64,000 nt of DNA from the NCBI GenBank assembly GCA_037176885.1, contig JAWWNJ010000161.1:1-64000 (forward strand), written 5' to 3'. This stretch comes from Favolaschia claudopus (lineage: Eukaryota; Basidiomycota; Agaricomycetes; Agaricales; Mycenaceae). A model generated the notes under the pieces. It ran no database searches and was not told the DNA's origin. It saw only the letters and a program-made list of their open reading frames with translations. This document shows positions 1-64,000 of this stretch, piece by piece; positions within the stretch are counted from its first letter, which is position 1, and each line of letters opens with the position of its first letter. Position numbers and translations under genes: made by a program.

Positions 1-665
1 GTCCAAGCAGCTCAAGAAATCGTCGGTTTTCGGGTCCCGATTGTCGAACGATCTCCGTAAATAACACCACTGTTTTAACAGACAGCCACAACAGCTTTCC
101 AAATATATCCTTTTGCCCTGCCTCGGTGCCTGCTTTCGTTGTACGTATACCTGACTGCTTTTTCTTCTTTTTTGAATCGGTGTCAATATGTGTATATAAC
201 CTGCTTTGTCTAACAGGTGGCAGCTGCGAAAAGTCTCCCGCAAAAATGACATTGATTCCCCCAAAGGCAAGAGTGCTTCCTTTGGCGGCGCTGAGAGCCG
301 TACTGATTTCGTATAACATAGCACACCCGACCATTGATATTTCGTCGATAAACAAATAATCAACGCCTTCCCACATTTCCATGACATCACGGAGTGCTTT
401 TCCAGTCTTGTGTTTTCTCTCCGCCTGACTCATTTGTAGCGCGGCATGCAATGTCATACCGGAAATATTCCGAGCCGCAACCCCAGTGTACGACGCTAAA
501 CGGATCTTCGTGTTTCTTCTCGAGCTTCAAAAAAATCTCTCAAGGCTTCAATCACACGGGATTTCCCTGTACCACCTGGTCCACCGATGTACATTCGAGC
601 GGTTCAGCATTCAAGTCGGTACTGTGCCGTGCAACAATCTCGAAAGCGCGAGCTTGTTCAGTGTT
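1..665 (-). pseudogene. PIF1-type helicase domain of the Helitron protein (partial)
   Basis: Translating the minus strand gives helicase motif I (GGPGGTGKSRV) near 558-588, motif II (FIDEISMVG) near 318-350, and motif III (GDFSQLPPV) near 212-245. These are the Walker A, Walker B and sensor motifs of SF1B PIF1/RecD-like helicases. The frame is interrupted just before motif I and again after about 30 further residues, so the domain is not continuously open. The remaining motifs (IV-VI) would lie left of base 1. Confidence 0.88.
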
Positions 666-678
666 CAACGTGTAAGTT

Positions 679-1566
679 TTAAATCATTTTCTCCATGACT
701 TCTTCGGCATTCAATTGGTCACTAGATTTGCCAGCTTGTTCTGGCGGTGCGCGAATAGCTGCGTGGTTGTATTGCTGAGGGAGAATAGAACGGAATACAT
801 TGCCGCTTCGAAGTAACGACTCATTACTTGTGTCTATAGAATCTACAGGGTGAGTTTCGATTTCTTTCTCCTTGCTGGATTCGACCTTTCTCCACAGGTT
901 CTTTCGCTGGCGGTAGATCTCTGCCCACTTCTGTTCCTGTACAGGGACTCGTTCGGCAACGAAATCATGGTCAGTATCCAAAATTGCTTCGCCGGTGAAC
1001 GAGGTATCATCAGCAGCAAATAGTCCGCTATCCTCGGCACACAACTTGGCTTGAAGAATGGCATCTTGCGTACGCAGAGTATGTTTCGAATGACACAAGT
1101 CAATTGATTCTAGGTGCTTAAGTACTTGCTCGTCATCCATCTCTCCATATAAGTGCCGATCAGTGTTCTGTAGGAGCTCTTCGGAAATCCCGTCCCGGGT
1201 TCTACGGTTATGACGGTTTCGAAAATGACTATCCCGACTATCTTTGCATTCATGCAATAGTTGCATGTTGTCGATGATTTTTCTGACCTCATCCGAGCAT
1301 ATTTTATGGAATTCCTCGTACGCCTCAATCCATGTCTGTCGTCCATGCATCAAATCAGAAGCATGCCTCCAAGGCTTGAACAATATTAACATTAGCCGTG
1401 CGTGTTTCTGTTTTAACTCATCGCGATCTCGTCGGGGCAGCGCGGGGCCAATTGGCACGGGTACTTTTCGCATATCAGGTGCAGCTACCCGCAGAACATG
1501 AGTCTCAGCTTCAAGGTGCTCGCAGTCTAGCTCAATCGTTGGCCGTTTCCTTCCACTCCAAGCCAA
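679..1566 (-). pseudogene. Linker region between Rep and helicase of the Helitron protein
   Basis: A 295-codon open segment is collinear with the rest of the Helitron polyprotein and ends in a stop just before the helicase start. Its charged, low-conservation sequence fits the spacer that precedes the PIF1 domain. No separate function can be read. It lies in a different frame from both neighbours. Confidence 0.6.
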
Positions 1567-1753
1567 AATATCACCGTCTTCGGCTTTCTCCCAAATAGCT
1601 TTTTGATTTTTATTATCAGGAACAACATTATCCTCCTCTTCTTCCTCAAATACTTCTAATGATTCTTCGAGCTTTTTGTGATTTCTGTGAGCCTCCGTTT
1701 TCCGAGTTTTCTCAACTTGAGCAACAAAATCCCAGACACTAACTGATTCCAGG

Positions 1754-4026
1754 TCAGAACCACGATACCGATAATCTGCACCTTGATTCGCTGTAGCAAT
1801 AAATTGGCCCTCGTCGGTCTACGTTAAGTCGGATTTCGTCTACATCGTGTGGTTCATCAGGTAACACTTCGTCTGCCTCGTTGACTGGGCTTTCATCCTC
1901 CAGGGTGCTGTCATTGATAAATTCTCCTTCAGGGGCAAGTTCGAATTCATTCGTAGGCGGGTCCATCTCGGATTCGGCGTGGATATTCTCTGATGTTTTA
2001 TAGCATTCGGGACTAGGGTACTCTGACTCAACGAATCTCTCCAGACTCGGCCAATACAAATTGGCGAATTTGTGACTTGTGAAATGGTCCTCAAAGTCCA
2101 TTAGGTACGAGGCAACTTGGTGTCCACTTAACTCCTGCTGTGAAATCATAGAATGTGCGCATTTCTGAAGCAGACGCCGTGCCCGCATTGCAAAATCATC
2201 TTCGTCAGGGTCATACTCGCCGAGACGAGTTACCGCAAGTTCGAGCGCTGCATATGCAACATGGGCTTGTAACTGCGACTTTGTGATATAATCCGTGATG
2301 TAATAGACAACTGCCTTTGCAGCGGGGCCAGAAGATATAAATTTGATGTCCATATTGCAGCGTATGGCTTCTAGCATTGTTAAGTTGAAGTTATTCACTA
2401 ACCCATTCAAACATCGTAGTTCAAACTCTCCAGTCTCGCTATCAAATACGCTAACTGGTTTAATATGAGATTCGTCAAGATCGAACCGACACTCTTTTGG
2501 AAACCCGGGCCTTTCCAGTATTTATAACAGGTCGGTGTATGCTTGTGGTACTGGCACGCTGTCACGAGCTGATGAAGATCTTTCTGTCTGGCATCATCAA
2601 TATCCTGCTCGGCAATTCCGCTCGTTGGGCCTCTTGTGCTACATGGATGAAACTTGTCGAAGGGAAACTCATGATTGGGTCTAGGATCGGGAGGTATGGT
2701 ATTCGAAATTGTGTCTTCCAGAAATTCCATCAGTCGACGTTGAAATTCTAGATTTCCTCCGTTTTCCAGTACTTTAGCTTTAATCTCATTAGGGTTCAAC
2801 CCACCCTCCACCCATACAACCATGTGACAATGCAATGAACCCACGGCCTTGTGCTTCAACAGTACCGTAATATGCGTTCACGACACCCAAGATTCCGCCT
2901 TCAGTATTTCTTTTCTTTGGATCATATCCCAGAATTGCGGAAATGAATGCTTTGATGAATACGTTGAAAAATTCCGCTGCTACAGCCGGATTTTGGGCAA
3001 TCAAAATTGACTGGTCCTTCCAAACATTCGAGAGGTCATCAGTGGTCAAATTATCTATGTCGATCTCATCTCCGGCCAAGATCGAACCAACGGATTGTAT
3101 ACATCGGCTGGGTTAATTGTCAGATAGAAACTAGGTAAGCCCTTCTCAATCATGAGGCCTCGAATTTCGTTGCGCATCACAAGTTTGGATTGAGGTGAGC
3201 CTTGTACATGAGAGCTAATTAAATTGACCTCTTTCATTAATGCCAGAACACGGTTTTCTTCCTCATTTCCTGACTTTCGAAAATCACCTCGACTAATTCG
3301 TTCAGTCACTGTATGAATCGCTTGAGCAGATACACTCGCAAACTGAGCTGCAACGGTGTCGAAATTTTGCCGTTTAACCTTGAAACTAGTGTTCAACAAA
3401 AGGGTCCGTCTCTGCAACATATTGAACGCGGTGAAAAGGAACGAATAATGTTCTTGAAATCGTCGGTCTGCGAGATTAAAGAAATGTTTCAAATGAGCCT
3501 TGAAACCAAGAGCTGTTTGTCTTCTATGATCTTCGACGCCTCCGAGACCGTATGGAAACAACGTTGGATAAATCAACGGGAAAAGATCTGGATTGTCAAA
3601 TTCATTAACGGGTGTTGGGTCATGTCTGAGCTCCAGGTAATTACCACCAGATTTCTTCAGATGGCGAGCAGCTGCTTTTCTCAATACTCCAGACGATTCG
3701 TGTCCCTTGACATCCGTTACTACAACACTCTCAAAGGTAACTTCCGCAGAAGAGGAAGGATCAGCCATACTTTTCACAGTATCCCGGACAGAAGAATGGA
3801 CACGGGAATCCGAAGCCGAGGTATCAAAAGCAGAGCCGGTTCCTGAGTAACTTGATGTTGTGGCTTCGATGCCGGACGACGGAATGATATGTTCAATATG
3901 GAATGGAATATTCACTCTGTCGCCATGACCATTGAACACGGTATTGTCAATTTCTATATCCTTGTAAAGAGGATTGTGGATCGAGAGCCATTTTAGTGCG
4001 TTCATGACTTTTTCTTTTCCGTACAA
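1754..4026 (-). pseudogene. Helitron Rep (HUH nuclease) domain
   Basis: The 3055-4026 segment holds the helitron helicase-like N-terminal motif around FPLIYPTLFPYGLGG. The 2407-2859 segment holds the HUH motif HCHMVVW (about 2815-2832). The 1754-2410 segment holds YITDYITK (about 2279-2303), which carries the tyrosine that attacks DNA in Helitron Rep. All catalytic signatures are visible, but three frames are needed to read them, with breaks near 3060-3080, 2800-2860 and 2407-2410. Confidence 0.88.
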
Positions 4027-4765
4027 TTAACGGCTTGGCCTTGGTCCGAATCCACTCATCAGATGGCGGTCGAGATCCTACGAAAACAACACAGATTGGA
4101 GTTGTGATTTCTTCAATCGAAGGTGGGAGGGTTTTAGCAATTGTTGATGGTTGCTGGGGGTAAACAATAATATTGCCTTTGAAACCTCGTTGAACGTTTG
4201 GAAGGCCACGTTCTTCACCGTCTTCTTCGCGGAGTTGAATAATCCAACATTTCGCTCGGCAGCGCGCAATCATGGCCTCCTCAACAACAGTGAGATCCTG
4301 GAGCTCTGACGGAATTGGTCCGAGGTAATTATAGTTAGCCATTGACAAGCGAGGAATTTTACCGGCCTTTAAAGCAGATTTGCAGGCGCTACAAACAACC
4401 AAAACAGGCTCCATGGTTTCAGGGTCATCTTCAATGCATTGCGGTTCAATTAAAAGCGACTCGTAGGCTCCTGATTTCACGGGCATGGGGGGCGGAATCG
4501 TTTCGGGGTCAAGCCACGGAGTAGCGACATTTTCTGGTTTGGGATCTGCCAATTCAGAGGGGTTGCTTTGATCAGGGTCGGGAATTTCCGTCTCATCAGG
4601 TCGTCTAAGTTGATCCAAATCAAACTCCTCAAAAGATATGGTTGTCTTTCGCTTGATATTGCAGCGCTCAACACAGCTACCACAGGTAAATGTTGATAAT
4701 ACATCCTTGGAGATCATTGCCTGGAAGGTTTTTTTGAATTTCTCCTTCAACTTCGGTGATATCAA
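3947..4765 (-). pseudogene. DUF6570-like cysteine region of the Helitron protein
   Basis: This segment holds CGSCVERC near its start and VCSACKSALKAGKIP near 4360-4400, followed by NYNYLGPIPSEL. That combination is typical of the DUF6570 region that precedes the Rep domain in fungal Helitron proteins. The paired cysteines suggest metal binding (inference). A frame change separates it from the upstream part around 4700-4765. Confidence 0.75.
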
Positions 4766-5891
4766 CTGTGGCCAATCGTTCTTCAGTTTTTCTCAGCTCC
4801 CGGTTATGCTTCTCCGTTTCTTTATCTCGTTTTGCCTGCCTTGAACGATGGGAGGGCTGTTTACTATCAAGGCTTTTCAAGAATTTACCAACAAGTGATC
4901 GCAATTTAGCGGGCCCATCCTGAAGCGAAAATTCAACATCATGCATACGAAGAAATTTTCGAGCAGTAACACGCGACATTTTTGGCAATATCTGATGCAC
5001 AAGGCGTACCTGCAACGCTTGTTCGAATTCTTCCTGCGTGAAGGATCCAGAAGGAACTTTCGGAAACGATTGATTGACGATGGACTGACATCCAATCGAG
5101 AAGGACCCAAACCGTTGTGATCCGCAGGCGCCAGAGAGAAGATGTGTTGTGATGACATTACGCAAAGATTCACGCGAACAATCCCGGGTTGGGATGCCAT
5201 GCAGAGCTGCTATAGAAATCAGAGACGCAAGGGGAACTGTGGTCAAATTTATTCCTTCTAGGACCTGCTTGGACGGATGTTGCTCGGAAAACTGCTCCAC
5301 CAACGATGACCTCATACTGAGCAGTCGAGCACGAATCATTGTTTCCCTAGTCGCAAAATCTGTGTTGGAGCTATTGATCCCAAACATACTTGCCAGTGTT
5401 GGTATAGCATTCGAAAGATCCCGAGAAGATATAATAATGCTCAACGCGAAATAAGAAAGGTCGCGGGAGTCGTCGAAGCCTTGGTTAATCAAATTGCATT
5501 CTGTCAACGAGGGGTGAGGGTGATGTGACATTGAACAACCTCCGGCGAGAAGATGCGTTAAGATAGCTTGCTTGCAATCTTGCAAAGAGCTCAAATTTTG
5601 GGAGGGGATTCCGTGCCCTTGCATCATTTTGAAGTAGTAGTCCTGATTTCTCAAAGCGAAAATATTACATGCAGATTTGGTTGATGAGAGCATGCCCTCA
5701 ACACGGTCATGACCAATTGATTCATCTGACAAAAGCTCACCGGTGTTATCATACAAAGGTGAAGTCGAAGAAGACGATTTGAAAAGTATCGGATCATAAT
5801 TTCTGGGTACATACACAGAAGTAGGGTGACTGTGTTCCAAAGAACAGACAGACGGATTGCATGGGGTAGCAGCATCAACAATACGCAAGAT

Positions 5892-6038
5892 ATCAGCACC
5901 ACCGGCACTGTCATCAGCACCACCGGCACTGGCATCAGCACCACCGGCACTGGCATCAGCACCACCGGCACTGGCATCAGCACCACCGGCACTGGCATCA
6001 GCACCACCGGCACTGGCATACCGCACCACCGGCACGGG
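5892..6038 (-). repeat. 21-bp coding tandem repeat, (SAGGADA)n
   Basis: Six in-frame 21-base units encode SAGGADA-type heptapeptides between 5892 and 6017. A seventh, outermost unit (about 6018-6039) contains one extra base. That extra base throws the upstream exon out of frame with the repeat, so the repeat itself marks one of the gene's frame breaks. Slippage in such an array is expected. Confidence 0.85.
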
Positions 6039-6578
6039 AAATAGCAGGTTTATCAAAAACAGGCGCATTACAATGTTCATTGTGGGGGGATGTATATGTT
6101 CCAGTTGATTGCGAAAGGTCAAGAGAAACACTGAGATTCAGCGAAGCCTCTGAAACCCCCGCATCAACGGAAGCGACTAAAAAAAATGAGAAACGAAGCC
6201 GATAGCAAGCGAAAGTGACTCACCAAACCCCGATATCATGCTCCAAGGATCAAATGCAGCCGGAACGGAGTAGCCAGAGTACAAGAGTAGGTCGCGGAGC
6301 TGAGACTTCCAATCGAGCGCAAGTACGATATCATACTCAAGACTGGACGAAATTTGACAGGAGAGAACGACGGTGAGAGGGCCACGATCAACAGTATTCA
6401 GCGTCAAAGCAAAAGGTGCCAGCGAGTTGGCTCGGCGGCGAGGGATGTAGGTCTGAACAAAGAAAGAGGAGACTAGAGTCGTCGGCCCCTGTGACCGAGC
6501 GATGTTGAAGGTGCAGTTTCCATCAATGAGGAGAGACATGGGAAGGCGAAAAAGAAGTCCTTGCGACTTGACCGGGAA

Positions 6579-6645
6579 TATATAGGGCACCCCACGAAGA
6601 TCCGGAGCTGTCTAATCATTTGAGTCACCATGACCAGTTGAGTCA
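6579..6645 (-). promoter_or_regulatory. Probable Helitron promoter: TATA box with two TGAGTCA sites
   Basis: TATATA lies at 6579-6584, about 40 bases upstream of the first ATG (6539). Two perfect TGAGTCA heptamers lie further upstream at 6621-6627 and 6639-6645, 18 bases apart, with related GACTCA/GAGTCA hexamers out to about 6740. TGAGTCA is the Gcn4/AP-1 bZIP site. The regulatory role is inferred from position only. Confidence 0.45.
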
Positions 6646-7867
6646 TTTTGTACAGCCAAAGTGACTAGCGGGAAAAAGTACTGGCTTGTCGACTCATGTC
6701 TACTCATCTGCACAGTCGATTCATCGAGTCAGCAGCTTTGATCAGTTGAGGAATGTAAAGTCAATTACGTGCGATTTTCGCCATCCGGCGTTCTAACACA
6801 AGCCCGATCGACACAGCCACCATCACAAGCTCCTAGGGCGCTACAAGACCCACTTCTTTCAGATAGTGGGAATCTGTGGTATGCTTCGGACTCATTGTCG
6901 CTGTCTCTGTTTCGAATTCCGTCAACCCATCGAGTGGCTTTATAAAATCTGACCGTTTCAATACAATACCAGAGTCGATCGCTCGAACATAATGAACCAT
7001 TTGATTACCTTGCTTGCCAAGGTTTATTCAGCGTTCCCGAAATTCCTTATGCTTCTTCACAGCCACTGCCAAAGCAGCTGCCGGACGGTGCCGGTGTAGA
7101 GCCGAATCAAATCAAGTCGGCAATTCATTGGCGAGTCTTCGGCCTGTTCGGCTTAGGTCCTCGGAATCTCATTCAATCAGTGTTCCGAACACAGAAAGAT
7201 CCCAGGAATAAAATCTACTCCAAATTCTCCAATGGGGCGAGTTGTACGATGTGGAACATGAGATCGGGTCTGAAAAAAACAGACTCAGTAGCAGTAACAA
7301 CATTCTGCCCTCGTGCCGCTGGGGTCCGGCTGTTTAAGCTCAGATCACATTCATTTGATGAACAGGTGCTTAGCAGGAGGAGCACAGAGTCCAGACTCGT
7401 CAGGATGCATAGCAGATCATGAAAACCGGGTCACAGTGAAATTTTGTTTTTCTACAAGCAAGGTTTCAGCTGCGCAGCCAGAGCTTCCGAGTCACAAATA
7501 TTCTCTCTTGAAAAGGCTGCGCTTTGAACAAAGAACCCACAACGCGGTCATGTCTCATCTCAAAGTCACCAAGCCTCTTTCTGCGTCTCAGTTGACTATG
7601 CTTTGGCCACCCCGACTACTACTGCACGCACAAAGCCTTTGTGATCGATCGCGCTTTGTCGTACGGACCTTCCTGCTTTGTTCTTGCAATGAGTCGGGTG
7701 GCTTTGACCATTGTCCGCTTTGAAATGTTCAATATATATATATACGTCCTCCTCGACGTGCAAATATTCAATTCATTGCGCCCCGCTACAAAATCTATCC
7801 GAACTCTCCTCCTCAATCGCCTCACTTCCCACACTTTCTACCCCGTTCAACCCACACTACAACCCAA
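6646..7867. other. Gene-free interval upstream of the 7.9-kb gene
   Basis: No open frame here resembles a known protein. The only structured feature is an alternating AT run (about 7731-7743) roughly 125 bases before the next ATG, which may be the TATA region of the following gene. Confidence 0.4.
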
Positions 7868-8518
7868 ATGCCTCACCACCCCCAGCCATCTGCCTTTGTT
7901 TCTCCCACCCGCCGCCGTGTCCCGATGGAAATTTACTCTCCAGGTCAATGGAAGACCGCTACCGCCAACACCCATCTCTACCCACCCATCTGCTTCGACC
8001 TCACCGGACGCCCGCGGCATCAGGGTGTCTCGATGAAGGATTTGCGCTTGAAGGGACGGCAGCGCCGATCCAAGGGGCGGGAGATCCGGTGCTTGGGTAT
8101 ACGGGATTACAGAGGGTGATATTTCGGATTATGGTATGTATGCCCAAACTCATCGTCCGTGGAAGATGTGCTGAATTTGTGTTCAGTGGCCGGGATATGG
8201 GACACATCGAATGGTGTCGTGCGATACCAGTCGTCGCCCCTAACGGCGCACCTATAACGCGGGTGGCATTGGCGGTTCAAATCGCTACGAGTTTCGCGCA
8301 TTTTGTTGAGGTTAGTTGGCTTGTTCCCTGCGCTCCTTCAATTTCAGTATTTGCTTACTTTTGTGCCTCGGAAATAGAAAGCGCAATACGAAACCCCGTC
8401 GGACCGATCCTGGATGGTGTCTCCCAACTGTGTGCGATTCGAGCACTTGATTTTGATTTCGTTGCAAAATACCTTCGAGGACGTGTGGCAAGCGGATGTG
8501 GCGCTTGATATTTGTTGA
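7868..8518 (+). pseudogene. Member of an expanded small Agaricomycete protein family, two compensating frameshifts
   Basis: Reading with introns 8134-8186 and 8311-8377 gives blocks MEIYSPGQWK, PPICFDLTGRPRHQGVS, YTGLQRVIFRIM, GHIEWCR, PITRVALAVQIATSFAHFVE and KAQYETPSDRSW...VWQADVALDIC. This pattern of three exons and WPGY-type motif recurs in uncharacterised basidiomycete proteins; no function is known. The start is the ATG at 7868 or, less likely, 7925. Exon 1 lacks one base near 8050 and exon 2 has one extra base after WPGY. The total coding length stays a multiple of three, but the stretch between meets a stop (8117-8119). Either this is a decayed copy or the sequence has two indel errors. 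Exon 3 is clean. Confidence 0.65.
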
Positions 8519-8834
8519 AGGGCTGGTTCCCTCTCTGAATGTAGAAACTAGAGTGCTGTATTCCTTGAAATTTTAGTATATGTCCGCAATTAGCACCCAT
8601 TTGTATCGCAAATACCCGCCTATGATTTCAGAACGGCGTTAAAGACTATCAATGACATCCTGAATTCATGTTCAATGGCAACTCGAGTGGCAATATCAGT
8701 AACTCACCTTTCGCCAGCTCTGTCTCATCGCCCAAGAACGATAAACAATCCGAAACTGAATGGCAGCTTGTTCAGATATAACGTTTCAGGAGGGTGGGAA
8801 GCAGTACGCGTCTCTGCGCACCCACCGCCAAAAA

Positions 8835-9035
8835 TATGGCGGTCCGGATGCACATTTAATTGTGCCGCCCCGAACATCGGCTTTTCGGCCGTTCCGCCCT
8901 TCTTTGAGGTGTTTTCGGCACTTTCCGCCCCATTCTCACCAGTAACTATAAAAGGGGCGGGAGAATTGTTCCGCCCTTTTGCAACTTCAACCCCGCCCCT
9001 TTCATATGTTTGTCCCCGCCCTTGTTTCGTGAGTT
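8835..9035 (+). repeat. Left terminal inverted repeat of the 1.9-kb element
   Basis: The arm is GC-rich with repeated GGGGCGG/CCGCCCC blocks and an internal imperfect palindrome around AAAAGGGGCGG...CCGCCCTTTT. It matches the reverse complement of 10534-10736 with a few substitutions and single-base length differences. Confidence 0.85.
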
Positions 9036-10533
9036 ATTTTTTCCTCTGACATGAACTCCGACCCCAGACTGTACTGCCATGGGGTTCATTTCTTTCACGG
9101 ATTGACAACCAATTGGGCTTTCAATTCGAGTTCTGCAGTGTGTTGGTGACAGGCCTTGCAGAGCATATACTGAATTTGACCCACACTAGTATCTGGACTC
9201 CGGTAGAGTAATTCCAGTAATGCAGTACCGGGGATACACTCCTCTGGCTCACTCAGATTTCTTCTGTAATGGTTTGAATATTGCTTGAGTTGAAATATAC
9301 TTACGGAAATGAACTTCAATTGACTTGCTGTTTTCTAGATTGGTTGCTCAACCGAATATTTCAATGTTCGCTACACTAATACACAGCCGAGTCACATTCA
9401 ATTCTAATATGTAATTCTTACCATTTAGAGCCGTGATTCAACAACCACAGATAGTTACGACAGCATCACTCATATCCTGAACGTTTCGAAACGAACACGG
9501 GGAAAGCGTGGAGGTAGTACTGTTCCCAGTCAGACATAAGCAATACAAAGTGAATGACGCGTCGAGACGCGTAAATTATGCGCTGCTACGCGTCAACTTC
9601 AACATATTCATTCCAATCAGAGAGTGCAAATTTGCTTGAACATAACTCGGAGTTCTATTCAGCTAATTCATCGAATCAGCCATTTCCGAGGCATGAATCA
9701 GTAGGATGAGTGAGAGTAAGATTCACCCTGAGGTTTGATGATTATAAAACGAAATGAAGGTGCTAAATCGTACACACATGGTTGCTCGGGCTTCTCGGTC
9801 ACATTCTGTATCCTGGTTTTATTCTGCATTCGACGGCTAGTTTTGTTCTAACGGGATCCAGTTATCATCCTATTTGTTATTTTGAGGCTTGTCAATCTTT
9901 TGAGGACCCGTTGTGACCTATATGCATCTCGCCATAGAGTATATGGGGCAAGAATTCTGTGAAACCAAGATAGAACCTATGACTACAATTCCACGCACAT
10001 GTATCTGCTTATAACCCACTGACTCGAGCATTCAGTTTTCAGAATACATGTCATTGTATTCGATATAGGTAAGCCCGACTTCAATTTTGTTCCCTCTAGT
10101 TGAAGCCACTCCTAACCGCATTAGTTCTCAGAATTTAGAGAGACAATGTCTACCCAAGCTATTTCGGAGAATTCAAAGAGTTGCTTGCAACGATCATCTC
10201 TTGTACCCTTTACTCAAAGACCAGCAATTGATACTTGCAGTAGATGCTGAAGCACCTCAAACTCAGAAGGAACTTTAAGTCAATCAGAACGAATTTAGTC
10301 TGCATAAATCTGAGATAGAGGAAGCACCAGACTCAGGAACATAGGCATATTTTGTCTACAAGAGGATGAGGGCTGACCAGATTGTCATTCGAGAGCCTTT
10401 GTCCCAATTTTACGCTGAAATACAAGTACCATCTGTTGGTGAGATTTGAAGGTGCCAGTTCTCAGTATGTGGCCGTCCAAAATGAAAGGAAGACATCCAT
10501 TAATTTCTAGTTAGAATTTGCACAGTTAAAAAC
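9036..10533. other. Non-coding interior of the TIR element
   Basis: AT-richer sequence without a supportable gene. It contains three ACGCGT hexamers within 37 bases (9557-9562, 9567-9572, 9588-9593). Nothing else stood out. Confidence 0.5.
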
Positions 10534-10736
10534 AACTCACGAAACAAGGGCGGGGGACAAACATATGAAAGGGGCGGGGTTGAAGTTGCAAAAGGGCGGA
10601 ACAATTCTCCGCCCCTTTTATAGTCACCGGTGAGAATTGGGGCGGAAAGTGCCGAAAACACCTCAAAGAAGGGCGGAACGGCCGAAAAAGCCGATGTTCG
10701 GGGCGGCACAATTAAATGTGCATCCGGACCGCCATA
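10534..10736 (-). repeat. Right terminal inverted repeat of the 1.9-kb element
   Basis: Inverted partner of 8835-9035. It directly abuts the F-box exon, whose frame reads a few codons into the arm before losing meaning. Confidence 0.85.
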
Positions 10737-11826
10737 CAAAAAAGCTTTTCGCAAACTCTCTTCCAGAGCATTGTTCTGTTTTAGATCCACTTCGGACTGA
10801 ATTCCCGCTCGTGAGAGTGTTGCGGAGCATAAATGACGATCCAGAGGCGCGCAATCGTCCCTTTCGAATTGTATGTCCATGTATTGGACGTTTAGGACAA
10901 GGGTTTGGATGGATTGTATGGGGGACTCAGTGTCGGAGAGAGTCCTGAGAGTGCTGCTGATGGGGGACCAGGTTTCGCCGGTGACGACAATTTGGAGGAC
11001 GGAGAGGTTGGGGGAGAGGGACAGGTTGATGCCGGGGGAGTCCTGGTAGTTGTAGTCAGAAATCGCTTATACACCAATTTTCTTTTCACAAAGAGACAAT
11101 TACCCAAAGATGGACATCGTAGAACTTGATCGATTGCCTCGTAGCAAGAGACAGGGTTTGCCAATCGATGTATTTCTCCTCTACTATCTCGAGCATTTTC
11201 AAATCGGAAAGACCGACTAGGGGAAACGCCGTTGGATGCAAACTCTGCGGCCGGGCGTAATCCGTATGATGTAGAAAATTCAGGGATAGTGATTTTAACC
11301 GCATTGAATGGGCCTGTAAGGGAATAGTATGTGGGTCATCGTCCGGTCCATCGTACAAGATCCAAAGTGTTGAATCGATGGGCACAGCGTCAAGAAGCAA
11401 GGTGCAAAGCGGCTCCCCGCGGTCAAATTCAGGGTCTGCAGGGAAGGAACCGACATGATTCAGCTAATTTTGGTGTGTCACTAGCATTAGCGTCAACCGA
11501 CATTATCTCGAGGCGCGTAAAGGGGATACTGCAGAGAATTTGTAACGTAGAAACCTGCATTTCGGACTCGATGATGCTCAGCTCCCGACATGTCGTATAG
11601 GCCGATCAGAGGATTTCAATGCATCGCAAAAGCACAGAACTGCGTCCTCTGAGTACGAAAATGTGTGTGTTGTGCGATGGGGAGCACGGAAAAGGAGTGT
11701 TTGTGTGGTATCCACCCAGGAACGAGCCACCAGAGAGCAGGCGAGGAGGGTGTCAGGATATTCGACCAGGGGGGTGAGACAGTTTTCCAAGAGTTCAGGA
11801 ATATCGAGCGGGGTCCGGGAGCTCAT

Positions 11827-14800
11827 TGAGCAAACGAACGACGAAGGTTGTGACGGTGAAAAGCAGAAACGTGTTCCGGCCCGCCCAAGATTGCCGGTCG
11901 GAATTTTGCCGATGCGACAGCGATCAGTTACGTCATCCATCTCTCTTGCCCTTTCCCTCCTTCGTCACCCTTCACCAGTGTGAGTCCCAGCCTCCCAGGC
12001 ATCCCAGAAAAAGCTATCAGAAACTTTTTTATGGCGCAACAGGTAAACTACGGAGACTCCAGCTGCCCAACAAACCCACACACTCACACATTCTCCAACT
12101 TGACGCTACTCCTCATTTCAGGTACTTTTGGAGGCCCTTTATGCGACAGAGTCAGCTTCCGGAGCAGGGAAACAGTGGACCGTCGGTCTGTGCGGTTATT
12201 CTGCGTCTCAATTTGCGTTTATGAGCTTCAATTTCGAGACAGATTCTCCACTGGCTTCTCATTAAATCGTTCAATTTACTCCTCGATTCACCGGCAAATA
12301 GAGGAAAAAATATAGGAAGCTTTGCAGAACTACTCACCCGTACCGTCTATTATATTGACTCAAGACACGCGGTAATCTCGGCGACAAGGCTTCGCACTGT
12401 CACCATCTTGTGAGCACGATTCCGGCTTTCAGTTACTTGTTTTCAAAGGCTCATAGAAGCGTCATAGCGCTAACTCTAACAATCAACCTCGTCTCTCAAG
12501 GTCTAGAGCGAAGCTGATGTCGTTGCTGACATCGTAGGTGCGTGGTCCGTTTTCCTCATTCCCAGTCTTCAAACCTCCCTCAAGTATCCTTGGCATCTAC
12601 CCCCTCTTTCCTACTAGGATGCCATCCCGCGGCGCCGCCTTTCCATCGTTCTGCATTCCAGGCTTCAGCCCATTCCGTTGCTCCGCCCTCCACTCTCCTC
12701 CCTCCCCGCTTATTCTTCACTACCGTCTGGGGACTGCTATGCCAAGCACATCGCTTCGGTCTTACCCTATTGCTCCCCTTTTTCGCCTACCACGGGTGCC
12801 ATGAACGTTAACAGTGGCGTACGATTGAGGAGGGGTATACAAAGCATGGTTCGGACGGAGTCGTACGTAGTGACTGGGGGGTAGGCCGGCGGTGCGCTGG
12901 GTGCGCCCCCGGTGCGGACTGTGTACGCGTGCCGGCAATGCCAGCGTCGGAGACCAGCAGTCTCGCGATAACGACTGTCGCGCTCTTCAGGAGGACAGGG
13001 ACGAGGGTGAGATGGGACGGAATGCGGACAAGGATCTCCAAGGATGGTCTTTACGTGCGCAGACGCGCCCGGCTGCTGAGGATGCGTCACGACGAGCCCT
13101 CCAACTCGACCATCATCAGCAGCCGTACGCCGTACGCCCACGATGAAGAACACGACACGGAGGCGGGCGAAGGATGCCCACCGGTCGCCTACGCCTGTGC
13201 CCGGCTATCCGCGGTCTCCCCTCGTCAGCTCGCCGTTGCCTCGATTGCCACGTAGCCCGTCCCGCTCGTTTTCCTTCCACCCCCCGCCCTCCTCCTTCCC
13301 CTATCGCTCTCCCTCGCTATCTCCGGCACACCATATCGCCTTATCGTGGCGTGAGGAGCAGGAGTACGTCGTGGTCTGGGGTGGCGTCCAGCATCGCTGC
13401 AGGGAGGCAGTGCTTCAGCGGAAGGGGAAGAGAGGGTGAGGCGGACGAGGACTACGATGCCTGCAGTACCCGTCCTTCCGAGCCAATGCGTCTCGCAGCC
13501 TCACCCGCTCCACCTGGTGGATGTATTCAGCCACCCCTCCCCCACCGGCGTCCCGCGGCTCGATGTCACCCTGATTCCGCTCTCGAAGACATGCCACACC
13601 CTCCCCCACAGCCGTCGCATCTCGCCACACTCTCGCGCCCAGCATGTACCTGCCGAGCACATCGCTCTATCGGACTGCCCGCTGCGCCAATGATTCATCG
13701 AGCACGTCTCGTCGATGGGTATCCGCTAGTCTTCTCTCTTTGCTTCACTTCAGAGGTCTCGCCACTCACCGTCTCCGTCTCCGTCTCCGATTCTGACAAA
13801 ACGAATCGTCGATCGTTAGCTGCATTCGACGGCGCCAATACACCCACGCCTCTCCGCTGTGCCAGCGTCTCCAGGACGCATTCTGCGAGGGGGGTCTCGC
13901 CGCTGAAGCTACCGATACGGTCTAGAGCTTGACTCGCTGCCGCGATAGCGTACCCGCGCGGCATTCAGGGTGCTCGGAGTGGGTGCATGCTCGCGCTGTC
14001 TTTTCGAGTGGCTCCGCCCGCGCCCGCGCTCGTGTCTTTAGCGCCCGACGCAAAGGCGGGCCTTCGCCTTCGCGGTACAGCAAGTGGACGGTGGCCCGTC
14101 GCTTCCTCCATCGAGCCTCTCGGCTTCGTCATCTCATCATGAATCACAGCTTGTGGCTTGGATGGCGACGCTGAGTGGTACGTGGGGTCCTTCGACCGCT
14201 TGTGTCCGGCATCAGGCGGAGCACGAGGGAACAGCAAAGGGTAGCGAAGCCGAGGGTTGGGGTGGCGCGAAAGGAGGCGGGGAGAATGCGAGTGAGACGA
14301 CGAAGACGACAAGGGGGAGAATCAAAAACGTCCATGGTATGCCGGTCTTGGACTCGATGCGGGGTTTTCGCTCTTCTCCTTCACCTGTTCGCCCTTGTCG
14401 ATCTGGGCAACCATACCCTCGCTTCTTATACCCTCTCGCCCCTCCTTCGTCGGCGGGGTCTCGTCGTCAAGTCGAAGCTCGCGTTGTTCCGCCCATCCTC
14501 TCGCAACCCGGGTCACCCCCACACCATCACACAAGGAATCACCTACCCCGCGTGCTGCACTCGCCCTTGGATGCTCCTGAAGCTCTCCCCCACTCGACCC
14601 CATCGTGTTTTGAATCTTGGCGATTCGCTCACACTTCGCGCCCATCAACGGTGACTGTGCTCGGCTGGATTTCGCCACCTCACCCCAGTATACGTCGGCC
14701 TGGTTCTATTACGGGCATGGGCGGCGCCTCCGTCGTCCCTGTGCTCACTGAGTAGCTTGGAATGCGAAGGCGATTGGAGGACGATGGATTTTCTCGCTCG

Positions 14801-14862
14801 GCGTTTTGCGGCCGATGATCGGGATCTGGGAGAAAAAAAGATATACTTTTTAGACGATTTAT
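11827..14862. other. GC-rich interval without a supportable gene
   Basis: Long open frames exist on both strands (for example 13174-13932 plus, and a minus frame that is nearly open from 14678 to 13695 with stops at 14322 and 13965). All are compositionally biased (Pro/Ser/Arg-rich) and none shows a recognisable domain. The minus frame contains SGETPLAECVLETLAQRRG followed by a GTGAGT donor-like site near 13770, so a decayed or unrecognised minus-strand gene is possible. I see nothing I can name. Confidence 0.4.
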
Positions 14863-15990
14863 TCAAGCATTAATTCCTCTTCCCGTATACTCCGGCGGAG
14901 GCTCTTCCCCGTCCCCTCTTCCCCACCCAAGCACAGGATCAGAGTTCGTCTCCATCTCGTTGATTCTTGCCACCAATATACCATTTTCCTCTCGCGCGGC
15001 TTGCAATTGAGCTTCGAGATCGACATTGGGATCAGGAGGTGGACTTCTGGGTATCCTGTCCTGCTCCTGGTCCCCGGGTTCAGCGATCTTCTCCGTGTTT
15101 CCGTCGATGGACGCTGTGTTGTCTGGGGTTTGATTGCGGAATGCGGTAAACGGGGAGAGCGTGTCGTTGTGAGCGGCGCGCAAGTCTCCGAGTCGATCTC
15201 GATCTGTGTTGCTCAAGTTGACGTTGTTGAGTCGCTGGCGTCGCCGGTGGATACAGAATAGCAGAGAACCAAGGACGAGGAGGATAACTTTAAGGATGGC
15301 TGCACCGACGACGATTCCCGCGATCGTTCCTGGTCTGGAGACAGTCGGTGACAGTTGTTGTTTTGATGAGCTTACTTACTGTAAGGACTTCGTTTCTGCG
15401 TGAGGAGTTCTGGGTCGATATACGGAGATCAGGGCTTAAGCTGTTTGGGTATTTCGAATCCATACCCTGGCGCACTGAGTGTTGGGACAGCGGACGAACT
15501 CGCGCTGCTGCTTCCAAATTGGCTTTTCTGATTCGGGAGATAGACTATGTTGAATAAAATCATTAGTATTGACTTCGGTGAGGAAAGAGGGATCGACAGA
15601 CCTTAAGTTTCGGTGGTGCATTTGTGAATTTGCCGGTGGGGTAGACCCGGCGCTGCGTATTGTAACGAATCAGATATAATCTATGTAAAATAGGGAAGGA
15701 CGCACGACGGAGGGATTGTTGGAAACCTTGGGAACGATGGAAATGTGGGAAAGGTGCGAAATGTGGGGAATGTGTGGAAGGAGAAGCTGCAAGATTTGTT
15801 TTCATTCCCGTAGATGGTTTCACGAGGAATAGGTAGATAAACTTACCCATCTTCCCGAAGTGCTAGGGCTAGTTCAGTGGTTCGGGTAAAGTCTTGCGGA
15901 ACGTTTGTAGGCGAAGTCTCGATCCAAATAGCCCGAATTGGGATTTAACTGTAGGTGAGGAACCAATACACATACCATACTAGCAGATTC
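14863..15990 (-). CDS. Single-pass membrane protein, uncharacterised Agaricomycete family (copy 1)
   Basis: The last exon encodes a hydrophobic segment (GTIAGIVVGAAILKVILLVL onward, then SLLFCIHRRRQR), a basic stop-transfer stretch, and a cytoplasmic tail with LEAQLQAAREENGILVARI, a short coiled coil, ending in PPPEYTG. The extracellular part is read through introns ending near 15316 (GTAAGT...CAG), about 15548-15602 (branch site TACTAAT) and about 15786-15846. The 5' end and start codon are not resolved; a TATA-like box lies near 16135. The layout (Ser/Thr-rich ectodomain, one helix, coiled-coil tail) recurs in uncharacterised basidiomycete membrane proteins. Function is unknown. Confidence 0.6.
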
Positions 15991-16969
15991 TCGGCCAAGA
16001 TTTTCCCCTCGCTGTATATTTATTATTCATTGGAATGGTCGTGATTTCTCATGAATGGGCCGGGGATTGGGCGGCGTGGATCTAGGTGGCGTTCGGAACG
16101 ACAGACAGACGGACCGAAGGAATAAGAGGCTCGACCTATTTATGTGGGAAGCATGAGTATCTCAGGCTTGACAGATCGATGTTGAGTTGGTAACATATCA
16201 TGGAGAGTGTTAAATATGTGGATTTCGAAGCCGTGCGCGTGAGAGTGTCGCAGTTTAAGAAACGCCTAGGCCTGTATCTCTCGCGTAATTAATACGCGCT
16301 CAAGCCGACGAGCCAAGAATAAGGATTGGCGGAAGAGCAATTTTGTTGTTTCGCAGCGAAAAAAATTGCATTTACCAATTTGTATCATCACAAGCATTTC
16401 GCGTTGGTGCGTTATGTAGACCACGATGGAGGCTGAGAGAGCAAGATAACAGCGCATCAGACTGTTCCTTTAACATGCAACTGTGATATGAGATGATCTT
16501 CCTTGAATCTTCCCCGAGATCTACTATGACGCTCAGCTCGGAGCTCCGAGACAGTTCTGCGGTACCGAAGAATTCAGCACTTCATCTTGAAGTTGAGCCT
16601 GGCACTCGCAGGAGAGCGCCGTGGGTTGGCACAGATGTATCCAGCGGTCTCAGTCAAGTTTCAGTGCCAATGAACAGAACGAGATGGTGGTGGCGGAAGC
16701 AAAACAAAGAGCCGAGCAGCGCGGAAGAAGTGGCAGGTTGAAAATTGATCGGTCGGATTACCGCCGGCTATTTTTTGGTTGTTGCTTGGCTCTCGTTTTT
16801 TTTTTCTTTAGAAATCAGTTGAAGAATCAACATCATTAGCACGTTTTCATGCTTCATAGAGCAAGGCTCAGGTCTGCTTTGAAAAACCACGTGAACTGCA
16901 GACTTGAAAGCCTGCTTGACTTTCTCGAGGAATTAAATTTCTGGCCTTGAACAATCAGCTCGGGATCAT
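15991..16969. other. Intergenic interval between the two membrane-protein paralogues
   Basis: No gene is supported. There is a TATA-like stretch near 16135 that would serve the minus-strand gene to the left, and a T-rich run near 16797-16808. Confidence 0.4.
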
Positions 16970-18436
16970 TTACAGGACCTTACTATCTCGCATACTCGGC
17001 AGAGACTCCTCCCACTCCGTAGCGCCGCTTCCCCGAGCAAAAGAGTCGGAATTCGTCTCAAGCTCGGTGATCCGCGTTACCAGCATCCTGATTTCCTCCC
17101 TCGCCCCTCTCAATTCGGCTTCGAATCAGCATCCCACCTTGGTCTCACTGGGCTTAAGGGCCAAACTCGTCCCCTCGTCGACGGCGTACGAACCTCCGAA
17201 CCTCGTTCTTGATCTTCGGACTCGGCAACCTTTTCATTTACGGTGTGGAGCTCGACTTCCAGGGTTTGTGCCCGGGTACCAGCGTCGAACGTCTGGATGT
17301 CAAGCCGAGAACGTTGAAGTTCAGTGTTCGGGTCGTTGTTTTGGTTTAGGAGCGAGAATGGCGAGATTTTACGAGTTATAGGGCGGATGCCAGGTTCTCC
17401 CTGTGTGTTATTGAGTTCGAGTCGCCGTCGCTGCAGCCGCCGAATGTAACAGAACAGGATCAAGCTGATAACGAGGATCGCAGCCAGAAGCGATCGCCCC
17501 GATCGTCCCTGACCTTTTAAGGAATTTCAGCATAGACCAAAATCCGCATGAGGAATCTTACTGTGACTTCTTCACTCCTGTCCGACGGGATGCGATATCT
17601 GTTGGAGTGGGACTCGGGGAGTTCTGCATTCAATATAGAGTTCAACGTTGAGTAAATCTCTCGTTTGAACAACGTGCGCACGTACGCTTGCGTGACGGTC
17701 GTTGAAGAAGTATATGTGAAACTTGCGATATCTTGACTGTGTGATGTTGCTATGTTCGATGCCGATGCCGCAGATGCTGGTAAGGGCCAGGGTCTACAGA
17801 GAGCAGCAGATCAACATGAGCCTAAGTTTCAAAAGACAGGGAGAATCTATCCGCACATTGATTCGGATGTGGTATCTGTACTCTTTTCTTCCGAAGTTGG
17901 TTCAGGATCAGGAGGGTTTATGCTAGACGGAGTTTGAGACCTCGGGGACTCCGCTTCGCGAGGACAAGGGTTACATACCTCGATTCAAACGCAGGGCCTG
18001 TATTTTTCGCTTGCGGAGTGGATCCAGGAGCCAAACTGGGTAGTTCCGGAAGTTGTGCCAGAGATAAGGTGGGAATACTGAATGGAATAACGATCAATCG
18101 ACTTGTTTGGCTGCTTGTCTTCACGTACATATCAATTATGGTTGGAGGTGGAGGCGCTGCAGGTAGGATTGCCGCCCTAAATGATCCAGGACACTGGAAG
18201 CTAGGACCTCCGCACAAAACACCGCCGGCTGCACAGAACAAATTATGTCAAGAGTGTCAGTAGGAGTGGGCGGAGAGGGAAGATATACGTACCAGACAGT
18301 ATATGCAGGCCATTCCAATCCCGTATAAACAAGTGAGAGTAGCCTCTTCTGGCTCCGAACCGGTGAGCACTGCACCCAGAGTGGTCTGCTCCGGGCATCG
18401 CGCGTCAATGTCGCGTTGGTGGCCGTGGGGAGCCAT
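16970..18436 (-). pseudogene. Tandem paralogue of the membrane protein (copy 2), frame-broken
   Basis: The C-terminal part encodes EAELRGAREEIRMLVTRITE, clearly homologous to the tail of copy 1 (EAQLQAAREENGILVARI). A hydrophobic segment (SLLAAILVISLILFCYIRR) precedes it. The tail and helix lie in different frames (break near 17120), and the start of the helix needs another shift near 17490. Upstream, exons with good splice sites (GTACGT near 18285, GTATGT near 17975) encode a Cys-containing N-terminus starting at the ATG at 18434-18436, then a Ser/Thr-rich stretch. A TATATA box sits near 18562-18570. Same family and orientation as copy 1, so a local duplication. The several breaks suggest decay. 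Confidence 0.55.
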
Positions 18437-19684
18437 CAAAGTGGACGTTTAACGCAGCCTATCGACGGGGGAAAACAGGAACGAGCGACTTGGGGTAGGG
18501 AAAAGAATGTGAAGTTGGGAGGTAAAAGAGCCTGCAGACGCTGTATAGGACGCAAATCTCGAGCTATATATGCTGATAGCCCAACGTTTCAGGCTTGACG
18601 GATGGATGACAAAGTGCCGGATGATATCGCGAGCAGACTGTTCCATCAATGAGCCGCAGCGGTAAAGGTAAGGACATCGATTTGCATACTGAGTTCTACC
18701 ATTTTCGATGTTCGCGGATGATGGAATAATGCCGATTTTGCGGCTTTGAGGAGATTGGAGACATACCTAGGATAGGTCAGCATGATAGTTTTGCCTAAAT
18801 ACAAAGAACCTCAGCGGATGCATTTGTATCACAGAGAAAGGGAATGGGAACTTGAAGTATCGAAAGGCCTTTCAACGCGTACCGTTGATACGATGAAGAT
18901 GGTTGACGAGCAGATGCCGTCTGCCAGTTTCGCTTGACGTCTGTGGCGAAAACCCATGAGCTCCGCTCTTCGTTGACGCCGAGTTTAACTTTGAATCAGA
19001 GATGTAAGTGTACAGTTGCCTAGGGCAGCATCGGGGAAGCCAAAAGTCGTATTGAGGGCAGGTAGTAGACAACGGAGTGCTGGCGAGGTGAGGATATATC
19101 CACACGGACACGCGGTGGGGGGTGAAAACGATCCAATGCCGCCAGGAGTCCGAACTCCGAATTGATGACGTTCCGACAGGTAAAACAAGTCTCAAGAATC
19201 TTGGAAGAATCTTTCCCAACGAGAGCCTAGACTCTAGAGGCATCGCTCTCTCGCCCGCGCGATTGCTATAAAGTAGTCATCCACTGGAGCTGAGCGAGCA
19301 CCAAGCGCACGATGTCCGGGCTCCCGGCAACGGTGGATGAGTCGGACGTGACGAACGGTGGCAGGAGCAAGAGCTGGCAGCTTTGTCCTTGTTAGGCAAC
19401 GCGACTTGATGGCCGCTAGTGATGACCGGCAAACTCCGAGTCCGCTTGTGCAGTTGCACTTGGTTTGGACCACTGAAAGGAAGAAACGCCTATCCCATTC
19501 GGGAGGATATAGCATACCGAGCGACTGATAATGTGTATGTGTGTGTGTTTTTTTCTTCTCCAGATTCGTTTGCACCCGTTGGGTTTACAACATAATTGGA
19601 ATTTCGTAGAGTGTTGTCGTATTCGGATTAATATACAAGCTTTTCATTGCATTGATGCGCTACATTGCCTCCGCATGAAACGGC
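18437..19684. other. Interval without a recognised gene
   Basis: Two minus-strand open stretches (18872-19243 and 19234-19575) have no recognisable domain. One contains a Cys/Asn-Thr-rich passage (ALNTTFGFPDAALGNCTLT) that could be a relic of an ectodomain exon of the neighbouring family. Not supported as a gene. Confidence 0.35.
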
Positions 19685-22522
19685 CTACTCGGCCACGACG
19701 AGCTTCATTCTCACCCACAATCCTCCCTTCGAAAATTCAACACAAGAAGCCGATCAGTATACTGGAAACGAACGAACGAAGATCTACTGCATACCTTCGC
19801 AAACATAGTCAAGTGTCTCTGTAGCATGATCTTCTCTGTCGCCTGTGTCCCTTTGGCGTGTTTCCAGCTTGCAGGCGGAATGGTGGATTCAGGTTGAGCG
19901 TCAGGCGCGAGAGTGAACGCCGTGAACTTCTGTAGGAGGCGGATGATGAAGAACGAGGCTTCATTGTAGGCGAACTACGAGTGAAGAGTTTCATCAGAAC
20001 GCCAGAAGACAGAAGCATCAAGAGAATACGCACCTGTTGGCCAAGACATATTCGCGGGCCTACAATGCTCATGTTAATAACAAAGCGAATGTTTGCCGAG
20101 GGAGTATAAACACTGACCGGCGTTGAAAGGCAAGAAAATGAAGGGATTGGGTGTCAGGTATTTTCTCACACGTTCGTCCAAGAAGCGGTCGGGATCGAAC
20201 ATGAGAGCTAAGTATCGACAGTTAGCGAGTGTAATATCCATTTCAAGAAGAAAACTTACCATCGGGACCCCAGAGGTCCGTGCGACGATGCATGAGAAAT
20301 ACGCTGTAGCGCACCCTGAGAGCGTTAGGTCAATCTAAGCGTTGACGAAACCTGAGTTCATCGATACCTCGAGTTTGGAGTCACATAAAGCGGTTTATCA
20401 CCCGGCTTGAGAGCCGGCCAAAACCGCCGCTTTCTTCGATGTCCTGATATTTTTCGTCAATCAATAGCTCTAAACGCGAAGACCAGATATACCTGGAATC
20501 AAACGGGCTGTCGAAGTTCTCGCGTTAAGCGACGAGCAAAGCAATGGAGGTCAGACTCACACGGGGGGATACAGTCTCAAAGTCTCTGCCGTTGGGGCTC
20601 CGATCAGAAATCACGAGTGAGAACATATAGCTTCGGGAGACGCACCGTTGATAAAGGCGCGTAAATACTTCATAGTGCGCACATCGTCGTACGTGGGCAT
20701 CCGAGAGCTGCCGACGACTTCGAGAACTTCTTTGCGTAACCTGTCAGCCATGTCTCGGTGTTCGGCTAGCATGTACACCGCGAATGTGAGAGTCGCTGCG
20801 GTCTGAGTAAAGTTAGAATCAGCAAGTTGGGGATGAAATAGGATGGAGATACCGTGTCTCGACCAGCGACTAAGATATTGAATATCGAGTCCATGATGAC
20901 TTCTTTATCTACTAGGTTGGACGGGAACCGTGAGTTATTGAAGAGAATTTGCAAGAAGAACACGAATCATCCAACCTTCCGTAGCGTCAACCAGATGACT
21001 CAGAAACGTTTCCTGCTCTTTCTCACCCGATCCACGCCTCCCAGCTCTCTTCCTCTCCAACGCACTCTGCAGAATCTCACCAACATAATCGTCGCATATT
21101 TTCCTCATTGGTTTGACTTTATCTTTCCAAAATTTCTTGCAGCGGCCATTGGTCGAATATGCAGTGCGTTTGGTGGTGAGGAGTTGGGCGTGGCCGAAAG
21201 CTTTCACATAAGTGTTCGACGGGTGGTTTTCGTTGAAGTCGGATGCGGAGGCGAAGGGATAGCAGAGTAGGGGTAGGGCAGGCCGGCGGAGATCGAGTCG
21301 ACGGATTTACCGAAGAGGAATTCCGTGGCGGAATCGAGGGTGAAGCGCGAGACCAAGTCCTTGGGAAGTGTTAAGCCGGAAGAAAAATGTGCGAATTGTT
21401 ACGAACTTGAATATCGATTGCGTAGCCTTCTGATAGGCGTTGGTTCAACCGGGTGAGAGCGTCGTTACTGTGTCTGTCGAAGAGGTCGAAGTCGCTGATC
21501 CGCTCTGGGTTGGAGTAAGGATGTTGCCCGGGAAAACATGGAGCGAAGTTACAACCGACCTCGGTTAAAGAAGGGTCGGCTCATGGTTCGGTGGAATCTG
21601 CAGGGTCGGCTTAACTTGATGACCGATGGAGAAATGCAAGTAGAAAGACGCACTTCCACATCTCATCTTAATAACACAGTGAAGATGACGGGGGAACTAC
21701 AAAATAAACTGCAAGTACTCACCATCAGTGTTAAAAACTCCTGTTATAAGGCGACATTGAGCGATCTGCCCGGTATGATTAATTCAACTTACCAGATCCG
21801 AGCAAGGATCGACTGGCGCGATGGGCATCCGGACCTATGATACTCGATATTAGGATCGAAGAACCCTTGCTGATACGACTGCGACATACCTTTCCAATAG
21901 CCATCGAAATCAGTAGCTAGAAGAGCCTAGATGAACCAGTGAATCAGATTGTTCGAATTTCGTAGACCGATACTGACCTTGATGTACTCTGGCTCCGTCG
22001 TGAAGATCTAAGGGGGAAGGTTATCGGTCGGTCATTGATTAACAAATTCCAGAGAGAATTATACCGCACGATCACCCAGAATCTTGGCCACAACGGTATT
22101 TCCATACAAATCCGTCCAATCTAACAGAAAATCGGCTAAACAAGTCAATCAACAAAAACGAGTTTAGCGATTGAGAAGAACATGAGAGCAAGGCTTATTA
22201 CGCACCGGGATACACTGACTTCTTCATCGCCTCGATCAACGACAACCCACCCGGCCATTTATCAGGAACGGTGGGAATGTGAACCGCACCCCTCAAAACG
22301 GCATCTCTCGCGTAGTGAATTTCCTTCAGCACATACGATATGGCAACGCCGATAGGCTGCGCGACGACGGACGCCGCCACGCATATCCACGAAGGCAGGG
22401 GGTGAGATTCCCAAGTCGAGCAAAGGGAGAATTCGAGTCAAGAACACGTAGGTGACGGCGCTCGGTAGGAGTGTGGAAGGGAGAATACGAGCGAGATAGA
22501 CGATTCCGGGAGGCAGATCCAT
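19685..22522 (-). CDS. Cytochrome P450 monooxygenase, CYP63-like
   Basis: Haem-thiolate oxidase anchored in the ER; the substrate cannot be read. The start is the ATG at 22520-22522 ([14 protein letters not shown], an N-terminal anchor). Many short introns are present. Key motifs are the I-helix AGRDT (about 20854-20868), the K-helix ETLR (about 20570-20585), [11 protein letters not shown] and the haem loop [13 protein letters not shown] split by an intron (about 20037-20135). The C-terminus reads [19 protein letters not shown], then, after a last intron, GGLWVRM and a TAG at 19685-19687. These blocks match basidiomycete CYP63-type enzymes. One single-base frame break lies near 22400-22410 in a short C run within the N-terminal helix region. 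Everything downstream can be spliced in phase, so the gene may be functional if that break is an assembly error. Confidence 0.85.
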
Positions 22523-22580
22523 TGGGTGTGTGGGGAGGTGAGGCTGCTTTCTTTCGAGTGAGAACTCGGACGGACGTCGC

Positions 22581-22588
22581 TATATAAA
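22581..22588 (-). promoter_or_regulatory. TATA box of the P450 gene
   Basis: TATATAAA on the plus strand (TTTATATA on the coding strand), about 60 bases upstream of the P450 ATG. The spacing suits a short 5' UTR. Confidence 0.55.
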
Positions 22589-23487
22589 GGCCAAGTACCC
22601 CGGGAACCGGTCAGATGGGTTCCGAAAGCTGCTAAACCCGGGTTTGGGCCTGCACAGGCCATCATTGATCTGCCAAAGAATTGAATTTAGGCCGTTCACT
22701 AACGGCGTTCAGTTATTGAGCGGTAATAATTGCCCGACGCGGTGATAAGGAAAAACATACGCTGTGTTGAAAGACAGAAAAGTAATTGCAAGTAGAACGA
22801 CAAACGTGTTACGTCGTAATTTTTTAGTTGTTTTTGTGAGAAAATGGGAATAACATTGGCACGCTGACGGCTGGATGCCTTTCGAGCACGACCGTTTGCC
22901 GAGTTCGATATGACGGAACGGGAATTCTCTTCTGCAACGATGCGTCCGAATGACCAGCTCAAGGTGGAATCGGAGCATAACAGCCGGAATCGTGTTCGGA
23001 AATGACCAAATTTGAAGGATCGTGAGAGTGATCCTCCGTTGATCTCGAATCGCCGAAGGGTCACCGAGGTCTGGTGCACAGATGAGCACTCAGAAGAGGA
23101 CCGCGGGAGGAAGGGAGGAAGGGTGGTTGGGGCAAATGTGCTCACCAGGCTCACCGTCGGACTACAGGATATAAGCGTCGATCGTCGCCTATTTAAGCCC
23201 GAGTCGACACCGGACAGCAAATGAAAGCGCCAGCAGAGCGTGAATCGCATAGTCACCGATGGCGACCAAGGCCCAACCGTATCGATGTCTTTACGAGCAA
23301 ACCGAACCCAAAGTTGCTAGTGAAAGCCTCAAAGTCATCGTCAATATATTGGGGGATCGATACTCTGCCACATCGAGATTTCAACGCCAAGATCAACCTC
23401 TGTGATAAGCAAAATCCACCCACCCACAGCCTACAGGACATTATCAGTTCGAGCTTCCTACTGTGTATATATGAGATGAAGCACCTG
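22589..23487. other. Interval without a supportable gene
   Basis: A 185-codon minus-strand open frame (22699-23256) has no recognised similarity, low-complexity Ser/Arg content, and no clear splice context. I see nothing else. Confidence 0.4.
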
Positions 23488-24399
23488 TCATGAATCCAGC
23501 CTGAATACATCTGTATATCTGCGAATTGCTCCCTCGACGCGTGCCCATAAGTCCCGGGAATTGACCTCGTCGTCGTCAAGCATGATACCTTCCGGTGTCA
23601 TCACGATTGAGAACCGAGCATCATGGATCACATCGAGAGAGGGTATTGGTTCTTGCGTGAAGACAACGAAACACTGCAAGTGTGTGCAGCCCGGATAGCA
23701 GCATGGAAACGAATATCGATGAGGTACTGCAGTCCGACAGCGCCAGATGTGTGAGACGCGGAAGGTTCTGGAGGTTGGCGAGCTGATCCCAGTTCTCGTC
23801 GAGGATGTTGTTGGGCAAATTAATGTCACCGAGGAGGAGATGCGTGATATTGTCGAACAATGAAAGACTCAGATCTGGTTGGAAACCGGCAAGGTCGAGA
23901 ATCAGGACGATACGTCGTGGCCGCATAGTCCTCTGTGACCATTTCAAGAAGCTTGGGTTTCTCGATGTCGCCAAGAAGAAGAGATTGTCGACTCCGGAGC
24001 ATGCCCGAAAAACTGTCTGCAGATGTCGTCTGACCACTCCCTCTTCTCGGGGCGGCTGAAGAAGACGTTCAATTCCAAGGAAGCTATGCATAAATAGCGA
24101 GTCGTTGTCGCGAAGAAGTCTGTGGGTTTGGAGCCATTCTGGACGGCACGCAAGATTGCTGCAGCGGGGCCAAACTTTCTGACTCAGACCGTCGAAATAG
24201 ACCCTCCTGTAAAGCAGTGGCTCAATCCTAGCCTCAAATTTCAGCTCGTATATCGACATTGGGCTAATGCTCATACTCACCAGATGAGAACTCGTCGAGC
24301 CACAGGGAGGAGCCGGGGAATTGTGTGGGGGTAGAACAGAGCTGCCGTCTCAAAGATATACCGCTCCAATTCGGGCGGAAAGCAAGGAGAGTTGGACAT
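23488..24399 (-). pseudogene. F-box/LRR-like Agaricomycete gene with one frame break
   Basis: The start is the ATG at 24397-24399. Exon 1 encodes SPCFPPELERYIFETAA followed by RLLPVARRVLIW, the F-box-like opening of a large family of uncharacterised Agaricomycete proteins. A 53-base intron (24228-24280) joins in phase to IEPLLYRRVYFDGL, then leucine-rich blocks (FDNITHLLLGDINLP, LPRLTHLALSDC). Near 23690 the frame shifts by one base. The C-terminus continues in another frame (FVVFTQEPIPSLDVIHDARF, then EGAIRRYTDVFRLDS) to a stop at 23488. With a single break this could be a live gene carrying an assembly indel or an early pseudogene. Confidence 0.65.
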
Positions 24400-24547
24400 G
24401 AGCTGCAGCCGAGGTGGTGGTCAGAGAAAGAAGTGACGGTTCCGACCTGTTCCGACCGGCCCGGATCGCAGAGCAGGTGACCTGTGACTACAGTGATGGT
24501 CACACGTCGCACCTCTTCCTCTCCTTTCATCTCCGCGGCTTGTCACG

Positions 24548-24581
24548 CTCGTTCTCGTGCCTGTAAAGGCACGAAAACGAG
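24548..24581. other. 15-bp inverted repeat with a GTAA loop
   Basis: CTCGTTCTCGTGCCT (24548-24562) and AGGCACGAAAACGAG (24567-24581) pair with a single mismatch around GTAA. As RNA this is a stem with a GNRA-type tetraloop. It sits between the F-box gene and the Copia element, and may belong to a UTR or to the element border. Confidence 0.6.
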
Positions 24582-24688
24582 ACAGAATGTTGTAGTAGGC
24601 CCGTCCGGTACGCTCCCAGGTACCCGTAGTGTTCCGTATTTCCTTTTCTGTCTCATACATATGATGGTTACTATCCGATGCTGCACCT

Positions 24689-24876
24689 CAGTCGTTTACA
24701 CCTATCGTGTCCCGACTGAGGTGAGCTACTTACATTCTATCTAGTCTACGGCTTACTTATATCGTACTCTAGCTCTTACCCTTTTGTTCTTACTTTAGGT
24801 ATTGTACCGACTCAATACAGTCGTTTACACCTATCGTGTCCCGACTGAGCTCTTACCCTTTTGTTCTTACTTTAGG
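24689..24876 (+). repeat. Direct repeats in the presumed Copia LTR
   Basis: A 32-base block (24689-24720, again at 24818-24849) begins CAGTCGTTTACACCTATCGT. A second ~30-base block occurs at 24771-24800 and again at 24848-24876 and ends TACTTTAGG. In the first copy the blocks are separated by about 50 bases, in the second they abut. Duplicated U3 enhancer or R-region blocks are common in LTRs. Confidence 0.75.
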
Positions 24877-24979
24877 TTATGGGCCCCGTTGCCCTTTGAG
24901 CTCACTCAGAAGAACAACACGATAAACTGACTCAAACTTTATTCACAAACCTCACACACAATCATACCAAGTCGCTTCG

Positions 24980-27090
24980 ATGGCGTCCCAAATGATTACC
25001 CTACCCACTTTGTTAGCAACGGAAAAGCTGCAAGCTAACAAGTCCAACTTTCCTACCTTCAAGGTGCTCATTGAGGAACAACGCTGCAAGCAAAGGCTTG
25101 TCAGGGTACCTCGACGGCACCATTACAAAGCCCGCCATCGTTACGCCGCCCGCCGGCACTGCATCACCAGATCCTACCCCCGTATTTTCAAGAGCCCCCA
25201 CACCGCGAGGAGTGGCTTTACCGTGATGGGGTTCTTCGCTCCCTCATTGTTACAAGCATCGTAGACCCAATCGGCTTGGGTGTGAAGCGCGATGGTACCG
25301 CAAAAGGAGTGTTGGGACTCCGTCACCAACGCGTGTGCAAAGAAAAGTGATGCGGCACTTTCCCTCGCTGAGAGCGAGCTCCAGTCAATCAAGTTCTCAG
25401 GAGCTTCACGCGACGACCTTGACAGCCTTCTCAGCACTATTCGGAACAAAGGGAATGTCGTCAGAATGCTAGGCGGAAAGGCAGATGATAATCTGCTCAA
25501 AAACGTACTTATTCGCTCACTTCCTCCCGACCCGCGTTGGCTAGGCCTCCAAGGCGCGCTGTTTGGAGCCGCGGACCTTGACGATGCGTTTGCGCTGATC
25601 AAGACTGTCGCCATTAATACCCGGCATGCCAGAGCACACCACTGTTGCCACGACTTCGACCGGCGCTGAACACATCAGCTCCCAAGCGCCGCTGCACGAA
25701 CCCTGGCTGTAAGCAGTCAATAAGACCAGCCACAGCTTCGAGAACTGCTACTGGCCTGGGGGAGGGAAAGAGGGCCAGTTTCCGCCGAATTTCGGACGAA
25801 ACCGCCCTCAGGCAAGGCAGGCGATGACCGAGGAGGAGCCAATCCATCGAGTGTTGATGGCGAATGCGCGGAAGGTTACGGTGGAGGAGGTGGAGGATGA
25901 GGATGCCCCGAAGGTCGTGTGGCCAAAGGCTGCCAACACGGAGGCAACGTTGCAGAGAGATGACGATGACACTCACACCGAACATGTTGTTGATTGCGTC
26001 TATCTGCCCCCACAGCCGCTGTCAGCCGCACCTTCGAGAACTTTTCGCCGACAAAGACAGTGACCTTTCTTGACTCGGGAGCAAGTGACCATTTCTTCCG
26101 CGACCGCTCCGACTTCCATTCCTACGAACCCGTGGCTGTTCGTACCGGTAAATCAGCCCTCGCGTCCGAGGGCGACTTTGCTATTGTAGGAAAGGGGACA
26201 GTCAGGAAGGTCTTCGTCGTGGAAGGAAGAGAGGTTCACATCACCTTATTAAACGCCCATTCACGCACCCATCGCTGTCAGCGAATCTGATTTCAGTCAG
26301 TCAGTTCGATAAAGCAGGGTACTATTCTACCTTTGGCGGTGGGGGAGTTGTCATTCGCGAGGGTCAAGGCAGGCGAAAAGATTCTGCAAGGCCGCGGATC
26401 AGCTGGGATGTATGTGCTGGAGGTGGTGAATACTCACGCGAATGTCTCGACCTCGCAACCAACTTCGTTGAGGAACTGGCACCGTCGATTTGCCCATGCG
26501 AGTCCGGAAACCATTCGGGAGATGCATACACAAGGCCTTGTGTCTGGCCTTGACATTACAGATCACTCCATCGATGGAAAATGCCTTGATTGTCGCGCCG
26601 GACGTCAGCACACCGCGCCCGTACGATAGCCAGACGGAGACAGACGTACCTCCTTTGGATCTTGTAGCGTTTGATCTGTGGGGGCCGTCCCGAGTTGCGT
26701 CGCCGGGAGGAAACATCTATATGATGTTAGTCGTTGATAGCGGAACTGGGCATAAACACACCGATTACTTGCGCGATAAGAGTGACGACTCTACCATTCC
26801 TGCATTCGACAACTACCGTGTCATGGCCGAGAAGCAAACCGGCAGGAAGCTGAAGCGCGTCCGCACCGACAATGCATTCAACTCCGCGAAATGGACGGCT
26901 TACTTCAAGCTGCATGGGATTATCACGAGCGAACCTGCACCTTACTCGTCAGCAGAGAACGGGCTTGCCGAGCGCGGAATACGCACCATTACCGAGGACA
27001 TTCGCACCCTTCTTCACGAGTCAGGTCTGCCTGAAACCTATTGGGCGGCTGCCGGAGCGTGTGCAACCTACAGCCGCAACCGAATGCCGA
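24980..27090 (+). pseudogene. Copia Gag-Pol polyprotein remnant
   Basis: The start ATG is at 24980. Gag-like sequence follows (QSIKFSGASRDDLDSLLSTI region, 25292-25669), then a CCHC knuckle split by a frame break near 25710-25750 (CTNPGC, then NCYWPGGGKEG). The protease active site TFLDSGASDHFF is near 26068-26105. The GAG-pre-integrase zinc site is WHRRFAHAS with CLDC near 26482-26600. The integrase shows FDLWGP, RTDNAF and NGLAERG (about 26668-26985), giving the D, D and E residues. At least four frame changes break the polyprotein, and the 3' end is lost at the Gypsy border. Confidence 0.82.
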
Positions 27091-28899
27091 TGAAACGGTG
27101 CGTGTAGGTGTAGGCGTGAAATATACCGAAATATAAAATCACAAAATCTAATCCAATACGACGTGTGTGTGTGTGTGTTCGGGGTGGCGGGAGCACGTAT
27201 CGTCCCTCAGAATACTTGGGCAAGCTTCAATCATCAAGGTCGCTACGTTTGAGCGGGACGAACTACTAGATTGTCTAGCGAGAACGTAGCGGGCAAAACG
27301 ATTCGCAGCGGGAGAAGCGAAGAGTCACTCTTTCTGAGACTTCGAAATGAGAAATTCTGAGTCTAGCGGGGAGGGTCTCCGTGCCAATAGAAAAGCGTCG
27401 CCCGGTAGTGGATCGTCAACCGGGAAGAAGCTTTCTGGATGGCAACCGGCGGGCAGAAGGCGCGGCTCAGCGGACGGGGTTCTTATTCAACTGGCGCGGC
27501 TCTGGCAAGGAGCGGGGCTCTTACGTCGATGGCGCGGACACTAACCAGTGGCCGGGGCACTTACACCACTACGCGGCGGCGAGCTCGAACGGGGGTCTTT
27601 GAATACCGCGGAACGGCAGGGCACACGGGGCGTCGACGGCGCGGAATCAAGCACGAACGGGGGTCTTTGAATACCGCGGAACTGCAAGAGACGGGGCTTC
27701 GTATTTCAGGAGGGCGCGGGCTCAAAGGCTGGCGGGGCTCTCAAAGTTCTGGCGGCTCGGTATGCCACAAGTCTTTCCGTATCACTCGAGTCTCTCTCAG
27801 ATATCAAGTCTAGTCTCTTTCAAAGCTTCAATTCAAATTCTAGAGTCCGCTACAAACTGCCCTTGTCTACGGGTAGGTAATTGACTGAGTAACAAAAAGT
27901 ACACCGGGAGATTAAATACATGCAGCGGGAGCAGAAACAACCAAATAAAATCATGATGAGAGACTGTCCAAGTTTGATGCCGCGCCCGCTGGGAACCAAT
28001 GGTATATTCAGGATTGCGAGTCGTGAGTGAAAAGACTGCCTCCCGGAGAAAGTCCATGCGGGCGGGTGGGTATTGCGCCTTATTGCAGTGCAATGGCGTG
28101 CTGGTTGCCATGTCCCCGGGAGGGGACACGAAATTCCTCCTTCATAATATGGTCCCGCCGCTGGTCGAGTTGAAGTCGAAAAGGCTCCCGCTGAGTAGTT
28201 AGTCAACGGCTCGACAGCGGTCAAGTTCGTCTCTTCCTCCATATTCAGAACAGTATAAGTCCCAGGGAAAATAGGGAGAGCCGAGCCGCGTTAGCGGCTC
28301 GCCACTCGCCGTTCGGGTTGTCCGCAATCAGCGGGAAATGCCCCCGGCAACTCGCCATGTCCTTCTCATCATTCTGACAGAGCCCGCTGGCTGGATAGCC
28401 GCTGGCTCCGCGGTGCTCCCGCTGGCAGTCGGTTAAGTCCCGGCTGTCCGTAATCAGCCGGCATGCTCGGTTAGGGCCTGCCGGTGATCCTGTTCGTCGA
28501 TAGAGTAGTGGCCGCCCTGAGTTCGAAGTTGAACTCAGTATGGTCCCCCGCTAGATCTTCTTCATGTTGGTCGGCGGGTGAGCGCCTAACCTCAGGGAGG
28601 TCGGTAGTTCCTCTTAGTCGCCTCCAGCACCTCGAGATAGTAGTTTCCCACCAAGTCCCTTGGCCCGGCAGTTTAGAAATAGTCAGCGGCAGAGTCTCGC
28701 ACCCATGTTAGGGAAACGTCGCTAAGCCGCTGCTACCCCGTTGGTGTCCCGCCAGCTTGTCGGCTATCCACAGCAATAAGATACTGCCCGCGAGGACGGG
28801 CATATCTTCTATTATCCTAACCTCACTTCTCCCGCTGATAGGTCTCGAAAATCGATAAATTCCGAGCATTTCATGCCTAGCCGTATAGCGGCCCTATCA
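27091..28899 (-). repeat. 3' LTR of the giant Gypsy element
   Basis: This 1,809-base copy includes a GT microsatellite (about 27161-27178), an internal direct repeat of about 30 bases starting CGAACGGGGGTCTTTGAATA (near 27586 and 27655), and the terminal dinucleotides TG and CA. Open frames inside it are repeated in the other LTR and are not coding. Differences from the partner are scattered substitutions plus single-base differences in homopolymer runs. Confidence 0.95.
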
Positions 28900-28912
28900 T
28901 CTCCCCCTTTCT
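28900..28912 (-). promoter_or_regulatory. Polypurine tract (second-strand primer)
   Basis: On the minus strand AGAAAGGGGGAGA abuts the TG start of the 3' LTR. A pure purine run in exactly this place is the standard plus-strand primer of Gypsy elements and confirms the element's orientation. Confidence 0.85.
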
Positions 28913-29590
28913 AGATTTTCAACTCTCCCGAGTTGACGACTTGTGATCGCCCGCTAGAGAACTGATCCATCTTCCCGGGGAAGGGGACTTCAAGACGAAT
29001 TCGTCTTGGAATAATTTAGATAACGAACGGGCCGCCAGTGAGGCCCGGTTCCCGCTCGTCCCCTTGGTATTCCATGAGAGCAAACCTTAACGAAGGACTC
29101 GAGGCGACCTAATTTTAGATCCCCACTCTACCTCCGTTGACAGTTTTCTGGACTCAACTTCTCGCCGCGGCCGGCGATGCCGTCACTTTCATTATGAGGC
29201 GTCATTCCTGCCTTTTTCGGAAGTACATCAAATTAGAGAAGCGCTTGAATCAAACTTTAACCCTGCGCTCTCTAAAGCCGCCCTATTCATCCGCAGTTTG
29301 GAATGTTTTGGATCAAAGAAGCCTCGGGGACCCCCCGCTTCTTCATTCAAATGTTTTTCTCTGAAAATCTCTCGAGAATCCCATCAAACATTCAAACTCC
29401 GACTCCTCAGGGTATAAAGAGTCGAGAGGTTTCTGGGTGGATTCCCCACCGATTCCCCGATTGGGTACCCCCTTGCCCTCTTTCCCCTTCGTTTAATCTT
29501 TCTGTCTTTCGCCCGCCGACCGGATTTCTGGCGCTTTGCACCGGGGAGCTCTTCCTCACTTCGCTCATTTCGTGACGCTACACCCACGGG
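28913..29590. promoter_or_regulatory. Leader/promoter region of cargo gene A
   Basis: Gene-free stretch between the 3' LTR and cargo gene A. TATAAAGA at 29413-29420 lies about 170 bases before the ATG of gene A and would be its TATA box. Confidence 0.4.
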
Positions 29591-32500
29591 ATGGCCTCCA
29601 AACCAAGCGGCAGTTCTGCCTCTCGCCCTAATTCTCGCTCTTCTCGTCGCGCCCCCCGCAGCTTCTTCTCCACCGCCGGTCCCTCGCAAACAGTTGTCTG
29701 GCCCTGGGCAGCCGCCCGCCGCATCGTCTTCAAAGTCGACCAAACTTCCTCCGCCGCCGCTGGAGTCTTCTAGTGTAGACTGGTTCGCCGTATGGCGCAA
29801 CAGGCCGGAGGAGTGGAAGACTCTGCAGGAGCTTCTCGTCCCGTCGAAGCTCGCGAACTACTCCCAATCTGGAATCGGCAAGATGCTCCGCTCCATCCAG
29901 GAGCCGCTGGTGAGTTTTCATCGGCTGTTTATTCTTTCAGTTTGTTAACTTCTTTCTAGAGGGAGCACCGGGCGATCTTGGGGGTTGCCCAGAAAGGCCT
30001 CGAGCCGCCCCCGATGGCCCTTGCCATAAGCGTCCACCTCCAAAAAAGCCATACAGATGTACGACCCGGAGGAGCACCTGCCCGATATTCAGGCCCTTCG
30101 CTACCGCAAGACCGAGCTCAAGCAAAAGAAGGTGCGCCCCCACCAGTAACTTTCTTGGCTCCGCTGCCGCTGATCGTTCAACCAGCTATTCTTCCCCCCG
30201 GCCCCGACCAAAACTATGGAGGCTTTTCCCATACCGCCGCCTCCGACGACCCAGCTCTTCGTTCCCCAGAGGACCAAAGCCGCCTTGGTGAGTTTTGTTT
30301 AATTAATTTTTTTTTTTTTTACCGGGCGACTCTGACTAGGCTCTCCTTTTTAGGCTGCGTCTTCGTCTGGCAAAGTTAGCGGCAAGGCCGCACCCGCCGC
30401 CAGTGAGTCTGGTAAAGTCAGCGGCAAAGCCGCCGCCGCGGCTGCTGAGACTGGAAAAGTCAGCGGAAAAGCCGCCACCAAGGTAAGTCGGGGCAACCGC
30501 CAATCGCTTCTCTTTCCAATTCTTTCATGTAGGGGGAGGACACGCCCCGGCCCAAGCCAAAGAAACTCCCGAATTTCACGAAGACGGTGAGGTTCTTCTA
30601 GTTTATCTTGATTCTTGCCGGCTGATCGTTCGTGTCCAGACCACATCTACCACCGACGATCCCAAGCCCGAGCGGGTCAAAGTGATCAAGAAGACCATCA
30701 AGGTCCCCGCCGAAACCCCAGTCGCCAGCGGCAGCGGCATCAAACGCAAGGTCTCAACCGGCGCCGAGTCGTCCCCATCCAAAAAGGCGAAAGAGGACAA
30801 GGCGGCCAAGGACAAAGCGGGCAAGGCCCCGTCTCGTAGTCAGGTAGTTGTCGCCCGCTGCTGTCCCCAATGTAAGGCCGACATAGAATTAACAATAAAC
30901 TTCTCGTAGTCTGTCATCAGCGTCCCAAGCTCCAGCGATGAGCGCGTCCCCGCTCCCGACTTCGAAATTCGTAAGTCAGTCCAACGCCGCCTGCTTTCTG
31001 CGCTGAAAATCTTCCCTTAGTGATAGAGACCAAGCCGCCCGCCACTCGAAAGAGCAAGAAGGCTAAGCCCGCCACCGTCGACACAGTGCCCTCTCTCAAA
31101 GGGCTGGGCACCCGTTGCCGCTCAACTCGCTGCCCTGGAGGGCGTCGGTATCAAACCGGCCAAGCCGGCGAGTTCCTCTTTCTACTGACGGGGAATTTCC
31201 TGGCTAACTTCCCGCGTTCCCTCTTTTAGCTTCCCGAGCAGCCCATCAGGTCGATGGAGCCGATCAAGAAGAAGAGCAAGCCTCGCCCCGAGGGGGAGTT
31301 CAGGCCGCCGAACAAAGACGTCATGAACAAGCTGTTCACTAATTACCCCGCAAGCCGCTCGCCGCCAGGACCTCCCGTACGACCCCGAGAAGGAGCAGTT
31401 CGCTTTGGTCGCTAATCACCTCATTGGCAATCTCGAGCTGAACGTCGCCCATGTAAGACAGCTTTTTTCTTCCCTGATTATTTTCTCTCCTCAATCTTTT
31501 TCTATCTAGAACGGTCCCCGCTGCCTGCGGTGCATCGCCTGCGGCAGCAAGTGCGAATCCACCGGCGTCCCCGGCGAGTGCACGGCCTGCGCCAGCCGCA
31601 AGTCCACAAAGGACTGTACTTTCCTTCTCGACGGCGAAAAGATCAGCTCCAATGGGCTCCGGGCTGAAGCAATGGGTCTCGATGACCCGGCCCGTAAGTC
31701 AACCACTACTTTCCCGTTTAGGCCCGCTGACCATTTCAACAGAGTGGTTCGACTTGAACGCCGATGTCAACCACCGCCGCGGACACCTGTTTCGCCATCC
31801 AAGACGCTTTCGAGAAGGCGCGCTGGAATTTGAACCAGAAGTCCTTCAAGATGCTTTCTCTCTGTCTTGGTCACCCGCCGGGAGATCCAGCGGGAGGATT
31901 TCATCAAACGCTTCGCCGGCGAGACCACCGAGGAGCAGGAGAAGAACATGGACCAGGTCTTGCGCATCGCCATGACCCAGGGGTTGACCGCTTCGTCGAC
32001 TATCAAGTCGAACCGCCGCTGGCAATATTACCCTGGCGAGGTCCTCGACGAAGTCCCTATCCCCGGCTTCGAGGACGCCTATGCCTTTTACGAAGCCAAG
32101 GACCGCCAGGACCAAAATGTCCCGCTCGCCTTCTACCTCATCCCGGCTGAGCCTGAACTCTCGATTCCGACACAGTGGGTCGAAGTGCAAGTAAGTCCCA
32201 TTCTTTCTTTACATTATTCTTCCGGGCCGCTGACCCTCTTATTCCCATAGCCGGAGGACTGCGTGGACCTCTTCCACGACTTGAAGGAGAGGACGCCGCT
32301 GAAGAGATCCCCGACGGCTCGAAAGTCCGACAGCGCCTCCTCCTCGACGGTAAGGGTCCGATTAATCTCGACCCAGACGACGAAGACGGCAATGTCTTGC
32401 CTTACAGCTGGGAGCACAAGAGCGTGCCCGGCTTTTTCAAGATGTTGTACCGTAAGGGTACGTTCTTCGAGATCCCCGACCCGCCGCCACCAGAGCCGAA

Positions 32501-33082
32501 GCGCAAGGGCAAGTCCAGCGGCAAGGTGAAGTCTTCTTCCGTGGTCCACGACGACGCCGACGACGAGTTCAAACCCGACCCGACTTCCCAAGAGGAAGAC
32601 ATGGGTGAGGCCCCGGACGACCGTACGTTACTTCTTATCTCTTCTTTCTAATTCATTGCTAAAGTCAACTTCTCCCGCTAGCCATGGATATTTCCCGCCC
32701 CGCCAACTCCTGAAAAACGCCCAAAGGGCAAACAGCGGGCAGTCGAGCCGCCCGTTCCTTCTTCGAGCGAAGAAGAGAACGACGAGTCCGGCGAGGTGGG
32801 GTGCACCCGCTTTCGACGACTTCCTAGCTCAGTCGTTTGCGCCAGGACGGGTCCAGCGGCGAGGAGGACAGCGAGGCCGAGGTACGCGGAAGCGTCCAGG
32901 GGGAAGCCGACGAGGAAGACGACAGCGATCTCGAGGAAGTCGAAATCCCCGGGACTGCCGATTTCGCAGCCAGCGGCGAGGAGGACGTTGGGCCAGAAGT
33001 TGACGCAGTGGGCGAGGAAGATGCCGATGGGCACCTTCCCGATCATCCTGGTCCTTCGGGCGACGACGCGGTCGAGAGCTGA
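29591..33082 (+). CDS. Antisense cargo gene A: Lys/Ala-rich protein with a Zn2Cys6-like cluster
   Basis: The start is the ATG at 29591. At least ten short GT-AG introns can be read (for example 29913-29960, 30132-30185, 30288-30353, 30483-30532, 30587-30639, 30844-30909, 30971-31020). The N-terminal part has VDWFAVWRNRPEEWKTLQEL. A disordered middle carries repeats of SGKVSGKAA and basic runs (RKSKKAKP). The exon starting near 31511 encodes C-x2-C-x6-C-x8-C-x2-C-x8-C (starts CLRCIACGSKC). Acidic and basic tails follow, ending near 33082. Two frame breaks fall in homopolymers, a C6 near 29655 and an A6 near 30042; shortening either by one base restores the frame. The product looks like a nuclear, nucleic-acid-binding protein (inference). 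It runs antisense to gag-pol. Confidence 0.65.
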
Positions 33083-33888
33083 GCGGGTAAGCACGCTCCC
33101 CCTTTCTGGAGTCTTATCTCCCCGCTGACCATCTTTACAGCTTTTCCTCGTGGGTGGGCGGGCGGCAAGTAAGCGATTCGCCCGACCTCCCCGCTGCCTT
33201 TGACTTCACGCTGAATTCTTTCTAGAAATTTTTCTGTATTCATAATCGCGGGGCCGAGCGGCCCCCAAAAATCATCAAAAGCTACGGGCACGGGTCCCAT
33301 AACCCCGCTTCTTGCGAAGAGTCTGGCCTGGTAGAAATCTACCCGCCAGTACTCACAAAAATAAAAATAATTTAGATTCAAATCAAGTACCCCGCGTAGA
33401 GTAGCATCGTGTACCGGCCAAAGAGCCGACGAAATGTAAAAATAAAAGTTTTTACGATGCACTCTTTCTTTGTGTGAAAAATCCTTAAGTTCTTTTCGAG
33501 TTCCGAAGTCAGAGTCCCCGGCTAGAGCCTCTAAGTGATTTGTAAGAGTCTGAAGCAAAAGATTCCAACCAAGTGCTGCGCCCCGTCGGCTGAGTACGAC
33601 TTGGAGAGCGAGCTGAACACTCGGACTTTCGAGTTTTTCAACATGCCGAGCGGCAACGGTGCTTATCAGCGGGATCATCAGATAGCGGGGAGTGCCCGCG
33701 GCTTCTCTTCTAGCCGTCAGCGGCTGTCCTCGGATTCCACCGGGTGACTAGTTCCTCACTTCTCCTGCTGGTCTCGTAAGAGCGATAACGTAGAGTAGAA
33801 TCGGCCCGGCGGATCGAGTTACCCGCTACCGTACTTGTAGTCGATAGGGGTAGATAGCCAATCAAATCATCTTTTGCTTTCAATTGTC
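33083..33888. other. Spacer between cargo genes A and B
   Basis: AT-rich stretch with an A/T run near 33355-33375. A 211-codon minus-strand frame crosses it and overlaps the 3' end of gene A. I read it as non-coding: no domain is visible and it opposes a better-supported gene. Confidence 0.4.
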
Positions 33889-34631
33889 ATGCCTCAGCCC
33901 ATAGGGGAAGTCTTAATCGACTACCATTCCTTCCCGGCTGTCAGTCAAGACTTTGTGCGCAAGATTTACACTGTGGTAGGTCGTCTTCAGCCCATTTCTG
34001 CGCCAAGTCCAACCAGCCGCTAGCCGAATCTCGTCTGCACGCCCTGTAGTGACGCCGGCGAAGACTGTGAATTTCTCCACTGGGGCTCGAAGTGCACTCG
34101 GTGCCGGGAGGCGAAGGTCCCCAAGTGTCTGTTCACCGGGGTGGATTGGTTCAAATTTACCTATCCATCTTCGACCTTTCCGACACTTTTCATCTATCGC
34201 AGCGGTACATCCAGCCGCTCCTCAAATTCTCATCTTTCTTATTCCATTCAGGCGGTACTTTATACGACCTTGCATTCCTTGAACTCTGGTACCACCTGCG
34301 CCTCGGCGGCTTAAGCCTCGATATGTTCATGGGCTCGGTGGACGGTGAGCCCGCTGACTTTTTACGTCGGCGGGAGGAATTTGCCGGCGACCTTCGTGAC
34401 TGGGACATTGCTCACGACCTGTCTCGTGCCGCTCACTCCAGCCGGCGGCTGTATTTCTACAACATCCTGTCTCGAGTTTTACGCGAGTGGCGCGCTCAGG
34501 ATCGTTCGATCCATGCCCAATGCGACGTCGACGCAGCTATCTCTCTTCATGATGTCAGGCGGCGGGACGCTCATGTTCCGACCTTCGTGCCCTTGACCCA
34601 AGGCACGCGCCGCCAGACCTTCGAGCAATAA
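33889..34631 (+). CDS. Antisense cargo gene B: Zn2Cys6-like small protein (intact)
   Basis: Three exons splice cleanly: 33889-33975, 34024-34204 and 34252-34631, giving 215 codons plus a TAA. Exon 1 (29 codons) ends in phase 0 just before the cysteine module. Exon 2 (181 bases, ends in phase 1) encodes C-x2-C-x6-C-x8-C-x2-C-x7-C, with EFLHWG between the third and fourth cysteines. Exon 3 encodes a helical region (LAFLELWYHLRLGGLSLDMF, then SRRLYFYNILSRVLREW). The Cys spacing equals the GAL4-type Zn(II)2Cys6 pattern, but the usual basic run after the second Cys is weak, so DNA binding is only inferred. Paralogue of genes C and D. Confidence 0.8.
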
Positions 34632-34803
34632 TCCAGGCTAGTAGCTTTTCCCCGTTAGGGTCAAATAAATCTCTTTGCCCGGCTGCAAGCCGTTATCGTG
34701 ATGTCTGATTCCATCTGAGCTTTTGGTCCGGCAGCCGGTGGTACTCACCCGTCGGCTATAGATTTTACTTATAGCGGCCGGTGCCCAGTGAGTCCTTCGA
34801 GCG

Positions 34804-35474
34804 ATGCCCGCCTTTTCTTTGGCAGCGACTTTTTACTCAGAACGCTTTAGGAGCTTTACCGGTCCCTCAGAGTACCAGCTCGTACTTCAAGCTCAGTTCG
34901 TGGGTCTTTCGTTCTTTCTCGGTGCTCTCCCGCTGACGGGTGCCCCTTCTTAGCCGGAGTACGAATGCCAGTGCTGCCTCAAGAACTACCGCCATTGCAT
35001 CTGGATTCAGTGGGGTGAAGCCTGCCTCAGCTGCATGTTCATAGGTCGCGCCGCCTTGTGCTGCTACACTAAGAAGTCCGTCTGGCAGGCCGAGAACAGC
35101 CGTCGTCGCGATACTCTTCTAGCCTCTCAGCCAGGCAAGTCTGCTTTCTCTCTTTCTACCTCTCGGCGGAGGCTTACTGGATTTTAGCTCCCTCCGCCGG
35201 GCGGATCGCTCAGTTTGACTGGTACGCCAGGGCCGCCGCTGCCCGATTCGACGAGAAGTTGTACATTGATGTGCGTACTTGCACCATCCTCGCCGCCAGG
35301 TCCATGCTCGGCACCCTTGGGTTTGGCCAGCTACGCTTCTTGTATCGGCTGTGGTTTGACGCGAAGGGGGCGGGCATGCGAAAGGAAATTGTAGATCTCC
35401 TCCGGGATAGGTTAGACGCTGTAGCTCTCCAGTCCGGCGCAAGGCTCCCGCCCGTTATGTTCATCGGGCCGTAA
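34804..35474 (+). CDS. Antisense cargo gene C: Zn2Cys6-like small protein (intact, GC-AG intron)
   Basis: Exons 34804-34899, 34954-35134 and 35188-35474 give 187 codons plus a TAA with no break. Exon 2 is 181 bases and ends in phase 1, exactly as in gene B. It encodes C-x2-C-x6-C-x8-C-x2-C-x8-C (starts CQCCLKNYRHC, with WGEAC). The second intron has a GCAAGT donor, a rare GC-AG type, and ends TTTTAG. Exon 3 is helical (AQFDWYARAAAARF, then FGQLRFLYRLWFDA). The shared exon structure and module show common origin with B and D. Confidence 0.8.
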
Positions 35475-35757
35475 GCGTAGTAGGAAATATATTCCCACTG
35501 TCAAACGAACTTGCATCTTAAAACTCTGTTTCAAGCTGCCCGATTAGGAAGGCTTCTTAGAAACCAAGCTTCCTCGTGTTTTTCGCTCAGCGGGAGCTCA
35601 GCACCTCGTTGGATATTCCACATGTATTGCGGATCTTCCGGGGAGCGTCGGGTGCAATGAGTCCCACCGTCGATCTCTATGTTTTTGGGTCTCCCGCCAG
35701 GTCTCAGAGGGGTATTTAAGCTGGCGGGAAGGTCCCATTTGCTTCAGTCGTCTACTC

Positions 35758-36413
35758 ATGTCTTTGCTGGAAAATCCACTCTTTCCGAATGACCCCGTCG
35801 GCCCGCTCAGGGAGTACTATGTACGTTCCTGAACATTTTGCCTCGGGTATTTCCTCATCATTCGGCAGCCTGGCCGGGTATGCTCTGCGTGCCTCAACGC
35901 CCGTTCTCATTGCGAGTTTACTGAGTGGGGAGCACCGGTGTACCCGCTGTTTCTTGCTGAAGCACAACTGCTCGTACACTCAGACCGCTGAGCTGGCCGA
36001 TGAAATAGCTGCCCGCCGCACCGTTTCAAAGAGGGTCCCGATCGTAAGTGACGACTTCTTTCTTATCTGTTGCGCCACAACTGATCCCCCGCTCGCTTCT
36101 AGCGGCTACGAAGGAACAGCTTGCTGCTTGGGACGTCGTTCACGAGGGGACCTTGGCGCAGTTCCCATTCTGGCAACAATACCATGCTGTAATCGTTGGT
36201 CGCAGCGTCGCAGAGGCAACCCAACGGCTGTCTTTTTACTTCGAGGCCCGCCAGGTTTTCCATCTTCTGCAAGAGGCCAAAACGGCTAATCTCCCGGCTG
36301 CGTATGTTGCTGTTATCCGCGAGCGGTTAGACGTTCTCGCAAATAATCTTTTCCTGGATCTTCCGGCTAGGATGCGGGCAGTGTACGATACAGGCACATG
36401 TACTCTCGGATAG
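35758..36413 (+). CDS. Antisense cargo gene D: Zn2Cys6-like small protein (frame break in the module)
   Basis: Exons 35758-35820, 35869-36043 and 36103-36413. TATTTAAG at 35713-35720 is a fitting promoter element. Exon 2 encodes CSACLNARSHCEFTEWGAP, then, after one extra base near 35935-35940 (CCGG), CTRCFLLKHNC, giving C-x2-C-x6-C-x8-C-x2-C-x6-C. A second compensating shift is needed before the donor at 36044. Exon 2 is 175 bases, six fewer than in B and C and ending in the same phase. Exon 3 encodes EQLAAWDVVHEGTLAQFPFW and a helical tail to a TAG at 36411-36413. Either a decayed paralogue or two base-level errors. Confidence 0.65.
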
Positions 36414-36810
36414 TTCGTTCCGATAACACACGCTCCCGCCCCATGTGAGGCCTTGGAAACATTTATTTCTTGGTAAAGATGTGCCCGCTGCCCTCAAATG
36501 ACGTGCTGGGTGACCCACCTCTCCCCCTTTCAGAAATCTCAACTGTCCTCAGTTGATCGATCAGAGGAAATTCAGGTCCCCCGGCAGCAAATTTTCGTGC
36601 CACGGAACGATCGGGCGCGTTTGAAATAATTTTCTGCGCCACCGGCGGGGTGCATCTACCATAAATGGTAATCCAAGTTCGGCCGTTGTCCAAATTTCGT
36701 CCAAATTATCCTTACGGCGTTATATTACGGCCGCTCGAGTATAAGAAGCAGCGGGCGGACGGGTCTACTCCCCAGCCTCGTCTACTGTCTTTACTCTGCT
36801 TCCTTCAAAA

Positions 36811-38056
36811 ATGTCTCAAAACGATTACAACACCGTCAAAGCCGATTTCCTCAAGGCTATGGACGTTGCCGCCAACCTCGTCAAGTATTCGCCGCCTGAG
36901 TCTCGTAAAAACCAGCTCAAGGACGTCGCCGAGATTCTCGTAAGAGCCGCCGGCTACTTTGACCAGCCTCGTTTCGCTAACATTATTCTTTCATTCGTAG
37001 GCGCGCCTTCCCCCGCTCATGCCTTTCATCTTGGAAGACAAGAGCGCGGTTCTTCGTGAGGCAATCTTCACTTCGCGTGAATATTACCACACCTTGTACG
37101 ACCCGGATGGTAAACGGGACGTGTCCTTCCCCGCTGGGTACGATGCCCTGCGGCGGATCACCAAGGCCATTCACGAAGACCGTTCCAAGAAGGCGATCCC
37201 GCCTGTCTCCACCGTTTCTTCTTCCAAGGGGACCCGGGTCGGTTTCACTAGCTTTTATTGCCGTGCTCGCCATTGACTCACAATCATCCCCCGCTAGAAG
37301 AGTACTCGCGAGCGGTCTCAGGGTGAACCCGAGTCTGAGGACGAGGACGAAGGCACCGTTCGTGCTCCGTCGCCCGCTCTCACCACCGTTGGTGCTGACG
37401 AGGTTCGTTCTTTCATTTAACAGCTGGCCTGTGTAGAGCTGACGATTGATACTTCTATCATCGCCGTCGGGTGTTTGTTCACCCAGATGCTCGTTGACGA
37501 TGAGCATGTCCCTGCTCCCAAGGCTCCCCCTACCGGTCCCAAGGCTAAGTCAGCCCCTGGCGGGCAAGAAGGGTGTGCGCGCTGTAAGTCGCCCGTTATT
37601 TCTGCTTTTCAATTTCATTCATTCATTTCATTCTTTCAGCATAGCCCGGCCCCCGCTAAGAAGGGCAAGGGTAACAAACGCGCCCGCATCGACAGCGTCC
37701 CGTTCCACGAGGACTCTTTCCTCACCCACGGTGAGTTTCCCGTTCACTGTCAGTGATTCCTCCCGCTGAGTGTTTTCGTAGCGACGGCTGAGTTTTACGC
37801 TTCGGCACCCGCTTCAGGTGCCGTTGTCGACGAGGCCGCTAGCGTCGTTGAGATGGGTACCGAGTTCATGAGCAACCACCTTGCCTTGCGCAAGCGGATG
37901 TATTTCATCATGGTCGAGCTGGCGGTCATCCACGAGAACCTTCGTAGCTCTCTGGCCCGGCGCGAGCAGCTCCTCGACGAAGGGGAGAAGATCTCGGCTC
38001 GTCTTCGCGACTTCCCCGAGTCCTCCTCTGCCGGCGTCGATGCTCATGTTCCCTGA
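36811..38056 (+). CDS. Antisense cargo gene E: helical, charged nuclear-type protein without the Cys module
   Basis: ATG at 36811, with GTATAAGAA about 70 bases upstream. Exons are 36811-36939, 37001 to about 37240, about 37300-37399, about 37486-37583, about 37641-37730 and about 37780-38056. The N-terminus reads DYNTVKADFLKAMDVAANLV, then EYYHTLYDPDGKRDVSFP; gene A has a similar YDPEE stretch. An acidic run (ESEDEDEG), a basic stretch (KKGKGNKRARID) and a C-terminal coiled-coil-like helix (ENLRSSLARREQLLDEGEK) follow. One break at GGCGGGC near 37560 is repaired by removing one G. Resembles gene A without the cysteines. Function unknown. Confidence 0.65.
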
Positions 38057-38279
38057 CTCGTTCCTAAAGAGCTCCCCCCAGCGGGTCCCCCTTTCTTCAG
38101 AATCCTCGGTACTGGCTCAATCGTTTCGGACACCTCACGGCTCATCCTTCTGCTGGCCGCCACACACTCCCCGGGTGCGCAACTTAGTCGCTGCTTACTG
38201 GCGGGAGATGCAGACAATCCAATTACTTAAAGACTTCGAATCCCGTTTCAAATTGTAACGTAGATATCGTAGCAGTAAT

Positions 38280-39602
38280 TCATTTCCGCGCGGCGGCTTT
38301 TGTGGCAGAACGAGTCTTTCGTTTGAAAGGCAGCGGCTCATCCGTGTTAGGTTCCTCTTCCTCTTCTTCTTCCTCGGGCAAGGCCTCCTGCAGAGCTGGC
38401 TCTTCGGTCAGCCGCCCCGCTGGGGGTCAACCTCACATTCCCGAATTGGAAGTCATCCCCAGAATAACCGTCTTCCTCCTGGACCATCTTTTCCAGCGTC
38501 TCGGCCGAGAGGTCGATTAAGTCGTGAATGTCAGCGGGCAGCTTAATTGAGCGCCGCTGCTCGAAGGGGACGACCCTGAACTGAGCAATCTTCGATTGAA
38601 AGACAGAGCCGTCCATCTCCGCTACGATATAACTTCCACCTTTCGTACGACGGATGATAATTACTGGTCCCAGGTATCTGGCGGCCATCTTCGTATTCAG
38701 CGACTTCTCGACGGTCGTATTCCTGATGAGCACCAAGTCTCCCGGCTCGAAATGGTAATCTTCGATAGTGTGTTTATGCGCTATCTCATACCGGCGTAAA
38801 TTCGCTCGTTTCTCGTCGGTGACCCGCTCCCTCATCTGTTCGACGTGAGTGGCGTGCTTAGCCAAGGCCTGGGCTCGATAACCGATTAATTCAGCGGTCG
38901 TCAGAGTCCCGCCGGGCAGATGCCACTAGCCAAGTCGCTTCTTCTATATCCAGCGGGAGGATCGGATGTGCGCCCGTTACCATAAAGTAGGGTGAACAAC
39001 CTGTTCCTCGTCGAATAGTGACCCGGTCAGCCCACAACATCTGCGGGAAGAACCAGTACCACTTGCTGGGATTCCCGCCAGTAGCTTTCCATAAGGATTG
39101 CCTCATCGAGAAGTGCCCATTTTCGATTTTCCCGTTGGCTTGAGAATTGTACGGCGAAACTCTAATATTCCTTATGCCATACTTAGACTCAAGGTAGGCC
39201 ACAGCCGCTAGGAAGGCCGGTGCATTATCTGTCACCAATTCCTCCGGGCAGCCCCACCTACAAATCACATCTTCAAGTAAGAACAAGGCCAATGTTCTGG
39301 CATTCTCATTCTTTATCGGCCGCGCTTCTATATAGCTGCTGAGGGGAGCAGCGGGCGTCAACAATTTTGTTGAAGCCGTTGGAAGGGGTTCCAACGACCA
39401 TCACGTCGACGTGTACCACCTGGAAGAGCGAAGGGGTATGGGTGACAACGGGCGGGATCTTTAATAAAGTCCTTTGCCTCAACTGACACAGTTCGCAAGT
39501 TTTAATATACCAGGTGACGTCGCGCTCCATCTCAGGCCACCAGAAACGCATTTCTATCAAGGATTTGGTAGCGAAGGACACCGCGGTGGGCCAGGCTATC
39601 AT
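38280..39602 (-). CDS. Gypsy integrase (C-terminal part of Pol)
   Basis: Catalyses insertion of the cDNA. The zinc-binding part shows CELCQLR near 39490. The catalytic core shows VVHVDVMVVG, VTDNAPAF and GKIENGH, giving the D, D and E residues. The C-terminal domain has YLGPVIIIRRTKGGSYIV, a GPY/F-like fold. A frame break lies near 39306-39394. Another is a G4 run near 38415. Beyond it the frame continues into LPEEEEEEEEPNTDE and a basic tail (KRKTRSATKAAARK), ending at 38280. The acidic and basic tail may target chromatin (inference). Confidence 0.85.
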
Positions 39603-39750
39603 GAGCCGCCCGCATCATATACATTCGGTGATCTTTGTCTACCACCCAACTGATGTGCACCCCCCGTTGAGGATTTATGATAGAGTTTTCCATCTGCGTC
39701 CTCAAAGAAGCCGGTGGCGAATCGCAAGAAGGCTTTGTATTCCTTGTCGT

Positions 39751-41910
39751 TCATGCCAGCCGGGCGAGCCAGGGTATTCCCGCCGCCAGTCCCTTCATGA
39801 GGAGCAGCCGCTCGTCCGCTAGCTTCGCTGCTACCGATCGTTGGTCTTCAGAATACGGTTCCCGCTTCGTCGGGTCGTATTTCAATTCGAGGTCAGGGAT
39901 CAGCGGCTCGCCGTCTGGCTTGTCGTCACCCTTTGACTGAGAGAAGACTTCGAAAACATATTCTCTACCAAGGCGGGTGTAAGCCCAAGCCTGTTCGGCG
40001 TCGTTCTCGAAGTCAGCGGCTGACTGGGCCTCATCTCCCGCCAATTCAGCTACCATATATCCACCTCGAGTGTCAATATCGTGCTTGAAATCCTCGAAAT
40101 TCTTGAGAGGCGGCCAAGCACTACTTTCAGGATGAAGACCCGGCGGCTCGTTATTATCGAACTCGTCCTCTGGATGATCATACTCTGGATCCCCCGGCTG
40201 AATACGCCGGCGGGAGAGTCCATCTGGCCCGAAAGTCTTGCCCGGTACATGCTTCAGAGTGAAATGAAACATCAGGATCTCCTCAATCCAGCGGTTGATC
40301 GTAGCGTTGGGCCCCATTCCCGGGTGATCCAACATGCCCTTGAGGTACTGAGCGTCGGTTTCGACGACCAGCTTGCGGCAGCCCAACAGCCAATATTGCA
40401 TGTGGGTCTAGCGCCCTCTTCAAGCCAAACAATTCCCGCTTGGGCTGAGAATACCTCGACTCCCGGTCATTCAAAGGTATGGAGCTGAAGCGGGCATAGT
40501 AACCGCTTATTTAGGTCCAAAGGATCCCGCTGGGTACACATGCACCCCAACTCCAAGGTACGACGTATCGACCGCCAGTACCACTTCGGTGTCCCATTCA
40601 TATCTTATAGGTCTAAGCGCGGGACATTCTCGCAAAGCCTTCTTCAAAACTTTCATGCATGCGTCTTGGGCCGGGCCCCACTCGAATATGACTTCCTTCC
40701 GGGGTGAGCTTCTGAATCGGCTCAGCCTTGACTGTATAGTCTTGGATGAACATTCTCATAACGCCCACAGTTCCCAGGAAAGCTTTCACATCGTGGAAAT
40801 CCTTCAGCGGACCCCAACGCTCAATGACGCCGATTCTATCTTCATCCGGGCGCATGCCCTCGTATGAGCAGACATGGCCGACCACCTTAAAAGTTCCCCG
40901 GCAAATCTGCAACTTCTTCCCGCTTACAGTCGCCCCAGAATAGGCTAGCCGGGTAAGTACCCGGTTGCAGTCTACCAAGTGTAACCACACAAAGACCCTT
41001 ATCAGCGGGTTCTCAGGGATGGTCTCGTACGTCCCGTCAGGCTTTTCGTATCGAGTGAAGCCGCCGGGCGACAGGCACGTCGTCTATATACGGCCGGGTA
41101 ACCGCAGGAATTTCATCTCGCAGGATGTAAGTTACGTCTTCGTGGAAGATCGGCACCGAGTTGGTCCAACCCTGCGGCAATCTTACCAATCGAAGCGCAC
41201 CAAACGGAGTCTGGAAGGTTGTGTAATCTCGAGATTCCGGGTCAATCAGCCGGTGGTTGTACCCAGAGTAAAGATCAAACGTGGACCCCACAAGCCCTTC
41301 CCGCGAAATGTTCGGCCAGATCCGCGGCGCCGGGAGGCACCCCAGAGTGTGCAATGGTTACCGCGTTCAGCGGCTCCAGTGAATGCACTAACCGAATTGA
41401 CTTCTTATCACTCTTCAGAACTCCAAAGTACTTGGTGCGATACGAGCCATTGGACGGTTCATATATATTGGCATCGATACTCGCCCTAAGCACCTTGCAG
41501 ACTTCTTCCAGCTGTCCTGGCGGGATGGGAATATTTCTCTCCACCCAAACCTTATGGTCTGGCTTCACCGGGAACTTAACTGGCGGGAAGAAATCCGTTC
41601 TGAAAGTTCCTCTTTCGCTGTCATCCCATGCTACCGTATTTTCGTGTATAGATAACATATGATGAACCAGCTTCATCTCTTCATCATTCAAGAATCCATC
41701 GTTATGCAGTTCGTCTACAACCGCCTTCCTCCCCGCAGTGTATCTCCCAACGGGAACGAATTCTGGCGGGTGAGGGTCTAGCGGGACGAGGTTCTGCAAT
41801 GGATCCCCGATGATATTCCTTTCTATCCTGAACTCGGGAGGGAGCGGCTCGAGGACCGGCTTTACTTTTAGCGCTACCGGTTTATACTTCTTCGAGAACA
41901 CCTCCTTCAC
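39751..41910 (-). CDS. Gypsy reverse transcriptase and RNase H region of Pol
   Basis: The RT palm is read in segments 41275-41910 (KYFGVLKSDKKSIRLVHSLE), 41037-41354 (FDLYSGYNHRLIDP and the catalytic YIDDVPV near 41075-41095) and 40613-40990 (connection/thumb, with DVKAFLGTVGVMRMF). RNase H-like sequence with VETDAQYLKGML follows at 39751-40401. Frame breaks fall near 41300, 41000 and 40400. All expected Gypsy RT landmarks are present, so the element is young or only lightly damaged. Confidence 0.88.
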
Positions 41911-41917
41911 CTCGACT

Positions 41918-42382
41918 TCAGGCGGGGTGATCCTCGGGAATGATTTCCTCCATCAAAGCGACTTTCGTCTCATTGTGTTCAAACCCGGGTACTACCCAAT
42001 CGGCGTAGTCACAGCACTGACAGCGCTCCCCCGCTGAATGACGAGATTGCTCTTGCCTAACCGACTCGATATCGATGCCGGCAGTCATGAACACAGCGGC
42101 CGGATCCTTCAGTTTTTCTCTGACTTTGTCCGTTATGTTGGCTACGATAGCCACATAGGATTCGCCGACTTCTTTTCCTTCTGTCAGCTGCTCGTTGTAT
42201 TCTTGGAATAACTGAGCAGCGGGTTCATCATCAATCTCTGGCATGGCAGCCGCCAGGTAGGCCATTTTCGTCTCGGCCATCGAAAATCCCTCTTCTCCAG
42301 ACTTCATCAAAGCGCAAATTCTAGGAACATTATTCTCGTCCAGTTCTATCTGAACCGCTAATTCTCCTTGATGGTTAATCAA
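41918..42382 (-). CDS. Linker between protease and RT of Gypsy Pol
   Basis: A 154-codon frame collinear with Pol, without a named domain. It joins the protease to the RT and overlaps both neighbours by a few bases in other frames. Confidence 0.5.
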   Translation of the reverse strand: MINHQGELAVQIELDENNVPRICALMKSGEEGFSMAETKMAYLAAAMPEIDDEPAAQLFQEYNEQLTEGKEVGESYVAIVANITDKVREKLKDPAAVFMTAGIDIESVRQEQSRHSAGERCQCCDYADWVVPGFEHNETKVALMEEIIPEDHPA

Positions 42383-43548
42383 CTCCTCGAATTCTGAAAA
42401 TTTTGCTCCTCTTGGCTGCTCGGCTGCTCAGCCGGTGATGCGTCGTTCTGGACGCGCCGCACCTGTCGCCGCTGGCCTCTGGGGAAGGTAGGGACGACCA
42501 CCCGCTTCTGCGTGGAGGGGTCGGTCAAAGTCAGGAACTGGTTCCCGTCAGAGGTATTTTTGATGCCGCTGGCGGTCAGGATTTCGAAGGGTCGCCCCAA
42601 CAGCACCTTGTAGGCCGGGTTTCGTATGACATGCACTTGAAGGTACACCGTCATGTCACCGAACCTGAAGGGGACGTTCCTTGCCAGACCGACTGACTTC
42701 TCGGTTTGCCCGTTGGCGCTCATCATGTGGATGCAGTTATCTGGGTCCCAGCTGACTCCTAGTTCGGTGGCTACCGACAGGGGCCATGGACACGATCTGC
42801 GATCCACCGTCCAGAATACATTCAACTTCAGCGGCGCCGTGAATGAGCGGGGAAGACCACTCTCAGGGCCGCTGATTCTCCGGCAGAAGCATTGTCGGAG
42901 ATGGCGACGAAGACATCCCTTACCGGCTCTCCCTCCACTATCGACTGCCAATATTGGACTACTGGGTCGACGGTGATCAGGGCTCCCGCTGGCATAAGTC
43001 CGTCGGCCGCTGTCGCGACCTGAACTATTACCTCGTAAGGTAGGTCCTCTACGGTTACGCTGGAGGACTCGTCATCTTCGTCGGCCTCTCTCTCTGCGTG
43101 GCTAATCAACTGTTCTAGGGTTACTCGAACAGCGGGCGAGACTCTCTTCTTCGAGAGCAACGCCTTAGCCTGGCGCAGCAACTTCGGGCTGAGGGCGAAC
43201 AGTCTCCCCAGCGGGAGAGCTATTTCCAGGTTTCCGAAGATCTCCTTTATCAAGGATTCGACCTCCTCATCGTCCTGGTCCTCTACGGGCGGCCTTCAAC
43301 TCGTAGTTCTTTTCGTTGGCCACTAACGGCGGATCTCCCGCCGGCCGAACTCTAGGTTCGTTGGGCCTTTTGGCTGGCTTGACCGGAGGAACGTTCCTAT
43401 ACGGAAGCTCCGGCGGCTGAGCGCCATTTTGTTCTTCTGTCTCCTCCCGCCCTTTCTCCTTGGTTTCAACGATCGCCGGCTGTGCTTCGACAGCGGGCTT
43501 TCGCAGCGTCCTCGGCTTGTAGGGCAACTTCGGCATCACAACTTCCAT
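42379..43548 (-). CDS. Gypsy protease region
   Basis: Around 42780-42830 an alternative frame reads ILDGGSQIVSM, the retropepsin-like active site of fungal Gypsy elements. It is followed in the main frame by SVGLARNVPFRFGDMTVYL and the flap-side motif NPAYKVLLGRPFEIL. The upstream part (42828-43253, 43267-43548) is a charged, Pro-rich linker from Gag. Frame changes occur near 42830 and 43260. Confidence 0.75.
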
Positions 43549-43591
43549 TTTCTTTCCTACAGGCGGGCGTACTTGTCTGTTCTCCGGGGGC

Positions 43592-45565
43592 TTATCCGCA
43601 CTGGGTTTCCCCTTTGCCCCCTTCCTCGAACTCTCTAAAAATGCTCTCCTTCGGCGCTGTTCCCCGTTCGGGAGGGACCAGCCCCGTTGGGAGAGCGAGA
43701 GTTCGCTGAGACAGCCGCCAGTAGAATCGCAACAGCGTTGGCGTCGAATTGCGGCGGGGGAGGTTGGCTTTGATGAGCCACAAGGGGTGGTTGAACACCC
43801 CCTGAACCATGCGACTGGAGTTGCGTCACTTGCCGCTGGAGGTTTACTTGCTCAGCTCGCAAGGAAACCAATTCTTCTTCTCTCGGGTCATAGGTAGAAT
43901 TCCTCGTTCTGGCTGAACGCGGCTTGCGCGGCCTCCAGCTCCTGCTCGTCCATGTCAAGAACGGAGAGCTGAGCGAAGACAGACTGGTAGTTTTTGCGCA
44001 GCGGCCGTTGGTTGGGCGGCCGGGGCGGTACTCCTCTACCTGCTGCTTCTTGGACTTGTGCCCGTCTTTCGGGATAGGTATCCCATCGGGGAAACAGTCT
44101 CTGAACCCTACGACCTTCATCTTTCCACTCCCTATGTGGGCTTGCCGGATGAGACACTTATCTCTAAAATGCCCAAACTTGTCGCAATAAAGACACCCCT
44201 GATCCGCCAGGGTTCCCTTTGAATTGCACGGTAGGCATTCGCGGGTAAGACTGGGAGTCAGCGGCGCCTGGGACTCTGCCCGGTAGGGACTTATAGAAGG
44301 ACTCTAACTCAGCCATCTTCTTCTTGGTCGCGGCGTCGATCTCTTTTAATTGGGAGGTCTGATTATCCAGCCGCTCCATCATAGTGACGACCGACACCTT
44401 AATCGTCTCAAGAAGGGCCTTGTTAGGGTCCTCTTCTTCTTTCTTAATCGCAACGTTCGGATTCGGGAGAATCGACCGCCCGCTCGACGCTCGTCCAGAG
44501 CCGCTGGCGCTCTTTGACTTACTCGAGTAACCTCGATCAGAAGTGCCAAAGAACTCCGAGTTGGCGGGTCGAACGTTTCGCGATCTTTTTGGCCTCACTC
44601 ATGACTTCGGCCAGCGTCCATGAGCGGGGCGTCTGGCTCGTCGTCGTCCTCAGCGGGAGGTTTCCTCTCGAGATTCTCCAGGATTCGCTCTTTGAACTCG
44701 CGAGTCAATTTGGAGAAGAACATCGGGAGGGCTTCCCGGTGCGAAATCAAGTTCGAATCGAGAAGCTTGTTCGCCTCGACGTTCATGGTTCGCGTGAGGC
44801 GCATGAGCTCGTCCTCATCATCCCGGTCAATCCCCTCTTCAGCGAACTTACGAAGCTGCTTGTGCAATTTCTGCACAGAGCCCTTCTTCTGGTCGACGAC
44901 TGACGGGTAATTTTCCAGGATTTCTTTCTTAAAGTCGTCGAACGTCTTGGAGAACGAGTCGAACTGCCGCCACTCTTCAGCCGTAGCTTGAGCGGTGTGT
45001 AGCGGCAGACGAACTCGTTCTTCTTGTCGGCCGGCGTCTCATCTAATTCCATCATACGCTCCACATGGTCCAGGAAACGAACGAGTTCCTCCGGCTCATC
45101 TTCTTTGAAGAGCGGGGCGTTCCTGTCCCATGGTTCCGGCGCGCGCTTCTTTCCTCGGGCGACAGTATTATTGCCGTCTTCAGCCATTGGATTGTTTGAA
45201 GGGGTTGGTGAAGTTTGGAGTAGTGGTGAAGAGACAGACGAGAGAGTCGTTGACGACTGGGTAGCTGCACCGTCGGGCGTAACAGGTCTAGTGCCGGGCG
45301 GTTGAGTCGGGGTTTGTTGTTCCAGCGGAGCAGAGGGGCTCAACGACTGGGTTCTGCGGGCACGATAAGCTTGTGCTTGGGATCGTCCGCGCAGAGAATA
45401 GATTTCCCGGGCGAGAGCAACAGGCGGGAGGGAAGAATCGGCAAGTTCGAGATCGAGAGCAGCAGCAGCGGCGCGTAGGCTAGTGTTGGTAGATCGAGGT
45501 TTTGGTGGTGGTACTCTAGCGGATCGTCCTTCTGAAGCCACGTCTCCTCCGAAACTAAATGGCAA
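43592..45565 (-). CDS. Gypsy Gag (capsid/nucleocapsid)
   Basis: The first in-frame ATG is at 45185-45187 (MAEDGNNTVARGKK), though the open frame extends to 45565. A capsid-like stretch follows (EPEELVRFLDHVERMMEL), then after a break near 45000 a frame with EEWRQFDSFSKTFDDFKKEI and LRKFAEEGIDRDDEDEL. A CCHC zinc knuckle, C-x2-C-x4-H-x4-C (CLYCDKFGHFRDKC), lies at 44154-44195 across another break. The C-terminal part is Gln/Pro-rich with a heptad-like stretch (LRAEQVNLQRQVTQLQ). Confidence 0.8.
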
Positions 45566-45707
45566 AATCTTCTATCGCGGGCCTGGAGCTAAACGGCTCA
45601 ACGGGCGGGTGTATATTCTATTCTCGAGTCAACCGGCGGATGGTTCGTGCTAGTTTATAGCAGCGTCCACAAGTGATTTCTTTCGACTTGACACAAATAA
45701 TCTGTTA

Positions 45708-45728
45708 CCCCTCGCGGTGGGCTCCAGA
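45708..45728 (-). promoter_or_regulatory. Primer binding site
   Basis: Two bases inside the 5' LTR the minus strand reads TGGAGCCCACCGCGAGGGG. It begins with TGG, as expected for pairing with the CCA tail of a tRNA. The tRNA is not identified here; matching the reverse complement to host tRNA 3' ends would settle it. Confidence 0.7.
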
Positions 45729-47541
45729 TGAAACGGTGCGTGTAGGTGTAGGCGTGAAATATACCGAAATATAAAATCACTAAATCTAATCCAATACGAC
45801 GTGTGTGTGTGTGTGTTCGGGGTGGCGGGAGCACGTATCGTCCCTCAGAATACTTGTGCAAGCTTCAATCAATCAAGGTCGCTACGTTTTGAGCGGGACG
45901 AACTACTAGATTGTCTAGCGAGAACGTAGCGGGCAAAAACGATTCGCAGCAGGAGAAGCGAAGAGTCACTCTTTCTGAGACTTCGAAATGAGGAATTCTG
46001 AGTCTAGCGGGGAGGGTCTCCGTGCCAATAGAAAAGCGTCGCCCGGTAGTGGATCGTCAACCGGGAAGAAGCTTTCTGGATGACAACCGGCGGGCAGAAG
46101 GCGCGGCTCAGCGGGACGGGGTTCTTATTCAACTGGCGCGGCTCTGGCGAGGAGCGGGGCTCTTACGTCGATGGCGCGGACACTGACAGTGGCCGGGGCA
46201 CTTACACCACTACGCGGCGGCGAGCTCGAACGGGGGTCTTTGAATACCGCGGAACGGCAGGGCACACGGGGCGTCGACGGCGCGGAATCAAGCACGAACG
46301 GGGGTCTTGGTTATACCGCGGAACTGCAAGAGACGGGGCTTCGTATTTCAGGAGGGCGCGGGCTCAAAGGCTGGCGGGGCTCTCAAAGTTCTGGCGGCTC
46401 GGTATGCCACAAGTCTTTCCGTATCACTCGAGTCTCTCTCAGATATCAAGTCTAGTCTCTTTCAAAGTTCCAATTCAAATTCTAGAGTCCGCTACAAACT
46501 GCCCTTGTCTACGGGTAGGTAATTGACTGAGTAACAAAAAGTACAGCGGGAGATTAAATACATGCAGCGGGAGCAGAAACAACCAAATAAAATCATGATG
46601 AGAGAGTGTCCAAGTTTGATGCCGCGCCCGCTGGGAACCAATGGTATATTCAGGATTGCGAGTCGTGAGTGAAAAGACTGCCTCCCGGAGAAAGTCCATG
46701 CGGGCGGGTGGGTATTGCGCCTTATTGCGGTGCAATGGCGTGCTGGTTGCCATGTCCCCGGGAGGGGACACGAAATTCCTCCTTCATAATGTGGTCTTGC
46801 CGCTGGTCGAGTTGAAGTCGAAAAGGCTTCCCGCTGAGTAATTAGTCAACGACTCAACAGCGGTCAAGTTCGTCTGGTCTTCCATCTTCAGAACAGTCTA
46901 AGTCCCAGGGAAAATAGGGAGAGCCGAGTCGCGTTAGCGGCTCGCCACTCGCCGTTCGGGTTGCCCGCAATCAGCGGGAAATGCCCCCGGCAACTCGCCA
47001 TGTCCGTCTTATCATTCTGACAGAGCCGTTGGCTGGATAGCCGCTGGCTCCGCGGTGCTCCCGCTGGCAGTCGGTTAAGTCCCGGCTGTCCGTAATCAGC
47101 CGGCATGCTCGGATAGGGCCTGCCGGTGATCCTGTTCGTCGATAGAGTAGTGGCCGCCCTGAGTTCGAAGTTGAACTCAGTATGGTCCCCCGCTAGATCT
47201 TCCTCATGTTGGTCGGCGGGTGAGCGCCTAACCTCAGGGAGGTCGGTAGTTCCTCTTAGTCGCCTCCAGCACCTCGAGATAGTAGTTTCCCACCAAGTCC
47301 CTTGGCCCGGCAGTTTAGAAATAGTCAGCGGCAGAGTCTCGCACCCATGTTTAGGGAAACGTCGCTAAGCCGCTGCTACCCGTTGGTGTCCCGCCAGCTT
47401 GTCGGCTATCCACAGCAATAAGATACTGCCCGGGAGGACGGGCATATCTTCTATTATCCTAACCTCACTTCTCCCGCTGATAGGTCTCGAAAATCGATAA
47501 ATTCCGAGCATTTCATGCCTAGCCGTATAGCGGCCCTATCA
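45729..47541 (-). repeat. 5' LTR of the giant Gypsy element
   Basis: 1,813-base partner of 27091-28899, starting and ending at the same motifs. Transcription of gag-pol is expected to start within it and run leftward. The high similarity of the pair suggests a fairly recent insertion; an exact divergence needs an alignment. Confidence 0.95.
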
Positions 47542-48169
47542 CCGCCTCCTTCGTCGTCGTCGTGCTGAATAACATGGACTCAATTAACTCGGGTCAGTTC
47601 TCTTAGGAAAATACATACTGTACACTAATGCAAAGCGCTCAGCGTACATCGTCCGCTCGCGCTCCCCCGCCAGCACACTCATTATCCCGCCCGCTCGGTC
47701 ACCACTGACTCCCGACATGGTCGTCAAGAGCAAGTGGCAGCCGGCGCTCATGATTGTTGATCGTCCCTTGATGATCAAGGCTCGGCGGACGAGGGCGCGG
47801 AAGCCCGCAGCGGTCTCCCGTGCCCTCGTCCGCCGAGGCTGGATCATCAGGCCCGGTTATGGCCGGTGTGGGAATTTTCTCTTCTTGGCCAAAACCTCTA
47901 TGTCGAGCAAGTAAGTCCGTCGTTGCCTTCGACAGCGTAGTCAGTAGTAGAAAGAATGAAAGATTTGCACGCACAACATGGAGTACCTATGAATGCGCAC
48001 CTTATGCGCCGGCCCCGCCCTAAATCAGTCCTGGCACGAGTTGGAAATTTCTCGACATGTTTTGCGCGTCGGCGTGATGATCAGAAACGCTGACAACGAC
48101 CATGGCGGCCTCCAGACGTCCATCGCCATCCATCGACATACAAGCAATGAAAGACGTTGATACACCCAG
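47542..48169. other. Interval with a 32-bp inverted repeat (hairpin)
   Basis: No gene is supported. TGATGATC...GGCGGACGAGGGC (47769-47800) and its near-complement (47818-47849) form arms around a 17-base loop. The right arm contains CCGTGCCCTCGTCCGCCG, a motif found twice more in the window (52173-52192, 56249-56268). Confidence 0.55.
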
Positions 48170-48575
48170 TACAGTATTTTGACGCTCCTTTACACACCAA
48201 AAATGATTTTGAGATTTGAGTATCCTGTTTTGTTCTTATACCACATCTGAGCATACAGACCTTTTCCAAATACCCCACTGACTGTTCAGCAATATTTTCG
48301 AGGATTTAGATGGAGAGAGGGTGTCTATGTTCACAGATTTGTAGTGTGTAAACGACCGATTGATGAAAGTTGGCAAAATTGATGGCAATGATCGCACGAT
48401 TTTCACTAACTCTGGTCCATCTACGGCCCAAACTCGTGTACAGGTGTCTGAATGGAGTCTAAATGGCCCACATTCAGTAGGTAGTTGCTTGATTTGCTCA
48501 GATTTGCCCAAATGCGGCCAATATTCAAGGTGTGTAAAGGAGTGTCAATGTGTAAAGGAGCGTCAAAATACTGTA
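48170..48575. mobile_element. MITE with TA target duplication (Tc1/mariner-pogo type)
   Basis: Terminal inverted repeats of about 26 bases start CAGTATTTTGACGCTCC at 48172 and end in its complement at 48573. Each end is flanked by TA (48170-48171 and 48574-48575). The 402-bp element has no transposase. TA targets and CAGT-like ends fit Tc1/mariner or pogo/Fot1-type derivatives. A second, partial copy of the terminal motif (TGTAAAGGAGTGTCA) lies just inside the right end. The element ends about 20 bases before the first part of the KOW gene and may affect its promoter or 5' exon. Confidence 0.8.
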
Positions 48576-48594
48576 CGCCCCGCGTCGCTTTATC

Positions 48595-51500
48595 GTGTGG
48601 ACTCCAAACTCACCGAATTTTACAGTGCGACCTCTCGATGGTGTAGACGGCGTTTCGGACCCGTCTGGTATCGAGGTAGGCAGCGAGGAACACGCGGAGG
48701 TCTCATCTCTGACCCTCCCCAGGCACAAGAGCGGCAATCTACATCCTCCGGACCACGACTCTACTGGGGAACGCCGCCTCACTTACAGAATGAAGACTTG
48801 GAGAGTCAATACCCGCCCTCTCCTCCACCCTCTCAAAAACGCAAACCAACGCCCTTGTTCTTCCCGGATTCTCGCGCCGCAACGCCGTACATTGGCCAAG
48901 GCCTTCGAGAGACACCATTCGCAGATGATTGGGAAAGCACTTCCTTTGACGTTCGTCTCGTCTCCATCACTCTTAACTTATTGAATATAAACGCTGACTT
49001 GTATCTAGCCGCCCCCCTCCCCCGAAGCGCCGAAGAGTGGAGGCACAGCTGGGCGCGCGTGACGACGATGCGGAGGAAGAGGAAGAGGAAGAAGAAGAAG
49101 AAGAAGAAGAAGAAGAAGAAGAACGAGACGAAGAGGAGGACGAGGAAGAAGATTACATGCAAAGTTTTCGTCAGGCGGCGGCGCATAGCGAGGCCAGCGA
49201 CGTGCGTAGGTTTCTGGATGTGGAGGCGGAGGAGGCTGGAATGAGCGAGAACTCGGATGACGAGGAAACCCAAGCGGATCGAGGTGCGTATGGTAGCGGT
49301 GGCTCATACTGGGTCCTAACTCGCATTCTTTGTAGACTTCCTCGACGATTCGGAGAATATCAATCCAATCGACACCACCACGCCGGAACCGGAACCACGC
49401 AGCGCCGCCCCGTCAGAACCACCCTCAATTATCGACGATGCCATGGAACGCCGCATCCAGGAAGTAATTGCAAGCAGAGCAGCTCAGTATCGCAAGGAGA
49501 CGTTGGCTGAAATGGGACAATACCATGGTGAGTACATCTTGATCATTGACAGATACGATTGTAATAAAGTATCCTCTAGGTTGGACAGTCGTTCGAGAAG
49601 AGACTGTCACTCGAGAAGTCCTAATCCACCACCAGCCGTTGGTGCACACCGCGACTCCCGCACCCCGCCCCAAAGCCGTTGTCGACCAGAATCACCACAA
49701 TGGGCGTGCCTTAGCAGCGTATCGATCACAGCACGCTCCCCTCGACCCCCGACTCCCCCGAAAGCTCGCCCTCGCCTTGGTCGAGGTCAAGAACCCGCTG
49801 AAGAAGGGCCAGTGGGTTCGCCTCGGATGGGGCAAAGACAAGGGTCGGCTGGCGTTCGTCATCGCGGACAACACCCTCCTTGCGCCTTATCGAAAACCGC
49901 CCGTTTTGCGCATCACCAAAGCCCGCCATCGAGTCCATCTGATCACCCCCGTGGACTTCCTCGCCGCCATGAGAACTACGCCCCTCGCTGCATATCAAGG
50001 TCTTCTTCAGCAGGCGAGCTATCGAGAGCTGCAGGTCTTTGCGCGCAGCAACCACGTCGAGTTGCGGCGATTGATCCACACAGACATGTCGCCCGCGCTG
50101 AGACCTGGAGATCGGGTAGTGGTGGTTTCGGGGGAGTACGAGGGGCAGAGCGGGTTCATAGCGCGTCTGAAAGGCAATGAGGGCAAGGAATACGCGCGAG
50201 TAATCCCCGCGTACGACGGCGAATACGTGCCGGACTCGTTGGAAGCTGGGATTTATCTCGAGACGACGGATCTGAGGCGCCACGCGCTCGACTTTTCTTT
50301 CGCTTTTCAAGTAGGCGACCGTGTGCGCACGGTTGATGGGAAGGAGGGCGGTCGTGTACAATCGTTCGACTCGTATGGGACGCAAGTAGTGCTCGAGCGC
50401 GAGGCGCTCGGCACCTACCCGACGCACGTCCTGGACGACGTTGTACGAGTGTGGGAAGTGGGAGATCTGGTACGGGTGCGTTGGGGCCGTCATGAGTGCA
50501 GGGCGGGGTACGTCGTAAAGGTAGATGAGCGAAAGGGTATGGTGGAACTGTATGATGTGAGTATTCCCTCCATTATCCGCAAATAATATCATCTAAAGTT
50601 AATACCTTAGCTGGATCGTATTGACGGAGCCGGGCGTCCTGAACGTTGGGAAGAAGAGCGCGTCGTGAGTTACTCAAATTTTATACATTTCTTTGAAGCT
50701 CAAGCACTGCACCAGTTTCGGGTTAGAGCCGCCGATATCGACTTCGACATTCTCGGCGACACGATCTCGTACGCCCCCGTGGACCCCGTTGCCCAACAAT
50801 CGGTGCACATTCAAATGGATGCCATATCGCCAGCCCAGGCTCTGGACGTTATCAGTGCCCGCAAGGATGCGACTAGGCATTACATTGGATTGGAAGCTTT
50901 GGTCATCGCTGTCGGGGTAACGAAGGGGTTTCGAGGAAGGGTGACGGGAGTGTACAACAGCCAGGAACGCGCGGATCGCCTGCAGCGTCTTGAGGATCAG
51001 TGGGCTGAGATTCGGAGACAAGAGGAACTCTCCACAAGGGCAGACGAACGCGCTGAACGACTGCGTCGAATCGACATGCGCGCACAAAACGCGCTGGCAC
51101 AGGCGGAGAAGGTTCATGAGGGTCTTCTGCTCACACTTCGCAAGGCAGAAGCGGGTGAGACGGTACAGCACATCCGAATCGAGGATGTGGTCCATGAACG
51201 GTATGAACAGTTTTTCTACTGAAATCGCTTCTATCTATTCATGTTTCCGTCTATTTCCAGGACCATGGTACCCTTGCTGAAAACCAGAGGCATGTCTGAG
51301 AGGATTCTGCGCGGCAACCAAGTCATAGAAACGACGCAGCAACAGTCGCGTCTCTTTCCGCCGATACCGCCGCCTCCGCGGCCGGTCACGCCTTGCCCGA
51401 CTCCCTCGGGTGAACCCCTGTGGTGCGCTGATTCCCTCAAGCCCAAACTCGACGGTATGTATCCAATCGAGGGGTAGTGTTTCTTTCGGCTGACGGTTTT

Positions 51501-52049
51501 TTTCTTACAGGCGAAGAGGATGGCGAATGGCTTTGTATTCCTGGGCTGGCGATGAAACGGCTGGATGTGATCGTCGTGGGGGTTGCGGACGTGGAGGCAT
51601 TAAGACCGAAGGTCCGCGAGCTGGAGGGGAAGCGAGGGTATATTTTGGTGGAGCAAGACATCCCGTCTCGCGGTCCAAAGAAGCGAGAGTTGAAGAAAAT
51701 CCAAAAGGCGGACAAGATTGACGTCTATGGGGCAACGGTGGGCGGTCTCAAGCATCCTCTCGAGCGCAAGTATGTCCGCCCGTGCCGCACAGCTGAGGAT
51801 GGGCGTTTGCTGAATGAGTTGGTGGAACGGGTGGTTGTCGTCGGCGGCGACGTTAACCAAGACCTTAGTAAACGAGGGTGCTACGGTTTTATATCGCCGC
51901 ACATTCAACACCCCCACGGCTTTGAGGTCGTCGCTGTAGAATTTGGGCAGGGAGAATTTGAATTTTTTCATATTTCAAGTTTGTGCCTCGCCAAAAATCA
52001 GTCGATTACCCTACGCGATAAAGTATTCGGTACAACCCCCCGTCGTTAA
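48595..52049 (+). CDS. KOW-domain, Spt5-like nuclear protein
   Basis: Exons include 49009-49283, 49336-49527, 49580-50556, 50611-50664, 50716-51200, 51261-51454 and 51511-52049, all in phase. Exon 49009 on encodes a basic motif (KRRRVEAQL), then a 16-Glu run, the acidic N-terminus typical of Spt5-like proteins. KOW-like motifs are GDRVVVVSGEYEGQSGFIAR, VGDRVRTVDGKEGG and VGDLVRVRWGRHECRAGYVV; a basic C-terminal part (RGPKKRELKKIQKADK) follows. KOW domains bind RNA or RNA polymerase partners. The product is probably a nuclear elongation-type factor, one of an expanded Agaricomycete family. The 5' exon (to 48950, with SSGPRLYW and SPPPSQKRKP) is in a frame that may be shifted near 48715; the start codon is uncertain and close to the MITE. 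Confidence 0.78.
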
Positions 52050-52633
52050 TTTTCCGTTTGTATTCCCGTAGAGAATAATGTGACCTATATCTTCACCGCT
52101 CAACAACGAAGGACTTTGAGATTTTTTCGGTGTCCGAGCCCGAGAAGACCGAGGCGGAAGACCGAGGCGGTCTTCCGTGCCCTTGTCCGCCGACAGCTCA
52201 TCAAGTTTGGCGCTGTGTGCCACCGAAGCACATTTGCCTCTTGTCTTCTACTTCCACCTTGCTCGCTTGGACACTTTTGTACATTGTAATTATGTATGGC
52301 TTCGAAACAGCTCGTTATTCTAAACACCGTATTAAGATGAATTGAGAGAGATAGATAGACGAGGACGCGGAGAATCGCAAGTAGAAACCCGAATCTGGGG
52401 TGAGTACATTCGCAGCTCGGCTCATCCGTACTAATCCTTCAAGGCATGCATCGAGGCCGTAGGCCGATACTCTTAAACCCGTAGGCCGATACTCTCAAAA
52501 CTGAAATGGGTGGCAAAACGGCCACCACATTGTTTGGCCCAGAATGGAAATATACCGTATTCAAGCGTCGAGATTTTAACACAAGGTCAGCGATAAATTG
52601 CGGTGTCGCCTTTCTCTCCCTCTGAACACCTTC
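52050..52633. repeat. Spacer with a dispersed 20-bp motif and short direct repeats
   Basis: TTCCGTGCCCTTGTCCGCCG at 52173-52192 belongs to the dispersed family also seen near 47818 and 56249. Just before it CGGAAGACC and GGTCTTCCG form a small palindrome. CGTAGGCCGATACTCT occurs twice near 52455 and 52482. No gene. Confidence 0.55.
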
Positions 52634-53495
52634 ATGCCAGCCGATCGCACCCCAAAGCCCGCTACATCGTCCCGAGTTGACTTGAAGAAGCGCAAGGACC
52701 GCGCCTCCGACTCCGCCACACGCATGCGCGCTGCGAGATCAAAAATCGATGCCCTCGAGAAGGCAATAAGTAAGCGTTGCTAATTTCCCATGTGTTAGTT
52801 GCGGGGATCCTGACAAGACGTACAGAAGACAATAATCCCGTCACGATATCCGACCAAGTCCGCGAGTTCACCACGGCCGTCGCGCGGTTCAGAATAGACT
52901 TCAATGAACTGTACCGGTCCAAGTCTACCGAGAGTGCGCAAGCCCGGGTGCGCGTCAAATGCGCGATGATCAAGCGCTTCGACGAGATCCTCAAGTCTCA
53001 CGGCTCGAACTCTATGTCGATGATGGGGGGAGGGCGGGAGACCGAGACCCTCATCATCAACCCATTCCGCCTCGACGACCCGCGCCGTTTGGAGTTTGAT
53101 GCCGAATGTAAGTTTTCCTTCCGTCTATTTCAGGACGCATACCTGATTTGTTGCGCTGTTCAGTGCGAAAGCTCGTCGGCGAGTGGCAAGACGTCCGTAT
53201 CAACACGCTGCCACCCTTCGACGAGAATAAGGGCATCATGTTTAGGATGCCTAACCAGTTCTTCGACGAGTGGCCGAAAACTGACGCGGGGATTGCGCGT
53301 TTCTTAGAAAGTTCGTCCGTTTCCTCCACGTTGCTGAATTATTTGACGAGTCGGTTAATAGTTTCGATCTACGAGGAGGCTTTGGAGAGGCGGCAGCACG
53401 AGGCCGTCGTTGCCGCCAAAATTCGGGTGCCGTCTGTGATGCCACCGCCGCGGGCGTTTGCAGCGAGTGAGACGCTTCAGGAGTATGTTTTGTAA
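52634..53495 (+). CDS. Uncharacterised three-exon gene
   Basis: ATG at 52634-52636 (MPADRTPKPATSSRVDLKKRK). Exon 1 carries a basic, helical stretch (KKRKDRASDSATRMRAARSK). The donor is at 52770. The acceptor is either 52798 (29-base intron, unusually short) or 52824 (55 bases, preferred); both keep the frame. Exon 2 encodes VTISDQVREFTTAVARFRID and a basic/helical region. The second intron (donor near 53108) leads in phase to KLVGEWQDVRINTLPPFDEN and MFRMPNQFFDEWPKTDAGIA, ending at a TAA at 53493-53495. No domain recognised. It looks intact; the position next to the KOW gene may be coincidental. Confidence 0.6.
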
Positions 53496-55256
53496 ATACT
53501 TAGTTAGATGTATCGTTTTGTAATCCCAAAGTACTCTTATCATTTATGGATTATATGTTTCTGAATTGTTGCAAACGAGCTCGTTATACCTTTGAATCAA
53601 TCAGCGATGGATGGAATGTGCCAACCTACGGGTTCGCTTTCTTTCACAATTGCGACTACTTCGACGTCGAACTAACCTCTCAAGTCATATCTCAACGACT
53701 TTGTACAGGTAAGTGAACGATTTCTTTGGAGTACCTCAGCCATACTGACCGTTCATCCAGCTCTTATTCAATTTTAACCTGCATGTGATGCACATTTCGA
53801 CTGTGTGCGCAAGGTAAGTGAGTTGCTCATCGACTACTTCAACTTTGAAAGACTAACCGTTTGTTAGCTTCGTGAGATGTACATTTCGGTTTGGTAGGTT
53901 AGTTGTGATACCACTATTATCAACGACCATTAACCATTCCAATAGTTTTGTTTAACCTATTCCTTCAACGAGCCGCATCCAATTCAAGAGTACCACTTCA
54001 AAACTTGAACCCAGATTGACTTCAGTGTCGTCCTGGGCATCCTTGGTGAGCTGACTTTTTCCTTCCTTCCTTTCGTTCGTTGACTCAATCGTTACAATCT
54101 ACTTGGATCAGGACTGTTGGGCTGGACTTGTTGAGATGGAGTCAAATTTGTCAACGGTGAGTCGGCTTTTGGCTTCGTGACTCTGACTTTGCTGAAGTAG
54201 GTCTGACAATGTTCAAAGTATAACCTCTAGTCCCGCCGTTATAGCCGAAATACTGACCATTTTCATAGTGTTATTCTATCTATCCCTTCAATGGGACACA
54301 GTCAGTTCAAGTAATTAACAAGTCAAGACTCTAACCTGGATTGACTTCGGCGTCGTCTCGGGCATTCCCGGTGAGCCGACTTTTCCTTCGTTTCTCTTCG
54401 ATCACTGATAGAATCGTTAGAATTGATTTGTATATTCAATGTTGGGTTGTACTCGTTGAGTCTGGGTTGAATTTGTTCTGGTGAGTACGATCTTTTACTT
54501 GTGACTGTGATCTGACTGACTGAAGCCAGTTGAAGGTCGTGCTCGTTCTTTCAACGTTCTATAGAGTTGGCGTGAAGTTGATACTGAGTTGGACTTGGTA
54601 CAAGGTGCGCATCGTCAAACCGTCCACTATTTAACTCAATCTGACTTGACCTCTAAAGCTTTTCATCGTACACTTCCTTTGCGCGATACCGAAACTATGC
54701 CGGTATCAGTCATCCAAGTACGTATGATTCTTCATATTTCTCTACCCAAACCGAAACTATGCCTCTTTTGCTTCAGGTACGTTTGATTTCGATTTCTTAC
54801 TCTAAATATTGCCGATCTGACCTGAATCTTGAAGGAATAACCTATGCTAGTTTGAATCGCGCGCGCGCGCGATCGAAGGTATATATACACACGTACATGT
54901 CTTTTGCCTATTCAGATTCAAGTGAGTGAAGTTCAGCTAACCCGAACCGACCCTCAACTGACCTTAAGCTTTCTTTCTTTGTACAGCGCGGTTCATCACC
55001 AACTATTCTCGGGAGTCGACGAATTTCTCTCAAGTGAATTTGAAGTCGAAGTACTATTATTAATGTAATGCTACAAGTTTACATTGACAGAAGGTAAGAA
55101 CGATAAAGAACCTGTTGAAATAAGACATAACAACAAATATACAGAGGTGACGTTGCGTGCAAATCTACAGACACTATAGAAAGCAAGAGGAAGAGACAGC
55201 AAATACACTACGAAAAGTACATGAAAAGCAAGGGTGAGGTGAGTGAGACGTCCAAA
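53496..55256. repeat. Non-coding stretch with diverged ~300-bp tandem repeats
   Basis: Segments around 53940-54170 and 54260-54480 align loosely. Each has ATTGACTTC-G-GTCGTC..GGGCAT-C, then GGTGAGC-GACTTTTTCC, then a GTTGAGT-TGG-GT-AA-TTTGT block. A (CG)n run lies at 54859-54870, followed by ATATATACACACGTAC. No open frame of note except a short unsupported one at 54589-54786. The repeated GGTGAGC may be a fossil splice site, so this may be a decayed exon-duplicated gene. Confidence 0.45.
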
Positions 55257-55779
55257 CTACATATCTACTATATCCCTTAACAAGCGCGTCACATTAAGCG
55301 CCTTGGTAATCCCCCCAAACCGGCCGACTTCAAACTTCTCGCGATGGAAAACGCGGCACGCCTCGCACGCGCTGGGCACCTTCCAAGCGTCGCTGGTCTT
55401 CAAACAGAGGTGTAGGCACCGTTCTGGTATGGAATTGGGAAAAAAACCAAGAGATAAATGAGAACTCACCTAGTTTTTTAGCATACCGTGTGCGGACTTT
55501 GTCGACGACGGTAATACGGCAACCGGGGCATTGGCGCCGCCATTGGCGCAGGCGCCGCTGCATGTTGTCGGTCCGCCCCGCCTTCCACTCTACAAGACCG
55601 CTGCGGTGCACCATCTTCAACCAATAAACAAGGCCGGGGCGATCGGAGCGGGACGGGCGGGCGGCGAGCGCATCGTAAACGCGGCCTAGAGTGTAGGTGG
55701 TGGAGTATCGCGTCGATTGGTGGCGGGGCAATTGGCGGGCGACGCGCGCGAGGAGGCGGGCTGCGCACTGAGGGCTCAT
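55257..55779 (-). CDS. T5orf172/DUF1766-like (GIY-YIG superfamily) protein
   Basis: Start ATG at 55777-55779 (MSPQCAARLLARVARQL); an ATG at 55827 in the same frame is an alternative. One intron (55424-55469, GTGAGT...ATACCAG) joins two exons in phase. Exon 1 reads PGLVYWLKMVHRSG, then WKAGRTDNMQRRLRQWRRQC, matching the G(L/I)VY...K-GRT signature of T5orf172-type GIY-YIG relatives. Exon 2 has ERCLHLCLKTSDAW and a CEACRVFHREKF motif typical of fungal members, ending with a TAG at 55257. Function in fungi is unclear; nuclease activity is not proven. The gene looks intact. Confidence 0.72.
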
Positions 55780-55827
55780 AAGAATGAAGAGGTGAGTTGG
55801 CTTACCTTTCCTCAACGACGTACTCAT

Positions 55828-56600
55828 GCAAAGAATGAAGAAGACAAGAGTTGTTGGATGAGGTGCGGGAGAGGAAGAATGATGAGCGGGATGGTCGGGA
55901 TATGCGCGTGTATGCGCGTGTATGTTGTCTGTGTGGCGAGCGCGAGACGGCGGGAGACGACACGGTCAAGTGATTTGGAGGCTCATTCGACTTCGGTATG
56001 CATACGTATGCGAGCGCCGCGCCGCGTCGCGTCGCCGTCCTCGAATCTATCTGTTTTCCAGTTTTTTCTTCTACTTTGAATCTGTACATCATTACTAGTT
56101 TGAATGTGGACATCATTACTGTTTACTTCGCGTTCAACACATGCAAGTAAATGATTGTAAGTGATCTCTTCGTCCAAGGAAATTCTCGCCATTAGAACGC
56201 GTCAGTCACGGGACCGCGTCACTCGGTATGAAATCCCGACACGCGGCGTTCCGTGCCCTCGTCCGCCGGTCCGCAATCAAACGATGCGGGTGTTTGGGTG
56301 CAAAGCTCATCGCTCCTTGTACCCGTACCACCACGTTCTCGAACTCGATGTAATTGTCCCCTTGCTGGTCGTCCCCGGCTCGTACGTCTGCCCGGTTTCC
56401 TTCGCTGGATCTTATTGTTATGTTTGTTCCTGGTGCCGCGAGCGTTTACTTTACATTTGCCAAGGTATATATAATCACATCATACTATCTATGCGTAGTA
56501 ATAGTCGGGAGCCAGATTCGCGTAATAATTGAAGGAAGGACTCTTTCTCTGAATGCGAGTTTACTTTGCTGTTGTTGCCAATCGATACATGACTACTATA
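55828..56600. other. Interval without a supported gene; third copy of the dispersed motif
   Basis: TTCCGTGCCCTCGTCCGCCG lies at 56249-56268. Read in the frame HAAFRALVRR it resembles the peptide encoded at the other two copies (AVFRALVRR, AVSRALVRR). Nothing else is recognisable. Confidence 0.4.
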
Positions 56601-56654
56601 CTACTATACCTAAGAGGATGGGATCGCCCGACCATGACAAGTTGACCGGGTGCG

Positions 56655-57015
56655 TGTGGGCGGCCCCATGATCTCATGCGAGCGGCGGTTGGGCGAGCCC
56701 ATGAACGTCGTGCGAAGGGGGCTGGGCGCGCCCATGATTTCGTGCGAGAACTGGGCGCGCCCAGGGTCCGAGTAAATCATGGGCGGTCCCAGCGAATAAT
56801 TGATTCTGAACATGGGGGCTCCCATGCGGGATGGGTGACAAGAGTGGGTGGCCCCATAGAACGGGGTGAATTGTGGGCGGCCCCACGCGATAGCTGGGCT
56901 CGCCCATTCCTGAACGTGGGGGCCCCCATGGGAGCTGGGTATGGGAGTGGGCGGCCCCATGAAATGTATGAATCGGTGGGCGGCCCCGCAAGCGAGTGAG
57001 GGCTCGCCCAATTCC
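56655..57015. repeat. Array of ~12 self-complementary TGGG...CCCA motifs
   Basis: Motifs such as TGGGCGGCCCCATG, TGGGCGCGCCCATG, TGGGGGCTCCCATG and TGGGCTCGCCCATT recur about every 20 to 36 bases, each a short near-palindrome. The spacers are not conserved. Six-frame peptides through it are repetitive (GPP, MGAP) and not protein-like. Similar motifs recur at 58314-58400. Confidence 0.8.
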
Positions 57016-57174
57016 AAACGGGTTTGATGGCGAGGGAGATTTTCGTTTTTTGGGGGGTTTCCTGTGCGCTGAACACCGCATTGTAACGTTCTTCTGCCTG
57101 GTATCATCATGGGGATTTAGATCAAAGTTAGACCACGCTTTCTACAGCGAAGTCTGGGTAGTCCTACGATGGCG

Positions 57175-57185
57175 GGTTCGATTCC
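57175..57185 (+). promoter_or_regulatory. Isolated RNA polymerase III B-box-like sequence
   Basis: GGTTCGATTCC fits the tRNA/SINE B-box consensus. A convincing A box and cloverleaf are not found upstream, so this is at best a relic of a tRNA-derived SINE. Confidence 0.25.
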
Positions 57186-58313
57186 TGTCGTTCGCATTGA
57201 TGTCCTGTCCCTTCTTTTGTACCTGCTAGTTTCTGGCATTGTTTGTGTGTCCTTTCATCGAATCTGTCCCAGCTTCCACTTTTGCTAGCTACCTGGTGGA
57301 TGTACACATTTAACTCTTTATGAAATAAACCTATTTTTGAACCTATGTCACTGAATTCGGCTTGATATAAGTAAAGTCTTCTGCTCGATACAGAGCTAAC
57401 ATAGACAATTACGGGATTGGCAGAAAGGTAGTGCGTGAACATTCATACCTGGATGTTGAGGGTTCGACATCCCACCCCCTTATAGGCTTACTATACGAAC
57501 TGTTTTTATTTCGAACACATTTCTTTGCTTCACGTCCAAGCGTCTCATAATTGAACTCTGAAAACGAAAGTGCTGGATCCGCGCAGCAGCCCAGCCCGCG
57601 CTCTGTAATTGGTTGGAATACATGGTTTTGACCAGACTGACAGATTCTCACTCTAACTGTATGACATTTTCGTAGTACCTACTGTATCACGAATCCGATT
57701 TTTCTGAATGGCAACAAATGATATGTATTACATGGGCAGTGAGTTGAACAGGATCGGAAAAGATATGCTCAAGAAGCCCAGTAGCAAATAACATGCTCGC
57801 TCACATCACATTGTCTCCGTTAAGCATAATATGATATTGCATACACATGTCTATATAGTTGGCACAAACTGTACCGTATTGCCCCAGAGTATGTGCAATC
57901 GCAAACCGTAATATATATGGTTGCAAACATATATGAACGGTGAAGATCACTACACAGGCTGCTATCAATAAACAACCGATTGAATGCACAATCAAACTGA
58001 GCACATCCACCTATCATCCACGCAAGACAATAAATCTCACCTTCTGATCTCATGAGAGTCTACATGTATTCCAGATGTATTACCTGGCAATACGTACATT
58101 TTACGTAGCAGGTAGTGGGTGAACGATCAAAATTGTAAGTGATAATATTCACTTGCTATCTACACAGAAAAAACATGTAAAATCGCAGCTCCACTAATCA
58201 CCCGCACCCATGGAAAACGGTGCAGAAACGGGAAAGAAACTGCCATTTATAGCTGCAAAAAGGGCACGAGAAAATGCAGGCCCAGGGGCTGCTGAAGTAC
58301 CCAAAATCAATCA
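57186..58313. other. AT-rich interval without a gene
   Basis: Several short open frames on the minus strand have no recognisable domains. Nothing else seen. Confidence 0.4.
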
Positions 58314-58400
58314 TATGGGCAGTCCCATGACCCAAAGTCAGTGAGCTATGGGCTGACCCAAACACCGCATACCGTGGGTGAGACCATGGGTTTTGGGCCC
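58314..58400. repeat. Second small cluster of TGGG...CCCA motifs
   Basis: TGGGCAGTCCCATG, TGGGCTGACCCA and related GGGTGAGACCATGGG motifs lie within 90 bases, the same type as the 56.7-57.0 kb array. They are followed by a longer inverted pair (AGGGGTATCATTCCAAGGGG with TGTCATCCCTATG). Confidence 0.6.
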
Positions 58401-58517
58401 TGTTAGGGGTATCATTCCAAGGGGATTGTCATCCCTATGTGGGGTTCATTTGGGTTTGCCTGGGGTGCCAAGTTTCGCAAACTAGGAATACATACTCACT
58501 TGCTTCACATTCTGCCG

Positions 58518-61500
58518 CTAATGATGGTCTTCCTTCTCTTCAAACGCCGGGTCTCTAGGGTCAATTCCGCGCAGAATCTGCCCCATGTGCGTAAGGGTGA
58601 ATCCTTGGCCCTTTCGTCTTGCCCCCACCAAATCTCTGAAAAAGGGGAGCGGCGAAGAACCAAACGAGCACGCTGATAGTCCGAGTGTCGCTCGAGCCTT
58701 ATTGTCTCGAACGAAGCCCGTAGAGTCGACCTTTCCTTGCAGTTCCTCGTCGTCGCTCACCGGCTGAAGGTGAAGACCAAGAATACCACACAACTCATTC
58801 ATCGAGCGACGATCGGCACAGAATAACTGACCAGCGAATAAGTTCAGTTCATGGAGCAGTTGCGGATTGACCGGAACACTACGCTCGACGGGAACAGTAA
58901 ATGAATTCAGCTTGTCCATCGGCCAGAATGTGTTCCGGGAAGTTCGCGGAGAGTACAGGTGGAGGTATACGACCTGCGAGCTACGAATCTCTGGGAGCCA
59001 CTTGTTTGCTTCGGAAGGGCTGACGAGGATAAGTACGTTGGGAGATTTTGACGTCGACATAAGCCATTGAACTGGGCGAAGGTAATTGTCAGTCGACGTC
59101 TTCCATTCCAGCGCGATAGTGTCACAAAAATCTCGGGTAGCACGCAATCCATTGCCGCCACGGAACGTTTCTCCTTGCGGCAGGAGGCGGATCCAGGAGG
59201 TGTGCCGCAGACAATCAGCGAGGGAAACGAGCTTGCTGGACTGGCCAATGGTTCCTGTTTGGACGAAATACTCCAGGTCTCGATCAAGGTGCTGACAAGG
59301 TTTGGCGTCAGGAATGCGCTCAACTTCTCGTTCATCCTCTTTCTCGTGAGCTAGTTCTCGCTCCTGTTCTTCGGACAATGCACTGGTGGATGGAGTGATA
59401 CCAAGCTCCTCGCATTTCTCCCGAATCTGGCGTTGTAACTCGCTCGATGGCTTCACCCCGCTGTCTTTCGTCTCTGTCACTCCATACAATTCTTCAAGGG
59501 TACGGGATTCTCGCTCGCGCAGGACATCAACAGCACTTGAGTATGATCGGAGTGACTGGTCATATTCCCGCATGGCTGTGTAGCGCTGATCGAAATTTGT
59601 GCCTTGGTTTGCCCAGAGTGAGCCATTCTCCTCGATTTGCTCGCATGTCTCTTTCATGGTCCACAGCAAGACATGTTCGGAATTGATCCCGTCGGGCTGA
59701 ACTCCAGTCGCTGTTGTAATCTTGTCACAAATTTCTTGTGGTGCAAAGAACAGCAGAGAGTGATCTTTGCCGAGTCGCCTCATGCGCATGCAGCCTATTG
59801 ATTAATGTGAGTCCTGAGTTTTCAACTTCATCAGTGGGTGGTCTTACCTTGCACCAGTTTGTCTTTTGTTAGTCTCGGACCAAGTGTGACCACTGCACGA
59901 GTTGCTCCTGGAAGTTTGAAATCTGTCCCACGTGTGTGAGCCTCATCAAGGTACAACAATGTTTTTCCAAGCTGGTTTTTGTATAGTGAGCTGGCAAATG
60001 GCTGGTTCCGACCATCTCGTGAAAGGACTCGAATCTCATCTGTGGTTGAATTGAAGTAGATGGCAGCCTCGATATTGGGATTGACATCAAGTTTGAGCCA
60101 CTGTTCTGCTACCTCGCGATTTTGAAGCTCCAAAACCTGTGCTCCAACATCTAGCAGTACTTGCACAGGTGGATCCTGTCCAATTACAAGACGCAATAGA
60201 CCCATGGCATCCTCAGATTCAGTACAGATCACCTCACGGTTTTCAGGTCTCAATATGTGTCTGAGAACCAATGCATTAGTGTGATGCTGAGATTCCTGGT
60301 CACATTGCTTGATGGATAGCGGCAAGAGATATTTGTTGTCATTTGTTCCACTGAAACCAGTGGTGAGTCGAGGTCTTGTTTGAGCCAAGTCCCAGGCATT
60401 GGTAGTGAGCTTGTGAGGGAACTCACGTGCTTCCTTTGGAAAGACACATTCTGCAAGATAGAAGTCGATGACTGCCTTGTTATGACGGAGGTAGGGGAAG
60501 ATGTTGTGCGTCTTTTGTTCAAAGTCATCCAGATTGAGTCCACGCAAGTTGGCAAGGGAAGGAGGAAGGTCAATGATACAATGAATCCAATACTCATACT
60601 GTGTCTCGGGATTGTCAGATCCAAGAAGCAACCTGAAACTTGTGTCAAGCTGTTCGTCTGTCAAACCTCCATAGTAATACGAGAGACAGGTGAGAACAAT
60701 GATCATATCTGGGTGCCCAAACTCAGCTCGCAGAGCGGGACTGTCTTTTGCTCGATAAGGCACTGCCAGCATAGTACGGCTGGGGTCCAGACCATAATCA
60801 ACCCGCCATCTTTTTTGGTGGAGACTAAGGTTGAGTATTCCATGTGCAAAGAGACCACGCAAGAGGAGAAGCTGAGCAAAGTGCTCCCCAGATTTATCCT
60901 GCAAGATTTGGGCATTCACTGTGCTAATGTTGATCTTTTGCAAAAACTCCAAAACAATTTCTTTTTCTTTGGTGGAATAATTCCGGAAAGATATCCATTC
61001 TTGCAGTCTGTCTTCAAATACAATTTCCTGGATGAGAGAACCTAGCAAGTTATTTGTCCCAATCAGGGTAATGATTCTTATGATTGGAAATTGGCATGGC
61101 TGTGTAGTTGCTCCTATTTCAAGTCCTTCAGGGCGATGCTTTGCAACTGTTTCAAGTAATGTGAAGACAGCTTGTGTGATCTGCCACCGCCAAGGACGGC
61201 CATCTGGTGCAGTAGAGGTGCCAATGGTATAAATGAGCTGGTATCGAACATTGAGAATCTCATCACTCTCATCCAATATATCCCGAGCAGTGCTGTTCAG
61301 CCAATTCTGCGCCTCCCTCAATCTGTATGTTTCTTGCTTTGATTCAGATTTTGAGAAGGCATGGAGTCCCATGAGCTGAAAGGAAAGAATATGCTCAGGC
61401 TGGCACAATAGGATCCCTCCTGTTTGTGCACACTGTTTGAACAGAGAGAAAATTTGCTGAATCTTGGCTGCATCCAAGTCAATGTCTCTGTTGAATGGAA

Positions 61501-64000
61501 AGTAAAAAAGACGTCTGTTGACCAAGTTGGTGATCCGCTGCTTGAGTAGCTGAAACATCTGTGCTGCCAAAGGTTTCAAGACAATAACTCGTACTAGCTG
61601 CTGACCATCAGCCAAAGCAGATGAGATGATGGGTACAATGACCTAGGAGTCCAAATTATTATTTTGTATATAAAGTATGGCTGCAAGGCTTACACTTGAT
61701 TTTCCTTCACCCATGTTAAGTTGCATGAGTGCATTTTGACCGCTTGCTGGAGCAATCATTTGTTGCGCAATCACTGCTTGCACTGGCCGTATGTGTAGAT
61801 CCGCATCTAACTGAACAAGAAGCCAGTCTGGGTATACATTTGCATCCCACTCCTGGCCACCAACTGCTTCAACTTCTTTGAGACTTTCCTCTGCTAGACC
61901 AAGACCTCGTTGTACTGTAATGCGCTGATGCTGCTGCCGGATAGCAAGGTCCTCTGCATAACGACATAATGCAAGCTTCCAACTGTCAGAAAGCATGTTC
62001 CTTTGGTCCAGAGATAACTTGCGGAGTAAAGATTGTGGACCAAATGAAGGCCACTGTCCTGTGAGACCCAACCATTGTTCAGAGACTGTTTGGGCACAAA
62101 GAACCAAAGGAATGCTATGAAACTTGTAATTCAGCTCGAGCACTTGAGAAGGGATAGTATTTGATGCTTGAGAAACTCCACCCTCAAGAGCAGCAATACA
62201 GCTAAATAAGCCATCAATATATTGAATTTTGGGTCCTCTAATTGACATTGACTTGAGATCAGAGATGATCTGCCGAAGAGGAATGTCAACAAGAGGAGAT
62301 CTGTGTAATTTGCAAGTTAGTATAATCATCACAAGAGACAGCATTGAAAATATCGTACGGTGCTGTCTGCAAAGGAACTTGTATTCCAGAATGAAGATTG
62401 AATTGCTGATGAGGGATGTATGGACGAGGGGCTACTCTGCATGTCATTGATTTAGAAAACAAAGAATAGTACAGTACTTATATATTACCTTTTGGAAAGC
62501 AAAGACCCTAAAGTTATAGGACTATACTTGGGTGGCGGAACAGCTGGGGTAAATCCAAATGGAGAAAGTTTGTTGATCAATCCAGTTGTTGAGAGACCAT
62601 TTCCACATGTAGTTTGAAGATGATGTTGAAGTCCTAATATGTACTCAAACAGTCCACGGTTGCGCAGTTTTGCTGTGAGCAATTTTTCAATTGATTTACG
62701 TAGCTCTGAAAGCTTGATAATTGGATGGGTTCTTGATAGACTGTCTGGTAGTATGTTTCGAATACGACTGGAGGAAATTGTTGGTAAAATAGCTCCATGT
62801 GCCGGCCAATGGTCAAAGATGATGTTTGATACACTGTTGCATTGCTGCTCCTGTTGTGTGCTGAAAGTCTTTGCCTTTCTTTTTTTCCAGGCTTTAGCTG
62901 TTTCATGATATTGTCGTTCTATTCCACAGAGGCCCGGACTGATTGGATAACAATTTTGCTTGACAACCTTCAATACCTCATTCAAGGTCATTTCATGTCC
63001 TATGCTGAGATCGAACATATCCTGAGGGATTTGCCTGATCAAAGCAGCACTGCTTTCAGGATTTGTTGCCAAGGCCAGAAGAGAAAGAATAAGATCAAGT
63101 CCAAAGTCATCACGGTAGGACAAGACAGAGAGGGTTATCAACAGCTTGTGCTCTGTAAGAGTGTGACAGAGATGAAGAAGTTGAAAGTAGATTTTACTTG
63201 GAGTTCCCTCAAGAGGCAGATGATTGCTGTCAAATATAGAACTAGATGCCTTTGTTGAAAAGGTCCTCCAACATTTCAAATGACTCCATAGCTGAAAACC
63301 CGTGCTGAACTTCACGTGCTTTGGCCACAGACGGACCAGAGTTGCTACTTGAGCTACAATATGCTCCTCTGTAACAGATTCTGGGTCTTTCAAGCAGCGG
63401 ATAGGTGACATGACAACATCAAATCCATCAAGTTGTGCTAAATATATTGTCAGTACAAGTTACTTGAACAGTGATACAAAAAAAATATCAAACCATTGTA
63501 GAAATAGCGAGAGATACGGTAATTTGCTCGCTCCCAAAGGTTTAGATCACCTTTGTATATAGTAGATGCAACTGGTTGCTGGCTTTGGAATGTTTGAAAT
63601 AATGCTTGCTGTTCAGCATAATCAAGGATTGCTTTCACCAAAGGGATAAATTGACCGCATTGAATTAAAACTGGAAGATTGCTCTGCCATTCAACTGTCT
63701 CCATAGTTGTAAGATGATGGGGGTAGTATTTGCGAACTGGGACCAAATCAACGATTTGCTGAAGAGTATTGCGATAATGGGGTTTGAACTCCATGAAAGC
63801 AAAAGCCTGTGCAGACTTTAACATCTCCTGTGCCTGACAGATCCCAGTGCAATGTAGCAGTGGGTCAGCAAAGTGTGAGGTTGTTACAGTATGGAGATAC
63901 GCTAACTGGTACCAGCTTTCAGATGACCCATCTGTGCAGACAATACGTCCAATCAAGTCATCCACTTCATAGCTGAAAAAGTTGATATGACCATCAGGTT
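58518..64000 (-). CDS. DUF3638/DUF3645 giant protein (5' partial, C-terminal part in window)
   Basis: Five or more exons read leftward from the right edge and all splice in phase: 64000-63495 (FFSYEVDDLIGRIVCTDGS, WYQLAYLHTVTTSHFADP), 63436-62485, a short exon near 62375-62440, 62290-61690, 61640-59855 and 59793-58518. Key motifs are MQLNMGEGKSS (P-loop-like, split by an intron near 61690), ALADGQQLVRVIVLKPLAAQ, LLCQPEHILSF, YLDEAHTRGTDFKLP and RMRRLGKDHSLLFFAP. These match the DUF3638 and DUF3645 regions of the very long fungal proteins. The P-loop and DEAH-like box suggest an ATPase-like core; the cellular role is not established. The stop is at 58518-58520. No frame break seen. Confidence 0.85.

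Follow-up and report, generated by a model that had tools for sequence, protein, structure and literature searches.

The window analysed here is a stretch of 64,000 nucleotides from the start of contig JAWWNJ010000161.1 of Favolaschia claudopus. A Ty3/Gypsy-type element of 20.5 kb spans positions 27091-47541 on its minus strand, and five multi-exon genes (g1-g5), with about 23 introns in total, lie on the plus strand between the integrase and the 3' LTR. The features are listed in Table 1.

Table 1. Features of the element and of its antisense gene block (positions in the window)
Feature	Position	Strand	Remarks
3' LTR	27091..28899	-	from alignment of the LTR pair
Terminal hairpin and polypurine tract (PPT)	28900..28936	-	abuts 3' LTR
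g1	29591..33082	+	12-13 exons, 931 or 946 aa; broken in window copy
Third, weaker polypurine-tract copy	33095..33131	-	no hairpin; from module comparison
g2	33889..34631	+	3 exons, 215 aa, Zn2Cys6-like; open in window copy
g3	34804..35474	+	3 exons, 187 aa, Zn2Cys6-like; open in window copy
g4	35758..36386	+	3 exons, 173 aa, Zn2Cys6-like; broken in window copy
Internal hairpin and polypurine tract	36520..36556	-	hairpin 36539-36556, tract 36520-36532
g5	36811..38056	+	6 exons, 316 aa in copy C44; broken in window copy at shared borders
RT-RNaseH-integrase region	38347..42427	-	frame-broken in window copy; 1377 aa ORF in C44
Protease ORF	42379..43851	-	frame-broken in window copy; 489 aa in C44, C55
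gag region	43635..45571	-	frame-broken in window copy; 642 aa ORF open in C44, C55
PBS TGGAGCCCACCGCGAGGGG	45708..45726	-	2 nt inside right (5') LTR
5' LTR (TGATAG...GTTTCA)	45729..47541	-	97.5% identity to left LTR

The identity of the LTR pair was calculated over 1828 columns, a few flanking bases included. The terminal PPT, AGAAAGGGGGAGA, directly adjoins the left LTR. The PBS 17-mer occurs 713 times in the genome when up to one mismatch is allowed, and no primer tRNA was found in eight loci around it. A CX2CX4HX4C knuckle was spotted by eye in gag, which gave no Pfam match above the cutoff. The protease ORF of C44 matches PF13650 (Asp_protease_2, E=1.3e-5), and the RT-RNaseH-integrase ORF matches PF17921 (E=5.9e-18) and PF17917 (E=1.1e-11); RVT_1 was met in the RT region at E=2.2e-6, below the family cutoff. 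Assignment to Ty3/Gypsy is based on the order protease, RT (RVT_1 below cutoff), RNase H, integrase, and on LTRs of the TG..CA type, a PBS, a PPT and a short target duplication, the last seen in copies other than the one in the window. The sequence-only reading had placed LTRs, PBS, PPT and pol on the minus strand, and protease, RNase H and integrase are indeed read from that strand. The pol stretch has 1162 matches in the protein database; among those listed, Mycena and Lentinula proteins share 60-66% and the closest 82-86%. A scan of IMG/VR with a related pol gave no match.

The layout and coordinates of the five genes, as first drawn from the window, were recovered in other copies, except that g4 ends at about 36386 in the intact copies and not at 36413. 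Splice sites of the gene models at these coordinates are common to most copies; automatic gene models disagree among copies at some introns. As to the integrity of the genes in the window copy, g2 and g3 are open, but with the exon borders common to the copies the reading frames of g1, g4 and g5 are interrupted. Open models exist for g1 in 5 of 7 copies and for g4 in 6 of 7. At the shared borders, g2 is open in all six copies having the whole gene and g3 in all six possessing it; copy C55 has a g2 that is cut short and no g3. Exon 3 of g5 is uncertain.

The products of g1-g4 show, by eye, a six-cysteine spacing of Zn2Cys6 type, in g1 within an exon near 31510-31693, and g5 has a basic stretch and a possible coiled coil, again by eye. 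The pattern of the Zn(II)2Cys6 family is C-x2-C-x6-C-x8-C-x2-C-x6..8-C, and the spacing in g1-g4 is like that of fungal transcription factors of this family. They differ from these in that g2-g4 conserve a WG between the third and fourth cysteine and that PF00172 stays below its cutoff (g4: E=0.053, 14.1 bits against a gathering score of 21). None of the accessory proteins reached the threshold of a Pfam family. Searches with residues 400-760 of g1 (at E 0.001) and with the g2-g4 alignment (at E 1), which miss distant relatives and exon-split predictions, found no protein homologue in the database that gave the 1162 pol matches, and a PDB search with the g2-g4 alignment found none either. The AlphaFold prediction for the longest exon of g1 was unusable (mean pLDDT 48). 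g2-g4 resemble a tandem gene family and have intron phases in common.

The block is collinear in all six other copies that were fetched, one of them without g3, and has no inverted-repeat borders; a nested insertion confined to a single copy is thus rejected. The window copy itself has a fragmented gag-pol and 70 private 1-bp indels, of which 53 are insertions and 51 fall in homopolymers of at least three. There are 36 substitutions between its two LTRs, and the 4 bp on either side of it are unequal (GCGG/TCGG), so this copy is probably recombinant or decayed. In five other two-LTR copies the LTR pairs are 1-9 substitutions apart, and exact 4-bp target duplications flank 4 of 6 testable copies (4 of 5 without the window copy). 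Given these duplications, and LTR pairs only 1-2 substitutions apart in C44, C73 and C17, block-bearing copies have moved recently. The block and gag-pol have undergone recombination independently of each other. Several contigs begin or stop at one point of the element, C9, C171 and C420 ending inside g1 and C268 inside an LTR. A telomere-borne element was considered and rejected, as the four such contig ends fetched have no telomere repeat; the assembly seems to have broken there within tandem arrays.

Purifying selection acts on all five genes about as strongly as on gag, which shows that the proteins matter. Pooled pN/pS across copies is 0.09-0.21 in the plus-strand gene frame (0.09 for g5), and the reference copy is free of internal stops in this frame. 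The remaining plus-strand frames gave 1.58-8.87 and two antisense frames 1.04-5.54; the antisense frame that shares wobble positions is low as expected (0.09-0.33), yet contains 6-19 stops. For g1, dN/dS is 0.14-0.21 in 9 of 10 pairs and 0.44 in the tenth (22 differences). Divergence is 1.06% at splice dinucleotides, 5.8% in exons and 12.4% in intron interiors. Chance ORFs are ruled out by the frame controls and the conservation of the splice sites.

Sister elements of three types (F92, F5 and F68, one element read per type) occur in this genome, and they too have genes in antisense orientation in the interval from integrase to 3' LTR; in F5 the 3' LTR is located beyond the block. Their blocks have antisense ORF pieces in common (15 pairs at E<=1e-3, 23-79% identity, some of them overlapping frames of one gene). 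Against the two sister Zn genes, g4 scored 37.3, where 40 shuffles reached at most 18.4, and g3 scored 23.4 (shuffle maximum 17.1); g5 scored 21.9 against a sister gene (shuffle maximum 21.1), which is not significant by profile alone. No match was found between g1 and the LTR-proximal sister gene, a negative of little weight, as the F92 sequence used was partly inaccurate. Of the cysteine pattern, the Zn gene of F92 retains just the WG-x2-C-x2-C segment plus a single cysteine upstream of it; in its best model a phase-0 intron is followed by one of phase 1, like in g2-g4. F68 seems to have neither g5 nor the Zn gene. Antisense genes in the sister types make the block look like an old trait of these elements.

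The internal hairpin-PPT module marks the border between g5, on the integrase side, and the remaining block, and the window family shares it with all three sister types. Allowing up to three mismatches, the genome has 127 occurrences of a 28-mer from this module. Among the 100 listed of 147 terminal PPT/3' LTR junctions, at least 66 have an internal PPT upstream on the same strand, at a distance of 6.5-7.7 kb in at least 63, both counts being lower bounds taken with 100 of the 127 internal sites listed; 34 have no internal PPT among the listed sites. All 42 of 42 cells compared in the hairpin are paired, with 5 of 7 pairs changed on both sides (compensatory), and the internal tract has the letters of the terminal PPT of its own element in each of the four types. 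Because of this conservation the module is probably an extra plus-strand priming site. That it is a mere relic of a former 3' end, dating from the insertion of the block between PPT and LTR, is on the unlikely side: its location at the block border in all four types and the single extra linker PPT described for Athila4 and Calypso (PMC2829016) speak for it, against which stand the compensatory changes and the agreement of the tracts.

It is very likely that the antisense genes are element-resident, spliced and selected. They look like the element's own accessory set, since related genes occur in the sister types and no homologue was found within search sensitivity, and the terms cargo and vehicle for gene families, used in the sequence-only reading, are not supported. 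Recent capture of host genes by one element (transduction), with the genes as passengers, would suit the ordinary fungal introns and the family-like look of g2-g4; given a block present in every other copy fetched, its relatives in the sister types, the purifying selection and the lack of a homologue within the sensitivity of the searches, it is very improbable. That a mobile element or a piece of a virus nested itself long ago between integrase and 3' LTR and was domesticated by the retrotransposon is improbable; duplicated PPT modules bound most of the block and its origin is undetectable, but the borders have no terminal inverted repeats, the gene nearest the integrase lies outside the internal PPT, and no Pfam family exceeds its cutoff. 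Were antisense transcription itself what matters, as regulatory RNA or dsRNA with the proteins secondary, the convergent arrangement would yield dsRNA, as proposed for plant elements (PMC7264820); with codons and splice sites under selection this is highly improbable.

The overall reading that we consider likely is a clade of fungal Ty3/Gypsy-type elements with resident antisense accessory genes between integrase and 3' LTR. g1-g5 would be transcribed from their own promoters as ordinary spliced mRNAs, and their introns, which the genomic RNA carries in an orientation that cannot be spliced, would be kept through reverse transcription; this logic, part of the sequence-only reading, is compatible with the data. 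The accessory proteins would most likely serve the spread of the element. Since four of five products are Zn2Cys6-like and the fifth appears basic and coiled, the likeliest role would be nuclear and in trans, in transcription regulation, silencing, nuclear entry or element targeting. A nuclear-type regulatory role is reported for the retroviral antisense protein HBZ, and similar roles have been proposed for plant antisense ORFs. For proteins without a homologue in the searches made, cysteine spacing is what suggests this role, and nuclear regulators are a somewhat less than even prospect. More speculative, and rather unlikely, is an antisense counterpart of the retroviral accessory genome: a spliced cassette of zinc-cluster regulators bounded by two plus-strand-priming hairpin-PPT modules, copied and swapped as a unit between gag-pol backbones with its introns kept.

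Because a single genome offers five genes, introns, many close copies and several sister types, the roles of selection, splicing, expression and recombination in antisense ORFs of LTR elements are all testable here; the element is also a clear example of how the choice of strand takes spliceosomal introns through reverse transcription, and the hairpin linked to polypurine tracts could be a plus-strand priming signal. Boty-like elements of Botrytis, reportedly described by Zhao et al. in 2011 with an antisense gene, brtn, are likewise fungal LTR elements with an antisense extra gene, one gene being named there; they are likened here by description only. Terminons are not known to have LTRs, whereas the window element has LTRs and Gypsy-type RNase H and integrase domains. 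Rotifer Terminons, described as telomeric with a Penelope-like RT (PMC6431247), and rotifer LTR elements carry extra genes beyond gag-pol (PMC6431247, PMC5408684), in the latter ORFs of env, DEDDy, GDSL, CC and TM types (PMC5408684, PMC6431247). Sirevirus, Athila4/Calypso, Ty1 and HIV-1 are described with an additional PPT that lies upstream of the terminal PPT (PMC2829016); in the passages of that source on Sirevirus the upstream PPTs have no inverted repeat, whereas the paired PPTs of the window each follow their own covarying hairpin. Plant Gypsy elements (Grande gene23, RIRE2, Retand, PvRetro13) are described as having, in the interval from pol to the 3' LTR, ORFs that run antisense to gag-pol; most of these lack a clear homologue, and some are nuclear or have predicted DNA binding (PMC7264820, PMC11963269). 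One antisense ORF, as first credited to plant elements, understates the precedent, with 104 antisense ORFs >600 bp in representative Retand elements (PMC11963269). Retand shares the position of the antisense ORF with the window family; its TRP28 (PF04195) is absent from the window element (no Pfam match). The word 'intron' is absent from the main texts of PMC7264820 and PMC11963269, and the window block differs from plant antisense-ORF elements in its five genes and about 23 introns, the likeness being one of layout. The antisense block thus resembles the antisense ORFs of Grande, Retand and brtn, but is multi-gene and intron-bearing, and, judged from its predicted products, is probably regulatory.

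The five plus-strand, multi-exon genes g1 to g5, lying between the integrase and the 3' LTR of the Ty3/Gypsy-type element in the window, had been described in the sequence-only reading as a block carried by the element. This is borne out by six other copies of the same LTR family in the genome (C44, C55, C17, C73, C16 and C10, named by contig), in which the block is collinear with pol in 6 of 6 examined. Both LTRs are present in five of these; in C10 a 4.2 kb insert makes the stretch stop before the 5' LTR is reached. In C55 about 1.06 kb is missing, which removes g3 entirely and the last part of g2, and C17 carries an insert of about 0.5 kb. Coordinates are summarized in the table.

Coordinates of features in the window and elsewhere in the genome (G000)
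Feature	Position	Strand	Remark
Helitron-like N-terminal domain	3055-4026	minus	E=6.3e-17
21-nt tandem repeats	5871-6038		near the Helitron-like domain
Inverted repeat, ~208 nt	8835-9041 / 10528-10736		96.7% identical, ~1.5 kb apart; resembles DNA transposon terminal inverted repeats
Window element	47541 to 27091	minus	
Outer 4-bp targets	27087-27090, 47542-47545		
Stretch identical to C155:132644-136253 (L002)	28091-31700		3610 bases, 100%
Divergent part of g1	30.1-31.1 kb		
Third polypurine tract	33095-33131		between g1 and g2, without hairpin
Part missing from C55	34510-35573		
Internal PPT (hairpin and tract)	36520-36556		
PPT-like 12-mer	near 38.1 kb		
Insert in C17	near 42350		
Palindrome, 81 nt	47769-47849		86% self-complementary, ~230 bp outside 5' LTR
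DUF3638 and DUF3645	59831-61642		probable piece of host gene
PBS 17-mer, eight consecutive	G000:C23:31358-55790		spacing ~3.49 kb; tandem array of a different PBS-bearing unit
Open frame, 1039 aa	L041 from 6385		past F68 LTR start, reaches stretch end; by eye looks like a non-LTR reverse transcriptase
3' LTR start, sister element F5	~7129		from match to 5' LTR in L033
LTR starts, sister elements F92 and F68	near 7383 and 4227		inferred from PPT-TGA

Block-bearing copies have been mobile recently. The LTR pairs differ by one substitution in C44 and C73, two in C17, three in C55, nine in C16 and 36 in the window copy. The LTRs start with TGATAG and finish with GTTTCA. C44, C55, C17 and C73 are flanked by perfect 4-bp target duplications; in C16 and the window copy one position of the duplication does not match. 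The 4-bp target was NCGN at 13 of 13 outer LTR ends read (copies in stretches L009-L026, and the window): ACGG, TCGT, ACGG and CCGG twice each, CCGA/CCGT, GCGG/TCGG, and CCGG for C10. This suggests a CpG-centred integration preference.

In the window element 2 nt separate the right LTR from the PBS internal to it, and the left LTR is adjoined directly by AGAAAGGGGGAGA. On the open frames of C44, Pfam domains for aspartyl protease, RNase H and integrase zinc binding were identified; the RT domain scored below the Pfam cutoff. The gag-pol frames of the window copy are in many broken pieces, and 70 private 1-bp indels (53 insertions; 51 within homopolymers) separate it from the six other copies. 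Assembly error is a possible source of these indels. The stretch shared with C155 includes frame-breaking indels, so at least part of the damage is common to more than one locus; despite the identity, the distance to the next LTR is not the same in the C155 copy.

Gene models were obtained by a splice-model search on each copy separately, with shared borders used for the g2-g5 counts. Models were concordant between copies at most introns. Among the exceptions, the g1 models of C17, C73 and C10 comprise 13 exons and those of C16 and C55 comprise 12, and one intron of g2, g3 or g5 disagrees in single copies. Reading is open in 5/7 copies for g1, 6/6 (whole) for g2 and g3, 6/7 for g4 and 5/7 for g5, of which exon 3 is an uncertain model. 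Selection acts on both protein and splicing of g1-g5. Pairwise dN/dS, for pairs with more than 10 differences, was 0.11-0.15 for g2, 0.13-0.17 for g3, 0-0.13 for g5, and for g1 nine pairs gave 0.14-0.21 and the pair C16-C55, with 22 differences, 0.44. Pooled pN/pS was 0.14 for gag, 0.12 for protease and 0.06 for pol. At lifted coordinates, GT or GC..AG borders occur in 22 of 23 introns in every copy having them; the exception, at 31694, has GG..AG in six copies, and a window-copy deletion that displaces the lift there is the apparent cause. Genes g2, g3 and g4 agree in intron phase (0 for the first intron, 1 for the second), have a second exon of 181, 181 and 175 nt, respectively, and share the motif C-x2-C-x6-C-x4-WG-x2-C-x2-C; in g1 six cysteines are spaced likewise, but WG is absent.

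Blocks and gag-pol have recombined, as follows from discordant synonymous divergence: C44 differs from C16 by 0.047 in gag and 0.29 in g2, and from C17 by 0.29 in gag and 0.034 in g2. Between the window copy and C44, part of g1 is 15-20% different, against 1-2% for gag and most of pol.

The terminal PPT module recurs in a repeat scan at the internal PPT and, more weakly, at the third tract. PPT-like 12-mers (≤1 mismatch) number three in the window block, namely both of those recurrences and a further one near 38.1 kb; in 300 first-order Markov sequences the mean was 0.24 and the maximum 2. A hairpin, its loop GGGA or AGGA, precedes the internal tract in the window family and in F92, F5 and F68, one element each of three sister types. 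Across six distinct hairpins, 42/42 cells are paired and 5/7 pairs show double changes, excluding the F92 internal stem (5 bp, extra T) and counting once the terminal stem that F92 and F68 have in common.

In first-look counts over the genome, the 5' part of g1 gave 80 candidates, g4 gave 141 and a piece of the LTR gave 365; 40 of each were scored. Terminal PPT/LTR junctions (≤3 mismatches) numbered 147. Among the 100 listed, paired with internal PPTs among the matches listed, at least 66 have an internal PPT less than 13 kb upstream, 63 of them at 6.5-7.7 kb. For the other 34, no internal PPT among those listed falls in the 13 kb upstream; at least six of these lie ≤3.1 kb from a contig start, their upstream side thereby missing, and five further ones have g4 close by (C9, C19, C34, C66, C121). 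Block-less copies may exist. On C9, C19, C34, C66, C71, C121, C171, C268 and C420, element copies follow one another head to tail at intervals of about 18.65 kb and probably share LTRs; several of these contigs begin or end at one common element position.

A search of the genome with P0079, a Lentinula pol protein, had 2132 first-look candidates, among them 36 scored pol places. All but one (35/36) of these pol places are stop-free, with open frames of 1326-1396 aa. In 33/36 an internal module follows about 0.27-0.30 or 1.8-2.1 kb downstream, and in C92, one of the remaining three, it was found on direct reading. Of 60 sister terminal PPTs, 45 have an internal module on their own strand no more than 9.5 kb upstream. 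Three pol places, one per type, were read 9.5 kb beyond integrase, and related antisense genes are present in these sister types. Inside the blocks, 15 pairs of antisense ORFs match between types (E ≤1e-3): g5-like pieces of F5 and F92 at 41-79% identity, the remainder among F68, F5 and F92 at 23-44%, and a match of 15 residues at 73%. Another three antisense pairs fall in the LTR, past the terminal PPT; sense-strand pairs number two (integrase end; shadow of the g5-like gene). Immediately past the internal PPT, the place of g4 in the window, the six-cysteine WG pattern is complete in a gene of F5 and partial in one of F92.

The block genes would have separate promoters, their products may have a nuclear regulatory role, and plus-strand priming could occur at the internal PPT. 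The open-licence literature searched yielded no account of any fungal LTR element with an antisense block that is multi-gene and intron-bearing. Published parallels are PMC7264820, PMC11963269, PMC6431247, PMC5408684, PMC2829016, PMC5371799 and PMC8365987.
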